Assembly (NCBI RefSeq): GCF_011764445.1 | Contig: NZ_BLPG01000001.1 | Location: 5,766,001-5,830,000 of the forward strand | Source of the DNA: Phytohabitans rumicis | Lineage (GTDB): Bacteria > Actinomycetota > Actinomycetes > Mycobacteriales > Micromonosporaceae | DNA: 64,000 bases | Direction of reading: 5' to 3' | In this document: positions 1 through 64,000 of the stretch, in pieces | Layout: each line of letters starts with the position of its first letter | How positions within the stretch are numbered: position 1 is the first letter of the stretch | Made by a program: the position numbers and the translations under genes | The notes under the pieces: model-generated | The model's database searches: none | Told to the model about the DNA's origin: nothing | What the model saw: the letters and a program-made list of their open reading frames with translations, nothing else

Positions 1-1
1 C

Positions 2-514
2 AGCGTCAACATCGCCGTCCGCCAGGTGCGGGACGCCGGGTTCGTCGACGCGGTCAAGGAGGTGCTCGCCGAGACGGAACTCGAGCCGAGCGCGCTGCAG
101 CTGGAAGTGACCGAGAGTTCCGTGATGGGCAGCGCCGGGCAGCCGCTGCGCACCCTGCACGCACTCGCCGACCTGGGCGTACGCATCGCGATCGACGACT
201 TCGGCACCGGCTACAGCAACCTGGCGTACCTGCGCGACCTGCCGGTGCACGCGCTGAAGCTGGCCGGAAGGTTCATGTCCGGGCTGCGTTCGCCGGGCGG
301 GCCCGACCAGGTCGACCAGGAGATCCTGTCGGCGGTCATCGGGCTCGCCCACAAGCTGAAGCTCACCGTGATCGCCGAGGGCGTGGAGACGTCCGGACAG
401 GCGGACGCGCTCCGCGAGTTGGGCTGCGACACGGCGCAGGGCTGGCACTTCGGCAGGGCGGTGCCGCCCGCGGAGTTTCCGATCAGAGGGCCGCTAGGGA
501 ACGCACGTAGTTGA
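2..514 (+). CDS. EAL-domain cyclic-di-GMP phosphodiesterase, C-terminal part
   Basis: This is the 3' part of an EAL domain that hydrolyses c-di-GMP; the gene starts before the window. The reading frame is open from base 2 and begins SVNIAVRQVRDAGF, which includes the metal-binding Asn of the VN motif. Further along come the Glu of VTESSVM, the DD of IDDFGTGYSNLAYL, the Lys of ALKLAGRF, the Glu of IAEGVET and the Gln of QGWHFGRA. The usual LKID is LKLA here, but the Lys is kept. All late catalytic residues that can be seen are present, so the domain is probably active. The signature EAL itself would lie upstream. The last 32 bases overlap the 3' end of the converging small membrane protein gene. 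Confidence 0.9.
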   Translation, partial: SVNIAVRQVRDAGFVDAVKEVLAETELEPSALQLEVTESSVMGSAGQPLRTLHALADLGVRIAIDDFGTGYSNLAYLRDLPVHALKLAGRFMSGLRSPGGPDQVDQEILSAVIGLAHKLKLTVIAEGVETSGQADALRELGCDTAQGWHFGRAVPPAEFPIRGPLGNARS

Positions 515-839
515 CCTGCTGGTGGATCTGCAGCACCTGCGCCTCGGCGGTCACCGGGATCCGGGCGACGTACTGCCGGGGGCCGTTGGTCACCGTCACC
601 TGCACCGTGCCCCGGTAGACCGTCTGCTTCACCAGCAGGAAGAACAGGCTGAACACGGTCAGCACGCAGAAGCCCAGGATCGCCGCCACGATCGCCCAGG
701 TCGGCGTCTTCTGCTCGGTCTGCCAGTAGTCCGACACCTGCCAGCTCGACTGCGCGAGCGGGATCTCGCCGGCGGGCGTACGCACGGTCGTCGGGGTTAC
801 CGCGATCTCGCCGATGAGCGCGACGACCGTGTCAGACAT
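483..839 (-). CDS. small single-pass membrane protein, unknown function
   Basis: A 118-residue protein with one clear membrane segment at about residues 50-70 (AIVAAILGFCVLTVFSLFFL). It is preceded by a soluble N-terminus with a Thr/Val-rich stretch and followed by a basic, beta-rich tail. I do not recognise the family beyond an actinobacterial membrane hypothetical. It lies four bases downstream of the SURF1 gene on the same strand, so the two are probably co-transcribed. The 3' end overlaps the converging EAL gene by 32 bases. ATG is the natural start. Confidence 0.7.
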   Translation of the reverse strand: MSDTVVALIGEIAVTPTTVRTPAGEIPLAQSSWQVSDYWQTEQKTPTWAIVAAILGFCVLTVFSLFFLLVKQTVYRGTVQVTVTNGPRQYVARIPVTAEAQVLQIHQQVNYVRSLAAL

Positions 840-843
840 GCCA

Positions 844-1563
844 TCACACTAATGCCCGGTCCCGCTCGTCCTTAGGGTGCGCCTCCCGGTACGCCACCCA
901 GCCGAACCCGGCCACCGCCAGCGCGGCGAACAGCCACCACTGCACCACGTACCCGGCGTTCTGCCAGGAGTTCTCGTGCTCGATCGGTATCGCGGTCAGG
1001 CCCGCTGCCGGGTCCTCGGCGAGCAGGTACGCGCCGTACAGCGGGTAGGGCAGCTCCTCGGCGAGCCGGGCGATGCCGATCCGGCGTACCTCGATGCGGC
1101 CCGCGCGCCGGATCACCGAGTCCGGCCGGCTCTCCGACTCGTGCACCCGGCCGACCACGGTCACCTCGCCCGTGGGCGCGGCCGGCACCTGTGGCGTCGC
1201 GACCGCCCCGCCCGGCGCCGGCGGCACCCAGCCCCGGTCGACCAGCACCGCCGAGCCGTCCGCCCGGACCAGCGGGGTCACCACCTCGAAGCCGACCTTG
1301 CCGTCGACCGTGCGGCCACGTACCAGGATCTCGTTCGCGGTGTCGTAGCGGCCGGTGGCGGTGACCCGGGTCCATGCCTGCGGCGGTGTCGCCGGCAGCG
1401 GCGCCGCCGTACCGCCGGTCGCCGCGTCGATGCGGTGGTTGACCGCGCTGCGCTGCTCGTACCGGTGCAACTGCCAGTTACCCAGCAGCACCATCACCGT
1501 GGCCGCCACGCCGATGAGGGCGGCGAAGGCCAGCCAGCGGGGGGTGAGCAGGAACCGGTACAC
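844..1563 (-). CDS. SURF1 family cytochrome oxidase biogenesis protein
   Basis: A 239-residue protein with the SURF1 layout. An N-terminal membrane helix (about 10-30, LAFAALIGVAATVMVLLGNWQ) is followed by the family signature GNWQLHRYEQR. A periplasmic beta-rich domain contains VLVDRGWVP, and a second helix near the C-terminus (about 208-228) precedes YREAHPKDE. SURF1 proteins assist haem a insertion or assembly of the aa3-type terminal oxidase; that role is known for the family and inferred here. It is divergent from cobB across about 68 bp and precedes the small membrane protein on the minus strand. Confidence 0.9.
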   Translation of the reverse strand: MYRFLLTPRWLAFAALIGVAATVMVLLGNWQLHRYEQRSAVNHRIDAATGGTAAPLPATPPQAWTRVTATGRYDTANEILVRGRTVDGKVGFEVVTPLVRADGSAVLVDRGWVPPAPGGAVATPQVPAAPTGEVTVVGRVHESESRPDSVIRRAGRIEVRRIGIARLAEELPYPLYGAYLLAEDPAAGLTAIPIEHENSWQNAGYVVQWWLFAALAVAGFGWVAYREAHPKDERDRALV

Positions 1564-1589
1564 AGCACGAGGCTACCCGTGTGATCTCA

Positions 1590-1606
1590 GGCACTACGCT
1601 AGTGCC
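1590..1606. promoter_or_regulatory. inverted repeat in the SURF1/cobB divergent promoter region
   Basis: GGCACTA-CGC-TAGTGCC, a perfect 7-bp inverted repeat with a 3-bp spacer, sits midway between the divergent SURF1 and cobB starts. Its position suits a repressor or activator site serving either gene. No cobalamin-riboswitch-like structure is evident in this short gap. The regulator is unknown. Confidence 0.35.
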
Positions 1607-1631
1607 CGGCCGTAAGTGGGAGGAGCCGACG

Positions 1632-3074
1632 ATGACCGCTGTACCGCGCTTGGTGGTGAGCGCGCCGTCGTCCGGGCACGGCAAGACCGCCGTGGCCGTC
1701 GGCCTCCTCTCCGCGTTCGCCGCGCGCAATATGCGCGCCGCCGGCTTCAAGATCGGCCCGGACCACACCGACGCCGCGTACCTGGGCCTGGCCGCCGGAC
1801 GCCCCGGCCGCAACCTCGACCCCCGGCTGGTCGGCGCGCCGCGCGTCGCGCCGCTCTTCGTCCACGGCGCGAACGGCGCCGACATCGCGGTCGTCGAGGG
1901 CACGATGGGCCTGTTCGACAGCCTCACCGGCCGCGCCGACACGCACTCCACCGCCGGCGTCGCCAGCGCGCTGCGCGCACCGGTCATCCTGGTCGTCGAC
2001 GTGGGCGCGATGGGCCAGTCGGTCGCCGCGGTGGTGCACGGCTTCCGCGCGTACGACGAGATGCTGTGGCTCGGCGGCGTGATCCTGAACAGGGTCGCCT
2101 CCGAACGCCACGAGCAGCTCCTGCGCGAGGCGCTCGACGACATCGGCGTGCCCGTCTTCGGTGCGCTGCGCCGCCGCGACCTGCCCGCCGCCCTGCCCTC
2201 GCGGCACGACGGCGTGGTGCCCGTCGTACACCGCAGCGTCGAGGCCGCCCGCGGCGTGCGCCGCCTGGGCGAGGGCATCGCCGGCGCCGTCGACATGGAA
2301 CGCCTGCTCGCGCTGGCGCGCTCCGCACCCCAACTCGCGGTCGAGCCCTGGTCCGCGCGCGGAGAAACCCCCGCCGTGGCGGTCGGCCGCCGTCCGGTCG
2401 TCGCCCTCGCCGGCGGTCCGACCACCTCTTATTCGTACGCGGAGACGGCTGAACTTCTTACGGCGGCGCGCGCCCTGGTGGTGCCGATCGACCCCCTCCG
2501 CGACGAACAGCTCCCGGAAAACACGGACGCCCTGGTGGTGGGCGGTGGGCTGCCCGAGTCGTTCGCCGAGGAGCTGTCCGCCAACCGTCGACTGTGTACG
2601 GAGGTGGCCGCGCTCGCCCTGGCCGGCAAGCCGGTGATCGCCGAGGGGGCGGGCCTGCTGTGGCTGGCCCGCGAGTACGACGGCCGGCCCATGTGCGGCG
2701 TGATCGACGCCACCGGCATGACCACCGACCAGATGATCGTGGGGTACCGCGAGGCGACCGCCCGGGCCTCGACGCCGGTGGCGCAGCTCGGCACCCGGAT
2801 GGTCGGCTACAAGCAGCACCGCGGCGTGGTCAACCCGCGGGCCGGGCAGTCGCCCGCGTGGACCTGGGGCGGCAGCTCGCCGGAGGGCTTCGTGTCCCGG
2901 CGGGTGCACGCGTCCCAGCTCATGCTGCACTGGGCCGGCGCCCCGGAGATCGCCCACCGCCTGGTGGCCGCCGCCGCCCGCCCGCCGCCCCGGCACCGCC
3001 ACCCGCACCGGTCTCGCCCGCCGCGCCCCCGGTACCGGCCGACGCGACGTCAAACAGCCCCACCGGCGAGGTGA
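1632..3074 (+). CDS. cobB: cobyrinate a,c-diamide synthase
   Basis: This enzyme amidates the a and c side chains of cobyrinate or hydrogenobyrinate using glutamine and ATP in cobalamin synthesis. The N-terminal P-loop reads VSAPSSGHGKTAVAVGLL, followed by GFKIGPDHTDAAYL, as in CobB/CbiA. The C-terminal half is a class I glutamine amidotransferase domain with LPESFAEELSAN and PVIAEGAGLLWLA. ATG at 1632 has GGAGG just upstream. Family similarity stops at about EIAHRLVAAAAR. The remaining 30 residues are Arg/His/Pro-rich and look like out-of-frame reading. One added base near 2986-2990 would give an Ala/Pro-rich tail ending TGEVNA with a stop at 3082. Confidence 0.92.
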   Translation: MTAVPRLVVSAPSSGHGKTAVAVGLLSAFAARNMRAAGFKIGPDHTDAAYLGLAAGRPGRNLDPRLVGAPRVAPLFVHGANGADIAVVEGTMGLFDSLTGRADTHSTAGVASALRAPVILVVDVGAMGQSVAAVVHGFRAYDEMLWLGGVILNRVASERHEQLLREALDDIGVPVFGALRRRDLPAALPSRHDGVVPVVHRSVEAARGVRRLGEGIAGAVDMERLLALARSAPQLAVEPWSARGETPAVAVGRRPVVALAGGPTTSYSYAETAELLTAARALVVPIDPLRDEQLPENTDALVVGGGLPESFAEELSANRRLCTEVAALALAGKPVIAEGAGLLWLAREYDGRPMCGVIDATGMTTDQMIVGYREATARASTPVAQLGTRMVGYKQHRGVVNPRAGQSPAWTWGGSSPEGFVSRRVHASQLMLHWAGAPEIAHRLVAAAARPPPRHRHPHRSRPPRPRYRPTRRQTAPPAR

Positions 3075-3101
3075 ACGCGTGAGCTCGCACCCTGCCCTCT
3101 T

Positions 3102-3186
3102 CCCAAAAGGGCAGCCCTTTTGGGTCGGAACTCTGAAAAGGGCTCCCGTATACCGCGCCACACGACAACAGGGCTGCCCTTTTGGG
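3102..3186. terminator. long hairpin with 17-bp perfect arms after cobB
   Basis: Bases 3102-3118 and 3170-3186 are exact reverse complements. The core arms are CCAAAAGGGCAGCCCT and AGGGCTGCCCTTTTGG. The 51-base loop contains a further AAAAGGGCTCCC segment partly related to the arms. The structure lies between cobB and the acetyltransferase gene on the same strand, so it may terminate cobB transcription or be an intergenic repeat. There is no clear T-tract. Confidence 0.5.
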
Positions 3187-3212
3187 GTTAGGTCCAGGGG
3201 AGGCGCGAGCCG

Positions 3213-3782
3213 ATGAGCGGACACGTTGCGGTGCGGCGGTTTCCGTCGTTGACCGTGTCGACGCCGCGCGTGCACGTACGTCCGGCGGAGTTCGGCGACG
3301 CCAAGGCGGTCACCGAGATCTTCGTGGACAAGCAGACCCAGCGCTGGCTGCCCTTTCCGAAGGAGTACGGGCAGATCGAGGGCGGCGCGTGGTGCACCGA
3401 GATGGCCCAGGAGCGGCGGGACAGCGGCAACGGCGACCACTACGCCGTCGTACGGCGGGAGGACGACCGGCTGATCGGCTGCCTGTGGACCAAGCGCACC
3501 GACTGGGTGGGCCGGGTGACCGAGGTGGCGTACGCGATCGCGGCCGACACCCGCGGCTTCGGGGTGGCCGCCGAGGCGGTTGACGCGCTGGCGATCGCGC
3601 TGCTGCTGGAGCACGACTTCCAGCGGGTCGAGCTGCGGGTGGCGCCCGGCAACACGGCGTCCCGGCGGGTGGCCGAGAAGGCCGGCTTCACGTACGAAGG
3701 GCTGCTACGCAACGCCGGCCACGTCCACAGCGGTCGCGTCGACCTGGAGGTCTGGTCCCTGGTCCGGGCCGACGTCAGCTAA
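3213..3782 (+). CDS. GNAT-family N-acetyltransferase (RimJ/RimL type)
   Basis: A 189-residue acetyl-CoA-dependent acyltransferase. It starts with the beta-alpha entry VSTPRVHVRPAEFGDAKAV, has a central strand-rich region with EVAYAIAADTRGFGVAAEAV in the acetyl-CoA-binding position, and ends with the typical NTASRRVAEKAGFTYEGLLRN. The glycine pattern of motif A (RGFGVA) is slightly weaker than the usual RGxGxA/G. The substrate is unknown; RimJ/L relatives acetylate protein N-termini, amino sugars or drugs. The start at 3213 is an ATG. A repeat-rich gap follows, with the penicillin-binding protein gene converging beyond it. Confidence 0.85.
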   Translation: MSGHVAVRRFPSLTVSTPRVHVRPAEFGDAKAVTEIFVDKQTQRWLPFPKEYGQIEGGAWCTEMAQERRDSGNGDHYAVVRREDDRLIGCLWTKRTDWVGRVTEVAYAIAADTRGFGVAAEAVDALAIALLLEHDFQRVELRVAPGNTASRRVAEKAGFTYEGLLRNAGHVHSGRVDLEVWSLVRADVS

Positions 3783-3833
3783 CCCCGCCCGCGCTTCGCC
3801 GCGCTTGGTCGTGCTCGTGCTTCGCCGCGCGTC

Positions 3834-3936
3834 GTCGATCAAGGGCTCGCTCGTCGATCAAGGGCATATGGTCGTGCTTTGATCTCCGATCCACGACCGT
3901 ATGCCCTTGATCGGCGGGGAAAGCCTTGATCGGCGC
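3834..3936 (+). repeat. family A intergenic palindromic repeat, copy 1
   Basis: The core inverted repeat runs CGATCAAGGGCATATGGTCG ... CGACCGTATGCCCTTGATCG around a centre CTTTGATCTCCGATC. Partial outer units (GATCAAGGGCT and AGCCTTGATCGGCG) sit on both sides. It lies between the converging acetyltransferase and penicillin-binding protein genes. The centre defines an orientation, called plus here. Apart from the repeats, the 450-base gap 3783-4232 holds no gene that I can see. Confidence 0.85.
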
Positions 3937-4082
3937 GGCAAGTGGCGCTGCGGCGCGCCGCCCCTCGCCTGCCCGTCGCGCCGGGCTTGAGTGGGTCCCG
4001 GGTTCGGGTAGCGGTCGAGGGCAATGTCCCCCGACGTCGCCTACCCCGGAGAGCGCGGCGCCACCCGAGCAGCGTGGGACCC

Positions 4083-4199
4083 GTGAGTAGGGGTCCCCTC
4101 CTGGGGACCCGGCCGTGAGTGGGGCGCCCCTGTACAGCTCGGCGCGGGTATGGGGGCGCCCTACTCACGTCGCGGCCACCAATAGGGGACCCCTACTGG
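4083..4199. repeat. family B array of short GGGGWCCCC palindromes, array 1
   Basis: At least four short palindromic units: GTGAGTAGGGGTCCCC (4083), GTGAGTGGGGCGCCCC (4114), GGGGGCGCCCTACTCACG (4152) and AATAGGGGACCCCTACTGG (4181). Some are inverted relative to each other, with recurring GTGAG/CTCAC flanks. The array lies between family A copies 1 and 2. No coding potential is evident. Confidence 0.7.
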
Positions 4200-4230
4200 A
4201 GCTCAACCCCCACGCCTTACCCGCCCCGCC

Positions 4231-4312
4231 GGTCAAGGGATTCGGCGTCGATCAAGGGCAAACGGTCGTGGTTTGGAGATCAAAGCACGACCATATGCCC
4301 TTGATCGACGGC
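4231..4312 (-). repeat. family A intergenic palindromic repeat, copy 2
   Basis: Arms CGATCAAGGGCAAACGGTCG and CGACCATATGCCCTTGATCG flank the centre GTTTGGAGATCAAAGC. That centre is the reverse complement of the centre in copy 1, so this copy is inverted. As read, the penicillin-binding protein frame runs through the whole element and stops at its far edge (4233). Confidence 0.85.
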
Positions 4313-6485
4313 AAGGGGGCAGGGCGGGGAGAGGGGCACTGTTAGCGGAGGATGGAGCGGGGGGTGGGGTGAAGGTGCGCTTTGGCTGACCGCGCAACGC
4401 GTCTCTCAGGGTTTCGGCGACGGAGTTGATGGGCTTGAGGGACTGCCAGTCGCCTACCGCGTTCTTCGGGTAGTCCGGGTCGGCGATGAAGCTGGCCGCG
4501 GCCAGGTCGGGCGTGAACCCGACGAACCAGGCGGCCCGGGTGCTGTCCGTGGTGCCCGTCTTGCCGGCCACCGGACGGTTCACGATGCCGTACACGCCGG
4601 GCGCGGTGGACCAGCCGCCGCAGGAGCCGCGTGCCGCCCCGTACCCGGTGACGCAGCGCGCGGCGTCGGCGGCGGCGCGGGCGACGGCCGGGGTGACCGC
4701 CTGCTTGCAGCGCGACCGCGCCACGTCGGTGCCGTTGTACTGGGCCTGGGAGCCGTCCGGCAGCGCGATGGACAGCACCGGCAGCGGCTCGCAGTACTTG
4801 CCGTCGGCGGCGACCGTGGCGTACGCGCCGGCCATCTCCAGCGGCGTCACGTCGGACACGCCGAGGGTGAAGGCGCCCCAGCCCTTGGCCTTCTTCGGCG
4901 ACGCCTGGAGCCGGTCGATGTCGGTGCGCCAGCGCAGGCCCAGCCGCTCGGCCATGCGGACCGCCTTGTCGGCGCCCACCTTCTGCTCGAGCTGGACGAA
5001 GTAGGTGTTGACCGACTTGCCGAAGCCGGACCACATGGCGTGCCGGCCGGTCATCGAGCCGCTGGCGTTGACCGGGCACCATCGGCTGCCGCAGCTGCCC
5101 GGTTCGCCCGGTCCGGCCAGGTACTGCGACACGTACCGCTGCGGGGCGTAGAAGGACGTCGACATCGGCATCCCGGCGTCCAGCGCGGCCAGCATCGTGA
5201 ACATCTTGAACGTCGATCCGGCCTGGTAGCCGGGCATGTCGCCGCCGCCGAGCAGCGGGTTGACGGTGTTCGGGTAGTTACCCTTCTTCCGGCCGTTCTT
5301 GTACGGGTCGGAGTGCGAGCCGTTGCCCTTCTGGTCCAGCGAGTACGTCCGGTTGACCGCCATCGCCTTGAGCAGGCCGGTGCCGGGCTGGATCGCCACC
5401 AGGCCGAGCGCGAACCGGCTGCGCTTGCCCTCCTTCTCGGCGATGTGCCGCTGCGCGATCGACTGCACCTTGGGGTCGAGCGAGGTGACGATGCGGTAGC
5501 CGCCGCGGCGGAGCCGGTCCTCGCGTTCCTGCGGGTTGCCGCCGAACGCCTTCTGCTCGTTCCACCAGGTCTTGAAGAAGTCGCAGAAGAAGCCCCAGTT
5601 GTTGTACCGGGACGGCACGGAGATGCAGTCGTTGGCCGGGGTGGTGAGGCGGAGCTTGATCGGTTCGGCCTTTGCCTTCGCGGCGTTGGCGGGCGTGACG
5701 TAGCGCAGGTCGACCATCCGGTCGATGACGTAGTTGCGGCGCTCCGTGGCGGCCCGCTTGTCCTTGCTCGCCGGGTCGTACGCGGACGGCGCCTTGACCA
5801 GGCCGGCGAGCGTGGCCGCCTCGACGATCGTGAGGTCCTTGGGCGCCTTGGAGAAGAAGACCTGCGCGGCGGCGAAGATGCCGTACGCCCGGTGCCCGAA
5901 GTACGCCGAGTTGAGGTAGCGCTCCAGGATCTCCTTCTTGGTGAGCTTCTTCTCCAGCTCGACCGAGATGCGCATCTCCCGGACCTTCCGCTTGCTCGTC
6001 TGCTCGGTCGCCTCCTGCACCTCAAGCGGCGTGCGGGCGCTGTCCCGCAGCGCCATGCGCACGTACTGCATGGTCAGCGTGGACGCGCCCTGCTGCACCT
6101 CGCCGCCCTGGTGGTTGGCCACGAACGCGCGCGCGATGCCCTTGGCGTCCACGCCGTTGTGCTGGTAGAAGCGCGAGTCCTCGGAGGCGATGATGGCCTG
6201 CTGGATGTTCGGCGACATCTCGTCGATCGGCGTGTACTTGCGATGTTCCTCGTAGAACATCGTGATGAGCGTCTTGCCGTCCGCCGCGTACACGTAGGTG
6301 GTCTGGGCCGGCGGCTGCACGTCGAGCACCGACGGCACCTTGCCCACCAGGTCGGCGGTCGCCTTCGCGCCCAGCCCACCCACCGCGGCGATGGGATATG
6401 ACACCCCGGCGACGATGACGCCGGCGATGAGGCCGGCGCGGAGGAGGGGCGCGAGTCGACTGGTTGCGGAGAGTACGCGCGTCAT
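4233..6485 (-). CDS. class A penicillin-binding protein (glycosyltransferase GT51 plus transpeptidase)
   Basis: A bifunctional peptidoglycan synthase anchored by one N-terminal helix (about 12-35). The GT51 domain has the catalytic Glu in EDSRFYQHNGVD and then GASTLTMQYVR, followed by KKLTKKEILERYLN. The transpeptidase domain has the nucleophile motif AGSTFKMFT (SxxK), KSVNTYF (SxN) and GKTGTT (KTG). ATG at 6485 starts MTRVLS; an upstream TTG is possible and no strong ribosome-binding site is visible. The last 26 or so residues are encoded by family A repeat copy 2 and are unlike PBP tails. One extra base in the G6 run at 4359-4364 would instead end the protein at TPPPRSILR with TAA at 4342-4344, before the repeat. 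I regard the long tail as doubtful. Confidence 0.9.
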   Translation of the reverse strand: MTRVLSATSRLAPLLRAGLIAGVIVAGVSYPIAAVGGLGAKATADLVGKVPSVLDVQPPAQTTYVYAADGKTLITMFYEEHRKYTPIDEMSPNIQQAIIASEDSRFYQHNGVDAKGIARAFVANHQGGEVQQGASTLTMQYVRMALRDSARTPLEVQEATEQTSKRKVREMRISVELEKKLTKKEILERYLNSAYFGHRAYGIFAAAQVFFSKAPKDLTIVEAATLAGLVKAPSAYDPASKDKRAATERRNYVIDRMVDLRYVTPANAAKAKAEPIKLRLTTPANDCISVPSRYNNWGFFCDFFKTWWNEQKAFGGNPQEREDRLRRGGYRIVTSLDPKVQSIAQRHIAEKEGKRSRFALGLVAIQPGTGLLKAMAVNRTYSLDQKGNGSHSDPYKNGRKKGNYPNTVNPLLGGGDMPGYQAGSTFKMFTMLAALDAGMPMSTSFYAPQRYVSQYLAGPGEPGSCGSRWCPVNASGSMTGRHAMWSGFGKSVNTYFVQLEQKVGADKAVRMAERLGLRWRTDIDRLQASPKKAKGWGAFTLGVSDVTPLEMAGAYATVAADGKYCEPLPVLSIALPDGSQAQYNGTDVARSRCKQAVTPAVARAAADAARCVTGYGAARGSCGGWSTAPGVYGIVNRPVAGKTGTTDSTRAAWFVGFTPDLAAASFIADPDYPKNAVGDWQSLKPINSVAETLRDALRGQPKRTFTPPPAPSSANSAPLPALPPCRRSRAYGRALISKPRPFALDRRRIP

Positions 6486-6559
6486 CACTAGACAAAGGTA
6501 GGACAAAGGACGAAATGAGATGATCTAAAGCGCCAAAACTTGCCGGCCTCCTTTGCTAG

Positions 6560-7594
6560 ATGATTGATCGCGTGGATCTCGGTTTTCATGGTGACGCGGA
6601 AGTTGGGGCCGGGCTCGTCGACCTCGCGGTCAACGTGCGCCAGGCACCCATGCCGCCGTGGCTCGCCGAGCCGATCACGGCCACGCTCGCCGACCTCGCG
6701 GCGTACCCCGATCCTGGTCCGGCGCGCGCCGCGGTGGCCGCCCGGCATGGCCGCCCGGCCGACGAGGTGCTGCTCACCGCCGGTGCGGCGCAAGGGTTCG
6801 TGCTGCTCGCCCAGGCGTTGCGCGGGGCGCACCGCGCGGTCGTCGTGCATCCGCAGTTCACCGAGCCGGAGTTGGCGCTGCGCAACGCCGGCGTGGACGT
6901 CACGCGCGTGATCCTGCCGGAGTCGCAGGGCTTCGCGCTGGACCCGGCGCTGGTCCCGGACGACGCCGACCTCGTCGTCATCGGCAACCCCACCAATCCC
7001 ACGTCCGTCCTGCACCCGGCCGCGCAGGTCGCGGCGCTCGCGCGTACCGGCCGGGTGCTGGTGGTCGACGAGGCGTTCGCGGACACGACCGGCGAGGCCG
7101 AGTCGCTGGCCGGGCGCCGTGACCTGCCCGGGCTCGTCGTCGTGCGCAGCCTCACCAAGACGTGGGGCCTGGCGGGACTGCGCATCGGCTACCTGCTGGG
7201 CGCGCCCGACCTGCTGGCGCGGCTGTCCGCCGTACAACCGCTGTGGGCCGTCTCGACGCCGGCGCTCGCCGCGGCGGCCGCGTGCGCGAGCCCGGTCGCC
7301 GTGGCCGCGGAGCGCGAGATCGCCGCGCGGCTGGCCGCCGACCGCGACCACCTGGTGGCCGCGCTGCGCGGCCTGCCCGGCGTCGCGGTCGCGGGACGAC
7401 CGGCCAGCTCGTTCGTCCTGGTCCGCTTGAAGGACGCGGTCCGCGTCCGGCTGGCCTTGCGTGAGCAGGGGTACGCGGTGCGGCGCGGCGACACGTTCCC
7501 AGGGCTGGGCGCCGACTGGCTGCGTATCGCGGTGCGAGACACTGCCACCACCGACGGTTTTGTGGCGACCCTGGCGAAGATAGTGGAGGCGTGA
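6560..7594 (+). CDS. cobC: CobC-type PLP aminotransferase-fold enzyme (threonine-phosphate decarboxylase-like)
   Basis: A 344-residue class I/II fold PLP enzyme resembling histidinol-phosphate aminotransferase. It has VLLTAGAAQGFVLLAQAL, IGNPTNPTSVL and VVDEAFADTTGE, with the PLP lysine in VRSLTKTWGLAGLRIGYLLG. In actinobacterial cobalamin loci (compare Rv2231c) this protein is called CobC and is thought to supply aminopropanol phosphate. That role is inferred from position: the gene overlaps cobT by one to four bases and lies upstream of cysG. ATG at 6560 is the likely start; a GTG at 6572 is an alternative. Confidence 0.85.
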   Translation: MIDRVDLGFHGDAEVGAGLVDLAVNVRQAPMPPWLAEPITATLADLAAYPDPGPARAAVAARHGRPADEVLLTAGAAQGFVLLAQALRGAHRAVVVHPQFTEPELALRNAGVDVTRVILPESQGFALDPALVPDDADLVVIGNPTNPTSVLHPAAQVAALARTGRVLVVDEAFADTTGEAESLAGRRDLPGLVVVRSLTKTWGLAGLRIGYLLGAPDLLARLSAVQPLWAVSTPALAAAAACASPVAVAAEREIAARLAADRDHLVAALRGLPGVAVAGRPASSFVLVRLKDAVRVRLALREQGYAVRRGDTFPGLGADWLRIAVRDTATTDGFVATLAKIVEA

Positions 7595-8631
7595 TGATCG
7601 ACGGCATTGGTCCGCTGGACGAGGGCGCGATGTCCGCCGCCCGGGCGCTGCACGCGCGGCTGACCAAGCCCGCGGGCTCGTTGGGCGCGCTGGAGGAGCT
7701 CTCGGTACGCCTCGCGGGCCTCGCCGGGCAGTGCCCGCCGCCGTTGCCTGAGCCGGCGGCGGTCGCCGTGTTCGCGGGCGACCACGGCGTGCACGCCCAG
7801 GGGGTCACGCCGTGGCCGCAGGAGGTCACCGGTCAGATGGTGGCGAACTTCCTGTCCGGCGGGGCGGTCGTCAACGCGTTCGCCCGGCAGGTCGGCGCGT
7901 CGGTGACCGTGGTCGACGTGGGCGTCTTGGAAGACCTGGGCGAGGGGCCGGGACTGATCGCGGCGAAGGTGCGTGCCGGTACCCGGGACATGACCACCGA
8001 GCCGGCGCTCACCCGCGACGAGGTGTCCGCCGCGCTGGAGGCCGGCGCGCGGGTCGCGTTCCGGCTGGTGGACGAGGGCGCGCGGGCGCTGCTCACCGGC
8101 GACATGGGCATCGCCAACACGACGCCCGCGGCCGCCTTGATCGCGGCGTTCACCGGGGCGGAGCCCGAGGCGGTCACCGGCCGCGGCACGGGCATCGACG
8201 ACTACACGTACGCCCGCAAGGTGGCCGTGGTGCGCGCGGCGCTGGCCCACCACACGCTCGACCCCGCCGACCCGGTCGGTGTGCTCGCCGCGGTGGGCGG
8301 CCTGGAGCACGCCGCGATCGCCGGCTTCATCCTCGGCGGGGCCTCCCGGCGCGTACCCGTGATCCTCGATGGGGTGATCGCGGCGTCGGCGGCGCTCGCC
8401 GCGGCGGCGCTCGCGCCCGACGCGGTCGGCGCGATGGTGGCCGGCCACCGCTCGGCCGAGCCGGGCGCGACGGTGGCGCTCGCCCACCTCGGCCTGGAAC
8501 CCCTCATCGACCTGGGCATGCGGCTCGGCGAGGGCACCGGGGCGGTGCTGGCGCTGCCGATCGTGGCGAGCGCGGTGCGCGTGCTGCACGAGGTGGCGAC
8601 GTTCGACTCGGCAGGGGTATCCGAAAAATGA
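7594..8631 (+). CDS. cobT: nicotinate-nucleotide--dimethylbenzimidazole phosphoribosyltransferase
   Basis: CobT transfers phosphoribose from nicotinate mononucleotide to the lower-ligand base to build the cobalamin nucleotide loop. Recognisable blocks are LTKPAGSLGALEELSVRLAG near the N-terminus, VAVFAGDHGVHAQGVTPWPQ, LLTGDMGIANTTPAAAL, GRGTGIDDYTYARK and VAGHRSAEPGATVALAHLGL. The conserved catalytic Glu falls in LEPLIDLGMRLGEGTGA. ATG at 7594 overlaps the cobC stop as TGATG and has GGAGG five bases upstream; a GTG at 7591 is possible. The 3' end overlaps cysG as ATGA, so cobC-cobT-cysG are translationally coupled. Length (345 residues) is normal. Confidence 0.95.
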   Translation: MIDGIGPLDEGAMSAARALHARLTKPAGSLGALEELSVRLAGLAGQCPPPLPEPAAVAVFAGDHGVHAQGVTPWPQEVTGQMVANFLSGGAVVNAFARQVGASVTVVDVGVLEDLGEGPGLIAAKVRAGTRDMTTEPALTRDEVSAALEAGARVAFRLVDEGARALLTGDMGIANTTPAAALIAAFTGAEPEAVTGRGTGIDDYTYARKVAVVRAALAHHTLDPADPVGVLAAVGGLEHAAIAGFILGGASRRVPVILDGVIAASAALAAAALAPDAVGAMVAGHRSAEPGATVALAHLGLEPLIDLGMRLGEGTGAVLALPIVASAVRVLHEVATFDSAGVSEK

Positions 8632-9859
8632 ACCTGTATCCGCTCGCGTTGCGCCTGGAGGGGCGCCGGGTGCTGGTGGTCGGCGGCGGCGCGGTCGCCA
8701 GCCGGCGGGTGCCCGCGCTGCTGGATGCGGGCGCCCGGGTGGTGCTGGTCAGCCCTCATCTCACGCCGGCCCTGCGCGCCCTGGTCGACGCCGGCCGGGT
8801 GCACTGGGCGGAGCGGCGCTTCGAGGCGTCCGATGTAGACGGTGCATGGCTGGTCCAGGTGGCGGTGAACGACCCGTTCGCGGCCGCCGCGGTCAGCGCG
8901 GCCGCCCTGGAACGGCGGGTCTTCTGCGTACGTGCCGACGACCGGCACGCGGCCACGGCGTGGACGCCCGCGGTGACCCGGCACGGGCCGGTGACGGTCG
9001 CCGTCACGGCCGGGGGCGACCCGCCTCGGGCGGTGGTGATCCGGGACGCGATCCGGGAAGGGCTGCTGGACGGGACGCTGCCGGGCTGCGCGACGCCTGA
9101 ATTCACCGGCGCGGCGGCGCCGGCCGGCGAGGTGGTCAGCGGCGGCCGGGTCGTCCTGGTCGGCGCCGGGCCCGGCGACCCCGAGCTGATCACGATCAAG
9201 GGGCGGCGGCTGCTGGCCGAGGCCGACGTGGTGGTCGCCGACCGGCTGGTGCCCGGGCTGCTGCTGGACGAGCTACGCCCCGAGGTCGAGCTGGTGGACG
9301 CGTCGAAGATCCCGTACGGGCCGGCGAAGGCGCAGGAGGAGATCAACCGGATCCTCGTGGAGCGGGCCAGCGCCGGCCTCAAGGTCGTACGGCTCAAGGG
9401 CGGCGACCCGTACGTCTTCGGGCGCGGCGGCGAGGAGGCCATCGCGTGCGCCGAGGCGGGCGTGCCGGTGACCGTCGTACCAGGGGTGAGCAGCTCGATC
9501 GCGGCGCCCGCGGTGGCCGGCATCCCGGTGACGCACCGCGGCGTGGCGCACGAGTTCACCGTGGTCAGCGGGCACGTCGCGCCGGACGACCCGACGTCGC
9601 TGGTCGACTGGCCGGCGCTGGCCCGGATGCGGGGCACGCTCGTCGTACTGATGGGCCTGAAGAACCTGCCGAAGATCGCCGCGACCCTGCTGGCGCACGG
9701 CCGAGCCCCGGACACGCCGGCCGCGGTGGTCCAGGAGGGCACGACGGGCGCCCAGCGCGTGGTCCGCACCACGTTGGGCTCTGTTGCCGACGACGCGGCC
9801 ACTTTCCGACCCCCGCGATCGTCGTCGTCGGCGAGGTCGTCGGCATACTCCCGGGTTAG
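8628..9859 (+). CDS. cysG: sirohaem synthase / uroporphyrinogen-III C-methyltransferase, frame broken near the 3' end
   Basis: Two domains. The N-terminal precorrin-2 dehydrogenase part (about 1-150) has LEGRRVLVVGGGAVASRRVP for NAD binding. The SAM-dependent methyltransferase part (about 160-410) has VLVGAGPGDPELITIKGRRL, VVRLKGGDPYVFGRGGEEA and VPGVSSSIAAPAVAGIPVTHRG. It makes precorrin-2 for the sirohaem and cobalamin branches. The frame breaks in a C5 run at 9810-9814, after DDAATFRPP. With one more C the protein continues [14 protein letters not shown] and stops at 9859. Without it the frame runs on to 10154 in Ser/Arg/Gly-rich nonsense antisense to the next gene. The coordinates given are for the restored gene. 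Its end overlaps the converging trehalose gene by four bases. Confidence 0.9.
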
Positions 9860-12426
9860 GAGTCCAGGAGGAGGGCGCAGCGGATCAGGCCCAGGTGGGA
9901 GTACGCCTGGGGATGGTTGCCCAGGCCGCGCTCGGCCAGCGGGTCGTACTGCTCGGGCAGCAGGCCGGTCGGGCCCGCCGTGTCCAGCATCTGCTGGAAG
10001 AGCTCCTCGGCGTCGCCGCGCCGGCCGGTGCGCAGGTACGCCTCGATCAGCCACGCCGTGCACACGTGGAAGCCGCCCTCCCGCCCCGGCAGGCCGTCGT
10101 CCCAGCGGTACCGGTAGACGACCGGGCCGCTGCGCAGGTCGGCCTCGACCTTGAGCACGGTGGCCAGGAAGCGCGGGTCGTCGTCCGGCAGCAGCCCGGA
10201 CAGGCCGATCCACAGGCTGGAGGCGTCCATCTCGTCGTCCCCGTACGCCACCGTGTACGCGCCGGCGCCGTCGTGCCAGCCGTGCTCCAGGACGTTGTGG
10301 CCGATCCGTTCGCGCAGCTCCACCCAGTCGGGTCGGGCGTGCCGGCCGGCGCCGTGGGTGCGCAGCACCTGAAGCGCCCGGTCGACGGTCATCCAGCACA
10401 TGACCTTGGAGTACACGTGGTGCCGGGGTGGCAGGCGCGCCTCCCACAGCCCGTGGTCGGGCTCGTGCCAGCGCCGTTCGACGGCTTGGACCATCGCCTC
10501 CAGCACCCGCCACTCGTCCGGGCGCACCGAGCCGCGGACGTCGGCCACCGCGGCGAGCAGGTCTGCCACCGGCCCGAACACGTCGAGCTGGAGCTGGTGG
10601 TTGGCGAGGTTGCCGACGCGTACCGGGCGGGAGCCGGCCCACCCGGGCAGCGTCTCGATGACCGCCTCGGCGCCCAGCTCGTATCCCTCCACGGTGTAGA
10701 GCGGGTGCAGCCGTTCCGGGTGGCCGCCGGTGCGCTCGACGCAGCCGTCCACCCAGCGCAGGAACGCCTCGGCCTCGTCGATCGAGCCCAGGTCGACCAG
10801 CGCGCGGGCGGTCATCGCGGCGTCGCGCAGCCAGCAGTACCGGTAGTCCCAGTTGCGTACCCCGCCGACCTCCTCGGGCAGCGAGGTGGTCGCGGCCGCG
10901 AGGATGCCGCCGGTGACGTCGTTGCACAGCCCGCGCAGCGTCAGCGCCGAGCGCAGCACCAGGTCGCGGGCCACCGACGGCAGCCGCAGGCCGGCCGCCC
11001 ACTCCCGCCACGGCTGCTCGGCCGCCTCTTGGCGTTCCCGCACGGGTACGGCGTGCCGCGCCAGGCTTTGCGACCCGAACCGCAGTTCCAGCGCCAAGGG
11101 CCCGTCGGCTGTGGACAGGTCGAACACCGCCCGAGCGGTGTCGTAGTTGCCGTCGGTCGTCACGTCCCAGTCCACGCCGGGCGCGTAGAGCGAGACCGGC
11201 TCGTTGGAGCCCAGCACGAGCAAGCCGTCGCCGAGATGCTGCAACCGCACCCCCACCTGCCCGAACTCCGGTCGCGGGGCGAACTCCAGCCGCACCCGGC
11301 CGTGCCCGGACAGCACGCGTACGAGGGTGGAGTCGCCGTCCTTCTCCGGCGTGGCCAGCCAGTCCGTGACGGTGAGCCCGGACCAGCGCGTCTCCACCGT
11401 CATCGTGCCGGACCGGTAGCGCTGCCCCAGCGGGATGCCACCCTTGTCCGGGGCGACGGTGAAGTGCCCGGCCGGGTTGCCGCCCAGCAGGTCGGCGAAG
11501 AGCGCCGCCGAGTCCGCCCGCGGGTGGCACAGCCAGGTCACCTTCGCCTCGGGGGTGAGCAGCGCGACGGTACGGCGGTTGGCCAGCATCGAGTGCCGCT
11601 CGATCGGGACGGCCCGCTCGCCGAAGAGCCAGGTGCGCCGGATCTGCAGGAGCAGGGCCAGCATCCGGGCGGCCTCGATCGGCTCGGCGACGCGGTATGC
11701 CGCCGCCGTCCCGCCCGGCCCGATCTTGACGCCCACGTCGGGGCCGTGCAGCCGGGCGAACGCCTCCTCGTCGGTGATGTCGTCGCCGATCACCAGCGCC
11801 GCGCTCGCCGACATCTGGGTACGCAGCTGGTCGATCGCGGCGCCCTTGTTGGTGGGCAGCACGGACAGCTCCATGACCTGCCGGCCGTTGGTGACGGTCA
11901 CCTCGGGCCAGACCGCCGGCCCGGTGCGGAGCGCGTCGACGACCCGCTCGGCGACGTCGGCCTCGGCCGCCCGGTAGTGCACCGCCACGCTCGCCGGCTT
12001 CGCCTCCAGACGTACCCCGGCCTGGCCCTTGACGATCTCGCGGACCGCGGTCTGCAGCCGCGTGCGGACCTCGACCAGCTCGGGCGCCAGGCGCTCCACG
12101 AAGCCGATGTCGAACTCGGACCCGTGGCTGCCGACCAGATGCACCTCGGAGGGCAGCCGGGACAGCGCGGCCAGGTCACGCAGTGCGCGGCCGGAGACCA
12201 CCGCGACCGTGGTCTGCGGCAGCGCGGCGAGCGCGCGGATCGCCGCCACCGCCTCCGGCAGGGGCACGGCCTTCGTCGGGTCGACGACGAACGGCGCGAG
12301 CGTGCCGTCGTAGTCGCACGCGATCAGCAGGTTCGGCACCCGGGCGATGCGGCCGATGGCGGAACGCAGATCCGGGTCGATCTCGCCGACCGTGCGGTGG
12401 TCAAGGTCGAGGACCATGAGGCTCAC
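9856..12426 (-). CDS. trehalose-6-phosphate phosphatase (OtsB) fused to a GH15 glycoside hydrolase
   Basis: An 856-residue fusion. Residues about 25-260 form a HAD-type trehalose phosphatase with the nucleophile motif [31 protein letters not shown] and [13 protein letters not shown]. Residues about 270-850 form a GH15 (alpha,alpha)6-barrel of the glucoamylase/trehalase kind with [17 protein letters not shown], a second block [16 protein letters not shown] and the late [11 protein letters not shown]. The gene starts with GTG at 12426 and overlaps the otsA stop as GTGA, so otsA and this gene are coupled. The enzyme could release trehalose from trehalose-6-phosphate and also hydrolyse trehalose or a related glucan. 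Which substrate the GH15 half uses is not shown by the sequence. Confidence 0.9.
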
Positions 12427-13817
12427 TGTGCCTCAGGCACGCCCAATTCGTTGAGGAATGAGCGAGCCCAGTGGCCGACGTCATGGGTACGCAGATGGCG
12501 CTGCATGATGCGCATCCGGCGGCGCGCCTCCACGCTGTCGACGTGGGCGGCCCGCAGGAGCGCGTCCTTGAGCCCCTCCGGGTCGTGCGGGTTGCACAGG
12601 AACGCCTGGCGCATCTCGGCCGCGGCCCCGGCGAACTCGCTGAGCACCAGCGAGCCGCCGGTGTCCGAGCGCGACGCCACGTACTCCTTGGCGACCAGGT
12701 TCATGCCGTCGCGCAGCGGGGTCACCATCATCACGTCCGAGGCGCAGTAGAGCGCGGCCAGCTCGCTCCGGCTGTACGACTGGTGCAGGTAGTGCACAGC
12801 GGGCACGCCCACCCGCCCGAACTCCCCGTTGATCCGGCCGACCTCGCGCTCCACCTTCACCCGCAGCGCCTGGTAGTGCTCGACCCGCTCCCGGCTCGGC
12901 GTCGCCACCTGCACCATGACCGCCTCCGGCACGCTCAGCTTGCCGTCCGCCAGCAGCTCCCGGAACGCCTTGAGCCGCCGCTCGATGCCCTTGGTGTAGT
13001 CGAGCCGGTCGACGCCCAGCACCACCGTCTTCGGGTCGCCCAGCTCGGCCCGGATCTGCTTGGCCCGGGCCTGCACCATCGGGTCGGCCGCCATCCGCTC
13101 CATCTCGGCCACGTCGATCGAGATCGGGAACGCGCCGGCCTTGACCCGCCGGCCGTCCACCTCGATCGTCTGCCCCTCGTACCGCAGCCCGAGCAGGTGT
13201 CGCGCCAGCCGGACGAAGTTTTGCGCGGCGAGCCGCTGCTGGAACCCGACCAGGTCGGCGCCGAGCAGCCCGCGCAGCACCTCGGCGCGCAGCGGCATCT
13301 GCATGAAGAGCTCGATCGGCGGGAACGGGATGTGCAGGAAGAACCCGATCCGCAGGTCGGGGCGCAGCTCGCGGAGCATCGCCGGCACCAGCTGCAGCTG
13401 GTAGTCCTGCACCCAGACCGTCGCGCCGTCCGCCGCCACTTCCGCGGCCGCCTCGGCGAAGCGGGCATTCACGATGCGGTACGCCTCGCGCCAGCGCCGC
13501 TTGTAGACCGGCGTCTCGACAGCGTCGTGGTAGAGCGGCCAGATCGTGGCGTTGGACTGGCCCTCGTAGTACCGCTCCAGCTCCTCCGCGCTCAGCGCCA
13601 CCGGGTGCAGCCGGATGCCTTCCAGGTCAAAGGGCTCGGGCGCCTCGCCGACGCCACCCGCCCAGCCGACCCAGGTGCCCTTGTGCTGGGCGAGTACCGG
13701 GTGGAGCGCGGTAACCAGACCACCGGGGCTGCGCCGCCACTGGCGCCCCTCTGGTGTGATCACCTCGTCGACAGGTAGGCGGTTGGCGACAACGACGAAC
13801 GAACTTCGAACCGTCAC
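12423..13817 (-). CDS. otsA: trehalose-6-phosphate synthase
   Basis: A GT20 glycosyltransferase that joins UDP- or GDP-glucose to glucose-6-phosphate. Signature blocks include [11 protein letters not shown] at the N-terminus, the active-site stretch [29 protein letters not shown], the donor-site [21 protein letters not shown], and near the end [15 protein letters not shown] and [10 protein letters not shown]. Length is 464 residues, normal for OtsA. The start chosen is GTG at 13817, giving [15 protein letters not shown]; longer upstream reading lacks family similarity. It is the first gene of a two-gene minus-strand operon with the OtsB-GH15 fusion and is divergent from the Ser/Pro-rich membrane protein gene. 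Confidence 0.95.
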
Positions 13818-13902
13818 GCTCCGTACACCTCCGGTGTCAACGGGTCCCAGGCAGAGCCTACTTGTCCGGAGTTTCGTTGCCGCGTCGTGGGAGGCTGGAA
13901 CC

Positions 13903-14406
13903 GTGTCCGACCCGTCACAAGCCCGTCCCCGCATCGTCGGGCCGCTGCTGATCGCCCTCGTCCTCCTCGCGGTGATCGGCGGGTCGGTGGGCTTCATCCT
14001 CGCCATGACCGGCGACTCGTCGCCCCCACGTTCGTCACCTTCATCGCCTTCGTACTCTCCATCCCCTTCGTCCACCCCTGCGGCGCGTTGCCCGGCTTCC
14101 ACGGAGGAGTTGGCCGGCCGCGAGCTGACCCAGGTGCTGTACCTGCGTACCGCCCTGTCCGAGGTGTGGATCTGCGCCGACGCGGACGGGACCCTCTTCT
14201 ACCAGGGCCACGCCGGGCAGCCCGGTGAGGAGCTCGTCGACAAGGAGAACGCCCTCTTCCTCACCGATGTCGAGCAGACCGACTACGGCTACCGCGCCCG
14301 CAACTCGGCCGGCGGGACCACGACCGAGTACCGCGTGTCGCCCGACGAGCTGATCATCCAACCGCCCAAGGGCTCGACGGAGACCCAGCCCGCGGTGGAG
14401 TCGTAG
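13903..14406 (+). CDS. membrane-anchored Ser/Pro-rich protein, unknown function
   Basis: A 167-residue protein with a short cytoplasmic N-terminus, one membrane helix at about 13-35 ([20 protein letters not shown]) and a Ser/Pro/Thr linker (about 40-62). An extracellular domain follows with paired Cys (ARCPAST and VWICADADG) that could form a disulphide. The later part has [19 protein letters not shown] and [14 protein letters not shown] do not recognise the domain. GTG at 13903 has GGGAGG about seven bases upstream. The next small gene encodes a helix of similar sequence. Confidence 0.7.
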
Positions 14407-14439
14407 CGAGACATTCAAGGGTGGTGAGATCCTGGCGGG

Positions 14440-14538
14440 GTGCGATGGCCCCCCAGCGTCCGCGTCCAGGTGATCGTCACCGCCATCCTGCTGGCCCTCA
14501 TCGGCGCCAGCATCGGCTACCTCCTAGGCGCCGGCTGA
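14440..14538 (+). CDS. 32-residue single-helix membrane peptide
   Basis: A very short frame starting with GTG reads MRWPPSVRVQV and then a hydrophobic helix IVTAILLALIGASIGYLLG, ending AG. It has the basic N-terminus and Gly/Ala-rich helix of a genuine small membrane protein. Its helix resembles that of the preceding 167-residue protein ([19 protein letters not shown]). The gene lies 33 bases downstream of it. No strong ribosome-binding site is seen (GGTGAG some way upstream), so the start is tentative. Confidence 0.5.
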   Translation: MRWPPSVRVQVIVTAILLALIGASIGYLLGAG

Positions 14539-14589
14539 GCACCCGCCGCTCCTTGGTCCGTGCGTGTCTCTTTGTGCGTGGCGTTACGC

Positions 14590-14710
14590 CCCAGTAGGGG
14601 ACCCCTATTGGGCGTCGCGCCGTGAGAAGGGTGCCCCCTATACCTCTCTGGACGGGCAAAGGGGACCCCTGCTCACGCCGCGCGTCCCAAGAGGGGTCCC
14701 CTCTTGGGAC
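14590..14710. repeat. family B array of short GGGGWCCCC palindromes, array 2
   Basis: Four units: AGTAGGGGACCCCTATT (from about 14593, inside a longer palindrome), GTGAGAAGGGTGCCCCC (14622), AAAGGGGACCCCTGCTCAC (14658) and a 27-base perfect palindrome with a single central T at 14684-14710 (arms GTCCCAAGAGGGG). The array sits in the 587-base gap 14539-15125, which otherwise holds the next hairpin, family A copy 3 and no visible gene. Confidence 0.7.
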
Positions 14711-14722
14711 GTAGCGATCACA

Positions 14723-14774
14723 TAGATCTTGGTAAATTACCGTCGCTCTGGCGACGGTTAGCTACCAAGATCTA
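14723..14774. repeat. nested perfect inverted repeat (cruciform-like)
   Basis: Outer arms TAGATCTTGGTA (14723-14734) and TACCAAGATCTA (14763-14774) are exact reverse complements. Inner arms ACCGTCGC (14739-14746) and GCGACGGT (14751-14758) close a TCTG loop. A related sequence, GGATCTTGGTCAG, recurs at about 14830. The segment is AT-richer than its surroundings. It could be a structured RNA, a terminator of the small membrane genes or the remnant of a small mobile element. Confidence 0.6.
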
Positions 14775-14901
14775 CCAAGTTGGCTGCGGCATATCGCCCC
14801 ACTGGGTTGTGGCTTTGAGTGCTTAGAGCGGATCTTGGTCAGTCGTCACGCTCATGAGGTGGGTGCCACGCGGCGTCCGCCAACCGGCCCCGCCCAGCTC
14901 T

Positions 14902-14984
14902 GTCGATCAAGGACTTTCGCGCGGATCAAGGGCATGTGGCCGTGGTTTGGAGATCAAAGCACGACCGTTTGTTCTTGATCGACG
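14902..14984 (-). repeat. family A intergenic palindromic repeat, copy 3
   Basis: The left arm GGATCAAGGGCATGTGGCCG and right arm CGACCGTTTGTTCTTGATCG are more diverged than in other copies. The centre GTTTGGAGATCAAAGC gives the inverted orientation. A partial outer unit, GTCGATCAAGGACTTTCGCG, precedes it. It lies about 140 bases upstream of the EttA gene. Confidence 0.8.
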
Positions 14985-15125
14985 GGCGAGGCGGCGGCGA
15001 GGCCGCGGCGCGGGCGGCGGGAGGGGGAGCGGGGGGATGTGCGGGGTGGGTGTTGGACCTGTCAGGATTGACGGTGGCGTTCGCCGGAACAAAGACAGCA
15101 AGACCCATTGGAGGTAGGCCGCACC

Positions 15126-16794
<1,669 letters not shown>

Positions 16795-16802
<8 letters not shown>

Positions 16803-17196
16803 CCGCTTTATCTACCACTGCGCGTTGCGATGGTCCGACATGGATGCGTACGGACATGTCAACAACGCGCGGTTCCTCACGCTTTACGAGGAGGCCCGGG
16901 TGGCGATGATGTTCCTCGCCGCCCGGGAGGTCGGGATCACCTCTCTGGAAGAGGGCGTGATCATCGCCCGTCACGAGATCGACTACCTGCGTCCGATCGA
17001 CTACGGAGACCCGGTACGGATCGAGTCGTGGATCGAGGACATCCGGGCGGCCCGGTTCACGGTGGCGTACGAGCTGTTCGACGGCGACGCGGTGGCCAGC
17101 CGGGCCCGGTCGGTGTGCGCCCCGTACAACCTGCGTGAGCAGCGCCCTCGCCGGCTCAGCGACGCGGAGCGGAGCTTCCTGAGCGGGTACGCGTGA
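16795..17196 (+). CDS. hotdog-fold acyl-CoA thioesterase (4HBT type)
   Basis: A 133-residue hotdog protein with the diagnostic opening RWSDMDAYGHVNNARFLTLY, in which the Asp and the HVNN loop lie at the active site. HEIDYLRPIDYGDPVRIES follows. Family members hydrolyse acyl-CoA thioesters; the substrate is unknown. It begins with GTG inside the last codons of ettA and ends overlapping the next gene, so the three are co-transcribed. Confidence 0.88.
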
Positions 17197-17843
17197 TGTT
17201 CGACACCCAGGACGCCGGCGCCTTCCTGGCCCGACTCACCCGGCTCGACCCGCACGCGGTGGTACGGCTGAAGCGGGTGGCCGACGACCGCACCGCGCTC
17301 TGGGCGAGGCTGCCGTGGGCGGTGCTCGCAAGCCGTACCGTCGCGGGTGCCGGACCGGACGACGCGACCGTGTCCGCCGCGGACCTGCTGGCCGAGATCG
17401 GCCGGGGCGGCGACGCGCTGCCGGAGCGGCGCGACCAGGGGTGGCGGTGGCCGTTGCCGCCGGCCGGGGCCCGGGTCGTGGAGAGCCTGCCCGCGACGGA
17501 CCTGCGCCGCATCGCGGCGGCGGCCGCGGGCACCCTGCGGGCCGCCAGCGAGCACGGCGTCGGCGGCCGGCCGGTGGGCGAGCGAGCGGTGCGCGACGCC
17601 CTGCTGGATCACGTCGCGATCGTGGTCACCACCGGTGGCATGCGCGTGGAGGTGCCGCAACGGCTCGTCCAAGGCGTCGCACGGATGGGGTTCCTGGGCC
17701 GTTCGGACCAGGCTGAGGGTGAAACGGTGCGCGTACAAACGGTCGGCCGATGGGTCGGATTGGCCGCACCATATGGCGTTGCGTGGCTACTTCCCGTGAG
17801 TCAATTCGCGGTACGACCAGCCGTGGCTCGTACGAAGAGTTGA
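17196..17843 (+). CDS. conserved actinobacterial protein of unknown function
   Basis: A soluble protein of about 215 residues, Ala/Arg-rich and mostly helical, with no motif I recognise. It opens MFDTQDAGAFLARLTRLDPHAVVRLKR and has a middle segment AVRDALLDHVAIVVTTGGM. ATG at 17196 overlaps the thioesterase stop as TGATG; the preceding GTG at 17193 is an alternative. Co-transcription with ettA and the thioesterase is likely from the overlaps. The C-terminal 25 residues are more hydrophobic but do not form a clear membrane helix. Confidence 0.7.
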   Translation: MFDTQDAGAFLARLTRLDPHAVVRLKRVADDRTALWARLPWAVLASRTVAGAGPDDATVSAADLLAEIGRGGDALPERRDQGWRWPLPPAGARVVESLPATDLRRIAAAAAGTLRAASEHGVGGRPVGERAVRDALLDHVAIVVTTGGMRVEVPQRLVQGVARMGFLGRSDQAEGETVRVQTVGRWVGLAAPYGVAWLLPVSQFAVRPAVARTKS

Positions 17844-17973
17844 TGGCGAATCATCTTTCTGGTTTGGTGGGGTGGTTGGGGGATGCCGTAGCCCGGCTGT
17901 CCGGGTACCGTCGTGCGTCGGGTCCAACGCAACGTAGGCAAGTGGATCCGCTGGGGAGTGAGGTGCACAAGCG

Positions 17974-18570
17974 ATGCCGTGGTGGCAATGGCGCCCGGGT
18001 CACACCGGTGGCGGAGAGCCGGAGACCGGAAGCGGTATCCGCGGCGTACAGCGCAGTACGGTACGCCGCGTAAACGTGCCGTCGCAGCGCGAAGGCGAGC
18101 AGGTGAGCAGCGCGGGCGATGTGTCCACTTTGGACGACGATATCCCCGTCAAGGTCGCCCCGGTCACGCTGCGCCGCATCGGCGACGCCCTGGACCTGCT
18201 GGATGTGCGCTACCTCGCCGACGGCGACGGGAGCCTGCTGGCCATGTGGGAGCGGCACGCGGTGCTCTTCACGCTGGAGGGCCCCGACGACGAGATCCTG
18301 GTCATGCGGGCCCGCCCCCACTCCACCGTGCCGCCGGACTGGGCGGATCGGGCCTATCGCGTGGTCAACGAGTGGAACCACACCCGGCGCTTCTGCAAGG
18401 CGTACGTGGGTGACCCGACCGAGCGCGGCATGTTGCCGATCTACGCCGAGCTGCAGGTGCCGCTGAGCTCCGGCGCGCACGACGCGCTGGTCGTGGAGCT
18501 GCTCGACTGCGGCGCGGCGGTCGCCACCTCCTTCGTGGACTGGCTCCACGACGAAGGAGCCCTTCTATAG
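17974..18570 (+). CDS. YbjN-domain protein
   Basis: The domain runs from about residue 55 (VKVAPVTLRRIGDALDLLDV) to 195 and has the YbjN hallmarks: LDVRYLADGDGSLLAMWERHAVLF, an acidic turn EGPDDEILVMRAR, YRVVNEWNHTRRFCKAYV and the closing SFVDWLHDEG. YbjN-like proteins are type III secretion chaperone folds of uncertain regulatory role. ATG at 17974 (MPWWQWRPG) has GAGG ten bases upstream; a GTG at 18076 would give just the domain. The stop overlaps the converging beta-propeller gene by six bases. Confidence 0.8.
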   Translation: MPWWQWRPGHTGGGEPETGSGIRGVQRSTVRRVNVPSQREGEQVSSAGDVSTLDDDIPVKVAPVTLRRIGDALDLLDVRYLADGDGSLLAMWERHAVLFTLEGPDDEILVMRARPHSTVPPDWADRAYRVVNEWNHTRRFCKAYVGDPTERGMLPIYAELQVPLSSGAHDALVVELLDCGAAVATSFVDWLHDEGALL

Positions 18571-19812
18571 AGGGAACATTCCTAGGCGGCCGTGGTACTC
18601 GCCGCCCAGGCGTTCGGTGTCCGACCCCACCCACAGGCCGCTGGCGGTGGCGAGGAAGGCGCGCACGCCCACCCCCCGACTGCGGGTCGGATTCCAGGCC
18701 AGCGCCTTTCCGGTACGCGGGTCGATCGCCCCGATGCCCGGCCGCTCGACCGCTCCCGGGCCGGCCGACTTGTTGCCGTGCGGGTTGTCCAGCCACTGTT
18801 GGTGGCCGCCGACGTACACCGCGCTGCCGGTCACCGCGACTGCGAGCAGGGTGTTGCCGCCGGTGTGGTTGACCCAGGCCGGGGCGTGCCGCCCCGCGCC
18901 GGCGGTCGAAAAGCGTGCCGCCGTGTCGCACATCTGCGTCGGCCCGGAGCCGTTTCCGGTGGTCACCACCACGAAGTACGACCCGTCGGGGGCGAAGTCG
19001 ACCGCGCGCAGGTAGGTGTCGTAGGTGCCGTTGCAGGTCGGGCGGTAGGCGTCGGTGTACCAGTTCGCGACGACCGCGTGCGGTCCGCCGGTGTCGAGGA
19101 GCACGAGCTGGGCCCGGGGTACGCCCGCGACGTGGCTGATCGCGCCAGCCACCACGAGCCGGCGGCCGTCCGGGGTGAGGGCGAAGTCTTCGACCTTGGG
19201 CCGGGTGGCCTCGGCTGCGGCGAGGCGGGCGTCGAAGCCGGCGTCCACCGCGCCAGTGCCGGCGTCGAGGCGGGCGAGAGCCGCCCGGGGCACCCGGTTG
19301 ACGGCGCTGAACGTACCCCCGGCGTAAAGCCATCGGCCGGCGGCGGCCAAGGCCCGGACGTCGCCCCAGTTGACGCTGGCCGAAAAGCCCGGCGTCCGCG
19401 CGCCGTTGCCCAGCGAGAGGCGGGCCAGGCCGCGCTGCGCGGCCCCGTTCACGGAACGGAACGCGCCGCCGGCGTAGACGGTGCCGTCGGCGCCCGGGGC
19501 GAGCGCGTAGACGGGACCGTCCAGGTAGGGCGCGAAGGAGCGGAGGGCGCCGGTGCGGGCGTCGAAGGCGAAGAGGTAGTCGCGCCGGTAGCGGAAGCCA
19601 CGGTTGTTGGCCACGACGGAGAAGTCCCCGCCGACCACGACGGTGTCGCCGACCACGGTGATCGCGTGCACGGTGCCGTCGAGCACGTGCGGGGACCAGT
19701 CGACCGGGTCGGCGGACACCACGGTCGGCTGGGCGACCTGGGCAACGGCGGGCACGACGCCGGCGACCGCGGCGGCGGCCACGGCGGCGACGGCGAAGAG
19801 GCGGCGGCGCAT
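18565..19812 (-). CDS. secreted beta-propeller protein (DUF5122/delta-60-like repeats)
   Basis: A 415-residue exported protein. The signal peptide is MRRRLFAVAAVAAAAVAGVVPAVAQ, cut after about residue 28. The mature part is a run of blade-like repeats, each ending in a GGxF-type strand turn (VVVGGDFSVV, VYAGGAFRSVNG, LYAGGTFSAVN, VYVGGHQQWL, LWVGSDTERL). Cysteines in RPTCNGTYD and PTQMCDT may pair. A role in surface binding is possible but not shown. ATG at 19812 follows a GAGGGAG ribosome-binding site; a longer N-terminus would spoil the signal peptide. Confidence 0.82.
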   Translation of the reverse strand: MRRRLFAVAAVAAAAVAGVVPAVAQVAQPTVVSADPVDWSPHVLDGTVHAITVVGDTVVVGGDFSVVANNRGFRYRRDYLFAFDARTGALRSFAPYLDGPVYALAPGADGTVYAGGAFRSVNGAAQRGLARLSLGNGARTPGFSASVNWGDVRALAAAGRWLYAGGTFSAVNRVPRAALARLDAGTGAVDAGFDARLAAAEATRPKVEDFALTPDGRRLVVAGAISHVAGVPRAQLVLLDTGGPHAVVANWYTDAYRPTCNGTYDTYLRAVDFAPDGSYFVVVTTGNGSGPTQMCDTAARFSTAGAGRHAPAWVNHTGGNTLLAVAVTGSAVYVGGHQQWLDNPHGNKSAGPGAVERPGIGAIDPRTGKALAWNPTRSRGVGVRAFLATASGLWVGSDTERLGGEYHGRLGMFPL

Positions 19813-19882
19813 GCGCGTACTCCCTCGGCGGATGGGCGTTGGGTACGCGTTGACCAACGACCGAGGGCCGCCCGGGGGTGCG

Positions 19883-20287
19883 TTATGCGGTATTCAACCC
19901 ATTTGCCGGGCCCGGCTCGTCCATGGTGTTGACCATGAAGTACGCCGCCCGCTCCAGGTAGTCCCACAGCGTGGTGTGCAGATCGGCGGGCAGGTCGAGG
20001 CTGTCCACGGCGTGCCGCATGTGCGCCAGCCAGGCGTCCCGCTCGTCCGGACCGACCCGGAACGACGCGTGCCGCATCCGCAGGCGCGGGTGCCCCCGCT
20101 GGGCGGAGTACGTGTTGGGCCCGCCCCAGTACTGGATCAGGAAGAGAGTCAGTCGCTCGGCCGCCGGCCCGAGGTCTTCCTCGGGGTACAGCGGGCGGAG
20201 CACGGGATCGGTGGCCACCCCCGCGTAGAACTCGTCGACCAGCTTGCGAAAGGTCGGTTCGCCACCGACCGCGTCGAAGAAGTTCAC
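19883..20287 (-). CDS. glbO: group II truncated haemoglobin O
   Basis: A 134-residue 2-on-2 globin. [19 protein letters not shown] is the helix A/B start. The E/F region [24 protein letters not shown] contains the [18 protein letters not shown] block diagnostic of GlbO, including the proximal His. The G8 Trp sits in RDAWLAHM. GlbO proteins bind O2 and NO and are linked to respiration or oxidative-stress defence. GTG at 20287 overlaps the stop of the upstream transporter gene, so translation is coupled. Confidence 0.93.
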
Positions 20288-21660
20288 CGCTCTATCTTGC
20301 CAGGCAGCCGGAGCCGCTCGACGATCTTGGAGGTCTCGCCCTGGTTCGCGCCGTTCTGGTGTACCGGGATGTCGATGCGGGAGGCGTCCGCCGGCTGGGT
20401 GTGGGTGGCCACCGCCACCGCGGCGTTGAACCGGTCGGCGCGCGGCCACTGGGTGCAGGCGAGCAGGATCAGGCCGACGCCGGCGAGGCTCCACAGCCCG
20501 ACCACCGTGGGGATCGAGTTGTGCTCGGCCAGCAGGCCGGTGGCCAGCACGGCCGCGCCCTGCATCACCTGGGTGCCGCTCTGCATCACCCCGAACGCGC
20601 GGGCCCGGAACCCGTGCGGGAGCGCCTGGACGAAGAGGCCGTTGGCGGCGGGCATCATGCCGGCGACGGCGAACCCGCAGACCCCCGCCATGACCGCGAT
20701 GCCCACGGCGGACGGGCCGAGCAGCGCGGGCACCAGCGACAGCGGCGCGAGGACCGCGAACGGCCGGATCAGGGCGCGCCGCAGGTCCGGGCGGATCAGC
20801 CGGGCGGTGACGAGGCCGCCGATGATGAAGCCGGCTGGGCTCGCGGCCATGATGAGCGCCTGGGAGATGCCCCGCTGCGCCTCCGAGTCGGACAGTGAGG
20901 TCGCCCACGCGGCCGCGAGGCCCTCGGGCACGACCGCGAAGAGCATGGCGGCGAACACCAGGACCGCGATCGAGCGCAGCACCGGCGTCTGGAAGACCAT
21001 CCGGAAGCCGTCCGCGGTCTCCCGGAGCAGGTGGCTGCGGTGCGCCTTGGTCATGGCGGACGGGCGCGCGCGTACCCCCAGGCGGATCAGCACCGCGGAC
21101 GCGGCGTAGGTGGACGCGTCGATGGCCAGGGCCAGGCGCGGGTTGACGGCCGCGATGCCCGCGCCCGCCACGTAGCCCAGGACCTGCGCGGCCTGCCCGG
21201 TGGTGAGGTTGACAGACAGGCCCACGACCAGCCGGTCGCCGCCGAGGATCAACGGCAGCAGCGCCGAGCGTGCGGCCTGCGACGGCGGGCTGGCCAGCGT
21301 GTTCAGGAAGATCACGACGAGTACGACGGGGGCCGGCAGCGGGAGGAGCGCGATCGTGCCGACGAGCGTCATCCGGACCAGGTCACAGGTGACCATCACC
21401 GTCCGGTACGGGTAGCGCTCGGCCATCGTGGCCAGCAGCGGGCCGCCCAGCAACCACGGTAGGTAGCTGACCGCGAACGCGGCCGCGGACATCGCCACCG
21501 ACTTGGTCTGGTCGTAGACCAGCACGGTGAGTGCCGCCTTCGCCAGGTAGTCGCCTAGCCAGGACAGCGTGCTGGCGAGGTATACCGCGCGATACTCGGG
21601 CTGGCCGAACACCTCACGGAACGTGGCCTGCCGTTCGGCGGCGTGTGCCTCGTCGGACAC
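20284..21660 (-). CDS. MFS transporter
   Basis: A 458-residue protein with about 12 hydrophobic segments. It opens with [20 protein letters not shown] and has the cytoplasmic loop motif [17 protein letters not shown] between helices 2 and 3. The C-terminal half repeats the pattern with [18 protein letters not shown] and [19 protein letters not shown]. It resembles actinobacterial MFS drug or macrolide exporters; the substrate is unknown. The last roughly 50 residues are a basic, soluble tail. The stop overlaps the glbO start (GTGA). Confidence 0.85.
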
Positions 21661-21905
21661 CGGGGGCCTCCATCGTCCGCACCGACGGCCACTTTTGATG
21701 GCGGCCGGCGGGAACGCCTAACTAGACGGAAAGGCGAGGTTGTCGTGACGCTCCGCCATGGAGCTATTCACGAATTCTGCCCGATCGTCTGACATCTGGC
21801 TAGGGCGAACGGTTGGTCCGTCGCCTCTCCGACTGAACGAACGGACGATACCTGACTGTCCGCGCGGTGCGCGACCCATTCCCTCTTCGGTGTCGGTTGC
21901 CCGAC

Positions 21906-22946
21906 TTAGGTAGCACCTCCGCGCGTGTCGCCCTCGCCGTTGGGAGCCGCCGGCCGCGGGTACATCCGGGTCGCGGCGATCCGCGCGGTGATGCCGGCCT
22001 CGTCGAGCGCCTCGGTGAGCCGGCGCCGCAGCTCACGCCCCACCTCGAACTGGCCGTCGGCGGTCGTCTTGACGATCGTCCGGATGACCGCGCCGTCCAC
22101 GGTGATCTGCTCCACACCCAGCACGTCCGGCGGCTCGACGAGGTTCGCCGCCAGGTCGGCGTCCTCGGCCACGGACGCCGCCGCGGCACGCATCACCGAG
22201 GTGGCCTCCTCGACGCCGGCGAATCCGATCGGCATGTCGATGATCACCATGGCCCAGCCCTGGCTCTTGTTGCCGACCCGGATGATCTCGCCGTTGCGGA
22301 TGTACCAGAGGACGCCCCGGCCGTCGCGCACCGTGGTGATGCGCAGCCCGACCGCCTCCACGACGCCCGTCGCCTCGCCGAGGTCGACGGTGTCGCCGAC
22401 GCCGTACTGGTCCTCCAGCAGCATGAAGATGCCGGAGAGCACGTCCTTGACCAGCGACTGTGCGCCGAAGCCGAGCGCCACGCCGGCGATACCGGCGCTG
22501 GCGATCAGGGGCGCCAGGTTGAAGTTCAGCTCGCTGAGGATCAGCAGCCCGGCGATCGCGAAGACGACCGCGGTCACCGTGCTGCGCAGCACCGATCCGA
22601 TCGCCTCGGCCCGCTGGCGGCGCCGCTCGGGCACCACCGCGGTCGGGTCGGCCGGGGCGCTCGGGATCCGCTCGCGCAGCGGCTTGAGGATGGTCGGCAC
22701 GCTGGTGTTGGTCGACGTCCGGACCAGCCGCTTGATGGTGCGGTGCAAGATCCACCGGATCAGCAGGGCGATCGCGAAGATCAGCAGGATGCGCAGCGGC
22801 TTGACGAAGATCCAGAAGCTGCTCTCCGCGAGCCAGGGTATGCCGGTCCAGTCGAACACCTGCTGGCACAGGGCGTCCGCGCTGCAGTCCGCCCCTACGG
22901 TCGGGGACGGGTCGGGGGTCGGCTGGGCGAGGAGAGCGGCAATCAC
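21906..22946 (-). CDS. MscS-family mechanosensitive ion channel
   Basis: An integral membrane channel of about 346 residues. Two or three helices lie in the first 180 residues (FWIFVKPLRILLIFAIALLI; VTAVVFAIAGLLIL). The pore-lining TM3 and beta domain read LIASAGIAGVALGFGAQSLV, KDVLSGIFMLLEDQYGVGD, TVDLG and GRGVLWYIRNGEIIRVGN, the MscS signature. It would open on membrane tension to release osmolytes. GTG at 22946 gives MIAALLAQPTPDPSP with AAGG upstream; GTG/ATG codons up to 23039 would add a non-homologous leader. The 245-base gap to the MFS start holds nothing I recognise. Confidence 0.88.
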   Translation of the reverse strand: MIAALLAQPTPDPSPTVGADCSADALCQQVFDWTGIPWLAESSFWIFVKPLRILLIFAIALLIRWILHRTIKRLVRTSTNTSVPTILKPLRERIPSAPADPTAVVPERRRQRAEAIGSVLRSTVTAVVFAIAGLLILSELNFNLAPLIASAGIAGVALGFGAQSLVKDVLSGIFMLLEDQYGVGDTVDLGEATGVVEAVGLRITTVRDGRGVLWYIRNGEIIRVGNKSQGWAMVIIDMPIGFAGVEEATSVMRAAAASVAEDADLAANLVEPPDVLGVEQITVDGAVIRTIVKTTADGQFEVGRELRRRLTEALDEAGITARIAATRMYPRPAAPNGEGDTRGGAT

Positions 22947-23207
22947 GTTTGCCTTCGTACCGCACGGCGATCGTGCCGGCATGCCCGGGTCCGCCCCCGT
23001 GGCTAACCCGACAGAACAGGTCATCTTGCCGCACGTCACCGAAGCTTCATGAGAGAGGCTCCGAATAGTACGTGCAATTCAGTTACCCATCGGGGACTAT
23101 TGGCGCACGGACGTCGGTGATCCGCCGACGTCGGCCGCGGTCACCGACGGCCCGCGGCGTGCTGGCTGACAGGGAGCTGGTCTGCACGACCTGGAGAGGT
23201 GAGCGCG

Positions 23208-23735
23208 ATGCCTGACATACGACCGACGGTGGGCTCCGGCGCATTGGTCCTAAATGCCACCTACGAGCCGCTGTGTGTCGTGTCAGTGCGAAGAGCCGCG
23301 ATCCTCGTCCTATCCGCCAAAGCCGTGTGCGTCGCCGACGGCGAGGGCATCCTGCACAGCGTCCGGCGCCAGTTGCCGGTCCCGTCCGTCGTGCGCCTGA
23401 CCCGGTACGTGCGGGTGCCGTACCGCAGCCACGTCGGGCTCTCCCGGCGGGCCATCTTCGCCCGGGACGGCTGGCGCTGCGCGTACTGCCGCGGCCCGGC
23501 CGAGACGATCGACCACGTGTTCCCGCGCAGTCGCGGTGGTCGGCACGCCTGGGAGAACGTGGTGGCCGCCTGCGCCCGGTGCAACCACACCAAAGGCGAC
23601 AAGACGCCCGCTGAGCTGGGGTGGCGGCTGCACGCGTTGCCCGGCGCACCCAAAGGAATGGCCTGGCGGGTACTCGGCCACCGCGCGCCGGACCCACGCT
23701 GGGCCGACTGGCTCGATCTCCCCGAAGCGGCCTAG
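23208..23735 (+). CDS. HNH endonuclease family protein
   Basis: A 175-residue protein with a C-terminal HNH nuclease. Zn ligands are in CAYCRG and CARCNH, and the catalytic core is ETIDHVFPRSRGGRHAWENV. The N-terminal 75 residues (VLNATYEPLCVVSVRRAAILVL) match the actinobacterial HNH family with that leader. The role is not known; the gene is not next to any phage or restriction gene. ATG at 23208 follows GGAGAGG with good spacing. A hairpin terminator follows 26 bases after the stop. Confidence 0.9.
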   Translation: MPDIRPTVGSGALVLNATYEPLCVVSVRRAAILVLSAKAVCVADGEGILHSVRRQLPVPSVVRLTRYVRVPYRSHVGLSRRAIFARDGWRCAYCRGPAETIDHVFPRSRGGRHAWENVVAACARCNHTKGDKTPAELGWRLHALPGAPKGMAWRVLGHRAPDPRWADWLDLPEAA

Positions 23736-23761
23736 GCGCCGCTTTCTTCGTCTCCGGGTTT

Positions 23762-23809
23762 AGGAAGGGCACCTTGTTATCGCTTTTTGCATAGCAAGGT
23801 GCCCTTCCT
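23762..23809. terminator. bidirectional hairpin between HNH and sortase genes (family E)
   Basis: Perfect 15-bp arms, AGGAAGGGCACCTTG and CAAGGTGCCCTTCCT, enclose an 18-base loop TTATCGCTTTTTGCATAG. It sits between converging genes and would work on both strands. The same loop with a changed but still paired stem recurs at 47555-47601. Confidence 0.75.
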
Positions 23810-23816
23810 TGCAAGA

Positions 23817-24437
23817 TCACGGGAGCTTGGCGCGGACCAAGGACGCGAAGACGACCACGTTGTCGGCGTACCCGGTCTCGCCGCCGACCCACCGCCCTCC
23901 GCACGTGATCAGGCGGAGGCCGGGGCGGCTGAAGTCGCCGTACACGCGCCGGGCCGGGAGCCGCGCCTTGCCGAAGCGCTCCACCGAGTTGACCTCGAAG
24001 ACGGCCACCGAGCCGTCCCGCCGGCTGATCTCGATCGTCGCGCCGGGGCGCAGCTCGCGCAGGTCGTGAAAGACCGCCGGCCCGGTACGGGTGTCCACGT
24101 GCCCCACGATGATCGCCGGCCCGAACTGGCCCGGGGTGGGGCCGTCCTCGTACCAGCCGGCCTCGTGCCGCCGGGTCGCGGCCGGTACGGCGATGGAGCC
24201 GTCGCCGGCCAGCCCCACGCTGTGCACCGGCGCGCGCAGGCCGATCGACGGGATCGCGATCCGGGTCGGCCGGCTGGGCTCCAGCACCGGAAACTCCCGG
24301 GGCGGCGCCTTGCCCTCGGGCGCCCACCAGGCGGGCAGCTCGATCTGGCCGAGTCCCAGCCCGGTCGCGAAGACGCCCACGAGCACCAGGGCGCCGGCGA
24401 GCACCCGGGTACTCGGCATCACCCCGGTACGCGGCAT
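23817..24437 (-). CDS. class E/F-like sortase
   Basis: A 206-residue transpeptidase with one N-terminal anchor helix (about 10-30). The sortase fold follows from about 60: IAIPSIGLRAPV, the catalytic His in AIIVGHVDTRTGPAVF, and the nucleophile Cys in RLITCGGRW. The catalytic Arg position is less clear, since YADNVVVFA replaces the common YRDN. Short length and the single helix resemble actinobacterial class F enzymes. It starts directly after the stop of a gene whose product ends in an LAVTG sorting signal, so it probably attaches that protein. Confidence 0.85.
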   Translation of the reverse strand: MPRTGVMPSTRVLAGALVLVGVFATGLGLGQIELPAWWAPEGKAPPREFPVLEPSRPTRIAIPSIGLRAPVHSVGLAGDGSIAVPAATRRHEAGWYEDGPTPGQFGPAIIVGHVDTRTGPAVFHDLRELRPGATIEISRRDGSVAVFEVNSVERFGKARLPARRVYGDFSRPGLRLITCGGRWVGGETGYADNVVVFASLVRAKLP

Positions 24438-24908
24438 CTACGTACGGCGGCGGCGCAGCACCAGCAGGCCGAGCCCGGCGACCACCGCGGCCACCCCGGC
24501 GCCGGTGACCGCGAGCGGGGTGGTGGCGTCGCGCGCCGTACCGCCGCCGCCGGTCGCCGGCCCCTTGCTGGGGTGGTCCATGCCGAGGACGTACATGGTC
24601 GTGGTGGCCGAACTGCCGTTCTTGCAGGACAGGTTGACCTTGTAGTCGCCCGGCCGGGTCTTGGCCGGGACGGTCACGGCGGCCACCACGAAGCCGTGCT
24701 CCGGCGCCATCTTGACCTCGCCGAACGCGTCCGACTTGGCGATGGCGTCGTTCAGGTTCTCCTGGCAGCTGCCGCGGATGCCCACCCGGTAACCGGCCTG
24801 GATGCTGCTGGGGTTGACCTCGACCCACGCCCCGTCCGCGTAAGCGGGCACCGGGGCGGCAAGGAGACCGACAAACGCAAGCGCGGCGGCTGCTGCGAAA
24901 GTCCTCAT
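24438..24908 (-). CDS. LAVTG-tailed secreted surface protein, likely sortase substrate
   Basis: A 156-residue exported protein. The signal peptide MRTFAAAAALAFVGLLAAPVPAYA is cut at AYA-DG. A small domain (about 25-112) has two Cys (RGSCQENL and LSCKNG) and reads like an Ig-like or beta-sandwich fold. A Gly/Thr linker leads to the C-terminal signal PLAVTG, a hydrophobic helix (AGVAAVVAGLGLLVL) and RRRRT. That is a standard LPxTG-type sorting signal of the LAxTG subtype. Its stop abuts the ATG of the sortase gene. Function beyond anchoring is unknown. Confidence 0.82.
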   Translation of the reverse strand: MRTFAAAAALAFVGLLAAPVPAYADGAWVEVNPSSIQAGYRVGIRGSCQENLNDAIAKSDAFGEVKMAPEHGFVVAAVTVPAKTRPGDYKVNLSCKNGSSATTTMYVLGMDHPSKGPATGGGGTARDATTPLAVTGAGVAAVVAGLGLLVLRRRRT

Positions 24909-24953
24909 GAGAGGGATCTTCGCACCGAGCTACAACAAATACCGAAAAACCGG

Positions 24954-26195
24954 TCAAGTTACGCGCGCGTGCCGCTCCGGGAACGCCAGGTGCGAGTCGG
25001 CCGTCAGGATGTCCCGCAGCCGCGCCAGGCCGGCGTACACGTCGACGAAGCGCGTGTAGAGCGCGCCGAACCCCAGCCGCAGCCGGTCCGGGGTGCGGAA
25101 GTCCGGGATCACGCCCGCCGCGCGCAGAGCCTGGCTGAGCTGCCAGGCCCGCGGGTGGCGGAGCGTGACGTGCGCGCCCCGGCGGGCGTCCGCACGGGGC
25201 GAGGCCACCACGACGCCGTACGGCGCCAGCCACGTGTCGCACAGCTCGATCGCGTACGCGCCGAGCGCCGCCCCCTTCGCCGCCACCGCGTCGATGCCCG
25301 CCTCGGCGGTGAGCCGGGCACCCTCCAGCGCCGCGTACGCCCCCAGCACCGGCGGCGTGCCGACCTGGAAGCGGTCGATCGACTCCACCGGGTCGTACTC
25401 GACGCCCATGTCGAACTGGTCCCGCTGCCCGAACCAGCCCCAGATCGGCTGGCGCAGCTCCGCCTGCAGGTCGGCCCGCACATACAGGAACGCGGGTGCG
25501 CCCGGCCCGCCGTTCAGGTGCTTGTACGTACACCCGACGGCGAGATCGGCCCCGGCGGACCGCAACGGGACGCGGACCGCGCCGGCCGAGTGGCTCAGGT
25601 CCCAGAGCGCCAGCGCGCCGGCCTGGTGGGCGGCCGCGGTGATGGCCGGCAGGTCGGCGACCGCCCCGGACCGGTACGCGACGTGCGAGAGCGAGACGAG
25701 CGCCACGTCGGGGTCGAGCGCCTCCCGCACCGCCTCGGCGGAGACGCCCAGGTCGATGTCGGTCTTGAGCACCCGCAGCTCCATCCCGCGGGCCTCAACC
25801 AGCCCTTGCAGGATGTACCGGTCGGTGGGGAAGTTGTCGTCGTCGGTGACGATCACCCGTCGCCCGGGGCGGGCGGCACAGGCCGCGGCGGCGAGCTTGT
25901 AGAGGTTGACGCTCGTCGAGTCGGACAGCACCACCTCGCCCGGTGTGGCGTCCAGCACACCGGTGGCCAGCACGTCGCCGACCTCCCGGGACAGCGTGAT
26001 CCACCGGTCCCAGCCGCGGATCAGGTCGGTGCCCCACTCGCCGATCGCCCGATGCAGGCGCTCCCTTGTGGACAGCGGAAGCCGGCCCAGCGAGTTGCCG
26101 TCCAGGTAGATCAGCTCGTCCTCGATGACGAAGCGGTCGCGGAAGCGCGCGAGAGGATCGGCGGCGTCGAGATCGCGGGCGAGAATGTCGGTCAC
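24954..26195 (-). CDS. kynU: kynureninase
   Basis: A PLP enzyme that splits kynurenine to anthranilate and alanine in tryptophan breakdown. The opening RFVIEDELIYLDGNSLGRLP is diagnostic. The cofactor region has VVLSDSTSVNLYKLAAAA, LWDLSHSAGAVRVPL and the PLP lysine in AVGCTYKHLNGGPGAPAF. The C-terminal part has QPIWGWFGQRDQFDMG and DRLRLGFGALYTRFVDVY. Length is 413 residues, normal. GTG at 26195 gives MTDILARDLDAADPL. It is divergent from an amidase gene across only 18 bases. Confidence 0.93.
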   Translation of the reverse strand: MTDILARDLDAADPLARFRDRFVIEDELIYLDGNSLGRLPLSTRERLHRAIGEWGTDLIRGWDRWITLSREVGDVLATGVLDATPGEVVLSDSTSVNLYKLAAAACAARPGRRVIVTDDDNFPTDRYILQGLVEARGMELRVLKTDIDLGVSAEAVREALDPDVALVSLSHVAYRSGAVADLPAITAAAHQAGALALWDLSHSAGAVRVPLRSAGADLAVGCTYKHLNGGPGAPAFLYVRADLQAELRQPIWGWFGQRDQFDMGVEYDPVESIDRFQVGTPPVLGAYAALEGARLTAEAGIDAVAAKGAALGAYAIELCDTWLAPYGVVVASPRADARRGAHVTLRHPRAWQLSQALRAAGVIPDFRTPDRLRLGFGALYTRFVDVYAGLARLRDILTADSHLAFPERHARVT

Positions 26196-26213
26196 GGGAT
26201 ACAAACTAGAGGC

Positions 26214-27653
26214 ATGGCCGAGCCGCATGATCTGACCGCCCTGGAGCAGGCCGACGCGATCCGCCGCGGTGAGCTGAGCAGCGCCGAGCTGGTCGCGCAC
26301 TACCTGGCCCGCGTCGAGGCGCTGAGCGACGCCGTGGGGGCGTTCGTCACGGTGACCGCCGACCAGGCGCGCGCCCAGGCCAAGGCCGCCGACGACGTGC
26401 CGGCCGACCAGCGCGGCCCGCTGCACGGCGTGCCCACCGTCCTCAAGGACCTGACCATGACGGCCGGCGTCCGCACGACGTTCGGCTCCGCGGCGCTGGC
26501 TGACTACGTGCCGCCGGTCGACGCCGACGTGGTCACCCTGCTGCGCGCGGCCGGCACCGTCAGCCTCGGCAAGACCACGACCTCGGAGCTGGGCATCTCG
26601 CTCTACTCGGAGGGCCGGGTCGCCCCGCCGGCCCGCAACCCGTGGGGGCTCGACTTCACCGCCGGCGGCTCCAGCGGTGGCTCGGCGGCGGCGGTCGCGG
26701 CCGGGCTGGCGCCGTTCGCCCAGGGCTCCGACGGCGGCGGCTCGGTGCGCATCCCGGCGGCGCTGTGCGGGCTGGTCGGCTACAAGCCCAGCCGCGGCGT
26801 GGTGTCCGGCGGGCCGTTCGGCTTCGGCGGCTTCGGCTTGCCCACGCCCGGCCCGATCACCCGCACCGTCGCCGACGCCGCCGCGATGCTGGACGCGATG
26901 GCCGTTCCGATGCCTGGTGAGCCCTATGCGTCGCCGCCGCTGCCCGACGGCGGCTATCTGGCCGCGGCCCGGCGGCCCGGGCCCCGGCTGCGGGTCGGGC
27001 GGTTCGTCGCGCCGATGCTCGCGGCCGACCAGCCGGTCGACCCCGCGTGCCTGGCCGCCGTCGACACCGCGGCCGCCGCCCTCGCCGGCGCCGGCCACGA
27101 GGTGGTCGACGTCGCACCGCCGCTCGGCCCCGACGTCTGGCCGCTCTTCGAGACGATCTGGTACGTCTTGGCGCTCGCCCCCGTGCCGCCGGAGCGCGAG
27201 GCGGAGCTGCTGCCGCTGACCCGGCTCATGCGTGAGCGCGGCCACGCGGTTGGTGTGGCGACGCTCATGGGCGCGCTGTCCCAGCTACAGCTCCAGGTGC
27301 GCCAGGGCATGCGCGCCGTCGCCGGGTACGACCTGCTGCTGTGCCCCACGCTGGCGACGCCGCAGGCCAAGGTCGGCTGGTTCAGCGGGGCCGGCGACCC
27401 GGCCGACGACTTCGACCGGCAGCGGCGCTTCTCGCCGTACTGCGCGGTGTTCAACGTCACGGGCCAGCCGTCGGTCTCGCTGCCCGTCGCCCTGGCCGAT
27501 GGGATGCCGGTCGGCGTCATGCTGACCGGCCGGTACGGCGAAGATGGGCGCCTGCTCGCCGCCGCCGCCGAGCTCGAGGCGTCCATCGGTTGGGGTGACC
27601 GGCACCCCGAGATCTGGCGGGCCGCGCCCTCCGCTACCGTGAACGGCGTCTGA
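26214..27653 (+). CDS. amidase signature family hydrolase
   Basis: A 479-residue Ser-Ser-Lys amidase. The lysine is in PTVLKDLTMTAGVRTTFGS, the cis-Ser region is TAGGSSGGSAAAVAAGLAPF and the nucleophile block is GSDGGGSVRIPAALCGLVG. These hydrolyse carboxamides; the substrate cannot be read from sequence. The divergent kynureninase gene suggests aromatic amide or tryptophan-related chemistry, but that is only context. ATG at 26214 lies so close to the kynureninase start that either short leaders or leaderless transcripts are likely. Confidence 0.9.
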   Translation: MAEPHDLTALEQADAIRRGELSSAELVAHYLARVEALSDAVGAFVTVTADQARAQAKAADDVPADQRGPLHGVPTVLKDLTMTAGVRTTFGSAALADYVPPVDADVVTLLRAAGTVSLGKTTTSELGISLYSEGRVAPPARNPWGLDFTAGGSSGGSAAAVAAGLAPFAQGSDGGGSVRIPAALCGLVGYKPSRGVVSGGPFGFGGFGLPTPGPITRTVADAAAMLDAMAVPMPGEPYASPPLPDGGYLAAARRPGPRLRVGRFVAPMLAADQPVDPACLAAVDTAAAALAGAGHEVVDVAPPLGPDVWPLFETIWYVLALAPVPPEREAELLPLTRLMRERGHAVGVATLMGALSQLQLQVRQGMRAVAGYDLLLCPTLATPQAKVGWFSGAGDPADDFDRQRRFSPYCAVFNVTGQPSVSLPVALADGMPVGVMLTGRYGEDGRLLAAAAELEASIGWGDRHPEIWRAAPSATVNGV

Positions 27654-27669
27654 GTCAGGGGTGTTGTCC

Positions 27670-27954
27670 GTGTCTGTTACCGAGACGGTGCTCGTCTTCG
27701 CCGGCATACCGGCCGCGATCATCCTGGTGGTCGCCGGCCTGGCGGCGCTGGGTGGCGGCCGCAGTGCCAAGCGCTACCGGCCGGGGCGGCCGTTCGACTT
27801 TGCCCCGGTGTGGTTCCTGGCCGCGCCGGAGCAGTTGGCCGGCGTATCCGGCAGCGACCACGCGGCGTTGCCCGCGGGTTCGTCGCGTGCCGAGTTGACG
27901 GCGGCGACGCCGGCTCGGATCAATCCGACGGGAGGCGCAAGTGACCGTTGGTGA
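27670..27954 (+). CDS. small membrane protein, possibly CtaJ-like oxidase accessory subunit
   Basis: A 94-residue protein with one N-terminal helix (about 6-30, VLVFAGIPAAIILVVAGLAAL) followed by SAKRYRPGRPFDFAPVWFLA. The arrangement of a helix followed by an RYRPGRPF-PVWF box resembles the small aa3 oxidase subunit CtaJ of actinobacteria. I recall this from annotation patterns and hold it only moderately. GTG at 27670 has AGGGG nine bases upstream; GTG at 27661 is an alternative. The 3' end overlaps the DUF5130 gene by 14 bases. Confidence 0.7.
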   Translation: MSVTETVLVFAGIPAAIILVVAGLAALGGGRSAKRYRPGRPFDFAPVWFLAAPEQLAGVSGSDHAALPAGSSRAELTAATPARINPTGGASDRW

Positions 27955-28357
27955 AAAGGCGCCCGAGGGCACCGATGTCAGCACCCGGCCCGACGTGCTC
28001 GACGGCCCGTTCTCGACCAGGCAGCTGCTGCGCCTGGACGAGGCGCTGCGGGTGGCCGACCGTTCCACCGGGCTGACCTTCAGCGTGTACCTCGGCGACC
28101 TGGACGAGCCGGTCCGGGCTCACGCCGAAAAGCTGCACTCCCAGCTCGCCGACCCGGATCGCTCCGTCATGGTCGCGGTCTCGCCCAACCAGCGGGCGCT
28201 GGAGATCGTGACGGGCGCGACCGCCCGCAAGCGCATCCTCGACCGCGACGCCAAGCTCGCCGCGCTGTCGATGGTGGCCGCCTTCGGCGGCGGCGACCTG
28301 GCCGGCGGCATCATCAGCGGCCTGGACCAACTAGCCACCCACGCCGGCCGCGCATAA
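27941..28357 (+). CDS. DUF5130 (TPM-like) family protein
   Basis: A 138-residue actinobacterial protein. VLDGPFSTRQLLRLDEALRV, FSVYLGDLDEPVRAHAEKLH, VMVAVSPNQRALEIVTGATA and the Gly-rich GGGDLAGGIISGLDQL match the DUF5130/TPM-like fold, whose biochemical role is not established. GTG at 27941 follows GGGAGG. It overlaps the upstream small membrane gene, so they form an operon. The 796-base gap that follows (28358-29153) contains only repeats as far as I can see. Confidence 0.85.
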   Translation: MTVGEKAPEGTDVSTRPDVLDGPFSTRQLLRLDEALRVADRSTGLTFSVYLGDLDEPVRAHAEKLHSQLADPDRSVMVAVSPNQRALEIVTGATARKRILDRDAKLAALSMVAAFGGGDLAGGIISGLDQLATHAGRA

Positions 28358-28494
28358 CCCCCTCCCCACCCGGCCCCGGGCACACCCCCGCGCAGCCTCT
28401 CGCCCCGGTGCCCCCCTCGCCCTGCGGCCTCGCCGCGCGCTTCTGCACGCCCCTCGCCGCGTCGCCGCCCCCTCGCCTCGCCGCCCCCTCTCCG

Positions 28495-28580
28495 CGTCGA
28501 TCAAGGGCAAATGGTCGTGCTTTGATCTCCGATCCACGGCCGTATGCCCTTGATCGGCGCGGAAATCCTTGATCGGCGGG
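28495..28580 (+). repeat. family A intergenic palindromic repeat, copy 4
   Basis: Arms CGATCAAGGGCAAATGGTCG and CGGCCGTATGCCCTTGATCG flank the centre CTTTGATCTCCGATC, so orientation is plus. A partial outer unit, ATCCTTGATCGGCGGGG, follows. It lies downstream of the DUF5130 gene. Confidence 0.85.
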
Positions 28581-28684
28581 GTGGGCGGCTCGGCGGGCCG
28601 GCGCTGGGTTGGCGAGCCCCGGCGTGGGTGGGGCGCCCTCAAGGCCGGGTAGTCAAGGGTTCCTGGGATCGACGCCAGCCTGCG

Positions 28685-28742
28685 GTGATCATGAGGTTAG
28701 CGTCGGGGAGAGCGCTTGCCCTGCTGCTAACTCCATGATCAC
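28685..28742. repeat. 17-bp near-perfect inverted repeat
   Basis: GTGATCATGAGGTTAGC at 28685-28701 and GCTAACTCCATGATCAC at 28726-28742 pair except for two adjacent bases. The 24-base loop is GC-rich. It sits between family A copy 4 and family B array 3, with no gene nearby. Confidence 0.6.
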
Positions 28743-28849
28743 CCGCGGCAGTCGGGCTAGCGTCCGAGTGGTCAGGGAACGGCGCGGTCACCGGCGACGC
28801 GTCTCGCGCTGCCTGGCCCTGAGGGCGCCGTAATACCCGCGCGGAGCTG

Positions 28850-28938
28850 AATAGGGGCGCCCCACTCACGGCCCGTCCCCAGGAGGGGACCCCTACTCGC
28901 GGGTCACACCTCGTATCGGGCCCAGGGTCCCTATTCGC
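28850..28938. repeat. family B array of short GGGGWCCCC palindromes, array 3
   Basis: Three units: AATAGGGGCGCCCCACTCAC (28850), GTCCCCAGGAGGGGACCCC (28875, followed by TACTCGC) and a degenerate GGGCCCAGGGTCCCTATTCG (28918). The AATAGGGG and CTCAC flanks are shared with array 1. It lies between family A copies 4 and 5, the same arrangement as at 3.8-4.3 kb. Confidence 0.65.
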
Positions 28939-28982
28939 CGGCGTCCGCCGCCAAGTGGGCAACCTCCCCGCACCCCCAGCGC

Positions 28983-29105
28983 GCCGATCAAGGACTCCGC
29001 CGTCGATCAAGGGCAAACGGTCGTGGAATGGAGATCGAACCACGGCCATATGCCCTTGATCGGCGGGGAGGCCCTTGATCGACGCGGAAGTCCTTGATCG
29101 GCGGG
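28983..29105 (-). repeat. family A intergenic palindromic repeat, copy 5
   Basis: Arms CGATCAAGGGCAAACGGTCG and CGGCCATATGCCCTTGATCG flank the centre GAATGGAGATCGAAC, giving inverted orientation. It has the most outer units of any copy: CGATCAAGGACTCCG before, and CCCTTGATCGACGCGG and GTCCTTGATCGGCGG after. The last is about 50 bases before the Uma2 gene start. Confidence 0.85.
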
Positions 29106-29153
29106 CGATTGCCCGGCGCGTCGGTAGGGTGGAGCGGGAGGAGGTGGTTCAGC

Positions 29154-29723
29154 GTGGCACCCCCACTCGCCGCCCCGGACCGGCCGTGGACCGAGTCCGA
29201 CCTGCGCGCGTTTCCTCACGACGATCACCGGTACGAGGTCATCGACGGTGCCCTCCACGTCAGCGCCCCGCTCGACGGTGACCACCAGCGCCTTGTTGAC
29301 GGCGTCATCGCTGACCTGCGCACGGCCGTACTGCCCGGGTGGCACGCGATCAGCCGCATCGGACTGCACTCCGGGGCCAGCTACCTCACGCCCGACATCA
29401 CCGTGCTGCGCCCGGGTACGGCGCCCGGCGCCACCTGGGCCGACCCCGCCGACGTCGCGCTCGTCGTGGAGGTGGAGTGCCCGAGTAGCCGCCGCTTCGA
29501 CCGCTACGTCAAGCCCGGCCTGTACGCGGAGGCGGGCATCGAGTCGTACTGGCGGATCGAGCGCACCAGCAACGGGCCCGTCGCGCACCTCTACAACCGC
29601 GCCGCGGCCGGCCACTACGAGCTGCACCGCAGCGTCAATCCCGGGCAGTGCGTGACGGCGGAGCTGCCGTACGCGGTGCAGGTGGCGCCGGCGACCTGGA
29701 CCGCATACCACACGACGGCATGA
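29154..29723 (+). CDS. Uma2-family PD-(D/E)XK nuclease-fold protein
   Basis: A 189-residue DUF820/Uma2 protein. Blocks are WTESDLRAFPHDDHRYEVIDG, GWHAISRIGLHSGASYLTPD, the Asp of PDITVLR, VALVVEVECPSSRRFDRYVK (the ExE/K site) and KPGLYAEAGIESYWRIE. The fold is restriction-endonuclease-like; a biological role is not established. Such genes are often accessory and multi-copy. GTG at 29154 follows GGGAGGAGG at nine bases, which decides the start over upstream in-frame codons lying in the repeat. Confidence 0.88.
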   Translation: MAPPLAAPDRPWTESDLRAFPHDDHRYEVIDGALHVSAPLDGDHQRLVDGVIADLRTAVLPGWHAISRIGLHSGASYLTPDITVLRPGTAPGATWADPADVALVVEVECPSSRRFDRYVKPGLYAEAGIESYWRIERTSNGPVAHLYNRAAAGHYELHRSVNPGQCVTAELPYAVQVAPATWTAYHTTA

Positions 29724-29812
29724 TCAGGGCGTTTTCCGCAGGCGCCCCGGTTGTCCACAGATCTTCAAACGGCGGTGGCGGATAGGTCTGGGCGGTCGCC
29801 ACCCTGTCGCCC

Positions 29813-30760
29813 ATGAGTGACCTGTACGACGACGCCGCGGCCCTGCCCCGACTCCTGCGCGGCATGCGGGAGTCGCACCGCGTCCAGGACATGCGCCAGT
29901 CCCGCAGCGCGACCCGGTGGGCGCGGGCCAAGGGCCGGCTGTCCCACCCGTTCCACGAGGTGTACGTCGACGGTGCGGAAGCCGCGGACCTGCTCGACGT
30001 GCTGCGTGCTGCCGCGCTCGTGCTCCCGCCGGACGCGGCGCTCGCCCACCACACGGCGGCGCTGCTGTACGGCTTCGGCGTCGTGCCCACCGAGGCGGTG
30101 CACGTTGCCGTCCCCGCCGGCGCGGCCGTGCCACAGCGTCGGGGCGTACGCGTCCACGAGGCGGTGCTGCCGTTCGACGACGTGCGGGAGGTCTTCGGGC
30201 TGACCTGCCTCGCGCCGGCGCGGTGCGCGGTCGACCTCGCCCGGCAGCTGGGCCGCCCGGACGCGCTGGCGACGCTCGACGCCGCCCTCCGCGCCGGCGC
30301 CTGCACCGAGGCGGAGCTCGCCGCCGAGGTGTTGCGGCACGACCGGCTGCGCGGCGTACGCCAGGCGCGTGAGCTGGTGCCGCTCGCCACCCCGCTCGCG
30401 GAGTGCCGGCAGGAGAGCCACCTCCGGCTGGTGATCCACGATGGACGGCTGCCGGCGCCGCGGCCACAGCTGGTGGTGGTCGACGAGTGGGGCGTGGAGC
30501 GCTGCCGGCTGGACCTTGGGTACGAGGAGGAGCAGGTCGGCGTCGAGTTCGACGGCGCGTCCCATCTGGACCGGATGCGGCTGCGCAACGACCGGCAGCG
30601 CCACAACTGGCTGGAGACCCGGGGGTGGCGGATGCGCTACTTCACGGACGTCGACCTGTACCGGGCGCCGGACCGCCTCGTGGCGACGCTGAAGGCCACG
30701 CTCAACGACCGTCGATCAAGGACTTTCACGTCGATCAAGGGCATACGGCCGCGGATTTGA
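29813..30760 (+). CDS. AbiEi-like / DUF559-type protein with repeat-derived C-terminus
   Basis: A 315-residue protein. The N-terminal half resembles the winged-helix plus C-terminal domain of AbiEi antitoxin-like proteins (HPFHEVYVDGAEAADLLDVL, LAHHTAALLYGFGVVP, FGLTCLAPARCAVDLAR). The C-terminal part reads like a DUF559/Vsr-fold endonuclease: LDLGYEEEQVGVEFDGASH, then RNDRQRHNWLETRGWRMRYF. No partner toxin gene is adjacent. The final 16 or so residues (RRSRTFTSIKGIRPRI) are encoded by family A repeat copy 6, which also supplies the TGA stop, so the natural end has probably been replaced. Confidence 0.75.
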   Translation: MSDLYDDAAALPRLLRGMRESHRVQDMRQSRSATRWARAKGRLSHPFHEVYVDGAEAADLLDVLRAAALVLPPDAALAHHTAALLYGFGVVPTEAVHVAVPAGAAVPQRRGVRVHEAVLPFDDVREVFGLTCLAPARCAVDLARQLGRPDALATLDAALRAGACTEAELAAEVLRHDRLRGVRQARELVPLATPLAECRQESHLRLVIHDGRLPAPRPQLVVVDEWGVERCRLDLGYEEEQVGVEFDGASHLDRMRLRNDRQRHNWLETRGWRMRYFTDVDLYRAPDRLVATLKATLNDRRSRTFTSIKGIRPRI

Positions 30761-30795
30761 GATCAAACCACGGCCATATGCCCTTGATCGACGGG
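30711..30795 (-). repeat. family A intergenic palindromic repeat, copy 6
   Basis: Arms CGATCAAGGGCATACGGCCG and CGGCCATATGCCCTTGATCG flank the centre GATTTGAGATCAAACCA, giving inverted orientation. The partial outer unit GTCGATCAAGGACTTTCACG precedes it. It overlaps the last 50 bases of the AbiEi-like gene and lies before the converging pepN stop. Confidence 0.85.
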
Positions 30796-30855
30796 AGAGG
30801 AGGGCGCGCCGAGCGGCGCGCGCCCAAAAGCCCGCGCGCCCAAAAGCCCGCGCGC

Positions 30856-33402
30856 CTAAAGGGCCGCGCTGTCGCGGGCGCGGGCCTTGATGGCGCGGAC
30901 TACGCCGTCTTTGCCTTCGGCTACCAGGCGGCGTAGGGGGGCGGGGTGGCCCTCCTGGGCGAGCCAGGCGTCCGTGGCGGCCACGGTGGCGGCGTCCACC
31001 TGGTACGCCGGGTACGCCAGCATCACGAACTCCTGCGCCGGCTCGCTGTCCCGCCGCGCCCACACGTCGCCGACCGCGTCGAAGTACGGCTGGACGTACG
31101 GCGCGGTCAGCTCGACCTGGGTCGGGTGCTGCAAGCCCTGCAACAGCGCCCGGTGCTCCCAGTTGGGCAGGGCGTCGCCACCGGCCAGCCGGCGCCACAC
31201 CTCGGCCTTGCCGGCGGGCGTGGGCAGCAGTGCCCGCGCGTACGCGGCCTCCCGCTCGCCGCTGGCCGTACGGTCGGTCGCCAGTTCGGCCTCGATCTCG
31301 TCGAGCCCGACGACGGTCTTGGCGGTCAGCGACTGCACCAGCGACCAGCGCAGCTCGGTGTCGATGGTCAGGCCGTCCGGCACGCCCACACCGTCGAGCC
31401 AGCCGCGCAGCACGGCCAGGTCGTCGGCGCTGCGGGCGGCGGAGGCGTACGCGCGGGCCCAGGCGAGCTGGAAGCCGCTGCCCGGCTCGGCCGCCGCCAC
31501 CGCCGCGCGGGCGGCCCCGGCCAGCGCGGCCCACCCTTCCGGCGCCCACGCCGGGTCGGCGTAGAAGGACAGCGTGCTCTGGGCCTGCCGCAGCGTGGCG
31601 GTGATCAGGTTGATGTCGCCCTCGGCGGGCAGGCCGGCGACGACCAGCGCCACGTAGTCGCGGGCGGCCAGTTCGGCGTCGCGCACCATGTCCCAGGCGG
31701 CCGCCCAGCACAGCGCCCGCGCCAGCGACGACTCGAAGCCGGCGACGTGCTGCACGACGGTGGCCATCGAGCGGTCGTCCAGCCGCAGCTTGGCGTACGT
31801 CAGGTCGTCGTCGTTGAACAGCAGCACGTCGGCGGCGCGTACGCCGGTCAGGGGCAGCGAGGTCCGCTCGCCGGTGACGTCGATCTCCAGCCGTTCGCGC
31901 CGCACGAGGCGGTCGTCGACCAGGTCGTACAGGCCCACGCCGAGGCGGTGGGTGCGCAGCACGGGGTAGTCCGTGGGCGCCTCCTGCAGCACGTTCACCG
32001 ATTCGTAGGTGCCGTCCGCAGCGACCGTAAGGGAAGGGCGGAGCGTGTTGACCTGCGCGGTCTCCAGCCACTGCGCGGCGAACTTGCGCAGCTCCCGGCC
32101 GGAGGCGGCCTCCAGTTCGCTGAGCAGGTCGTCGAACGTGGCGTTGCCCCAGGCGTGCCGGGCGAAGTAGGAGCGCAGGCCGGCCAGGAAGGCGTCCTCC
32201 CCGACGTACGCGACCAGCTGCTTGATCACGCTGGCGCCCTTGGCGTACGTGATGCCGTCGAAGTTGACCTCGACGGCGGCCAGGTCGGGCATCTCGCAGT
32301 AGACCGGGTGGGTGGAGGAGAGCTGGTCCTGCCGGTAGCCCCAGTTCTTGCGGACGGACAGGAACGTCGTCCACGCGTCGGTGAAGCGCGTCGCGTTGGT
32401 GTTGCACCAGTGGCTGGCCCACTCGGCGAACGACTCGTTGAGCCACAGGTCGTTCCACCAGCGCATGGTCACGAGGTTGCCGAACCACATGTGGGCGAGC
32501 TCGTGCAGGATCGTGTTGGCCCGCTGCTCGTGCTCGAAGTCGGTGACCTGCGACCGGAAGACGTAGTGCGCCTCGGCGTGGGTGACGCAGCCGAAGTTCT
32601 CCATCGCGCCGGCGTTGAAGTCCGGCACCCAGATCTGGTCGTACTTGGGCAGCGGGTAGCGCACCCCGAACTGCTCGTGGAAGTAGTCGAAGCCCTGCGT
32701 GGTGATGGTGTGCAGCTCGTCCGGATCGAGGTACCGCGCCATCGAGGCCCGGCAGAAGTAGCCCAGGTCGATTCCGTCGTGCTCGTACCGCACCTCGTGG
32801 TACGGCCCCGCGCACAGCGCCGTGATGTACGTGCTCATCCGGGCCGACGTGGCGAAGTGAACGGTCTTGACGTCATCCGAGGAGTCGACGTCGGCGACCG
32901 GGGAGTTCGACACGACCCGCCAGTGGGCCGGCACGATCGCGTGCCAGGTGTAGACGCTCTTGAGGTCGGGCTGGTCGAAGCAGGCGTACACCCGCTGGGC
33001 GTCGGCCGTCTCGAACTGGCTGTAGAGGTAGACCTCCTTGTCGACCGGGTCGACGCTGCGGTGCATGCCCTGGCCGCTGGCGGAGTAGAAGAAGTCGGCG
33101 TCCACCACGAGGGTGTTTTCGCCGGCCAGGCCGGGGAGCACGAGACCCGTCTCGGCGGACCAGTCGGAGGTGTCGACCGGGGCGCCGTTGAGCGTGGCAC
33201 CGCGTACCCGCTGGGCGGCCAGCTCGACGAAGGTGGTGGCCCCCGGTTCCGCGCAGCGGAACGTTATCTCGGTGGTCGAGCGGAAGGTCTGGTCGCCCAA
33301 GCCCGCGCCGGAGAGGTCCAGGGTGATGTCGTATCCGGTCACGTCCAGCAGGCGGGCGCGCTCGGCCGCCTCGACCTGGGTCAGGTTGCGCACTCCGGCC
33401 AC
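30856..33402 (-). CDS. pepN: aminopeptidase N (M1 family)
   Basis: An 848-residue zinc aminopeptidase. The exopeptidase motif is FNAGAMENFGCVTHAEAH and the zinc site is ILHELAHMWFGNLVT, with the third ligand in NDLWLNESFAEWASH. The ERAP1-like C-terminal helical domain fills the rest. It removes N-terminal residues from peptides in the cytoplasm; there is no signal peptide. The start is GTG at 33402 (MAGVRNLTQVEAAERARLL), as in actinobacterial PepN. It is divergent from the nitroreductase gene. Confidence 0.95.
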   Translation of the reverse strand: MAGVRNLTQVEAAERARLLDVTGYDITLDLSGAGLGDQTFRSTTEITFRCAEPGATTFVELAAQRVRGATLNGAPVDTSDWSAETGLVLPGLAGENTLVVDADFFYSASGQGMHRSVDPVDKEVYLYSQFETADAQRVYACFDQPDLKSVYTWHAIVPAHWRVVSNSPVADVDSSDDVKTVHFATSARMSTYITALCAGPYHEVRYEHDGIDLGYFCRASMARYLDPDELHTITTQGFDYFHEQFGVRYPLPKYDQIWVPDFNAGAMENFGCVTHAEAHYVFRSQVTDFEHEQRANTILHELAHMWFGNLVTMRWWNDLWLNESFAEWASHWCNTNATRFTDAWTTFLSVRKNWGYRQDQLSSTHPVYCEMPDLAAVEVNFDGITYAKGASVIKQLVAYVGEDAFLAGLRSYFARHAWGNATFDDLLSELEAASGRELRKFAAQWLETAQVNTLRPSLTVAADGTYESVNVLQEAPTDYPVLRTHRLGVGLYDLVDDRLVRRERLEIDVTGERTSLPLTGVRAADVLLFNDDDLTYAKLRLDDRSMATVVQHVAGFESSLARALCWAAAWDMVRDAELAARDYVALVVAGLPAEGDINLITATLRQAQSTLSFYADPAWAPEGWAALAGAARAAVAAAEPGSGFQLAWARAYASAARSADDLAVLRGWLDGVGVPDGLTIDTELRWSLVQSLTAKTVVGLDEIEAELATDRTASGEREAAYARALLPTPAGKAEVWRRLAGGDALPNWEHRALLQGLQHPTQVELTAPYVQPYFDAVGDVWARRDSEPAQEFVMLAYPAYQVDAATVAATDAWLAQEGHPAPLRRLVAEGKDGVVRAIKARARDSAAL

Positions 33403-33567
33403 GGTCTCCCGCCTCTCTCCAGCCCGTCGTCGTCGACGGGCTCGTGGTGGGCCGCGCGTTGTTGTCAGCCCCGTCGAAAGAGTGTTTCATGCTCGCCTCA
33501 AAGAGGCGTGGCCCAGGTCACCGTATCCCGAGGTGCCGTTGGCGCATCGCTGGGAGACGATGAGGAC

Positions 33568-34194
33568 ATGGTTGAGCGTTCATCTGTTGACATGTGGTTT
33601 GATCCCATCTGCCCATGGGCGTGGCTGACCTCCCGCTGGCTGCTGGAGGTGGAAAAGGTCCGCCCGATCGACATCCAGTTCCATGTGATGAGTCTCTCCG
33701 TGCTCAACGAGGGTCGGGAGCTGCCCCGCAACTACCGGCGGATGATGGACACCAGTTGGGCGCCGGTGCGGATCTGCGTCGCGGCCGAGCAGAAGTACGG
33801 CCCGCAGGTCCTGCGCGGCCTCTACACCGAGCTGGGCACCCGGATCCACCCCGGCAAGCAGGAGCGCGGGCCGGAGCTCTACCGGGCGGCGCTCGCCGCG
33901 GCCGGCCTCGACCCCGAGCTCGCCCAGGCGGGCGATTCTTCCGAGTACGACGAAGCGCTGCGCGCCAGCCACGACGCCGGCATGAAGCCGGTGGGTCTCG
34001 ACGTCGGCACGCCGGTGATCCACGCCCCCGGCCCGGTCGACGGTGAGAAGATCGCGTTCTTCGGCCCCGTGATCACGCCCGCGCCGCGGGGCGAGGCCGC
34101 CGGCCGGCTCTGGGACGGCGTCCTTCTCGTGGCCGGTACCCCCGGCTTTTACGAGATCAAGCGCACCCGCGACGCCCAGCCGATCTTCGATTGA
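33568..34194 (+). CDS. mycothiol-dependent nitroreductase-like DsbA-fold protein (Rv2466c type)
   Basis: A 208-residue thioredoxin/DsbA-fold protein. VDMWFDPICPWAWLTSRWLL, FHVMSLSVLNEGRELP, AAEQKYGPQVLRGLYTELG and VGLDVGTPVIHAPGP, then AFFGPVITPAPRGEAAGRLW follow the Rv2466c pattern closely. The active site reads CPWA, with only the first Cys of a CxxC pair. Family members use mycothiol to reduce nitro compounds and contribute to oxidative-stress resistance. ATG at 33568 gives MVERSSVDMW. Confidence 0.87.
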   Translation: MVERSSVDMWFDPICPWAWLTSRWLLEVEKVRPIDIQFHVMSLSVLNEGRELPRNYRRMMDTSWAPVRICVAAEQKYGPQVLRGLYTELGTRIHPGKQERGPELYRAALAAAGLDPELAQAGDSSEYDEALRASHDAGMKPVGLDVGTPVIHAPGPVDGEKIAFFGPVITPAPRGEAAGRLWDGVLLVAGTPGFYEIKRTRDAQPIFD

Positions 34195-34273
34195 GGGAGC
34201 CCTTTCCTTGCAGGTGGGACAGCATGCAGGGTGTCGGGCGTCACACCAACCAGCGACGGTAGCGTCACGCAGT

Positions 34274-35472
34274 ATGACGATCGTGCATCCGATCGCCCGG
34301 GCCTGGATCACCACTGGTGGCACCGGCGCACAAAACTACGATGAATTCGCCGACGACGCCGAAATCACGTCCATCATTGCCGATAACCCGCACAGTGCCC
34401 TGGCCGTCGAGATGCCCCACCGGGCACCGGAGAGCCTTGGCACCTCATTCAGCGATGCCCTGCCGGCGGCGGTCGAGCGGCTCGGCGAGGCCAAGGCCGA
34501 CGGCAGCTACACGCCCGCCGAGCGGGTCATCGCGCTCTACCGGATCAGCGCGCCGGGCGACGAGCCGGCGTACGGGTTCTTCGGCATGGTGGACACCGAC
34601 CAGATCTCGACCAGCGCTGACGAGCCCGGTCTGGTGATCCGCAACGAGGACGTCTTCATCGGAAAGGTGCACGAACGGGTGGCGCTGGCCAAGGCGACCG
34701 GCCACCTGCTGTCTCCCGTACTCCTGCTGCAGACCGGCAACGGCGAGGCGCTGCACGAGGCGCTCGCCGCGGCGGTCGAGGCCGCCGGCCCCCGGCCGCG
34801 ACCGATGCCGACCAGGCCGGGCGCACGCACGCCATCTGGCTGGTCGGCCCCGGCCCGGTCCAGGACGAGCTGTGCGAGCTGGCCGGCGGCGGCGACCTGG
34901 TCGTGGCCGACGGCAACCACCGCAGCCTGGCCGCCCAGACCGGCGGGCTGCCGCGCTTCCTCGCCGTGATCACCACGCCCGACTCGGTGACCATCCAGCC
35001 GTACAACCGGCTGGTCAGCGAGCTGACCATGACCGTGCCCGAAATGCTGGAGCGGCTCCGCGCGCGCGGCGCGTCGGTCTACCCGATGGACGGCCCGCCG
35101 ACGGTGCCGGCCTCCGGGGGCACCATTCACCTGTACGCCGGCGGCAAGGTGCACGCGGTCGCGCTGCCGCCCACCCCGGGCGCGAGCGACGTGGACAACC
35201 TCGACCACGCGCTCGTCGAACGGGTGGTGCTGCGGGACGCGCTCGGGCTGGACCCGGGCGACAAGCGGATCACGTACGTCGGCGGCGACTACCCGGCGAG
35301 CTGGCTGGCCGGCGAGGTCGACGCGGGGCACGCCGAGATGGCGATCCTGATCGCGCCGGTGACCGTCGAGGACTTCGTCACCGTCAACCTGGACCGGCTC
35401 AAGCTGCCGCGCAAGAGCACCTGGTTCACTCCGAAGGCGCGGGGTGGTCTGGTCCTGGCGCAGTTGTCGTGA
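34274..35472 (+). CDS. DUF1015 family protein, frame broken at about 34790
   Basis: A conserved protein of about 400 residues. The N-terminal part (MTIVHPIARAWITTG to VEAAGP) is in one frame. After a C5 run at 34789-34793 the frame shifts and the sequence becomes Arg/Ser/Pro-rich nonsense ending at 34969. Adding one C gives AGPPAATDADQAGRTHAIWL, then VADGNHRSLAAQ, ITTPDSVTIQPYNRLV and a stop at 35472 after LVLAQLS, which matches DUF1015. The GNHR motif is the family hallmark; its activity is not known. The restored stop overlaps the esterase start (GTGA). I read this as an intact gene with a sequencing indel. Confidence 0.82.
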
Positions 35473-36377
35473 AGCTCCACCCGCAGGTGGCCGCGTCCCT
35501 AGCGGCGCGGCCCCGGCCGACGCAGGAGCAGATCGCCACCGACCCGATGGCGCAGCTGCTGGCCACCCGGGCGGCCATGGAGGCGGCGGTGGACCGGGAG
35601 TGCGGGCCACCTGCGCCGGTCGCCGAGGTGTCCGACGTGGACGCGAACGGCGTACCCTGCCGGCTCTACGTCCCCGCGCCCGGCGCGCCCGTGCTGCTCT
35701 ACCTGCACGGCGGCGGCTGGGCGACGGGCAGCGTGGAGACCGTCGACCGGCTCTGCCGGCGGATCGCCGCCGGCTCCGGCTGCGCGATCCTCTCGGTCGG
35801 CTACCGGCTCGCGCCCGAGCACCCGCACCCGGCCGCGATCGAGGACGCCGAGGCCGCCCTCGGGTGGCTGCGGGCCACCGCGCCGGGCGTCGACACCACC
35901 CGGCTCGCGGTCGGCGGCGACAGCGCCGGCGCGCAGCTGGCCACCGTCGTCGCGAGGCGCCAGCGCGACGCGGGTACGCCGCTGGCGTACCAAGTTTTGA
36001 TCAATCCGTGCCTGGACCCGACGATGTCGTCGGCGTCCTTCGCGGAGTTCGGCGAACTCGGCGTCGAGGCCACCGCGGCGGCCCTGTTCTGGACGCTGTT
36101 CGTGCCGGACGCCGGCGACCGGCTGAGCCCGGACGTGGCGCCGCTCACCGCGGACCTGGCCGGCATGCCACCCACGCTGATCCTGACCGCCGAGTACGAC
36201 GTGCTGCGCGACGAGGGCGAGCGGTACGGCGACCTGCTGCTCGCCGCCGGGGTGCCCACGGTCGTGGTGCGGTACCTGGGCGTCAACCACGGCTGGGCGC
36301 GCAAGCTGGCGCTCTTCGACGCCGCCGGGCCGGCCGCCGACCAGGTCGCGGCCGGGCTGCGCGCCGCCCTGGCGTGA
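35469..36377 (+). CDS. alpha/beta hydrolase, hormone-sensitive-lipase-type esterase
   Basis: A 302-residue esterase. The oxyanion-hole motif is LLYLHGGGWATGS, followed by CAILSVGYRLAPEHPHPAA. The nucleophile elbow is VGGDSAGAQLA, the acid is in TAEYDVLRDEG and the His is in GVNHGWAR. It would hydrolyse short-chain esters; the physiological substrate is unknown. GTG at 35469 overlaps the DUF1015 stop, so the two are coupled. The ribose-5-phosphate isomerase gene follows after 21 bases. Confidence 0.9.
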   Translation: MKLHPQVAASLAARPRPTQEQIATDPMAQLLATRAAMEAAVDRECGPPAPVAEVSDVDANGVPCRLYVPAPGAPVLLYLHGGGWATGSVETVDRLCRRIAAGSGCAILSVGYRLAPEHPHPAAIEDAEAALGWLRATAPGVDTTRLAVGGDSAGAQLATVVARRQRDAGTPLAYQVLINPCLDPTMSSASFAEFGELGVEATAAALFWTLFVPDAGDRLSPDVAPLTADLAGMPPTLILTAEYDVLRDEGERYGDLLLAAGVPTVVVRYLGVNHGWARKLALFDAAGPAADQVAAGLRAALA

Positions 36378-36398
36378 TCGCCTGACAGACTGCCCAAC

Positions 36399-36866
36399 AT
36401 GCGCGTCTACCTGGGAGCCGACCACGCCGGCTACGAGCTGAAGGTGCACCTCGTCAACTACCTCGGCAAGCAGGGGTACGAGGCGATCGACGTCGGACCG
36501 CACGCGTTCGACCCGGACGACGACTACCCCGCGTACTGCCTGCACACCGGCGCTCGCGTGGTGGACGACCCGGGCAGCCTCGGCATCGTGATCGGCGGCT
36601 CCGGCAACGGCGAGCAGATCGCGGCCAACAAGGTCGCCGGCGTACGGGCCGCGCTGGCCTGGAACACCGAGGTCGCCCAGCTCGCCCGGCAGCACAACGA
36701 CGCCAACGTGGTGGCCATCGGCGCCCGCCAGCACACGATCGACGACGCCACCGCGATCGTGGAGGCGTTCGTGACCAGCCTCTTCTCCGGCAACGAGCGG
36801 CACGCCCGGCGGATCGCGCAGGTGGCGGAGTACGAGAAGTCCGGCGAGCTCCCGCCGCTGCCCTAG
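36399..36866 (+). CDS. rpiB: ribose-5-phosphate isomerase B
   Basis: A 155-residue RpiB that interconverts ribose-5-phosphate and ribulose-5-phosphate. YLGADHAGYELKVHLVNYL is the N-terminal substrate loop. VIGGSGNGEQIAANKVAGVRA is the actinobacterial variant in which Glu takes the place of the Cys base of enteric RpiB. ARQHNDANVVAIGARQ completes the site. It starts with ATG at 36399 and its stop nearly abuts the converging small gene. Confidence 0.95.
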   Translation: MRVYLGADHAGYELKVHLVNYLGKQGYEAIDVGPHAFDPDDDYPAYCLHTGARVVDDPGSLGIVIGGSGNGEQIAANKVAGVRAALAWNTEVAQLARQHNDANVVAIGARQHTIDDATAIVEAFVTSLFSGNERHARRIAQVAEYEKSGELPPLP

Positions 36867-36870
36867 GGCG

Positions 36871-37221
36871 CTAGCGCTTGGGCGGCTCGTCGCGGGGCAC
36901 CCAGTTGCGGCGGACGATCACCAGCCGCTCCTCCGCCTCGGCGAGGTCGGCGTCGGTGGGCCGGGCCGCGTCCCGGGCCCGCATCGCGGCGCTGATGCCG
37001 ACCTGCGAGGAGCCCGAGCCGACCAGGCCGCGCAGCCCGCGCTCGGTCTCCCGATCCTCGCCCGCGGCGGGCCGGGCCACGGGCGGCTCCGGGTCGAGTA
37101 CCTCGGCGGTCACCGCGGTGACGCCCTCCTCCACCGGTGCCTCGTCGGGCGGGCGTGGCCGGGCCGGCCGCCCGGTCGGCCCTTGCCGCAGCCGGCGTCG
37201 CCGTCGCTCAGGTTCGCCCAT
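36871..37221 (-). CDS. hypothetical charged protein
   Basis: A 116-residue, mostly disordered protein with an Arg-rich start (MGEPERRRRRLRQGPTGRP), a Pro/Glu middle and a helical C-terminus DADLAEAEERLVIVRRNWVP. I do not recognise it. ATG at 37221 is preferred to the ATG at 37236, because the extra residues (MYRRR) come from the spacer after the Eis gene. It lies just downstream of that gene on the same strand. Confidence 0.6.
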   Translation of the reverse strand: MGEPERRRRRLRQGPTGRPARPRPPDEAPVEEGVTAVTAEVLDPEPPVARPAAGEDRETERGLRGLVGSGSSQVGISAAMRARDAARPTDADLAEAEERLVIVRRNWVPRDEPPKR

Positions 37222-37240
37222 GCGCCGACGGTACACGGGG

Positions 37241-38464
37241 TTAGAAGACCTCCAGGGGAGCGGGCTGGCGGTGCCAGCCGAACGCCGTACTGGTCTCGGC
37301 CAGGCTGCCCCTGCGCAGCTCCTGGACCCGGCCGGCGGCGGCCAGCGCGGCCAGCGAGGTGCCGCCGAGGTACGCGGCGCCCAGGTCGAGCACGTCGCAG
37401 GCCAGGTCGGCCGGTGCCGGCGTGGGTACGCAGCGCGCGCCGTGCGGGCCGCCGGTCAGGTGCCAGCGGCCGGCGTTCTCCGGCAGCAACGGGTCGGCGA
37501 CCTCGACCACCACGTCGAGCGGGATGGCGTACCGCCGGGCGGACAGCGCACCGGCCACGTCGACCACGCGGATCCAGAGGCTGTCCGTCATCCGGGCGTT
37601 GAGCCGGCGCGGCTCGTTGGCCAGGTGCAGCAGCGGATCGTCCAGCGCGGCGAAGTCGTACGACACGGTGCGCGCCAGGTCGATGCCGAGCAGGAAGCGC
37701 CACAGCTCCGCGTACACCTGCGGGTCGGCGGCCACCACCTCGCGGACCCGCACCTCGGCGTCCGGGCCGAGGTGCGTCCACCCGGACCGGGTACGCCACA
37801 CCGCGTACCCGTCGACGCCGCCGTCACCCTCGTGCAGGACCGCGCGCAGCGGGGTGGCGTCGCGCCGGTGCCATGCGGTGTCGCCGAGCACCTGGGACCA
37901 CCAGCCGTCGTCCCGGCTGGACCAGCCGGGCCGGTCGGGGCGCAGCTGGTCGTACACCTTGGCCAGCTCGGGGCGCAGATCGGCCGGCAGCCCGGCGCGG
38001 AGCCGGGGCACGGCGGTGGCGGCCGGCAGGCGCACCTCCCGGGTGTCCACCGCCAGCTCCAGCCGGCACGCGGCCAGCCCGTACCCGAACCGCGGGTAGA
38101 TGCGGCCCTCGCTGGCCCACAGCGCTGCGATCGGCTCCCGCCCGGCCGCGCGCACGTCCTGGAGCTGCCGCGTCATCATCCGGGTCAGCAGGCCGCGCCG
38201 CCGGTGCGTAGGCGCCACGGCCACGCCGGTGACGTGCGCCGCCGGTACGACGTTGCCCGGCACGCTCAGGTCCCGGGTCGCGGCGACCGCGTGCCCGACG
38301 ATGGTGCCCTCGTCGTCGACGACCAGGGACCGTTCCGGCTCCCAGACCAGCCGGTCGAGCTCCAGCACGTCCTCGTCCAACGTGTGGTGGAACGCGGCGA
38401 AGAGCATCGTGGAGATCGCCAGGCGCTCCTCGGGCGTGCCGGGCCGGATCGGCAGTTCGGTCAT
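37241..38464 (-). CDS. Eis-family N-acetyltransferase
   Basis: A 407-residue, three-part Eis-like enzyme. The N-terminal GNAT domain has VTGVAVAPTHRRRGLLTRMM for acetyl-CoA binding and ALWASEGRIYPRFGYGLA. A second degenerate GNAT domain follows (RVREVVAADPQVYAELWRFL), and then an SCP2-like C-terminal domain ends in LEVF, where the terminal carboxylate acts in the family. Relatives acetylate aminoglycosides and lysines at several sites. ATG at 38464 gives MTELPIRPGTPEER. Substrate here is unknown. Confidence 0.88.
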   Translation of the reverse strand: MTELPIRPGTPEERLAISTMLFAAFHHTLDEDVLELDRLVWEPERSLVVDDEGTIVGHAVAATRDLSVPGNVVPAAHVTGVAVAPTHRRRGLLTRMMTRQLQDVRAAGREPIAALWASEGRIYPRFGYGLAACRLELAVDTREVRLPAATAVPRLRAGLPADLRPELAKVYDQLRPDRPGWSSRDDGWWSQVLGDTAWHRRDATPLRAVLHEGDGGVDGYAVWRTRSGWTHLGPDAEVRVREVVAADPQVYAELWRFLLGIDLARTVSYDFAALDDPLLHLANEPRRLNARMTDSLWIRVVDVAGALSARRYAIPLDVVVEVADPLLPENAGRWHLTGGPHGARCVPTPAPADLACDVLDLGAAYLGGTSLAALAAAGRVQELRRGSLAETSTAFGWHRQPAPLEVF

Positions 38465-38557
38465 CCGTTCTGTTTACGCCATCCCGCGAGGGCTCGGCGA
38501 CCGGTTTGCCGGCTCGCTACTCTCGGACGGGAGAGGTAGTTCCCGGGGGAGGAGATC

Positions 38558-39085
38558 ATGGCAGATCCCACACAGCCGTGGGTCGAGCGGACGGTTGACC
38601 TCTCGCCGCAACCGGTGCCGCAGCCACATCCGTTCCAGCGCGGGGTCGCCCAGGTGGGGCCCAGGGACCCGGTCCCGGCGCCGACGTACGAGCCGACCGG
38701 CACCGGATGGCCCCAGCCGGCCCCGGAGCCGCAGCGGATGCCGCCCGGCTACCACGCCCGGCAGCTGCGGATCGGCAGCGGCTGGAGCGTGTTCGGCGGG
38801 CTGTTCGCGTTCGTGTGCTGGGGCATCTGGGTGCTCTCCCAGGGCGGCGACCTGGTCAGCCCGGCCCTCACCTTCGTGCTCACGCTCGCGGTCGCGGCGG
38901 GCCTGTTCGCGCTGACCCGGCTGGTCGGCCGCGTCGTGCTCGAACGCCAGCTCGGCCGGGTCCGCCGCAGCGCGAAGGGCGCCCACCTGGTGGCCGCCGT
39001 GTTCCTGATCGGCGTGGGGGTGGCGTACCTGCGCCAGACCGAGTGGGTCATGGACGTGTGGAACTGGGTCCGAGGGCTCTTCTGA
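38558..39085 (+). CDS. membrane protein with Pro-rich cytoplasmic N-terminus
   Basis: A 175-residue protein. Residues 1-70 are a Pro/Gln-rich tail (LSPQPVPQPHPFQRG; TGWPQPAPEPQRMPP). Three hydrophobic segments follow at about 78-95, 102-122 and 142-160, separated by a basic loop RVVLERQLGRVRRSAKG. No family is recognised. ATG at 38558 follows GGGGGAGG at a good distance. The next gene starts within two bases of its stop. Confidence 0.72.
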   Translation: MADPTQPWVERTVDLSPQPVPQPHPFQRGVAQVGPRDPVPAPTYEPTGTGWPQPAPEPQRMPPGYHARQLRIGSGWSVFGGLFAFVCWGIWVLSQGGDLVSPALTFVLTLAVAAGLFALTRLVGRVVLERQLGRVRRSAKGAHLVAAVFLIGVGVAYLRQTEWVMDVWNWVRGLF

Positions 39086-39086
39086 C

Positions 39087-39638
39087 GTGCGGCCGGGCCC
39101 GGGCGAGGTCATGCACTTCTCCGAAGACCCGACGATCGAGCGGTTCGTGCCGCACGTCGCCGCCACGTCCGCGCAGACCGAGCCGTACGTCTGGGCCGTC
39201 GACCACGCCCGCTGCCCGGACTACTGGTTTCCCCGGCAGTGCCCGCGCGGGATGGCCTGGGCCGTGCCCACCACGACGCACGCGGACCGCGAGCGCATCA
39301 TCGGCGCCGGGTCCGGCGCCCGGGTCCATGCCATCGAGTACGGCTGGCTGCCCGCCATCCAGGCCGTCCGGCTGTACGCCTACCGACTCCCCGCCGCGCC
39401 GTTCCAGCACATCAGCCCGACCGACCGGTACGCGATGGTGGCCACCGAGCCGGTGACGCCGCTCGGCCCCGCGGAGCCGGTCGGGGACCTGCTCGCCCTG
39501 CACGAGGAGGCCGGCATCCAGCTGCGCGTCCTGGACAACCTCTGGCCCTTCTGGGACGAGGTGATTGCCAGCACGGTGGCCTTCAGCGGCATCCGCCTCC
39601 GCAACGCCCGCCCCCGCCCGCTCCGCCCTTCGGCCTGA
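39087..39638 (+). CDS. DUF6886 family protein
   Basis: A 183-residue protein with the sequence pattern MRPGPGEVMHFSEDPTIERF, YVWAVDHARCPDYWFPRQCP, RVHAIEYGWLPAIQAVRLYA and VLDNLWPFWDEVIASTVAFS. It corresponds to DUF6886, of unknown biochemical role. GTG at 39087 is chosen because the PGEV-HFSED start is typical; an ATG at 39111 is the alternative. It is translationally close to the upstream membrane protein. The 284-base gap that follows holds family A copy 7 and the P450 leader. Confidence 0.82.
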   Translation: MRPGPGEVMHFSEDPTIERFVPHVAATSAQTEPYVWAVDHARCPDYWFPRQCPRGMAWAVPTTTHADRERIIGAGSGARVHAIEYGWLPAIQAVRLYAYRLPAAPFQHISPTDRYAMVATEPVTPLGPAEPVGDLLALHEEAGIQLRVLDNLWPFWDEVIASTVAFSGIRLRNARPRPLRPSA

Positions 39639-39658
39639 GACGGCCCGCGGTCGCCTCT

Positions 39659-39770
39659 CCGCGTCGATCAAGGCTTTCCGCGTCGATCAAGGGCATACGG
39701 TCGTGCTTTGATCTCTTTTCCGCGACCGTTTGCCCTTGATCGGCGGGGAATTCCTTGGTCGACGCGGGAA
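39659..39770 (+). repeat. family A intergenic palindromic repeat, copy 7
   Basis: Arms CGATCAAGGGCATACGGTCG and CGACCGTTTGCCCTTGATCG flank the centre CTTTGATCTCTTTTCC, giving plus orientation with some decay. Partial outer units are CGTCGATCAAGGCTTTCCGC before and TTCCTTGGTCGACGCGG after. It lies between the DUF6886 stop and the P450 leader. Confidence 0.85.
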
Positions 39771-39868
39771 CGCCCGTGGGGCGTATCGGCCAACGAGGTG
39801 CGGTAAATGTCTGTTGTTTGACTGCGTGCTCAATCAACTTTCGACAGAGGACTTTCTAGATCGCGTTA

Positions 39869-39919
39869 GGTGACCATGGAAGCGCAACGAGTCACGGGGG
39901 TGGCTTCCGGGAGGTCACC
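39869..39919 (+). promoter_or_regulatory. leader hairpin that would cover the P450 ribosome-binding site
   Basis: GGTGACC (39869-39875) pairs with GGTCACC (39913-39919), and GGAAGC (39878-39883) pairs with GCTTCC (39903-39908). The GGGAGG ribosome-binding site at 39909-39914 lies in the internal loop and 3' arm. If transcribed, the fold could restrain translation of the diterpene operon; as DNA it could also be an operator. The sequence upstream is unusually AT-rich for this genome and probably carries the promoter. Confidence 0.4.
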
Positions 39920-39922
39920 ATC

Positions 39923-41299
39923 ATGTCGTCTGGCGTCGATGCCGCGCGCCCTCGTTCGGCCCGGCGGATCCCGGTCTACCGGACGATCCCCCGACTGATC
40001 CGCGACCCGCTTGGCGGCCTGCAGGCGATCGCCAAGGAGACGGGCGGCGAAATCGTCCGGCTGAACCTCGGCCTGTTCCGCCCGTACCTGGTGACCGATC
40101 CCGAGCACGTGCACCAGGTCCTGCGCGACCACGCCGGCACCTTCGTCCGCGAAGGGATGTTCTGGACGCCGTTGGAGCGGCTGCTCGGTGGCGCGATCCT
40201 CACCGACGGTCCGGCGTGGGAGTGGAGCCGCCGTACCCTCCAGCCCATGCTCACCGCGAAGCGCATCGATGCCCTGATGGACCGGATGAGCGACGCGGTG
40301 GAGCAGGCGGTCGCGGGACTCGACCAGTTCGCCCGGTCCGGGGAGCCCTTCGACGTCAGCACGGAGATGGGCCGCATCGTCAACCAGACGGTCATCAGGG
40401 TGTTCTTCGCGGACAGGGTGTCGGTGATCGAGGCGGACCGGATCATCCCGGCGCTGCACGACATCGCCAAGGCGTTCGTCTTCCGCATGGTGCTGCCCTG
40501 GGTGCCGAACGCGGTGCCGATGCCGGGTGACCGCGTGTTCCGCCGCGGTGCCCAGATCATCGACGAGGTGCTGCTGCCGGCGATCGACCGGTTCCGCCGG
40601 GAGCCGGACGACGGCGACGACATCATCGCGACCCTCTGCCGTTCGCGCGACAGCGAGGGCCGGGCGCTGACCGAGCAGCAGATCCGCGACGACGTCGTCA
40701 CCATGTTCGTGGCGGCGACCGAGACCACGTCGCTCGCCCTCACCTGGCTGTGGCCGAACCTCGGGGCACAGCCAGCCGTGGCCGTCCGGCTCTGCGAGGA
40801 GGTCGACCGGGTGGTCGGCGGCGGCCCGGTGCAGCGCTCACACCTGCCCGATCTGCACTACCTGCGGGCGGTCCTCGACGAGCTCGTGCGCCTGTACCCC
40901 ACCGGCTGGATACTCCCGCGCAAGGCGGCCCAGTCGGCCGACGTCGGCGGGGTCCGGATCCCGGCCGGCGCCACCGTGCTGATCAGCCCGTTCCTGACCC
41001 AGCGGATGGACATGTACTGGGACCGGCCGGGCGTCTTCGACCCGGACCGCTTCCTGCCGGAGCGCTCGGCGGAGCGCCACCGGTACGCCTACTTCCCGTT
41101 CGGGGGCGGCCCGCACCAATGCATCGGCAAGCACCTCTTTCAGGTCGAGGCGCAGCTCATCGTGGCCACCATGCTCACCCGGTTCCGCCCTGGGCCGGCG
41201 CTGTCCGACGTACCGCCGCCACAGGTGGCGGCCACCCTGCTGCCCGAACGGCGGGTCCAGATGACGCTACGCCCGGTCCAGCGCCGGCTCGCGGCGTAG
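39923..41299 (+). CDS. cytochrome P450 of a diterpene cassette
   Basis: A 458-residue class I bacterial P450. The I-helix is VTMFVAATETTSLALTWLW, the K-helix ExxR is VLDELVRLYPTGW, the PERF-type region is DPDRFLPERSAERH, and the haem thiolate loop is FPFGGGPHQCIGKHLF. It would oxidise the terpene made by the next two genes, with electrons from a ferredoxin not encoded here. ATG at 39923 follows GGGAGG at eight bases. The terpene synthase gene begins four bases after its stop, so the three form an operon. The substrate assignment comes from context only. Confidence 0.92.
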   Translation: MSSGVDAARPRSARRIPVYRTIPRLIRDPLGGLQAIAKETGGEIVRLNLGLFRPYLVTDPEHVHQVLRDHAGTFVREGMFWTPLERLLGGAILTDGPAWEWSRRTLQPMLTAKRIDALMDRMSDAVEQAVAGLDQFARSGEPFDVSTEMGRIVNQTVIRVFFADRVSVIEADRIIPALHDIAKAFVFRMVLPWVPNAVPMPGDRVFRRGAQIIDEVLLPAIDRFRREPDDGDDIIATLCRSRDSEGRALTEQQIRDDVVTMFVAATETTSLALTWLWPNLGAQPAVAVRLCEEVDRVVGGGPVQRSHLPDLHYLRAVLDELVRLYPTGWILPRKAAQSADVGGVRIPAGATVLISPFLTQRMDMYWDRPGVFDPDRFLPERSAERHRYAYFPFGGGPHQCIGKHLFQVEAQLIVATMLTRFRPGPALSDVPPPQVAATLLPERRVQMTLRPVQRRLAA

Positions 41300-41302
41300 C
41301 GG

Positions 41303-42162
41303 ATGGATCCGGCAACGGAGAGCGGGCGCATCTGCGCGGTCGCGGGCCAGAGCCAGCGGGAAATGCGGGAGTGGGCCAAGGCGTACCCGAGACTCTTCTC
41401 GGCCAAGCAGTTCGACCCGGCCCTGTTCAGCACGCTGGCCCTCGCCACGGCGTTCAGCGGCCCGTGGCTGGACAGCGCACAGCAGCGGATGGCCAACCGC
41501 ACGACGCTGTGGTGCTTCGGGCTCGACTGGCTGGTCGACTACGTCGCGACCTCGCGTGCCGGGGCCGCCGCCATCGCCGAACGGTGTCTCGCGGTGGCGC
41601 ACGGCGCCGCGCCGGGGACGGCGACGACCTGACCGTCTTCCTGGCCGACATCCGCGCGGAGCTGGCGGCCGCCGAGGCGTTCCCGGTGCTGGGCCCGGTC
41701 TGGCGCGACGAGCTGCGCCGGATGCTCGACGCGATGGTCCGCGAGCACGACTGGAAGGCCGAAGGTGCGGCCCTGCCCTCCTTCGCGGAGTACCTGGACA
41801 ACGCCGACAACCTCGGCTTCTCGTTCGTGTTCGCGGCGCATTGGCTCTTCACGAGCCCGCCGCCGGCCGATGCCGACATCGCCCGGGTACGCGCCGCGAG
41901 CCGGGCGGTGCAGCGCGTGATCCGGCTGCTGAACGACCTCGCGACGTACGAGCGGGACGTGCGCTGGGGCGACCTCAACGCGCTGCTGCTCGGTCCTACC
42001 AGGAAAGAGGTGAGCCAGCGGGCCGAGGCTCTCGCCGCCGAGGCCCGTGACCTGGTCCGTGCCCTGCGGGACAGCCAACCGGCGCTGGCCAACTATCTGG
42101 AGCGGCAGATGGACTTCTGCGTCGGCTTCTACGGTGTCACCGACTACTGGGGCGCGTGGTGA
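41303..42162 (+). CDS. class I terpene synthase (diterpene synthase-like), frame broken at about 41616
   Basis: A restored protein of about 286 residues. The first 109 residues contain WCFGLDWLVDYVATS, an Asp pair spaced as in variants of the DDxxD metal site. As read, the frame stops at 41632. Adding one G to the G4 run at 41615-41618 gives APGDGDDLTVFLADIRAEL and continues to 42162. It includes the second metal motif RLLNDLATYERDVRWGDLNA, which is NDxxTxxxD and so has Asp in place of the usual final Glu. Such enzymes ionise a (bicyclic) diphosphate and close or rearrange rings. Its 3' end overlaps the class II cyclase start. Confidence 0.8.
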
Positions 42163-43658
42163 GGGTCGATGTCGGCGGCGCCGCGCGGCAGTTGGTCGCC
42201 GGCCTGGTGGCCGAGCCGTGGGGCCGGGTCACCCCGTCGGTGTACGAGACGGGCCGGCTCGTCACGCTGGCGCCGTGGCTCGCCGGCCACCGGCAGCGGA
42301 TCGCGTTCCTGTTGCGCACCCAACGAGCGGACGGCGGCTGGGGCGGCCCGGACGGGTACGCGCTGGTGCCGACGCTGAGTGCGACCGAGGCGCTGCTCGC
42401 GACCGGCGACGGCGACCGGGTACGCGCTGCCGCCGAACGCGGGCTGGCCGCATTGACCAGGTGGGGGCGGGGCGTACGGCAGTCCATTCCGGACATGCCA
42501 GCCATCGAGCTGATCGTGCCCGCGCTGACCGAACTGGTCAACGACCACCTCGACCGGCACGACCGGCCCCGGCTTCCGCTGCCGGCGGGCATCGACGGTG
42601 CCCGGCTCGGCGCGGTGCGCGCGGCGCTGGCGGCCGGCCGCCCGGCTCCCGAAAAGCTGCTGCACGCCTGGGAGGTGGTCGGTGGCGCGGCGCCCGATGT
42701 CCGCCCGCAGCCGCCCGGCACCGTCGGTGCCTCACCAGCCGCCACCGCGGCGTGGCTGGGTGGCCGGGGAGCACCCGACGCCACCGGCACCGCCCGGCAG
42801 TACCTGGAGGCGGCGGTCCGGCGCTACGGCGGCCCGGTGCCGTGCGCGACCCCGATTACCGTCTTCGAGCGGGCCTGGACGCTAAGCTGGCTGGCCGAGG
42901 CGGGCGTACCGGTGACGGTGCCGGACGTGGTCCTGCGCGAGCTCGCGGATGCCGTCGGCGCCAACGGCACCCCGGCCGGACCGGGGCTGCCCCAGGACGC
43001 GGACACCACCGCCGTGGCGCTGTACGCCCTGGCCCAGCTCGGTCGGGAACGGGAGCCGGACAGCCTGTGGGCGTACGAGACGGAGACGCACTTCTGTACC
43101 TGGCCGGGCGAGGAGGGCCGCTCGGCCACGGTCAACGCGCACGTGCTCGAGGCGTTCGGGCACTATGTGGCCGAACGGCCCGACGCCGCGCCGCGCTACG
43201 GCCGGGCGGTCCAGAAGCTGACCGCGTGGCTGCACGCGAACCAGGAGGCCGACGGCGCCTGGCGGGACCGGTGGCATGCGTCGCCCTACTACGCGACCGC
43301 CTGCTGCGCGCCGGCACTGGCCCGGTTCGGTAGCGGCCCGGCGGCGACCGAGGCGGTGGGCCGCGCGGTGGACTGGGTCATCTCCACCCAGCGCGCGGAC
43401 GGATCGTGGGGGTGGTGGCGGGGTACGGCGGAGGAGACCGCGTACGCGGTGCGCGTCCTGCTGGCGCGACCGGACGAAGCCTCCGGACGGGCCGTGGCGC
43501 GTGGGTACCCACATCTCGTGGGGGCCGTTCGGCGCCGTTCGGTCGGCGGATCGGCTGACCCGGCGATGTGGCACGACAAAGATCTCTATTTGCCGAGGGC
43601 GATCGTGCGCGCCGCCGTACTCGCCGCCGTGCACCAGGCACAACGCTCCTTTTCATGA
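42156..43658 (+). CDS. class II diterpene cyclase (copalyl diphosphate synthase-like)
   Basis: A 500-residue all-helical prenyl cyclase of the squalene-hopene/copalyl type. QW-like repeats are RADGGWGGPDGYALVPTLSA and RADGSWGWWRGTAEETAY. The general-acid motif is LPQDADTTAVALYALAQ, i.e. DxDT where the textbook motif is DxDD. The block EADGAWRDRWHASPYYATAC is typical of bacterial labdane-type cyclases. It would protonate geranylgeranyl diphosphate to a bicyclic diphosphate for the class I partner. GTG at 42156 (or 42159) overlaps that gene's stop. No geranylgeranyl diphosphate synthase is in the window. Confidence 0.85.
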   Translation: MVRVDVGGAARQLVAGLVAEPWGRVTPSVYETGRLVTLAPWLAGHRQRIAFLLRTQRADGGWGGPDGYALVPTLSATEALLATGDGDRVRAAAERGLAALTRWGRGVRQSIPDMPAIELIVPALTELVNDHLDRHDRPRLPLPAGIDGARLGAVRAALAAGRPAPEKLLHAWEVVGGAAPDVRPQPPGTVGASPAATAAWLGGRGAPDATGTARQYLEAAVRRYGGPVPCATPITVFERAWTLSWLAEAGVPVTVPDVVLRELADAVGANGTPAGPGLPQDADTTAVALYALAQLGREREPDSLWAYETETHFCTWPGEEGRSATVNAHVLEAFGHYVAERPDAAPRYGRAVQKLTAWLHANQEADGAWRDRWHASPYYATACCAPALARFGSGPAATEAVGRAVDWVISTQRADGSWGWWRGTAEETAYAVRVLLARPDEASGRAVARGYPHLVGAVRRRSVGGSADPAMWHDKDLYLPRAIVRAAVLAAVHQAQRSFS

Positions 43659-43702
43659 TCCTTTTTGGAGCTGGTGGTTAGTCCGATGTAGACATCTGAG
43701 GC

Positions 43703-43732
43703 TTGAGGCGAGGCTCACGGCGTTGCTAGGGT
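43703..43732 (+). promoter_or_regulatory. possible promoter of the conservon
   Basis: TTGAGG at 43703-43708 and TAGGGT at 43727-43732, spaced by 18 bases, lie about 40 bases before the cvnA start. The match to sigma-70-type elements is moderate. It would let the conservon be transcribed apart from the diterpene operon that ends 115 bases upstream of cvnA. Confidence 0.35.
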
Positions 43733-43773
43733 GCCCGGGTCACTCACCCTCACCGTCGGTTGGGACTGGTGCG

Positions 43774-46158
43774 ATGAGATTCCGCAGCTCAAATGTGCGG
43801 ACCAAGATCGTTGCTCTGCTTCTGTCGCTGTTTGCGCTGTGGGCCTTCGCCGCGTACGTCACGCTGCGCGAAGGGTTGAACCTGCTGGCCGTGAGCCAGC
43901 TGGACAGCGGCGTCTCCCAACCGAGCGAGCAACTCGTTCTGGAGCTCCAGGAGGAGCGCCGGCTCACGCTGGTCTACCTGGGCAAGCCCGGCCCGCCTCA
44001 GCGGGAGGCGCTGGACGCCCAGCGCGAGCGCACCGACGAGGCGGCGGCGGACTTCGCGTCGAAGGCCACGACGGGCGGCGTACGGGCGCTGGCGAGCAGC
44101 GAGCTGGAGCAGCGGATCGACGCGGTCTCCGACCGGCTCGCCGAGCTCGGTGAGAGCCGGCGGGAGATCGACGCCCGGGGTGGCGTCGCCCGTGCTGTCG
44201 CGGCCGACAGGTTCACGACCACTGTCGCCGCCGTGCAGCACCTCTTCGACGCGCTGGCCACCCTGGACGACAAGGAGCTGGCCAAGGACATCCGCATGCT
44301 CATCGGCCTGGACCGGTCCCGGGAGCTCATCTCCCAGGAGGATGCGCTGGTGGCAGGGGCGCTGGCCGCCGGGCGGCTCACCGCGAGCGAGCGCGAGCGG
44401 GTCGACCAGATCGTCGGGGCACACCGCTTCTACGCCGAGCTGGCCGGCGCCGAACTGCCGGAAAAGGACCGCGCCCGGTACGACGACCTGGTCAACGGCT
44501 CGAGCTTCGCCATCCTGCGCGGGCTGGAGGAGCGCCTGGCCGAGGCCGCCGACGGCACGACCGGCGGCGTGGACCCGGGGGAGTGGGACGCGGCGCTCAA
44601 GCCGGTCCTGACCCAGTACCGGGAGGTCATCGTCGTCGGTGGCGACGACATCGTCGCGCGGGCCATCCCGGTGTCCGTCGGGGTCGTCGTGCGGCTGGTG
44701 CTCGCCGGTGGTCTCGGCCTCGGCGCGCTCGTCGCCTCCATCATCATGTCGATCACCACGGCCCGGGCCCTGGTACGCCAGCTGGAGCGGCTGCGCACCG
44801 CCGCCTGGGACCTGGCCAACGAGCGACTGCCCGGCGTGGTCGAGCGGCTGCGGCAGGGCGAAAAGGTCGACGTGGCCGCCGAGTCGCCACCGCTCACCTT
44901 CGGCGGCGACGAGATCGGGCAGGTGGGCCAGGCGATCAACGCGGTGCAGGAGACCGCGATCCGGGTCGCCGTCGAGCAGGCCGAGCTGCGCAACGGGGTC
45001 CGGGACCTCTTCCTCGGCCTGGCCCGCCGCAACCAGGCGCTGGTCCACCGCCAGCTCAAGGTGCTCGACGAGATCGAGCGGCGCGAGACCGACGCCCACG
45101 AGCTGGCCGACCTCTTCAAGGTGGACCACCTCGCCACCCGCATGCGGCGCAACGCGGAAAACCTCATCGTGCTCTCCGGCTCCGTGCCCGGCCGCCGCTG
45201 GCGCAACCCGGTCCCGTTCGTCGATGTCGTACGCGGCGCGGTGGCCGAGGTCGAGGACTACACCCGGGTGGCGGTGCTGCCGATCGACAGCTCGTCACTG
45301 TCCGGCCGGGCGGTCAGCGACGTGATCCACCTGCTCGCCGAGCTGATCGAGAACGCCGCGTCGTTCTCCCCGCCGTACACGATGGTGAACGTCGGCGGGC
45401 AGAAGGTGGCCAACGGCTTCGTCGTGGAGATCGAGGACCGCGGCCTGGGCATGAGCGAGTCGGAGCTGGCCGCGGCGAACGAGCTGGTCCGCCACCCGCC
45501 GGAGTTCAACCTGTCCAGCACGGCCCGGCTCGGCCTGTACGTGGTCGGCCGGCTCGCCGAGCGGCACAGCATCGACGTGCAGCTGCGCCGGTCGCCGTAC
45601 GGCGGCACGATGGCGATCGTCCTCATCCCGGCCACGCTGGTGGTCGCCGAGCCGGAGCCGAGCGAGCCGGAGGAGGTCGCACCGTCCACAGCGGAGGGAG
45701 CGGAACCGGCCCGCCGGGTGCGGACGTACCAGTCGCTGCGCGCCACCCAGGACACCGAGCCGCCGGCTCCGGACGCCGAGGTCGCGCCGGTCACGCCGAT
45801 CTCGCCGGCGCCGGTCTCACCGGCCCCGGTCATCGCCCGGGTACGCGTCGCGCCGCAACCGGAACCGCAGCCGGAGCCGCACCCCGGTCCCCAGCCGGCC
45901 GCGCCCGTCACGCTGACGCCGTCCGGGCTGCCATGGCGGGTACGCCAGGCGAGCCTCGCCGCCCCGCTGCGGGAAAGCCCGCCACCCGGGGACGAGGACG
46001 TGGAGCCGCCGGCCACGCGTACGCCGGACCAGACCCGCAGCATGATGGCGGCGTACCAGTCGGCGACGCGCCGCGGGCGGGCCGAGGCGGAGCGGCAGCT
46101 GAGCACGCCGCCGGGGTCGGCCGATCCCGACGGTGACCCGCAGAAAGAGGACAACTAG
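43774..46158 (+). CDS. cvnA: conservon sensor kinase-like protein CvnA
   Basis: A 794-residue membrane sensor. An N-terminal helix (about 8-28) and a second one at about 305-330 (VVVRLVLAGGLGLGALVASI) enclose an extracellular nitrate-sensor-like helical domain. A cytoplasmic linker follows, with LFLGLARRNQALVHRQLKVL. The ATPase domain has LLAELIENAASFSPPYTMV (N box) and VEIEDRGLGMSESELAAAN (G box). The typical phospho-acceptor His is not evident in HxxxP/H-box form, as usual in CvnA. Residues after about 630 form a long Pro/Glu/Thr-rich tail. It heads the CvnABCD set, a membrane complex linked to G-protein-like signalling. ATG at 43774. Confidence 0.9.
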   Translation: MRFRSSNVRTKIVALLLSLFALWAFAAYVTLREGLNLLAVSQLDSGVSQPSEQLVLELQEERRLTLVYLGKPGPPQREALDAQRERTDEAAADFASKATTGGVRALASSELEQRIDAVSDRLAELGESRREIDARGGVARAVAADRFTTTVAAVQHLFDALATLDDKELAKDIRMLIGLDRSRELISQEDALVAGALAAGRLTASERERVDQIVGAHRFYAELAGAELPEKDRARYDDLVNGSSFAILRGLEERLAEAADGTTGGVDPGEWDAALKPVLTQYREVIVVGGDDIVARAIPVSVGVVVRLVLAGGLGLGALVASIIMSITTARALVRQLERLRTAAWDLANERLPGVVERLRQGEKVDVAAESPPLTFGGDEIGQVGQAINAVQETAIRVAVEQAELRNGVRDLFLGLARRNQALVHRQLKVLDEIERRETDAHELADLFKVDHLATRMRRNAENLIVLSGSVPGRRWRNPVPFVDVVRGAVAEVEDYTRVAVLPIDSSSLSGRAVSDVIHLLAELIENAASFSPPYTMVNVGGQKVANGFVVEIEDRGLGMSESELAAANELVRHPPEFNLSSTARLGLYVVGRLAERHSIDVQLRRSPYGGTMAIVLIPATLVVAEPEPSEPEEVAPSTAEGAEPARRVRTYQSLRATQDTEPPAPDAEVAPVTPISPAPVSPAPVIARVRVAPQPEPQPEPHPGPQPAAPVTLTPSGLPWRVRQASLAAPLRESPPPGDEDVEPPATRTPDQTRSMMAAYQSATRRGRAEAERQLSTPPGSADPDGDPQKEDN

Positions 46159-46580
46159 TGGTGCAGACGACAAGCTCCGTCGGTGACCTGGCGTGGTTGC
46201 TGGACGATCTGGTCGAACGGGTGGCGGAGGTCAAGCAGGCCGTCGTCCTGTCTGCCGACGGCTTACTCATCGCCGCGTCCCGCGACCTGAGTCGTGAGGA
46301 CGCGGAGCATCTGGCCGCGGTCGCGTCCGGGTTCCAGAGCTTGGCTCGGGGCGCCGGGCGGCAGTTCCGGGGCGGCAACGTGCGCCAGACCATCATCGAG
46401 ATGGACACCCTCTTCCTCTTCGTGACCGCGGCCGGCCAGCGCGCCAACCTCGCCGTACTCGGCACCGAGGAGTCCGACGTCGGACTCGTCGCGTACGAGA
46501 TGGCCATGCTCGTCACCCGCGTCGGCCAGTACCTGACGACGCCGTCGCGGTCCACCGTGAGCTCGCCCGACGGGAGGTGA
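46158..46580 (+). CDS. cvnB: conservon roadblock/LC7 protein CvnB
   Basis: A 140-residue roadblock/LC7-fold protein: LAWLLDDLVERVAEVKQAVV, LSADGLLIAASRDLSREDAE, HLAAVASGFQSLARGAGR and LGTEESDVGLVAYEMAMLV. In conservons CvnB associates with CvnA and probably modulates the CvnD GTPase, like MglB with MglA. GTG at 46158 shares a base with the cvnA stop; GTG at 46161 is equally possible. Confidence 0.92.
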   Translation: MVQTTSSVGDLAWLLDDLVERVAEVKQAVVLSADGLLIAASRDLSREDAEHLAAVASGFQSLARGAGRQFRGGNVRQTIIEMDTLFLFVTAAGQRANLAVLGTEESDVGLVAYEMAMLVTRVGQYLTTPSRSTVSSPDGR

Positions 46581-46583
46581 CCG

Positions 46584-46970
46584 ATGGATTCCACCGCGGC
46601 GCCAGACGAGGACATCTGGCACGACGACGAAGCCGGGCCGGTCGTCCGGCCATACGCGATGACCCGCGGTCGGACCGCGCCCGCCCGCGGCGAGTTTGAC
46701 CTGATCTCGCTGGTGGTGGCCACGCGCTCGGTGCCGTCCATCGCGGCCGGGTTGCAGCCCGAGCACATCACGATCATGCGGCTGGCCCAGCGTCCACTGT
46801 CCGTGGCGGAGGTCGCCGGCCACCTGACCCTGCCGCTCGGCATCGTCCGGGTGCTGCTCGGCGACCTGCTCGACAAGGGCTACATCCTGGCCCGGGAGCC
46901 GCAGCCGGCCACCCACATGCCACCAGAGCGAATCTTCAAGGCGGTGATCAATGGGCTCCGCTCTCTCTGA
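46584..46970 (+). CDS. cvnC: conservon DUF742 protein CvnC
   Basis: A 128-residue DUF742 protein with an acidic N-terminus, the box GPVVRPYAMTRGRTAPA and a winged-helix-like part (HITIMRLAQRPLSVAEVAGH, VRVLLGDLLDKGYILAR). It ends with MPPERIFKAVINGLRSL. The exact biochemical role in the conservon is not established. It starts four bases after cvnB and overlaps cvnD by 20 bases. Confidence 0.92.
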   Translation: MDSTAAPDEDIWHDDEAGPVVRPYAMTRGRTAPARGEFDLISLVVATRSVPSIAAGLQPEHITIMRLAQRPLSVAEVAGHLTLPLGIVRVLLGDLLDKGYILAREPQPATHMPPERIFKAVINGLRSL

Positions 46971-47547
46971 GACCTTCCCGGAGGGCGACCCCAACCTGCC
47001 CATGGCGATCAAGGTGCTGATCGCGGGCGGCTTCGGTGTCGGCAAGACCACGATGGTCGGGGCGGTCAGCGAGATCCGCCCGATGCGCACCGAGGAGGTC
47101 ATCACCGAGGCGAGCGTGGGCGTCGACGACACCTCCGGTGTCGAGACGAAGACCACGACCACGGTGGCCATGGACTTCGGCCGGATCACCATCTCCGACG
47201 AGGTCGTGCTCTACCTGTTCGGTACGCCGGGGCAGGATCGCTTCTGGTTCGTGTGGGACGAGCTGGCGCTGGGCGCGGTGGGCGCCGTGGTGCTCGCGGA
47301 CACCCGGCGGCTGGCGGCCAGCTTCCCGTCCATCGACTACTTCGAGCGCCGGGGCACGCCGTTCATCGTCGCGGTGAACTGCTTCGACGACGCCCCGAAC
47401 TACCAGGTCGACGACGTCAAGCTCGCCCTCAACCTGGACCCGGATGTGCCGCTGTTGTTGTGTGATGCACGCCAGGCTAAGTCGGGCAAAGAGGTGCTTA
47501 TTGCCCTCATGGAGCACGCCATGAAGAAGGCTGGCGTCCCAGCTTAG
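46951..47547 (+). CDS. cvnD: conservon GTPase-like protein CvnD
   Basis: A 198-residue small P-loop NTPase of the MglA/CvnD type. Walker A is KVLIAGGFGVGKTTMVGAV, switch II is LYLFGTPGQDRFWFVWDEL, and the base-recognition region is FIVAVNCFDDAPNY (NCFD in place of NKxD). It should act as the nucleotide switch of the conservon. The N-terminal start GTG/ATG at 46951 lies inside cvnC. A hairpin follows eight bases after the stop. Confidence 0.93.
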   Translation: MGSALSETFPEGDPNLPMAIKVLIAGGFGVGKTTMVGAVSEIRPMRTEEVITEASVGVDDTSGVETKTTTTVAMDFGRITISDEVVLYLFGTPGQDRFWFVWDELALGAVGAVVLADTRRLAASFPSIDYFERRGTPFIVAVNCFDDAPNYQVDDVKLALNLDPDVPLLLCDARQAKSGKEVLIALMEHAMKKAGVPA

Positions 47548-47554
47548 AGATGCA

Positions 47555-47601
47555 AGGAAGGGCCCCTGTTATCGCTTTATGCATAGCAGGGGGCCCTTCC
47601 T
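47555..47601. terminator. hairpin after the conservon (family E)
   Basis: Arms AGGAAGGGCCCCTG and CAGGGGGCCCTTCCT enclose an 18-base loop TTATCGCTTTATGCATAG, one base different from the loop at 23777-23794. One arm has C4 where the other has G5. This may be a bulge, or another single-base homopolymer loss. Likely the terminator of cvnABCD. Confidence 0.7.
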
Positions 47602-47613
47602 AACACTTAACCC

Positions 47614-47642
47614 TTGCCTGCGAGCGCGTGCGGAAGTACGGT
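47614..47642 (+). promoter_or_regulatory. sigma-70-like promoter of the amine oxidase operon
   Basis: TTGCCT at 47614-47619 and TACGGT at 47637-47642 are spaced by 17 bases. Transcription would start near 47649, at the edge of a 20-bp palindrome. The position directly after the conservon terminator and before the nine-gene operon supports it. Confidence 0.45.
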
Positions 47643-47650
47643 CAGCGGCA

Positions 47651-47670
47651 TTGCCGGAACGTTCCGGCAA
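47651..47670. promoter_or_regulatory. perfect 20-bp palindromic operator upstream of amine oxidase
   Basis: TTGCCGGAACGTTCCGGCAA is an exact palindrome. It covers the predicted transcription start and lies 10 bases before the GAGGAG ribosome-binding site. A dimeric repressor bound here would block the operon. No helix-turn-helix regulator gene is adjacent; the GntR protein at 62588 is the only DNA-binding candidate nearby but its likely sites look different. Confidence 0.6.
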
Positions 47671-47691
47671 GCCGAGGTGAGAGGAGATCGA

Positions 47692-49632
47692 GTGCGCACG
47701 CTCGGCCCCGGAGAGCGCCCCCACCCACTGGACCCGCTCGGCCCGGAGGAGATCCTCGCGGTCCGGGAGATCCTCGCCGGCGAGGGCGTCTTCACGGAGT
47801 CGACGCGGGTGGCGTACCTCGGTCTGGAAGAGCCGCCCAAAGCGGAGGTCCTCAAAACCGCGGGCAGTAAGCGCCGAGCCCGGGCCTTCCTCCTCGACCT
47901 CGCCACCGGCGAGGGCGAGGACGTCGTCGTCTCCCTGACCGACCGCCGGGTCGACGCGCGCACCGTGCTCGACCCGGTCAAGGACGGGCAGGTGCCGCTT
48001 CTCACCGAGGAGCACGGCCTCGTCCGCCGCGTCCTGCGCGAAGACGCGGGCTGGATCGCGGCCCTCACCCGCCGCGGGATCGAGCCCGATCAGGTGTACG
48101 TCGCCGCGCTCACCGCCGGCCACTACGACCTGCCGCACGAGGAGGGCCGGCGGGTGGTCCGCGTGCTCGCGCATCTCCAGCCGACCCCCGACAGCCTGCC
48201 GTGGGCGTACCCGATCGACGGCCTGGTGGCCTACGTCGACCTGGTCAAGGGCGCGGTACTGGAGATCGTCGACACGGGCGTTCTGTCCGTTCCGTCCGAG
48301 TCCGGTGATTACCATGATCCGGAAGTGTTCGGTCCGCGGCGCACGACGCAGCGGCCGATCGAGATAACGCAGCCGGAAGGACCCAGCTTCACCGTCGACG
48401 GCAACCTCGTCACGTGGGAGAAGTGGAGCCTGCGGCTGGGGTACGACATGCGCGAAGGGCTCGTCCTGCACCAGATCGGCTTCGACGACGCCGGGCGTAC
48501 CCGGCCGGTGGTCTACCGGGCTTCGGTGGCCGAGATGGTCGTGCCGTACGGGGACCCGAGCCGGGTGCGCTTCTGGCAGAACTACTTCGACACCGGGGAA
48601 TACCAGCTCGGCAAGCTGGCCAACGCCCTCGAACTGGGCTGCGACTGCCTCGGCGACATCACCTACTTCGACGCCACGATCGCCGGGGACGATGGGGCGC
48701 CCCTCGTCCTGAAGAACGCGATCTGCATGCACGAAGAGGACTACGGCGTGCTGTGGAAGCACACCGACCCGGCCAACGGCTCGCGGGAGACCCGGCGCCA
48801 GCGCCGCCTGGTGATCTCGTTCTTCGTCACGGTCGGCAACTACGACTACGGCTTCTACTGGTACCTGTACCTCGACGGGACGATCGAGCTGGAGGTCAAG
48901 GCCACCGGCATCGTCTTCACCGGCGTGTACGACGAGCGGGCCGCGCCGTACGGCTCGCAGGTGGCGCCGGGGCTGGCGGCGCCGTACCACCAGCACCTGT
49001 TCAGCGCCCGGCTGGACATGACCGTGGACGGCGTGGCCAACGCGGTCGACGAGGTCGACGTCGTGACCCGCCCGATGGACGCGGCCAACCCGTACGGCAA
49101 CGCCTTCGGCCGCGCGATCACCCGGCTGCGCACCGAGAGCGAGGCCCAGCGGGACGCGGCCGGCAGCCGCGACCGCACCTGGCACGTCGTCAACCCGGCG
49201 GTCCGGAACAGGCTGGGCCAGCCGGTCGGCTACGCCCTCTTCCCCCAGGACAAGCCCACCCTCCTCGCCAGCGAGGGGTCGTCCGTCCGCCGCCGGGCGG
49301 CGTTCGCCACCCGGCATCTCTGGGTCACCCGGTACGACCCGAGCGAGCGCTACCCGGCCGGCGACCTGGTGAACCAGCACCCGGGCGGCGCCGGGCTACC
49401 CCGCTACGCCGCCGCCGACCGCGACATCGACGGCCAGGACATCGTGCTCTGGCACACGTTCGGGCTCACCCATTTCCCGCGGCCGGAGGACTGGCCGGTC
49501 ATGCCCGTCGACACCTGTGGATTCACGCTGCGCCCGGTCGGGTTCTTCGACCGCAACCCGACGCTCGACGTCCCCCGACCACGGCCGGCTGCTGTGGCGG
49601 CTCCTCCTGCCAGTGCCCCCATTAGGAGATGA
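47692..49632 (+). CDS. copper-containing primary amine oxidase
   Basis: A 646-residue topaquinone amine oxidase that converts primary amines to aldehydes with release of NH3 and H2O2. The TPQ precursor is Tyr384 in the consensus NYD of VTVGNYDYGFYWYLY. The catalytic base Asp lies in WQNYFDTGEYQLG, and two copper His are in YHQHLFSARLD; the third is expected in LWHTFGLTHFPR. The numbering is close to that of Arthrobacter phenylethylamine oxidase. There is no signal peptide, so it is cytoplasmic. GTG at 47692 has GAGGAG at five bases. It is the first gene of a nine-gene operon. Confidence 0.95.
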   Translation: MRTLGPGERPHPLDPLGPEEILAVREILAGEGVFTESTRVAYLGLEEPPKAEVLKTAGSKRRARAFLLDLATGEGEDVVVSLTDRRVDARTVLDPVKDGQVPLLTEEHGLVRRVLREDAGWIAALTRRGIEPDQVYVAALTAGHYDLPHEEGRRVVRVLAHLQPTPDSLPWAYPIDGLVAYVDLVKGAVLEIVDTGVLSVPSESGDYHDPEVFGPRRTTQRPIEITQPEGPSFTVDGNLVTWEKWSLRLGYDMREGLVLHQIGFDDAGRTRPVVYRASVAEMVVPYGDPSRVRFWQNYFDTGEYQLGKLANALELGCDCLGDITYFDATIAGDDGAPLVLKNAICMHEEDYGVLWKHTDPANGSRETRRQRRLVISFFVTVGNYDYGFYWYLYLDGTIELEVKATGIVFTGVYDERAAPYGSQVAPGLAAPYHQHLFSARLDMTVDGVANAVDEVDVVTRPMDAANPYGNAFGRAITRLRTESEAQRDAAGSRDRTWHVVNPAVRNRLGQPVGYALFPQDKPTLLASEGSSVRRRAAFATRHLWVTRYDPSERYPAGDLVNQHPGGAGLPRYAAADRDIDGQDIVLWHTFGLTHFPRPEDWPVMPVDTCGFTLRPVGFFDRNPTLDVPRPRPAAVAAPPASAPIRR

Positions 49633-49636
49633 TTTC

Positions 49637-51247
49637 GTGCGCCACCCCCTTTTGACCGGCGGCGTCGTGGCCGCTCTGCTCGCCACTTCGGCCTGTTCGG
49701 CCCCGCCGGCGTCCGCGCCGGCCACGAGCAACACCAAGCCGGGGTACGTCTCCGTCGTCGACGAGAAGCTGCCGTCCGGCGGCACGTTGAGTTTGGAGTT
49801 GCCCCTCGACATCGCCGGCGCGACCGGGTTCGACCCGCAGGTGGCGGACGTCGCCTCGTCCTGGCAACTGCTCTCCCTGGTGTACGAGACGCTGGTCACC
49901 GTCGGCGCCGACTTCTCGGTGCAGCCGGCCCTCGCCGAGAGCTGGGAGACGCCGACCCCCACCACGTACGTCTTCCACCTGCGCGAGGGCGTGAAGTTCT
50001 CGAACGGGCGGGCGATGACCGCGGACGACGTGGTCGGCAGCCTCAAGCGGCTGCTCGCCTCGCAGTCGGTGTGGCGGGGCCAGCTCGGACCGGTCAAGGA
50101 CGTGACGAAGACCGACGACAAGACGGTCACCGTCACGCTGTCCGAGGCGTACACGCCGTTCCTGGCGGCGCTGGCGAACGTCCCGGCCGCGATCCTGCCG
50201 ATGAAGGAGATCGACGACAAGTCGGTGGACATCACGAAGGCGATGCTCGGCACCGGCCCGTTCAAGGTCTCCGCCCACCGCCAGGACGTGTCGTGGAGCT
50301 TCGCCCGCAACGACCAGTACTGGGCGTCCGGCAAGCCGTCGCTGGCCGGCGTCGAGGTGACGATCGCGCCGGAGGAGGCGGCCCGGGTCGCCTCGCTGCA
50401 GAACGGCAAGGCGTCCGTCGCCACGCTCGGCAACGTCGACTCCCGCACCATGCTGGCCGGGGCGTCCAATGTGGAGGTCCTGACCCAGGCGACCACCGAC
50501 TTCTACTACCTGATGCTCAACACCCAGGCGCCGAACTCGAAGTTCGCCGACCCGCGGGTGCGCAAGGCCATCAACATCGCCACCAGCCGTACCCGGATCG
50601 CGGACATCGCGCTCGGCGGCCAGGGCAAGGCGACGGCCGTCACCCCGGTCGGGCTGCCCGGCTCCTGCGACCCGGCGAAGCTGCCGTCGGCGACCGCGAG
50701 CCAGGACGAGGCCAAGAAGCTGCTCGCCGAGGCGGGCGCGCCGGACCTGACGTTCAAGCTGAGCATCTTCGCCACGCAGCCGGCGCCGGCGGTGGCCCAG
50801 GTGATCCAGCAGGACCTGCAGCAGGTCGGCATCAAGGTGGAGATCGAGCAGATGGACGAGGCGAGCTGGGCCGGCAAGGTGTACGGCGCGGCGCCGGCCA
50901 CCTTCGACGCGGCGCTGTCCTGGTTCGCGGGGTACGCCGACCCGGGCATGGTCACCAAGTGGTGGAACCCCGACGTGTCGTTCTTCAACAAGGGCTTCAT
51001 GAAGACCGACGCCGGCCTGAGCGGGCTGATCGACGCGGCCAACAAGCTCCCGGTGGGCGGCCAGCGGGACGCGGCGCTGGCCCAGGTCTGCACGAAGGTC
51101 GACGAGGACGCCCAGATGATCCCGCTCGTCACCCGGCCGTCCACTGTGGCCCTCCGCACGGACGCGGCGAGCGTGAGCCTGTACGCCGTCGAGGGGTACG
51201 GCAACCCGCTGCGGCTGCTGTCCGACTTCCGCAAGCCGGCGGCCTGA
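49637..51247 (+). CDS. Opp/Dpp-type ABC transporter substrate-binding lipoprotein
   Basis: A 536-residue family 5 solute-binding protein. The lipoprotein signal MRHPLLTGGVVAALLATSAC has its lipobox Cys at 20. The body has LAESWETPTPTTYVFHLREG and VKFSNGRAMTADDVVGSLKR, GTGPFKV, FADPRVRKAINIA and KLLAEAGAPDLTFKL, all usual for peptide, nickel or oligosaccharide binders. The ligand cannot be read from the sequence. GTG at 49637 follows AGGAG and lies four bases after the amine oxidase stop, tying import to amine oxidation. Confidence 0.92.
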   Translation: MRHPLLTGGVVAALLATSACSAPPASAPATSNTKPGYVSVVDEKLPSGGTLSLELPLDIAGATGFDPQVADVASSWQLLSLVYETLVTVGADFSVQPALAESWETPTPTTYVFHLREGVKFSNGRAMTADDVVGSLKRLLASQSVWRGQLGPVKDVTKTDDKTVTVTLSEAYTPFLAALANVPAAILPMKEIDDKSVDITKAMLGTGPFKVSAHRQDVSWSFARNDQYWASGKPSLAGVEVTIAPEEAARVASLQNGKASVATLGNVDSRTMLAGASNVEVLTQATTDFYYLMLNTQAPNSKFADPRVRKAINIATSRTRIADIALGGQGKATAVTPVGLPGSCDPAKLPSATASQDEAKKLLAEAGAPDLTFKLSIFATQPAPAVAQVIQQDLQQVGIKVEIEQMDEASWAGKVYGAAPATFDAALSWFAGYADPGMVTKWWNPDVSFFNKGFMKTDAGLSGLIDAANKLPVGGQRDAALAQVCTKVDEDAQMIPLVTRPSTVALRTDAASVSLYAVEGYGNPLRLLSDFRKPAA

Positions 51248-51254
51248 CACCGCC

Positions 51255-52181
51255 ATGCGCCTCGCACTGTGGTGGTCCGGCCGGCTGCTGAGCTCAGCGG
51301 TGACGCTGCTCGGCGTGTCGATCCTCATCTTCGTCGCGCTGCGGCTCATGCCGGGCGGCTTCGCCGAGACCATCCTCGGGCCGTTCGCGACGGCGGAGCA
51401 GAAGGCCGAGATGGCGCAGCGGTACGGCCTGGACCAGTCGGTGCTCGCGCAGTACGGGCACTGGTTGTCCGCCGCGGTCGGCGGCGACTTCGGTACGTCG
51501 ATGATCAGTCGCGAGCCGGTGGCGTCGGAGCTGTGGGCGCGCCTCCCGGTGACCGCGCGGTTGACCGGTTTCGCGGTGGCGCTGGCGCTGCTGCTCGGCG
51601 TGCCGCTGGGCGTCCTGACCGCCGTACGGGCCCGGCCCGGCGGCGGCGGGGCGCTCGGCCGGCTCGCCAGCGGGCTGGGCGTGAGCGTGCCGGAGTTCGT
51701 GCTGGGCAGCCTCGTGGTGTTCCTGTTCTCCCGCTACGTGCCGGGGATCCCGGTGAGCGGATCCGTCGTGCTTCCCGGCATCGTGCTGTCCCTCTTCGCC
51801 ATCTCGGTCACCGCCCGCACCACCCGGGACGCGGTGTTGGGCGTGCTGGTCGAGCCGTACATCACCGCGGCGGTGGCGCGGGGCGAGTCACCGTGGTTCG
51901 TCATCCGGCACCACGTGCTGCGCAACGCCGCCGCCCCGGTCGTCACGCTCACGGCGACCATCGCGGCGTACCTGCTCGGCGGCGCGCTGGTCGTCGAGTA
52001 CGTGTTCAACCTCCCCGGGATTGGCTCGTACGTGGTGCAGGCCGTGGGCCGGCGCGACTACGCGGTGGTCCAGGCCGGTGTGCTGCTCGCCGCGACCGTC
52101 TTCATCACCCTCAACGCCCTCGTGGACCTGTTGGTCGGGCTCATCGATCCGCGGCTTGCCACCCGCCGGAGGACCGCATGA
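51255..52181 (+). CDS. ABC transporter permease (DppB type)
   Basis: A 308-residue permease with six helices. It has the usual opening LLSSAVTLLGVSILIFVALR and an early periplasmic loop containing AQRYGLDQSVLAQYGHWL. The EAA-like coupling loop is EPYITAAVARGESPWFVIRH. The late helix region is VVEYVFNLPGIGSYVVQAV. It pairs with the next permease, whose ATG overlaps its stop. Confidence 0.92.
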   Translation: MRLALWWSGRLLSSAVTLLGVSILIFVALRLMPGGFAETILGPFATAEQKAEMAQRYGLDQSVLAQYGHWLSAAVGGDFGTSMISREPVASELWARLPVTARLTGFAVALALLLGVPLGVLTAVRARPGGGGALGRLASGLGVSVPEFVLGSLVVFLFSRYVPGIPVSGSVVLPGIVLSLFAISVTARTTRDAVLGVLVEPYITAAVARGESPWFVIRHHVLRNAAAPVVTLTATIAAYLLGGALVVEYVFNLPGIGSYVVQAVGRRDYAVVQAGVLLAATVFITLNALVDLLVGLIDPRLATRRRTA

Positions 52182-53002
52182 GACGACTCCGCTTGGATTG
52201 GCTCTCCTGGGGCGGGCTCGGGTGCCTCGCCCTCCTGGTGGTCTTCGCGCTCGGGTCCACTGTGCACCTCGCCGGTGACCCGGACGCGATCGTCGGCCCG
52301 CGCCTGCAACCACCCGGTCCACAGTGGTGGCTGGGCACCGACAACCTGGGGCGGTCGATGCTGCCCCGCGTCATGGAGGGCGTCGGCACCACGCTGCTGC
52401 TCTCCTCGACCGCCGTGGTGCTCACCGCGGCGCTCAGCGCGGGCCTGGGCATCCTGGCCGGGTATCGCGGCGGCTGGGTCAACGAGGTGGTGTCGCGCCT
52501 GGTCGAGGTGCTCTACTCGTTTCCGGCCATCGTGCTCGCCGTGCTCGTGGCCGCGGTCGCCGGCCCGGGTCAGCTCGCCGCGCTTGCCAGCATCGTGCTG
52601 GTGACCATCCCGCTGATGACCCGGCTGGTGCGCGCCGCCGCTGTGGGCGTCTCCCAGCGCGACTACGTCACCGCGGCGGTCATCAGCGGCGCCCGCCTGC
52701 CCCGCATCCTCGGCCGCCACGTGCTGCCCAACGTCGCCGGCACGGTCGCGGTGCAGGGCACGTACGCGCTGTCGGTGGGCATCGCGGTCGAGGGCGGGCT
52801 GAGCTTCCTCGGGCTCGGCGTACAGCCGCCGCAGGCGTCCCTCGGCGTGCTGATCCAGCAGGGCGGCACGTACATGATCGCGGCCCCGTGGCTGATCGTC
52901 GGGCCGGGTGTCGTGCTGGTGCTGGCCATCCTCGCCATCAACGTGGTCGGCGACGGGCTGCGCGACCGGCTGGAGCCCAAGGAGACGAGGTCGCTGACAT
53001 GA
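52178..53002 (+). CDS. ABC transporter permease (DppC type)
   Basis: A 274-residue permease. The start MRRLRLDWLSWGGLGCLALL is followed by WWLGTDNLGRSMLPRVMEGV, a DppC hallmark. The coupling loop is QRDYVTAAVISGARLPRILG and the closing motif is GLSFLGLGVQPPQASLGVLI. ATG at 52178 overlaps the upstream permease stop and its own stop overlaps the first ATPase gene. Confidence 0.93.
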   Translation: MRRLRLDWLSWGGLGCLALLVVFALGSTVHLAGDPDAIVGPRLQPPGPQWWLGTDNLGRSMLPRVMEGVGTTLLLSSTAVVLTAALSAGLGILAGYRGGWVNEVVSRLVEVLYSFPAIVLAVLVAAVAGPGQLAALASIVLVTIPLMTRLVRAAAVGVSQRDYVTAAVISGARLPRILGRHVLPNVAGTVAVQGTYALSVGIAVEGGLSFLGLGVQPPQASLGVLIQQGGTYMIAAPWLIVGPGVVLVLAILAINVVGDGLRDRLEPKETRSLT

Positions 53003-53942
53003 TGAGCACCCTGCTGGCGGTGGAGAACCTCGCGGTGGACTACGCGGCGCGTGACCGCGTCGTACGCGCGCTCGACGGCGCCGACCTGGCCGTGGCGGCG
53101 GGGAGACCGTGGGCATCGTGGGCGAGAGCGGCTCCGGCAAGTCCACCCTGGGCGCGGCCATCGGCGGTCTGCTGCCCCGCACCGCCCGGTACGCCGAGGG
53201 TGCGATCCGCGTCGCCGGGGAGTCCATCGTGGACCTGCCGGCGGCGCGCCTGCGGCGGCTGCGGCGCGAGCGGCTCGGCTTCGTGTTCCAGGACCCGATC
53301 GCCTCCCTCGACCCGACGATGCGGATCGGCGCACAGCTCAAGCTGGTGCTGGGCAAGGGCGGGGACCCACTGTCGCATCTGGACCGCGTCCGGCTGGCCG
53401 ACCCGCGGCGGGTCGCCCGGTTGTACCCGCACCAGCTCTCCGGCGGCATGGCGCAGCGGGTCGCCATCGCTATCGCGATGGCGAAGGAGCCGGAGCTGCT
53501 GGTCGCGGACGAGCCGACCGCCGCGCTGGATTCCCAGGTACGCCAGGAGGTGCTGGACGTCGTGTTCACGCTCGCCGCCGCGGCGGGCACGAGCATCGTC
53601 TGGCTCAGTCACGACCTACCCGCCGTGGCCCGGCGGTGCGGCCGGATCGCCGTCATGTACGCCGGCCGGGTCGTGGAGGAGGGGCCGGCGAAGGAGGTGC
53701 TGGGCCGGCCGGCGCACCCGTACACGGCCGCGCTGGCCCGTTCGGTGCCGGCCGGTACGGCCTACGGCACCCGCCTCGTGCCGGTGCCCGGCCGGCCGCC
53801 GGTGCTGACCGGCCGCTCAGCCGGTTGCGGGTTCGCGCCGCGGTGCTCGTTCGCCGTGGAGCGCTGCACCACCGAGCGCCCGCCGCCGGTACGCGTCGAC
53901 AGCCAGTTGGTGCTGTGCCACCGGGCGGGAGACCTCTCGTGA
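52999..53942 (+). CDS. ABC transporter ATP-binding protein (DppD type), frame broken at about 53101
   Basis: The first 34 or so residues (MMSTLLAVENLAVDYAARDR to ADLAVAAG) are in one frame. A G4 run at 53100-53103 then breaks it just before the Walker A motif. With one added G the sequence reads AAGETVGIVGESGSGKSTLG and continues through VFQDPIASLDPTMRIGAQLK, the signature HQLSGGMAQRVAIAIAMA, Walker B LLVADEPTAALDSQVRQEV and a C-terminal Cys-containing oligopeptide domain (GCGFAPRCSFAVERC). As read, only a fragment from an internal ATG at 53109 would be intact. The stop overlaps the next ATPase gene. Confidence 0.88.
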
Positions 53943-54673
53943 CCCTCGAACTGGACGGCGTGATGGTCACCTTCTCCTCCGGCCTGCCGCCGCGGCGCCA
54001 CGTGGTGCGCGCGCTCAACAACGTCTCTCTCCACGTCGGTACGGGCGAGACGCTGGGCCTGCTCGGCGAGTCCGGCTCCGGTAAGACCACGGCCGGGCGG
54101 GTCGCGCTCGGCCTCCAGCGCCCCGCGTCCGGCGCCGTACGCTTTGAGGGCCGCCCCTTCCCGAAGCGGCGGCGCCAGCTGGCCGGGCGCATGCAGGCGG
54201 TGCTCCAGCATCCACATTGGTCACTCAATCCGCGGATGCGGGTGGGGCAGAGCGTCGCCGAGCCGGCGGTCATCCTCGGCGGCCGGGCGGACGGCGTGCC
54301 CGACATGCTGGAGCGCGTCGGCCTGGAGGCGGCCCTCGCCACCCGATACCCGCACGAGCTGTCCGGCGGCCAGCAGCAACGCGTGTCCATCGCCCGCGCG
54401 CTCATCACGCAGCCGCGGTTCATCGTCTTCGACGAGGCGGTCAGCGCGCTGGACGTGTCGGTGCAGGCGCAGATCCTGAACCTCATCAAGGACCTGCAGG
54501 CTGAGTTCGGCTTCAGCGCGCTGTTCATCTCGCACGACCTCGGGGTGGTCCGCTACGTCGCCGACCGGATCGCGGTCATGCGCGGCGGCGAGGTGGTCGA
54601 AACGGCCGACACCGAGACGTTTTACACCGCTCCGACCCACGAGTACTCGAAGAAACTGTTGGAGGCACTATGA
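53939..54673 (+). CDS. ABC transporter ATP-binding protein (DppF type)
   Basis: A 244-residue ATPase. Walker A is LGLLGESGSGKTTAGRVALG, the Q-loop region VLQHPHWSLNPRMRVGQSV, signature HELSGGQQQRVSIARALI and Walker B FIVFDEAVSALDVSVQAQIL. DEAVSALD differs slightly from the common DEPTSALD. It is shorter than typical DppF because the C-terminal peptide-transporter extension is short. It starts with GTG at 53939, overlaps the DppD-type gene by four bases and is coupled to the peptidase gene (ATGA). Confidence 0.92.
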   Translation: MTLELDGVMVTFSSGLPPRRHVVRALNNVSLHVGTGETLGLLGESGSGKTTAGRVALGLQRPASGAVRFEGRPFPKRRRQLAGRMQAVLQHPHWSLNPRMRVGQSVAEPAVILGGRADGVPDMLERVGLEAALATRYPHELSGGQQQRVSIARALITQPRFIVFDEAVSALDVSVQAQILNLIKDLQAEFGFSALFISHDLGVVRYVADRIAVMRGGEVVETADTETFYTAPTHEYSKKLLEAL

Positions 54674-55644
54674 GCGCACCCCGGCTCGCGACCGCGTCGG
54701 CTTTCGCGCCCGGCGTACCCAGCAACGCCGACCTGGCGTTGACGCCGCTGCGCAGCCCTGGGCACGGGGTCGTCGCCTTCGACATCCCGGGCGTGTACGT
54801 CGGCACCGCCGAGTACGCCGAAGGGCCCACCGGCTGCACGGTCGTACATGTACCCGCGGGCGCGCGGACCGCGGTCGACGCCCGTGGCGGTGCGGTCGGC
54901 CTCAGCGGCGGGTACGACTTCAACCACGCCATCTGCCTGGCCGGCGGCTCGGTGTACGGCCTGGAGGCCGCCGCCGGCGTCAGCGCCGAGCTGCTGGCCC
55001 GCCGGCAGAACAGGGTCAAGTGGGACGAGCTGCAGATCGTCTCGGGCGCGGTCGTATACGACTTCTCCGCGCGCGACAACGCGGTCTACCCCGACGCCGC
55101 CCTCGGTCGAGCCGCCCTGCGCCACGCCGAGGAGGGCTTCTTCCCCATTGGACGGTGCGGGGCCGGGCGGAGCGCGACCGTGGGCAAGGTGGACTTCGCC
55201 CGCGCCGAGTACGGCGGCCAGGGCGCGGCGTTCGGCACGTTCGGAGCCGCCAAGGTGCTCGTGGCGACGGTGCTCAACGCGGTCGGCGTCATCGTGGACC
55301 GGCAGGGCGAGATCGTGCGCGGCAACTACCACCTGTCCGAGGGTGGGCGCCGGCACCCGTCGGTCGACTACGCGGCGAGCGCGTCGGCGGGGGTCTCGGG
55401 CAACACGACCCTCACCGTCCTGGTCACCAACGTCCGGCTGGCTGACCGTGAGCTCAGTCAGCTGGCCCGCCAGGTGCACAGCTCGATGCACCGCGGCATC
55501 CAGCCGTTCCACACCGACACCGACGGCGACGTGCTCTTCGCCCTCACCACCGACGAGGTCGACCTGGACGGGCTGAAGCCGACCGGGTTCGGCGCCCTCG
55601 CCTCCGAGGTCGCCTGGGACGCGATCCTCTGCGCGGCGGAGTGA
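54670..55644 (+). CDS. P1 family (DmpA-type) aminopeptidase/amidase
   Basis: A 324-residue self-cleaving N-terminal-nucleophile hydrolase related to DmpA and beta-peptidyl aminopeptidases. Recognisable parts are VPAGARTAVDARGGAVGLSG, NHAICLAGGSVYGLEAAAGV and GRCGAGRSATVGKVDFARAE. The probable cleavage site is SGNTTLTVLVTNV, with Thr246 aligned to the nucleophile of DmpA (Ser there). These enzymes release N-terminal L-, D- or beta-amino acids from small peptides and amides. Its position after the importer suggests it acts on the imported compound. No signal peptide. Confidence 0.88.
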   Translation: MSAPRLATASAFAPGVPSNADLALTPLRSPGHGVVAFDIPGVYVGTAEYAEGPTGCTVVHVPAGARTAVDARGGAVGLSGGYDFNHAICLAGGSVYGLEAAAGVSAELLARRQNRVKWDELQIVSGAVVYDFSARDNAVYPDAALGRAALRHAEEGFFPIGRCGAGRSATVGKVDFARAEYGGQGAAFGTFGAAKVLVATVLNAVGVIVDRQGEIVRGNYHLSEGGRRHPSVDYAASASAGVSGNTTLTVLVTNVRLADRELSQLARQVHSSMHRGIQPFHTDTDGDVLFALTTDEVDLDGLKPTGFGALASEVAWDAILCAAE

Positions 55645-55647
55645 GGC

Positions 55648-56249
55648 GTGTACGTCTCCCCGCGCTTCCCCGTCGACCCGCGACACGCGGTCGACCTGGT
55701 ACGCCGGCACCCGTTCGCCCTCGTGGTCAGCGCTGACGGCGGCGTGCCCCTGGCCACCCACGCTCCCGTCCTCGTCGAGTCCGCTGTGGACACCTCGTTC
55801 GTCGGCGCTACCCTGCTGGGCCACCTGGCCCACGCCAATCCGCAGTGGCAGGGCTGGGAGCGCGCGCCCGCGGTGCTGGTGGTCTTCGCCGGCCCGCACG
55901 GCTACGTCTCGCCGACCGCGTACCGCACCGATCCGGCCGTCCCGACGTGGGACTACGCGGCCGTCCACCTGACCGGCACGATCGAGGTGATCCCGGACAC
56001 CGGCGGCACGCTCGACGTGGTGGAGCGGACCGTGCGGGCGATGGAGTCGACGCGTACCCCGCAATGGGTGCCCAGCCCTGCGTCGCGCGCGCGGTTCGCG
56101 GACATCGTCGGGGCGTGGTGGCCTTCCGGGTACGGGTGACGGCCGAGCGGAGCGTCTTCAAGCTGAGCCAGGACCAGGACGCCGCGACGCGGGCCCGGGT
56201 CGCGGCGGACGCGCCCCCGGCGTTGGCGCGCCTGATGGAGGACGTGTGA
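55648..56249 (+). CDS. PaiB-like FMN-binding protein, frame broken at about 56111
   Basis: The protein starts MYVSPRFPVDPRHAVDLVRR and has the PaiB motifs LLGHLAHANPQWQGW, VLVVFAGPHGYVSPTAY and VPTWDYAAVHLTGTIEV. As read it ends prematurely at 56139 (GAWWPSGYG). Adding one G to the G4 run at 56110-56113 gives DIVGGVVAFRVRVTAERSVF, then KLSQDQDAATRARV and a stop at 56249. That restores the usual KLSQ C-terminal block and length (about 200). PaiB-type proteins bind flavin; in Bacillus PaiB is linked to regulation of sporulation and protease genes and PaiA to polyamine acetylation. A role here in amine metabolism is inference. Confidence 0.85.
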
Positions 56250-57304
56250 CCTTCCCCGGTTTCGCGTCGTCCTCCGTCCTGCCCTTCTCCCGCGGCCGGG
56301 AGTTCGGGACCGTCTGGCGTGACGAGGTGCGCGCCACCGCTTCGGCGTACGAGGCGCTCTTCGCGGCGCACGGCGGTTGTCCCGCGCGCACGCGTGCGTG
56401 GGCGGAGGAGGCGTTCGCGCGTACGGCCGACTGGGCGCCGCAGCTGGCCGACGAGATGGCCGGCATCGCGTCCGGCTCCGGGCTGGAGACCTGGCGGATC
56501 GCCGCGCTCAACGCCCGTACCGAGATCCTGGCCGCCCTGCGGGTGACCGGCGAGGGCGAATGCTCCACAGTGGTCTGTCTACCCGTGGACGGGCAGGCGC
56601 CCCGCACGATGCAGACGTGGGACTGGCACGACCGCTTCGGCGGCGCCCCGATCCTGTGGTCGTACGACGTACGGCCCGGCCACACCGTGCGCACCTTCAC
56701 CGAGTTCGGCGTGCTCGGCAAGATCGGGGTCAACAGCGCCGGCCTCGGCGCGCACTTCAACATCCTGCGCCACGCCTCGGACAGCGACCGGATCGGCGTC
56801 CCCGTACACCTGGTGGCCCGCCGCATCCTCGACGACGCCCGTACCGTGGCCGAGGCCGCCGACATCGCGCGTTCCGCCCGGCTGTCCGCCTCGACGGTCA
56901 TCACCGTCGTCACCGAGGGCGCCGCCGCGTCGCTCGAGTTGTGCCCGGCCGGCGTGGCCGTGGTGCCCGTGGCCGGTCTGCTCCTGCACACCAACCACTT
57001 CCTCGATCCGTCATTGGCCACGGGGGAGCGGCTGGGCACCGAGCGACCGGGCACGTACGCCCGCCTGGAGCACCTGCGCGACCAGGCGGACGGCCTGGTG
57101 GCGGCCGACCTAACGGCGCGCGCCCGAGCGATGCTGAGCCACGAGGTCGGCGGGCCGGTCTGCGCCCACGCCAACCCGGCCGAACCGTTCCACCAACGCT
57201 GGGAAACCCTCGCCACGATCGCCCTCGACGTCCGGTCGGCCCGCGTGTACGCCCACCGCGGCGGCCCCTGCACCGCCACCCCATCAACCTGGCAACTCTT
57301 CTAA
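56246..57304 (+). CDS. C45 family autoproteolytic acyltransferase/hydrolase
   Basis: A 352-residue Ntn hydrolase related to isopenicillin-N acyltransferase (AAT) and C45 amidases. LNARTEILAALRVTGEGECS leads to the presumed nucleophile Cys106, exposed by self-cleavage before Cys. The typical following parts are QTWDWHDRF, FTEFGVLGKIGVNSAGLGAH and HTNHFLDP. The family cleaves or forms amide bonds of acyl side chains. GTG at 56246 overlaps the restored PaiB-like gene end (56249) by four bases, which supports that restoration. It is the last gene of the operon and is followed by a family A repeat. Confidence 0.88.
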   Translation: MTFPGFASSSVLPFSRGREFGTVWRDEVRATASAYEALFAAHGGCPARTRAWAEEAFARTADWAPQLADEMAGIASGSGLETWRIAALNARTEILAALRVTGEGECSTVVCLPVDGQAPRTMQTWDWHDRFGGAPILWSYDVRPGHTVRTFTEFGVLGKIGVNSAGLGAHFNILRHASDSDRIGVPVHLVARRILDDARTVAEAADIARSARLSASTVITVVTEGAAASLELCPAGVAVVPVAGLLLHTNHFLDPSLATGERLGTERPGTYARLEHLRDQADGLVAADLTARARAMLSHEVGGPVCAHANPAEPFHQRWETLATIALDVRSARVYAHRGGPCTATPSTWQLF

Positions 57305-57343
57305 CCCAGCACCCGACGCCGGGTGCCCGGCGTCCGGCGTCCG

Positions 57344-57447
57344 GCGTCGATCAAGGCTTTCCGCGTCGATCAAGGGCATATGGTCGTGGTTTGATCTCCG
57401 ATCCACGGCCGTTTGCCCTTGATCGACGGCAAAAGCCTTGATCGCGG
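57344..57447 (+). repeat. family A intergenic palindromic repeat, copy 8
   Basis: Arms CGATCAAGGGCATATGGTCG and CGGCCGTTTGCCCTTGATCG flank the centre GTTTGATCTCCGATCCA, giving plus orientation. Outer units are GCGTCGATCAAGGCTTTCCG before and AAAAGCCTTGATCGCGG after. It fills the gap between the converging C45 hydrolase and aminotransferase genes. A short direct repeat (CGTCCGG, several times) precedes it at about 57330. Confidence 0.85.
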
Positions 57448-57452
57448 GGGCG

Positions 57453-58765
57453 CTAGGTCAGCGCACCTTCGAGCACGTCCAAGCCTTCGGCCAGCAGGTC
57501 GGGCGGTGTGACGAGTGGGGGAGGAAGCGCAGGACGTTGCCGTACGTGCCGGCCGTGAGCGTCAGCAGGCCCTCGGCGTGACACGCCTGGGACACCCGCC
57601 GCGCCAGGTCGGCGTCGGGCTCGACGGTGCCGGGGCGGACCAGCTCGATCGCGACCATGGCGCCGCGGCCGCGTACGTCGCCGATGGCCGGCACCCGCTC
57701 CCGGAGCTTGCCCAACCGGGGCAGCATGGTGTCGCCGATGCGGCGGGCCGCCGCGCACAGGTCCAGTGTGGACATGGTGGCGATCGCGCCGAGCGCCGCC
57801 GCGCAGGCGACCGGGTTGCCGCTGAACGTGCCGCCGAGCCCGCCCGCGTGGACCGCGTCCATGAGTTCGGCCCGCCCGGTGACCGCGCCCAGCGGCAGCC
57901 CGCCGGCGATGCCCTTGGCGGTGATGACGAGGTCGGGCACGACACCCTCGGCGGCGCAGGCGAACCAGTCGCCGGTGCGGCAGAACCCGGTCTGCACCTC
58001 GTCGGCCACGAAGACGGCGCCGCTGGCCCGGCACCAGGCGGCGATCTCGGGCAGGAAGCCGGGCGCCGGCACCACGAACCCGCCCTCGCCCTGGATGGGC
58101 TCGAGCACGACGCACGCCACGTTGGCCGCGCCGACCTGCGCCTCGATCAGGTCGATCGCGCGCCTCGCGGCCTCCGGGCCACTCAGCCCATCCCGGAACG
58201 GGTACGACATCGGCGCGCGGTATACCTCGCCGGCGAACGGGCCGAAGCCGCTCTTGTACGGCATGCTCTTGGCCGTCATAGCCATCGTCAGGTTGGTCCG
58301 GCCGTGGTACGCGTGGTCGAAGACGACGACCGCCGGGCGCCGGGTCCACGCCCGTGCGATCTTGACGGCGTTCTCGACCGCCTCGGCACCGGAGTTGACC
58401 AGGATCGACCGCTTCTCGTGGTCGCCCGGCGTCAGTTCGTTCAGCCGCTCGCAGACCTCGACGTACCCCTCGTACGGCGTGACCAGGAAGCACGTGTGGG
58501 TGAAGGCGGCCGCCTGCGCGGACACGCCGGCGACCACGGCCGGGTCGGAGCCGCCGACGCTCGTCACCGCGATGCCGGAGGCGAAGTCGATGAACGAGTT
58601 GCCGTCCACGTCGACCAGCACCCCGCCGCTCGCGGCGGCGGCGAAGACCGGCAGCACGTGACCGAGCGAGCCCGACACCGCCCGCTGCCGGCGGGCCATC
58701 AGCTCCACCGAGCGCGGTCCGGGCACGGACGTGACCAGCCGGCGCACCTGAGTCAGCTCACCCAT
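57453..58765 (-). CDS. gabT: 4-aminobutyrate/5-aminovalerate-type aminotransferase, frame broken near the 3' end
   Basis: A class III PLP aminotransferase. It has VDGNSFIDFASGIAVTSVGG, ILVNSGAEAVENAVKIAR, FDHAYHGRTNLTMAMT, VVLEPIQGEGGF, FVADEVQTGFCRTG and the PLP lysine in VITAKGIAGGLPLGAVTG, as in GabT/DavT. After RFLP the frame breaks in a G5 run (plus strand 57517-57521) and reads HSSHRPTCWPKAWTCSKVR. With one more base it reads PLVTPPDLLAEGLDVLEGAL and stops at 57453, the expected GabT end. The upstream gene gcdH overlaps its start by eight bases. In this company the substrate is more likely 5-aminovalerate than 4-aminobutyrate, by context. Confidence 0.9.
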
Positions 58766-59930
58766 GGCGGAACGCCGCGATGCCCGTCAGCGCACGGCCG
58801 ACGACGAGGGTATGGATCTCGGCGGTGCCCTCGTACGTCAGCACCGACTCGAGGTTGTTCGCATGTCGCATCACCGGGTACTCCAGCGTGACGCCGCTCG
58901 CCCCGAGGATCGTGCGGCAGGTGCGGGCGACCTGGATGGCCTCCCGGGTGTTGTTCAGCTTGCCGGCGCTGACCTGCTCGGGGGTGAGCGTGCCGGCCTC
59001 CTTGCGCCGTCCAAGGTGGACGGCCAGCAGCAGGCCCTTGCCCAGTTCCAGCGCCATGTCGGCGAGCTTCTCCTGGGTGAGCTGGTACGACGCCAGCGGC
59101 CGGGCGAAGACCTCCCGCTCCCGGGCGTACGCGAGCGCGGTCTCCAGGCAGTCCAGGGCGGCGCCCATCGCTCCGAAGATGATCCCGAAGCGGGCCTCGT
59201 TGAGGCAGCCCATCGGCCCGGCGAGGCCCGTGGCGCCGGGGAGCAGCGCGTCCGCCGGCAGTCGTACGCCGTCCAGCACCAACTCGCTGGTCACGCTCGC
59301 GCGCAGGGACAGCTTGTGCGGGATGTCCCGGGCGGTGAAGCCGGGGGTGCCCGCCGGTACGAGGAAGCCGCGGATCCCGTCGTCGGTGCGCGCCCAGACC
59401 ACCGCGACGTCGGCCACCGACCCGTTGGTGATCCACATCTTGGTGCCGTCGAGCACCCAGTCGTTCCCGTCCCGCTTGGCCCGGGAGCGCATCCCGGCCG
59501 GATCGGATCCGAAATCCGGCTCGGTCAGCCCGAAGCACCCGATGCGCTCGCCGGCCGCCATCGCCGGCAGCCATTCCCGCTTCTGCTCCTCCGAGCCGTA
59601 CGCCCAGATCGCGTACATGGCGAGCGAGCCCTGCACGGACACCAGGCTGCGCAGGCCCGAGTCGGCGGCCTCCAGTTCGAGGCAGGCCAGCCCGTACGAC
59701 ACGGCGCCGAGCCCGGCGCAGCCGTAGCCGTCCAGGTGCATGCCGAGCACGCCCAACTCGCCGAGCTGGCGGGCGAGGTCGCGCGCGGGAATCTGGCCCT
59801 GCTCGAACCACTCGGCCACGTGCGGGCGCACCTCGCGGTCGCACAGCCGGCGTACCGCCTGGCGGATCTCGCGCTCCTCGTCGGTGAGCAGGTCGTCGAT
59901 GCCGAAGAGGGCGGCGGGATGGGTGCTCAT
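58758..59930 (-). CDS. gcdH: glutaryl-CoA dehydrogenase
   Basis: A 390-residue FAD-dependent acyl-CoA dehydrogenase that oxidises and decarboxylates glutaryl-CoA to crotonyl-CoA. It resembles GCDH rather than other ACADs: GLRSLVSVQGSLAMYAIWAY has the substrate-binding Arg, ERIGCFGLTEPDFGSDPAGM binds FAD, and MRHANNLESVLTYEGTAEIH holds the catalytic Glu367. It ends in GRALTGIAAF. ATG at 59930 gives MSTHPAALFGIDDLL. It is the first gene of a minus-strand pair with the aminotransferase, divergent from the aldehyde dehydrogenase operon. Confidence 0.92.
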   Translation of the reverse strand: MSTHPAALFGIDDLLTDEEREIRQAVRRLCDREVRPHVAEWFEQGQIPARDLARQLGELGVLGMHLDGYGCAGLGAVSYGLACLELEAADSGLRSLVSVQGSLAMYAIWAYGSEEQKREWLPAMAAGERIGCFGLTEPDFGSDPAGMRSRAKRDGNDWVLDGTKMWITNGSVADVAVVWARTDDGIRGFLVPAGTPGFTARDIPHKLSLRASVTSELVLDGVRLPADALLPGATGLAGPMGCLNEARFGIIFGAMGAALDCLETALAYAREREVFARPLASYQLTQEKLADMALELGKGLLLAVHLGRRKEAGTLTPEQVSAGKLNNTREAIQVARTCRTILGASGVTLEYPVMRHANNLESVLTYEGTAEIHTLVVGRALTGIAAFRHG

Positions 59931-59952
59931 GGAGCCACTACACCATAGATCG

Positions 59953-59970
59953 AATATTGGATCCAGTATT
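59953..59970. promoter_or_regulatory. operator-like palindrome between gcdH and aldehyde dehydrogenase genes
   Basis: AATATTGGATCCAGTATT is palindromic except for one T/G pair. Its core TATTGGATCCAGTA recurs exactly inside the CoA-transferase gene at 61666-61679. The site overlaps the start of the -35 element of the rightward promoter and lies within 25-40 bases of the gcdH start. It is a good candidate operator for the GntR/FCD regulator encoded at the end of the rightward operon. Confidence 0.65.
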
Positions 59971-59997
59971 GAATAGCCAAGATCCGTGACGTAGTGT
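59969..59997 (+). promoter_or_regulatory. promoter of the aldehyde dehydrogenase operon, likely leaderless
   Basis: TTGAAT (59969-59974) and TAGTGT (59992-59997) are spaced by 17 bases. The ATG at 60007 lies 10 bases after the -10 element, and no ribosome-binding site precedes it. Transcription would therefore start at or within a few bases of the start codon. Confidence 0.5.
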
Positions 59998-60006
59998 CCG
60001 GTAGTC

Positions 60007-61452
60007 ATGGACCTGCTGAATCTCGTCAACGGCCGCTGGATCGAGGGATCCGGTGACCCGTTCACCGACGCCAACCCGGCCCGCCCGGCGCAGATCGTGG
60101 CGCGCGGCCACTTCGCCGGCGCGGACGAGGTCGAGGCCGCGATCGGCGCCGCGGCGCAGGCCGCACCCGGGTGGGCCGCCACGCCGCACCACGCGCGGGC
60201 GGCCGTGCTCACCGGCGCCGCCGAGATCATCGAGCGCAACGCCGAGGCGTGGGGCCGGGAGCTGACCAGCGAGGAGGGCAAGACCCTGCCGGAGGGCGTC
60301 GCCGAGGTACGCGGCGCGGCGCGGATCCTGCGCTACTACGCGTCCGAGGCGGACCGGGACAGCGGCGAGATCTACGCCTCGCCCCGGCCCGGCGAGCGGC
60401 TGCTCGTGGTGCGCCGCCCGATCGGCGTGGCCGGCGTGATCACTCCGTTCAACTTCCCGATCGCCATCCCGGCGTGGAAGATCGGGCCCGCGCTCACGTA
60501 CGGCAACACGGTGGTGTGGAAGCCGTCCTCGCTGGTACCGCTGCTGGCCTACCGGCTGGCCCGGGCGCTGGTCGACGCCGGGCTGCCGGACGGCGTGCTC
60601 AACCTGGTGTACGGCGAGGCCGAGGCCGGCGCGGCGATCATCGAGCACCCCGGCGTGCACGCGGTCTCGTTCACCGGCTCGACCGCGGTGGGCCGGGCGG
60701 TCATCGCCCGCTGCGGCGAGCTGGCCAAGCCCGTACAGACCGAGATGGGCGGCAAGAACGCGGCCGTGGTGCTCGCCGACGCCGACCTGGACCACGCGGC
60801 CGAGCAGATCTGCGCCGGGGCGTTCCGGTCGACCGGGCAGAAGTGCACGGCGACGTCGCGGCTCATCGTCGAGGCGGATGTCGCCGACGAGATCCTGGAT
60901 AAAGTCGCCCGCCGAGCGGAGAGCCTCGTGGTCGGCGACCCGCTCGATGCGGGCGTGGAGATGGGCCCCCTGGTCAGCGGCGGTGCCCGCGAGCGGGTCG
61001 CCGCCGGGGTGAGCCGGGCGCTGGGTCAGGGCGCCACGGCGCTGGCGGGCGGCACACCGTACCCGGATGGAGATCTCGCGACGGGGTGGTTTGCCCCGCC
61101 GACGGTGCTCGACCTGCCCGGCACCGGTCTGGACTTCTGGCGCGACGAGCTCTTCGGGCCGGTCGTCGGCGCGGTCCGCGCGAGCGGCCCGGACGAGGCG
61201 CTGCGCCTGGCCAACCTCAGCGACCACGGGCTGTCCGCGGCCATCTTCACGCGCGACCTCGGGGTGGCGCTCCAGGCCGTCGACCACCTCGACGTGGGCG
61301 TGCTGCACGTCAACTCGGAGTCGGCCGGGACGTTCCCGTGGGTGCCGTTCGGCGGGCGCGGGCTGAGCGGGTACGGCCCGAAGGAGCAGGGGCGCGCGGC
61401 CCGGGAGTTCTTCACCCACACGGTGACCGTCTACCTCGGCGCCCCCGGATGA
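60007..61452 (+). CDS. aldehyde dehydrogenase, likely glutarate semialdehyde dehydrogenase
   Basis: A 481-residue NAD(P)-dependent aldehyde dehydrogenase. [19 protein letters not shown] opens the fold, followed by [19 protein letters not shown], the Rossmann [13 protein letters not shown], catalytic Glu246 in [11 protein letters not shown] and nucleophile Cys280 in [23 protein letters not shown] and [17 protein letters not shown] close the domain. It groups by motif with semialdehyde dehydrogenases (2-oxoglutarate, succinate or glutarate semialdehyde). With the aminotransferase, CoA-transferase and GcdH around it, glutarate semialdehyde is the best guess. The stop overlaps the CoA-transferase start. 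Confidence 0.88.
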
Positions 61453-62591
61453 GCTCGCTCGCTGGCCTGCTCGTCGCGGACTTCAGCCGGGTGCTGGCCG
61501 GGCCGTACGCGACCATGCTGCTGGGTGACCTCGGTGCCGAGGTGGTCAAGGTGGAGCGGCCGGGCGGCGGCGACGACGTCCGCTCCTGGGGGCCGCCGTA
61601 CGCGGACGGCGAGGCGACGTACTTCCTCGGCGTGAACCGCAACAAGCGGTCTATCGCATTGGATCTATTGGATCCAGTAGACAACGAGGTGGCCCGGCGG
61701 CTGGCGGCTCGCGCCGACGTCCTGGTGGAGAACTTCCGGCCCGGCGCGATGGACCGCTTCGGCCTCGGCTACGAGCAGCTCAGGTCGGTCAACCCCGGCC
61801 TGGTCTACTGCTCGATCACCGGCTTCGGCGCGGGCCCGGGCGCGGCCATGCCGGGGTACGACCTGCTGGCGCAGGCGGTCGGCGGCCTGATGAGCGTGAC
61901 CGGCGAGCCGGACGGCTCCGGGACGAAGACCGGTGTCGCCCTCGTCGACGTCATCACCGGGCTGCACGCGGCGCTCGGCATGCTGGCCGCGCTGCGCCAC
62001 AAGGACCGCACCGGCGCGGGTCAGCGGGTCAGCGTCTCGCTGCTGTCGTCGTTGCTGTCGGCGCTGACCAACCACGCCTCGGCGTACGTCGCGGCGGGCG
62101 TCGTGCCCCGCGCGATGGGCAACCAGCACCCCAGCATCGCGCCGTACGAGGTGTTCGAGGCAGCGGACCGCCCGCTGGTGATCGCGGTGGGCAACGACCG
62201 CCAGTTCGCGGCGCTGTGTCGCGTGCTCGGCCGGCCCGACCTCGCGGCCGACCCGCGCTACGCGACCAACGCCGGGCGGGTGGCCGCGCGTACACCGCTG
62301 GTGCGGTCGCTGTCCGAGGCCCTGTCCGTGCGCACGGCGGACGCGTGGTTCGCCGCGCTGACCGCCGCCGGGGTGCCGTGCGGCCCGATCAACGACCTGG
62401 CGGCCGCCTTCGACCTGGCCGACTCGCTCGGCCTGGCTCCGGTCGCCGAGGTGGCCGACCCGCGCCGCGACCAGCCGGTACGGCAGGTGGCCAACCCCAT
62501 CGGCCTGGACCTGACGCCGCCCGAGTACCGCCTCGCGCCGCCGCGCCTGGGGCAGGACGGCGAGCGAATACGTGAGATGTTGGATCCATGA
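61449..62591 (+). CDS. class III (CaiB/BaiF) CoA-transferase, likely glutarate CoA-transferase
   Basis: A 380-residue family III CoA-transferase. LLVADFSRVLAGPYATMLLG and DLGAEVVKVERPGGGDDVRS open it. The catalytic Asp is in AAMPGYDLLAQAVGGLMSVT, and ALVDVITGLHAALGMLAALR follows. Human SUGCT, a glutarate CoA-transferase, belongs to the same class, which supports the role by analogy. Codons 73-78 (TTG GAT CCA GTA and neighbours) are unlike the rest of the gene and form a second copy of the operator core. ATG at 61449 overlaps the upstream stop; the 3' end overlaps the regulator gene. Confidence 0.88.
   Translation: MSSLAGLLVADFSRVLAGPYATMLLGDLGAEVVKVERPGGGDDVRSWGPPYADGEATYFLGVNRNKRSIALDLLDPVDNEVARRLAARADVLVENFRPGAMDRFGLGYEQLRSVNPGLVYCSITGFGAGPGAAMPGYDLLAQAVGGLMSVTGEPDGSGTKTGVALVDVITGLHAALGMLAALRHKDRTGAGQRVSVSLLSSLLSALTNHASAYVAAGVVPRAMGNQHPSIAPYEVFEAADRPLVIAVGNDRQFAALCRVLGRPDLAADPRYATNAGRVAARTPLVRSLSEALSVRTADAWFAALTAAGVPCGPINDLAAAFDLADSLGLAPVAEVADPRRDQPVRQVANPIGLDLTPPEYRLAPPRLGQDGERIREMLDP
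61664..61681. promoter_or_regulatory. intragenic copy of the operator palindrome
   Basis: TCTATTGGATCCAGTAGA is palindromic except for one T/G pair, the same mismatch as in the promoter copy. It is preceded by an overlapping half repeat, ATTGGATC (61658). It lies inside the CoA-transferase gene, encoded with codons otherwise avoided in this GC-rich gene. It could hold a regulator dimer for looping or roadblock repression. Confidence 0.55.
62580..62588. promoter_or_regulatory. third TTGGATCCA site at the regulator gene start
   Basis: TTGGATCCA covers the last codons of the CoA-transferase and the first base of the GntR start codon. Only the inner palindrome TGGATCCA is kept; the outer arms differ. 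Its place suggests feedback on the regulator's own expression, but it is the weakest of the three sites. Confidence 0.35.
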
Positions 62592-63250
62592 GTCTGGGTG
62601 AGGGACTTCGGAGGCCGCCGACCGCGCAGCAGTTCGTCCTGGAGGAGCTGCGGCGGGCGATCACGGCCGGCGTGCTGCGTCCGGGCGCCCCGATCAAGCA
62701 GGACGCGCTCGCCGAGGAGCTCGGCGTCAGCCGGGTCCCGCTGCGCGAGGCGCTAAAGACCCTCCAGGGCGAGGGGCTCGTGAACTACCAGGCGCACCGC
62801 GGGTACTTCGTGGAAACACTGTCCCTTGAGGACCTTCGCGAGGCGTACCGGATCCGCCAGATCCTGGAGGCGGAGGCGATCCGCAAGGCGGTGCCTAACC
62901 TCACCCCCGCGGACCTCGACGCGCTCGACGAGGCGCAGCTGGACGTGGAGCGCGCCAGCCTGCTGGGTGACGTGCCCGAGATGGCGGCCGCCAACCGGCG
63001 GTTCCACCTGATGCTCTTCGAGCACGCGAAGATGCCGCGCCTGCTCCGGTTGATCCGGAGCCTCTGGGACGCGACCGACGCGTACCGGTCCATGTACTAC
63101 GGCGCGAGTGAGAACCGTGAGCGGGTCGTCCACGAGCACCGCTCCCTGCTGGGGGCGCTGCGCCGGCGGGACGCCGACGGTGCCGTGGAGGCGCTCGACC
63201 TGCACCGCGCGCACGCCGTGTACGCGCTGGAGGAGTCTCTGGCCGATTGA
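62588..63250 (+). CDS. GntR-family (FCD) transcriptional regulator
   Basis: A 220-residue regulator. The winged helix is at about 10-75: QFVLEELRRAITAGVLRPGA, DALAEELGVSRVPLREALKT and LQGEGLVNYQAHRGYFV. The FCD effector domain follows at about 85-215 with YRIRQILEAEAIRKAV, ANRRFHLMLFEHAKMPRLLR and HEHRSLLGALRRRDADGAVE, whose Asp/His residues bind a metal in the family. It probably senses a pathway acid or CoA ester. It is the last gene of the operon; its ATG overlaps the upstream stop and a TTGGATCCA site. Confidence 0.92.
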   Translation: MSLGEGLRRPPTAQQFVLEELRRAITAGVLRPGAPIKQDALAEELGVSRVPLREALKTLQGEGLVNYQAHRGYFVETLSLEDLREAYRIRQILEAEAIRKAVPNLTPADLDALDEAQLDVERASLLGDVPEMAAANRRFHLMLFEHAKMPRLLRLIRSLWDATDAYRSMYYGASENRERVVHEHRSLLGALRRRDADGAVEALDLHRAHAVYALEESLAD

Positions 63251-63277
63251 CAGGCGTGATATTGACCCACGACGATA

Positions 63278-63291
63278 TGGGAACGCTCCCA
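63278..63291. promoter_or_regulatory. CebR-like operator upstream of the GH10 gene
   Basis: TGGGAACGCTCCCA differs by one base from the actinobacterial CebR box TGGGAGCGCTCCCA, the site of the LacI-type cello-oligosaccharide regulator. It extends to ATGGGAACGCTCCCAT. It lies 7 bases before the GGAGG ribosome-binding site of the xylanase gene, so a bound repressor would block its expression. Confidence 0.65.
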
Positions 63292-63309
63292 TGTCCTCGG
63301 AGGAACATC

Positions 63310-64000
63310 ATGCCTCTCAAACCCGGTCGAACACGCCGGCTTGCCATCCCGGTCCTCGCGCTGGCCTGTGCCGCCGCGTTCGTCACGCCCTTCCTGATCA
63401 CTCAGTCAGCGAGCGCCGCGGCGACGCTGCGCCTCGCGGCCGCGACGCGCGGCAAGTTCATCGGCTTCGCCGCCGCCACCAACCTGCTGACGAACGACGC
63501 CTCCTACCGCTCCATCGCGCAGACCGAGTTCAACCAGGTCACCGCCGAGAACGCGATGAAGTGGGACGCCACCGAGCCCAACGACAACCAGTACTCGTTC
63601 GCCGGCGCGGACCAGGTCGTTGCGTTCGCCCAGGCCAACTCCCAGGTCGTGCACGGTCACACGCTGGTGTGGCACAGCCAGACGCCGGGCTGGGTGCAGG
63701 GCCTGTCCGCCACCGCGATGCGCACCGCGATGCAGGACCACATCGCGACCGTCGTCGGCCGGTACGCCAGCAACCCGGCCGTGCAGTCCTGGGACGTGGT
63801 CAACGAGATCTTCAACGAGGATGGCACGCGCCGCGCGTCCTTCTGGCAGAACACCCTCGGTGACAGCTACGTCGCGGACGCGTTCCGGTACGCCCGCGCC
63901 GCGGACCCGGACGCCCGGCTGTGCATCAACGACTACAACGTCGAGGGCATCGGCGCGAAGAGCAACGCCATGTACAACCTCGTCCAGTCGCTGCGCGCGC
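63310..64000 (+). CDS. GH10 endo-1,4-beta-xylanase, N-terminal part
   Basis: The gene runs off the window after 230 codons. A signal peptide of about 38 residues (MPLKPGRTRRLAIPVLALAC, then the hydrophobic AAAFVTPFLIT and QSASAAA) precedes the GH10 catalytic barrel. It has GKFIGFAAATNLLTND, FNQVTAENAMKWDATEPND, VVHGHTLVWHSQTPGWV and the acid/base Glu in VQSWDVVNEIFNEDG. RLCINDYNVEG follows; the nucleophile Glu would lie beyond the window. It is secreted and cleaves xylan backbones. ATG at 63310 follows GGAGG at six bases. Confidence 0.93.
   Translation, partial: MPLKPGRTRRLAIPVLALACAAAFVTPFLITQSASAAATLRLAAATRGKFIGFAAATNLLTNDASYRSIAQTEFNQVTAENAMKWDATEPNDNQYSFAGADQVVAFAQANSQVVHGHTLVWHSQTPGWVQGLSATAMRTAMQDHIATVVGRYASNPAVQSWDVVNEIFNEDGTRRASFWQNTLGDSYVADAFRYARAADPDARLCINDYNVEGIGAKSNAMYNLVQSLRA

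Follow-up and report, generated by a model that had tools for sequence, protein, structure and literature searches.

A conserved actinomycete operon joining a NylC-type amide hydrolase to a copper amine oxidase, with a proposed route through glutarate

Analysis of a 64,000-nucleotide window of the genome of Phytohabitans rumicis, a soil actinomycete, confirms that the nine plus-strand genes at positions 47692-57304 form a real operon, headed by a copper amine oxidase and containing an importer and two self-processing Ntn hydrolases, one of them close to NylC. The arrangement is beyond chance, because the whole set is kept together in 12 of 31 other NylC-bearing genomes. On balance, we favor the reading that it serves the dedicated catabolism of a natural aliphatic amide of a five-carbon diamine or omega-amino acid, which would then be oxidized through glutarate. 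The functional unit probably extends past the operon, up to position 62591.

The operon and its two hydrolases

Profile matches place each of the nine gene products in its family. The tight coupling of the original prediction is borne out: all nine genes were located on the plus strand, with intergenic spacings that lie between -4 and 7 nt (in order 4, 7, -4, -4, -4, -4, 3 and -4 nt). The leading amine oxidase gene (47692-49632) is followed by five genes for an Opp-type importer. These specify an SBP_bac_5 substrate-binding protein (49637-51247) with a lipoprotein signal judged by eye, two Opp/Nik-type permeases of the BPD_transp_1 family (51255-52181 and 52178-53002), which score under all curated NCBIfam cut-offs, and two ABC ATPases (52999-53942, with an oligo_HPY tail, and 53939-54673). 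The Peptidase_S58 gene (54670-55644) comes next, and the operon closes with a PaiB-like FMN-binding protein containing the FMN_bind_2 domain (55648-56249) and a C45 self-processing acyltransferase/amide hydrolase (56246-57304). The latter matches the model NF040521 with 236 bits against a cut-off of 85, and its cleavage-site cysteine, which we take to be the nucleophile, is conserved in the window and in every aligned locus.

The S58 protein passes the PF03576 cut-off (65 bits against 23.9) and matches the NylC of PDB 5y0m with 392 bits at 62.9% identity. All seven NylC residues that were checked are conserved in it, namely Thr267, Asn266, Lys189, Asn219 and the trio of Tyr146, Asp306 and Asp308, which are presumably further active-site residues. 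Thr267, directly after Asn266, is the nucleophile of NylC. Asn266, Thr267, Lys189 and Asn219 are named in the available part of PMC6021441. The generic DmpA-type peptidase label that this protein had been given is ruled out by its close relation to NylC: judging from its sequence it is a NylC-type Ntn amide hydrolase, with a predicted self-cleavage at the Asn-Thr bond. Nylon-6 is hydrolyzed in vitro by the NylC of Thermocatellispora tengchongensis, according to the accessible part of the report (PMC10858056), and that enzyme is presumably the product of the gene at our locus L011. Hydrolysis of 6-aminohexanoate oligomers is a putative activity of the window enzyme; the Thermocatellispora relative is the one with a published activity.

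The amine oxidase and a proposed glutarate module downstream

The amine oxidase exceeds the cut-off of NCBIfam NF008559 (891 bits against 651), and its closest solved relative is the phenylethylamine oxidase AGAO of Arthrobacter globiformis (796 bits). The alignment shows that it has in common with AGAO the family, the topaquinone cofactor tyrosine, the catalytic aspartate and the three copper histidines, at positions that we take to be 382, 298, 431, 433 and 592 in AGAO-type numbering. The two differ in the substrate channel, which in AGAO is capped by residues 105 and 358, as stated in the available part of PMC3004256. We picked Phe105 and Leu358 as the specificity mark of the phenylethylamine oxidase; in their place, the window oxidase has His and Pro. 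His at 105 is found in 17/17 cluster oxidases and 0/27 others, and Pro at 358 in 16/17 and 0/27, where the 27 comprise 26 aligned sequences and AGAO, and 26 of the 58 matches, those without a locus, were left out (25 that are 42-52% identical, plus an additional G442 copy). As both channel-cap residues are altered in the cluster enzymes, plain phenylethylamine use was downgraded as a candidate. Ten additional positions also separate the cluster oxidases from the others by the same test, and the change at 105 could therefore stem from common descent alone. Amine oxidases at least 75% identical to that of the window occur in 5 of 296 genomes of the class, its own counted, and all five lie inside NylC clusters.

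Past the operon lie four genes that would make up a glutarate module. A GABA/5-aminovalerate-type transaminase, GabT (57458-58765, minus strand), scores over both cut-offs for 4-aminobutyrate transaminase (NF004714, 719 bits against 639; TIGR00700, 556 against 507). The adjacent glutaryl-CoA dehydrogenase, GcdH (58758-59930, minus strand, start codon approximate), scores 647 bits to 3sf6 and 390 to human GCDH. Against families of other names it first meets acyl-CoA oxidase 4 at 247 bits, and 4w9u, named only as an acyl-CoA dehydrogenase, scores 380. It misses the cut-off of NF045552, glutaryl-CoA dehydrogenase Acd (204 bits against 470), because that model, named GlutCoADH_Des, covers a different branch in our reading. 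On the plus strand are an aldehyde dehydrogenase, ALDH (60007-61452), which scores under every curated cut-off and for which we propose aminoaldehyde or semialdehyde oxidation, and a class III CoA-transferase (61449-62591). The nearest curated model of the latter is of the succinate-glutarate type (SUGCT/GcdG), its best NCBIfam match, NF052585, giving 361 bits against a cut-off of 750; it also scores 307 bits to the succinate-hydroxymethylglutarate CoA-transferase 9br7 and 330 to 10uh, named formyl-CoA transferase. Another GcdH copy, 68% identical, sits elsewhere in the same genome, so that the cluster carries a GcdH of its own. The module is rearranged yet retained among relatives: loci L058-L060 have GabT-ALDH-GcdG-GcdH as a separate block, and in L062 and L063 a LacI gene overlaps GcdG by 4 nt, with GabT-GcdH-ALDH following about 1.3 kb onward.

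Conservation, putative operator and integrity of the locus

Conservation of the set in other genomes had been named beforehand as the test of the proposed system, and the refuting outcome, a set confined to this genome, did not arise. Among the 31 other NylC-bearing genomes, the NylC gene adjoins the importer in 24, a C45 hydrolase in 22 and an amine oxidase in 16, and all nine genes stand together in 12; amine oxidase, NylC and importer co-occur in 16. The count rests on tblastn with the window protein P0007 at a threshold of about 58%, under which L021, L023, L024, L033, L040-L046 and L049 fall outside the 31. Excluded were repeats of the window or of counted loci (L002, L025, L034, L057, L082, L087-L089, L092, L097-L101 and L103; L057 and L007 are one contig) and short copies of L050-L062 (L026-L032, L035-L039, L047 and L048). 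Around the 16 other amine-oxidase loci, of which gene calling covered five (L008, L012, L058, L059 and L062), there are 16 importers, 15 C45 hydrolases, 14 GcdH, 13 GcdG, 12 PaiB-like proteins and 4 GabT. GcdH and GcdG are absent near L011 and L012, and C45 and the PaiB-like protein near L011. Seven Leucobacter and Microcella loci combine importer and NylC, but their examined stretches, short contigs in two cases, contain neither an amine oxidase gene nor glutarate genes. A NylC-like gene lacking the remaining set occurs in seven genomes of the same family.

A perfect 20-nt palindrome, TTGCCGGAACGTTCCGGCAA (47651-47670), ends 21 nt ahead of the first operon gene, and we propose, on the strength of its conservation and of the gene order, that it is the operator of a LacI-type regulator. 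Its 16-nt core has a single copy in the 10.7-Mb genome with up to one mismatch allowed, and is found upstream of the amine oxidase gene in 15 of 16 relatives; the exact 18-mer occurs in 6 of 394 genomes of the class, its own counted, with the cluster at the site in four and without it there in two. Locus L058 has the cluster and no palindrome. The GcdH-ALDH interval of the window has no near palindrome; the two matches with three mismatches correspond to the chance expectation. The LacI-like gene of the genome lies about 1.06 Mb from the operon and is split over two frames; within the 20 kb examined around it there are no members of the set.

In this assembly, frameshifts interrupt two of the nine operon frames, those of ATPase 1 (near 53,100) and the PaiB-like gene (near 56,115), as well as the C-terminal part of the neighboring transaminase (near 57,515); relatives carry longer, uninterrupted homologs of these genes. 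Given the three breaks, the window copy could be decaying, and it is conceivable, though we think it unlikely, that the operon here is a functionless acquired copy, whatever its role in relatives. The split LacI-like gene would fit such decay, as would the absence of NylC from all five same-genus genomes among those listed. Against it, the palindrome is perfect and seven of the nine frames are intact. Moreover, frame-switch signals, counted by a scan that missed the three breaks themselves and used a codon table trained on window genes, number 2 in the 64 kb of the window, 4 in 100 kb of the rest of the genome, 7 and 2 per 60 kb in two congeners, and 0 in 105 kb of five Nonomuraea loci. This distribution leans toward what is expected for assembly errors. 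The ratio of homopolymer 5-runs to 4-runs is 0.215 in the window, 0.194 in samples of its own genome, 0.182 and 0.186 in the congeners, and 0.287 in Nonomuraea.

Candidate pathway and natural substrate

We propose the following route. A LacI-type regulator acting at 47651-47670 would govern the operon, as the conserved palindrome and the gene order suggest, and the importer, placed by family, would have the amide as its ligand. Cleavage of internal aliphatic amide bonds is the role that family membership suggests for the NylC-type enzyme, with a second type of acyl-N bond as the candidate target of the C45 hydrolase. The freed primary amine could then be turned into an aldehyde by the amine oxidase, and the aldehyde into 5-aminovalerate and glutarate via the aldehyde dehydrogenase and the GABA-type transaminase. 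Lastly, the CoA-transferase would form glutaryl-CoA and GcdH crotonyl-CoA; the enzymes are assigned by family, and their joining into one route is our suggestion. The findings fit the original scheme of import, cleavage and amine oxidation, except that the route does not seem to stop at the amine, as the glutarate module at 57458-62591 follows. This module makes a C5 diamine or an omega-amino acid the probable released unit, in place of the beta-alanyl amides or polyamines in general that had been considered.

It is improbable that the imported amide instead contains a monoamine of the aromatic or imidazole kind (phenylethylamine, tyramine or histamine, for example as a beta-alanyl amide). The hydrolases would then release this amine, the oxidase would yield an aryl aldehyde, and the glutarate genes would serve the acyl part or be mere neighbors. 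AGAO as the closest solved relative speaks for it, as does the C45 family, which includes enzymes for beta-alanyl amines such as Drosophila Tan; the altered channel cap speaks against it, GcdH and GcdG recur, and no aromatic-acid catabolic genes were recognized among the scanned proteins, in a scan not aimed at them. We give a similarly low rating to general scavenging of peptides or omega-peptides, in which the importer would take up beta-peptides or ordinary ones, both S58 and C45 would act as broad amidases, and the glutarate genes would belong to adjoining lysine or cadaverine breakdown. An Opp-type importer next to an S58 enzyme is compatible with that, and aminopeptidases make up the DmpA/BapA branch of S58; yet the S58 sequence is close to NylC, the palindrome is single-copy, the cluster has its own GcdH, and a leading amine oxidase gene is without evident function in peptide use. 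Recent adaptation to man-made nylon oligomers, which the 63% identity to NylC and the nylon-6 cleavage by a relative's enzyme could suggest, is extremely improbable and was dropped. The cluster occurs in several genera of actinomycetes, where its proteins share 46-90% identity with those of the window; such divergence is too large to have arisen since nylon was introduced in the 1930s. The end route seems to be C5 (glutarate) rather than C6 (adipate).

The proposed route through glutarate resembles the pseudomonad cadaverine/5-aminovalerate/glutarate route (DavT, DavD, GcdH and GcdG) in that a GABA-type transaminase is encoded next to an aldehyde dehydrogenase, a GcdH and a putative glutarate-type CoA-transferase. 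What sets it apart is the entry step, assigned to a copper amine oxidase, and the link to two Ntn hydrolases and a proposed importer of amides. The original prediction knew of no described pathway with this gene set. The linkage of nylC to oligopeptide-permease genes in Arthrobacter and Agromyces is in print, so that part of the set had been described before (PMC7019077). In the regions of plasmid pOAD2 (Arthrobacter KI72) and Agromyces KY5R a NylC-type hydrolase adjoins an Opp importer as in the window, but an amine oxidase, a C45 hydrolase, a PaiB-like protein, a LacI operator and a glutarate module all go unmentioned in the accessible part of that paper. The 5y0m NylC is 97.0% identical to that of a Microcella metagenome-assembled genome (MAG; L014) and 93.4% to that of Leucobacter L016, both adjoining the same kind of importer. 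A search of a plasmid collection matched 10 records, the best at 76%, with no pOAD2-like record among them, and our literature search found no paper treating a nylonase together with an amine oxidase.

NylC is a leading nylon-degrading enzyme and is often presented as a response to a man-made compound. Its partner genes suggest that the family naturally serves in the use of five-carbon diamine amides; on this view, such a pathway is the home of the enzyme, and its action on nylon would be incidental. The NylC literature examined, as far as available, names no natural substrate. That question becomes testable with a pathway that is conserved on chromosomes and includes an importer, downstream enzymes and a likely site for a regulator, and that points to C5-diamine amides: the operon is a means to probe inducers, and the ligand of the binding protein would name the substrate. 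Natural NylC and C45 partners could also be of use in polyamide recycling.

Desferrioxamines are the best candidate, still putative, for this substrate. Azospirillum and Mesorhizobium loti hydrolyze desferrioxamine amides for use as a carbon (and nitrogen) source, a likeness to our proposal for which the available parts of the reports name no gene (PMC10866069, PMC11800396). It is a doubtful extension that NylC evolved in a pathway for taking up siderophores of the desferrioxamine type, whole or as fragments, and degrading them completely. Aliphatic amides would be cut by NylC and hydroxamates by C45, the PaiB-like flavoprotein would aid with the N-hydroxy group, the amine oxidase and glutarate module would burn the cadaverine, and the plasmid nylon genes would be borrowed from such a pathway. 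Built from (N-hydroxy)cadaverine and succinate, these siderophores are polyamides made in nature and amount to a natural "nylon 5,4".

The nine-gene operon and its NylC-like hydrolase

The operon occupies positions 47692 to 57304 on the plus strand of the window, with successive intergenic spacings of 4, 7, -4, -4, -4, -4, 3 and -4 nt. By Pfam and NCBIfam matches, its genes specify, in order, a copper amine oxidase related to AGAO (the phenylethylamine oxidase of Arthrobacter globiformis), a family-5 solute-binding protein, two Opp/Nik-type permeases, two ATPases, a Peptidase_S58 protein, a PaiB-like protein with an FMN_bind_2 domain and a C45 hydrolase. Frames are broken in the first ATPase, the PaiB-like gene and the C-terminus of the adjoining transaminase, and relatives carry unbroken homologs of these genes. 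A codon-based scan returned two frame-switch signals in the 64 kb of the window, four in 100 kb from the rest of the genome, seven and two in 60 kb apiece from two congeners and none in 105 kb from five Nonomuraea loci. The spread of these signals over this genome and its congeners, and their absence from the Nonomuraea loci, suggests that the breaks in the window may be assembly errors.

The top eleven PDB matches of the S58 protein are all 6-aminohexanoate-oligomer hydrolases, i.e., NylC, with 392 bits and 62.9% identity to the nylon hydrolase of PDB entry 5y0m. Tyr146, Lys189, Asn219, Asn266, Thr267, Asp306 and Asp308 of NylC are all present, and by sequence the enzyme is NylC-like. The PDB NylC is itself 97.0% identical to a protein of a Microcella MAG (L014) and 93.4% identical to one from Leucobacter (L016); in a tree, it pairs with the former (support 100/98) within a Leucobacter/Microcella group. 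At both loci the NylC gene comes after the same kind of five-gene importer, and in Leucobacter a C45 gene comes after NylC; the Microcella contig stops shortly past NylC. Since these close relatives sit behind the same importer type, the plasmid NylC looks like a member borrowed from importer-type operons. The adjacency of nylC to Opp genes in Arthrobacter and Agromyces has already been published (PMC7019077). The NylC of Thermocatellispora tengchongensis is reported to free oligomers from nylon-6, with build-up of the trimer (PMC10858056). Presumably, this is the gene of L011, one of the amine-oxidase clusters.

Several loci depart from the arrangement in the window. In Leucobacter celer (L016:3-12138) there are two neighboring Opp-plus-Ntn units: first ATPases, C45 and PaiB-like genes, after them a LacI-like gene, importer, NylC and C45. 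C45 and PaiB-like proteins can thus accompany an importer where NylC is missing. At L061:9026-11112 (genome G494), a tandem pair of NylC paralogs separates the importer from the C45 gene; a LacI gene lies downstream, and upstream are two palindromes with one mismatch each. On a plasmid of Variovorax boronicumulans (L023:5573-14526), an importer occurs together with a NylC-like protein (53%), an M81 metallopeptidase and another, divergent S58 peptidase, forming a related importer-hydrolase unit in a proteobacterium.

Phyletic spread and the upstream palindrome

A scan of the genome collection recovered 19 loci and a plasmid search 10 records, one of them from Nonomuraea at 76%. Counting the window's own genome, genomes with a NylC match at E 1e-20 number 9 among 300 of the family and 15 among 394 of the class, and at E 1e-40 there are 3 among 396 of the phylum; none of the five other genomes listed for the genus has a match. 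The window NylC shares 76-79% identity with Nonomuraea proteins versus only 56-58% with proteins from the window's family, a pattern which makes its horizontal acquisition likely.

We compared 31 distinct genomes besides that of the window with a NylC of about 58% identity or more (L003-L020, L022, L050-L056, L058-L062). Within the stretches examined, the importer accompanies NylC in 24, C45 in 22 and the amine oxidase in 16, and the full nine-gene set is present in 12. The seven genomes lacking the remainder of the set (L050-L056) belong to a single genus of the window's family; their NylC-like proteins, 56-58% identical to that of the window, have the seven checked residues, and the importer, C45 and amine oxidase of the set were not found near the gene. 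The 16 amine-oxidase loci all have the importer, with C45 in 15 and the PaiB-like gene in 12.

A 20-nt palindrome, TTGCCGGAACGTTCCGGCAA, ends 21 nt upstream of the first gene of the operon. Of 16 relatives, 15 have its 16-nt core ahead of the amine oxidase (the exception being L058). The core occurs once in the window's genome when one mismatch is allowed; when three are allowed, the window has two further matches, about the number given by shuffles. A LacI gene adjoins the palindrome in four of the five amine-oxidase loci with called genes (L008, L012, L059, L062), and the fifth, L058, has neither. The nearest LacI relative in the window's genome is about 1.06 Mb off (70 and 63% over two frames). 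The exact 18-mer is found in six of 394 class genomes, four of which, the window's included, have the NylC cluster. The other two, from another genus, have no NylC match and carry the 18-mer twice beside a LacI-like gene (L093:8954-11208 in G338; L094:9129-10088 in G637), the L093 protein being 41% identical to the cluster LacI. In L093 the neighboring gene in divergent orientation encodes a carbon-nitrogen hydrolase that resembles N-carbamoylputrescine amidase (218 bits against a cut-off of 410), an association which hints at a polyamine-type inducer.

Amine oxidase, glutarate genes and candidate substrates

Amine oxidases of at least 75% identity occur in five of 296 class genomes, the window's included, in each case within a NylC cluster; family members at E 1e-150 occur in 54 of the 296. 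AGAO position 105 is His in all 17 oxidases located in NylC loci and Phe, Leu, Tyr, Val or Met in the 27 others, while Pro is found at position 358 in 16 of the 17 and in none of the 27. By the test used, eleven positions distinguish the two sets, 105 among them, and common descent alone could account for the difference at 105; this position stands out because AGAO residues 105 and 358 are described as shutting the substrate channel over phenylethylamine (PMC3004256). As both channel-closing residues differ from AGAO, the cluster enzyme is unlikely to be a phenylethylamine oxidase.

The genes next to the operon on its right (57458-62591) encode a GABA-type transaminase (GabT) scoring above two curated cut-offs, a glutaryl-CoA dehydrogenase (GcdH; 647 bits to mycobacterial GCDH), an aldehyde dehydrogenase (ALDH) and a class III CoA-transferase (GcdG). 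Among curated models, the last of these matches succinate-glutarate CoA-transferase best, with a score under the cut-off. Among the 16 amine-oxidase loci, GcdH occurs in 14, GcdG in 13 (the L005 contig stops short of it) and GabT in four; GcdH and GcdG were not found near L011 and L012. In Nonomuraea, GcdH and ALDH-GcdG come immediately after C45. L058-L060 have a GabT-ALDH-GcdG-GcdH block in which the aldehyde dehydrogenase is a different one. A LacI gene overlaps GcdG by 4 nt in L062/L063, with GabT-GcdH-ALDH about 1.3 kb on, divergent from the operon. The retention of these genes despite rearrangement argues for a functional link with the operon. A second GcdH, 68% identical, is encoded elsewhere in the window's genome.

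To the observed gene families, their conservation, the palindrome and the residue changes we add a proposed pathway: the importer would take up an aliphatic amide, NylC would cut its amide bonds and C45 a second acyl-N bond, and the freed C5 amine would be oxidized via 5-aminovalerate to glutarate, with glutaryl-CoA yielding crotonyl-CoA. Desferrioxamines fit best as the candidate natural amide, being made of N-hydroxycadaverine and succinate (PMC12161575) and having amide bonds which bacteria are reported to hydrolyze for carbon and nitrogen (PMC10866069, PMC11800396). However, no feature found here connects the cluster with iron, the LacI-type control points rather to a nutrient and the Leucobacter loci are without C5 genes. 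N-acylcadaverines and 5-aminovalerate amides are alternative candidates. Among the open-access papers listed or consulted, neither a description of this gene set nor a natural NylC substrate was found.

On the flanks, a stretch 10-30 kb right of the window (G000:C1:5840001-5860000, L078) has a G+C content of 51.8% versus 69-72% in six other sampled stretches and is possibly a foreign island. Immediately left of the operon (43276-47547) lies an apparent histidine-kinase/roadblock/DUF742/GTPase conservon, judged by eye; the palindrome in L093 also has homologs of its last two genes in the vicinity, probably a coincidence.
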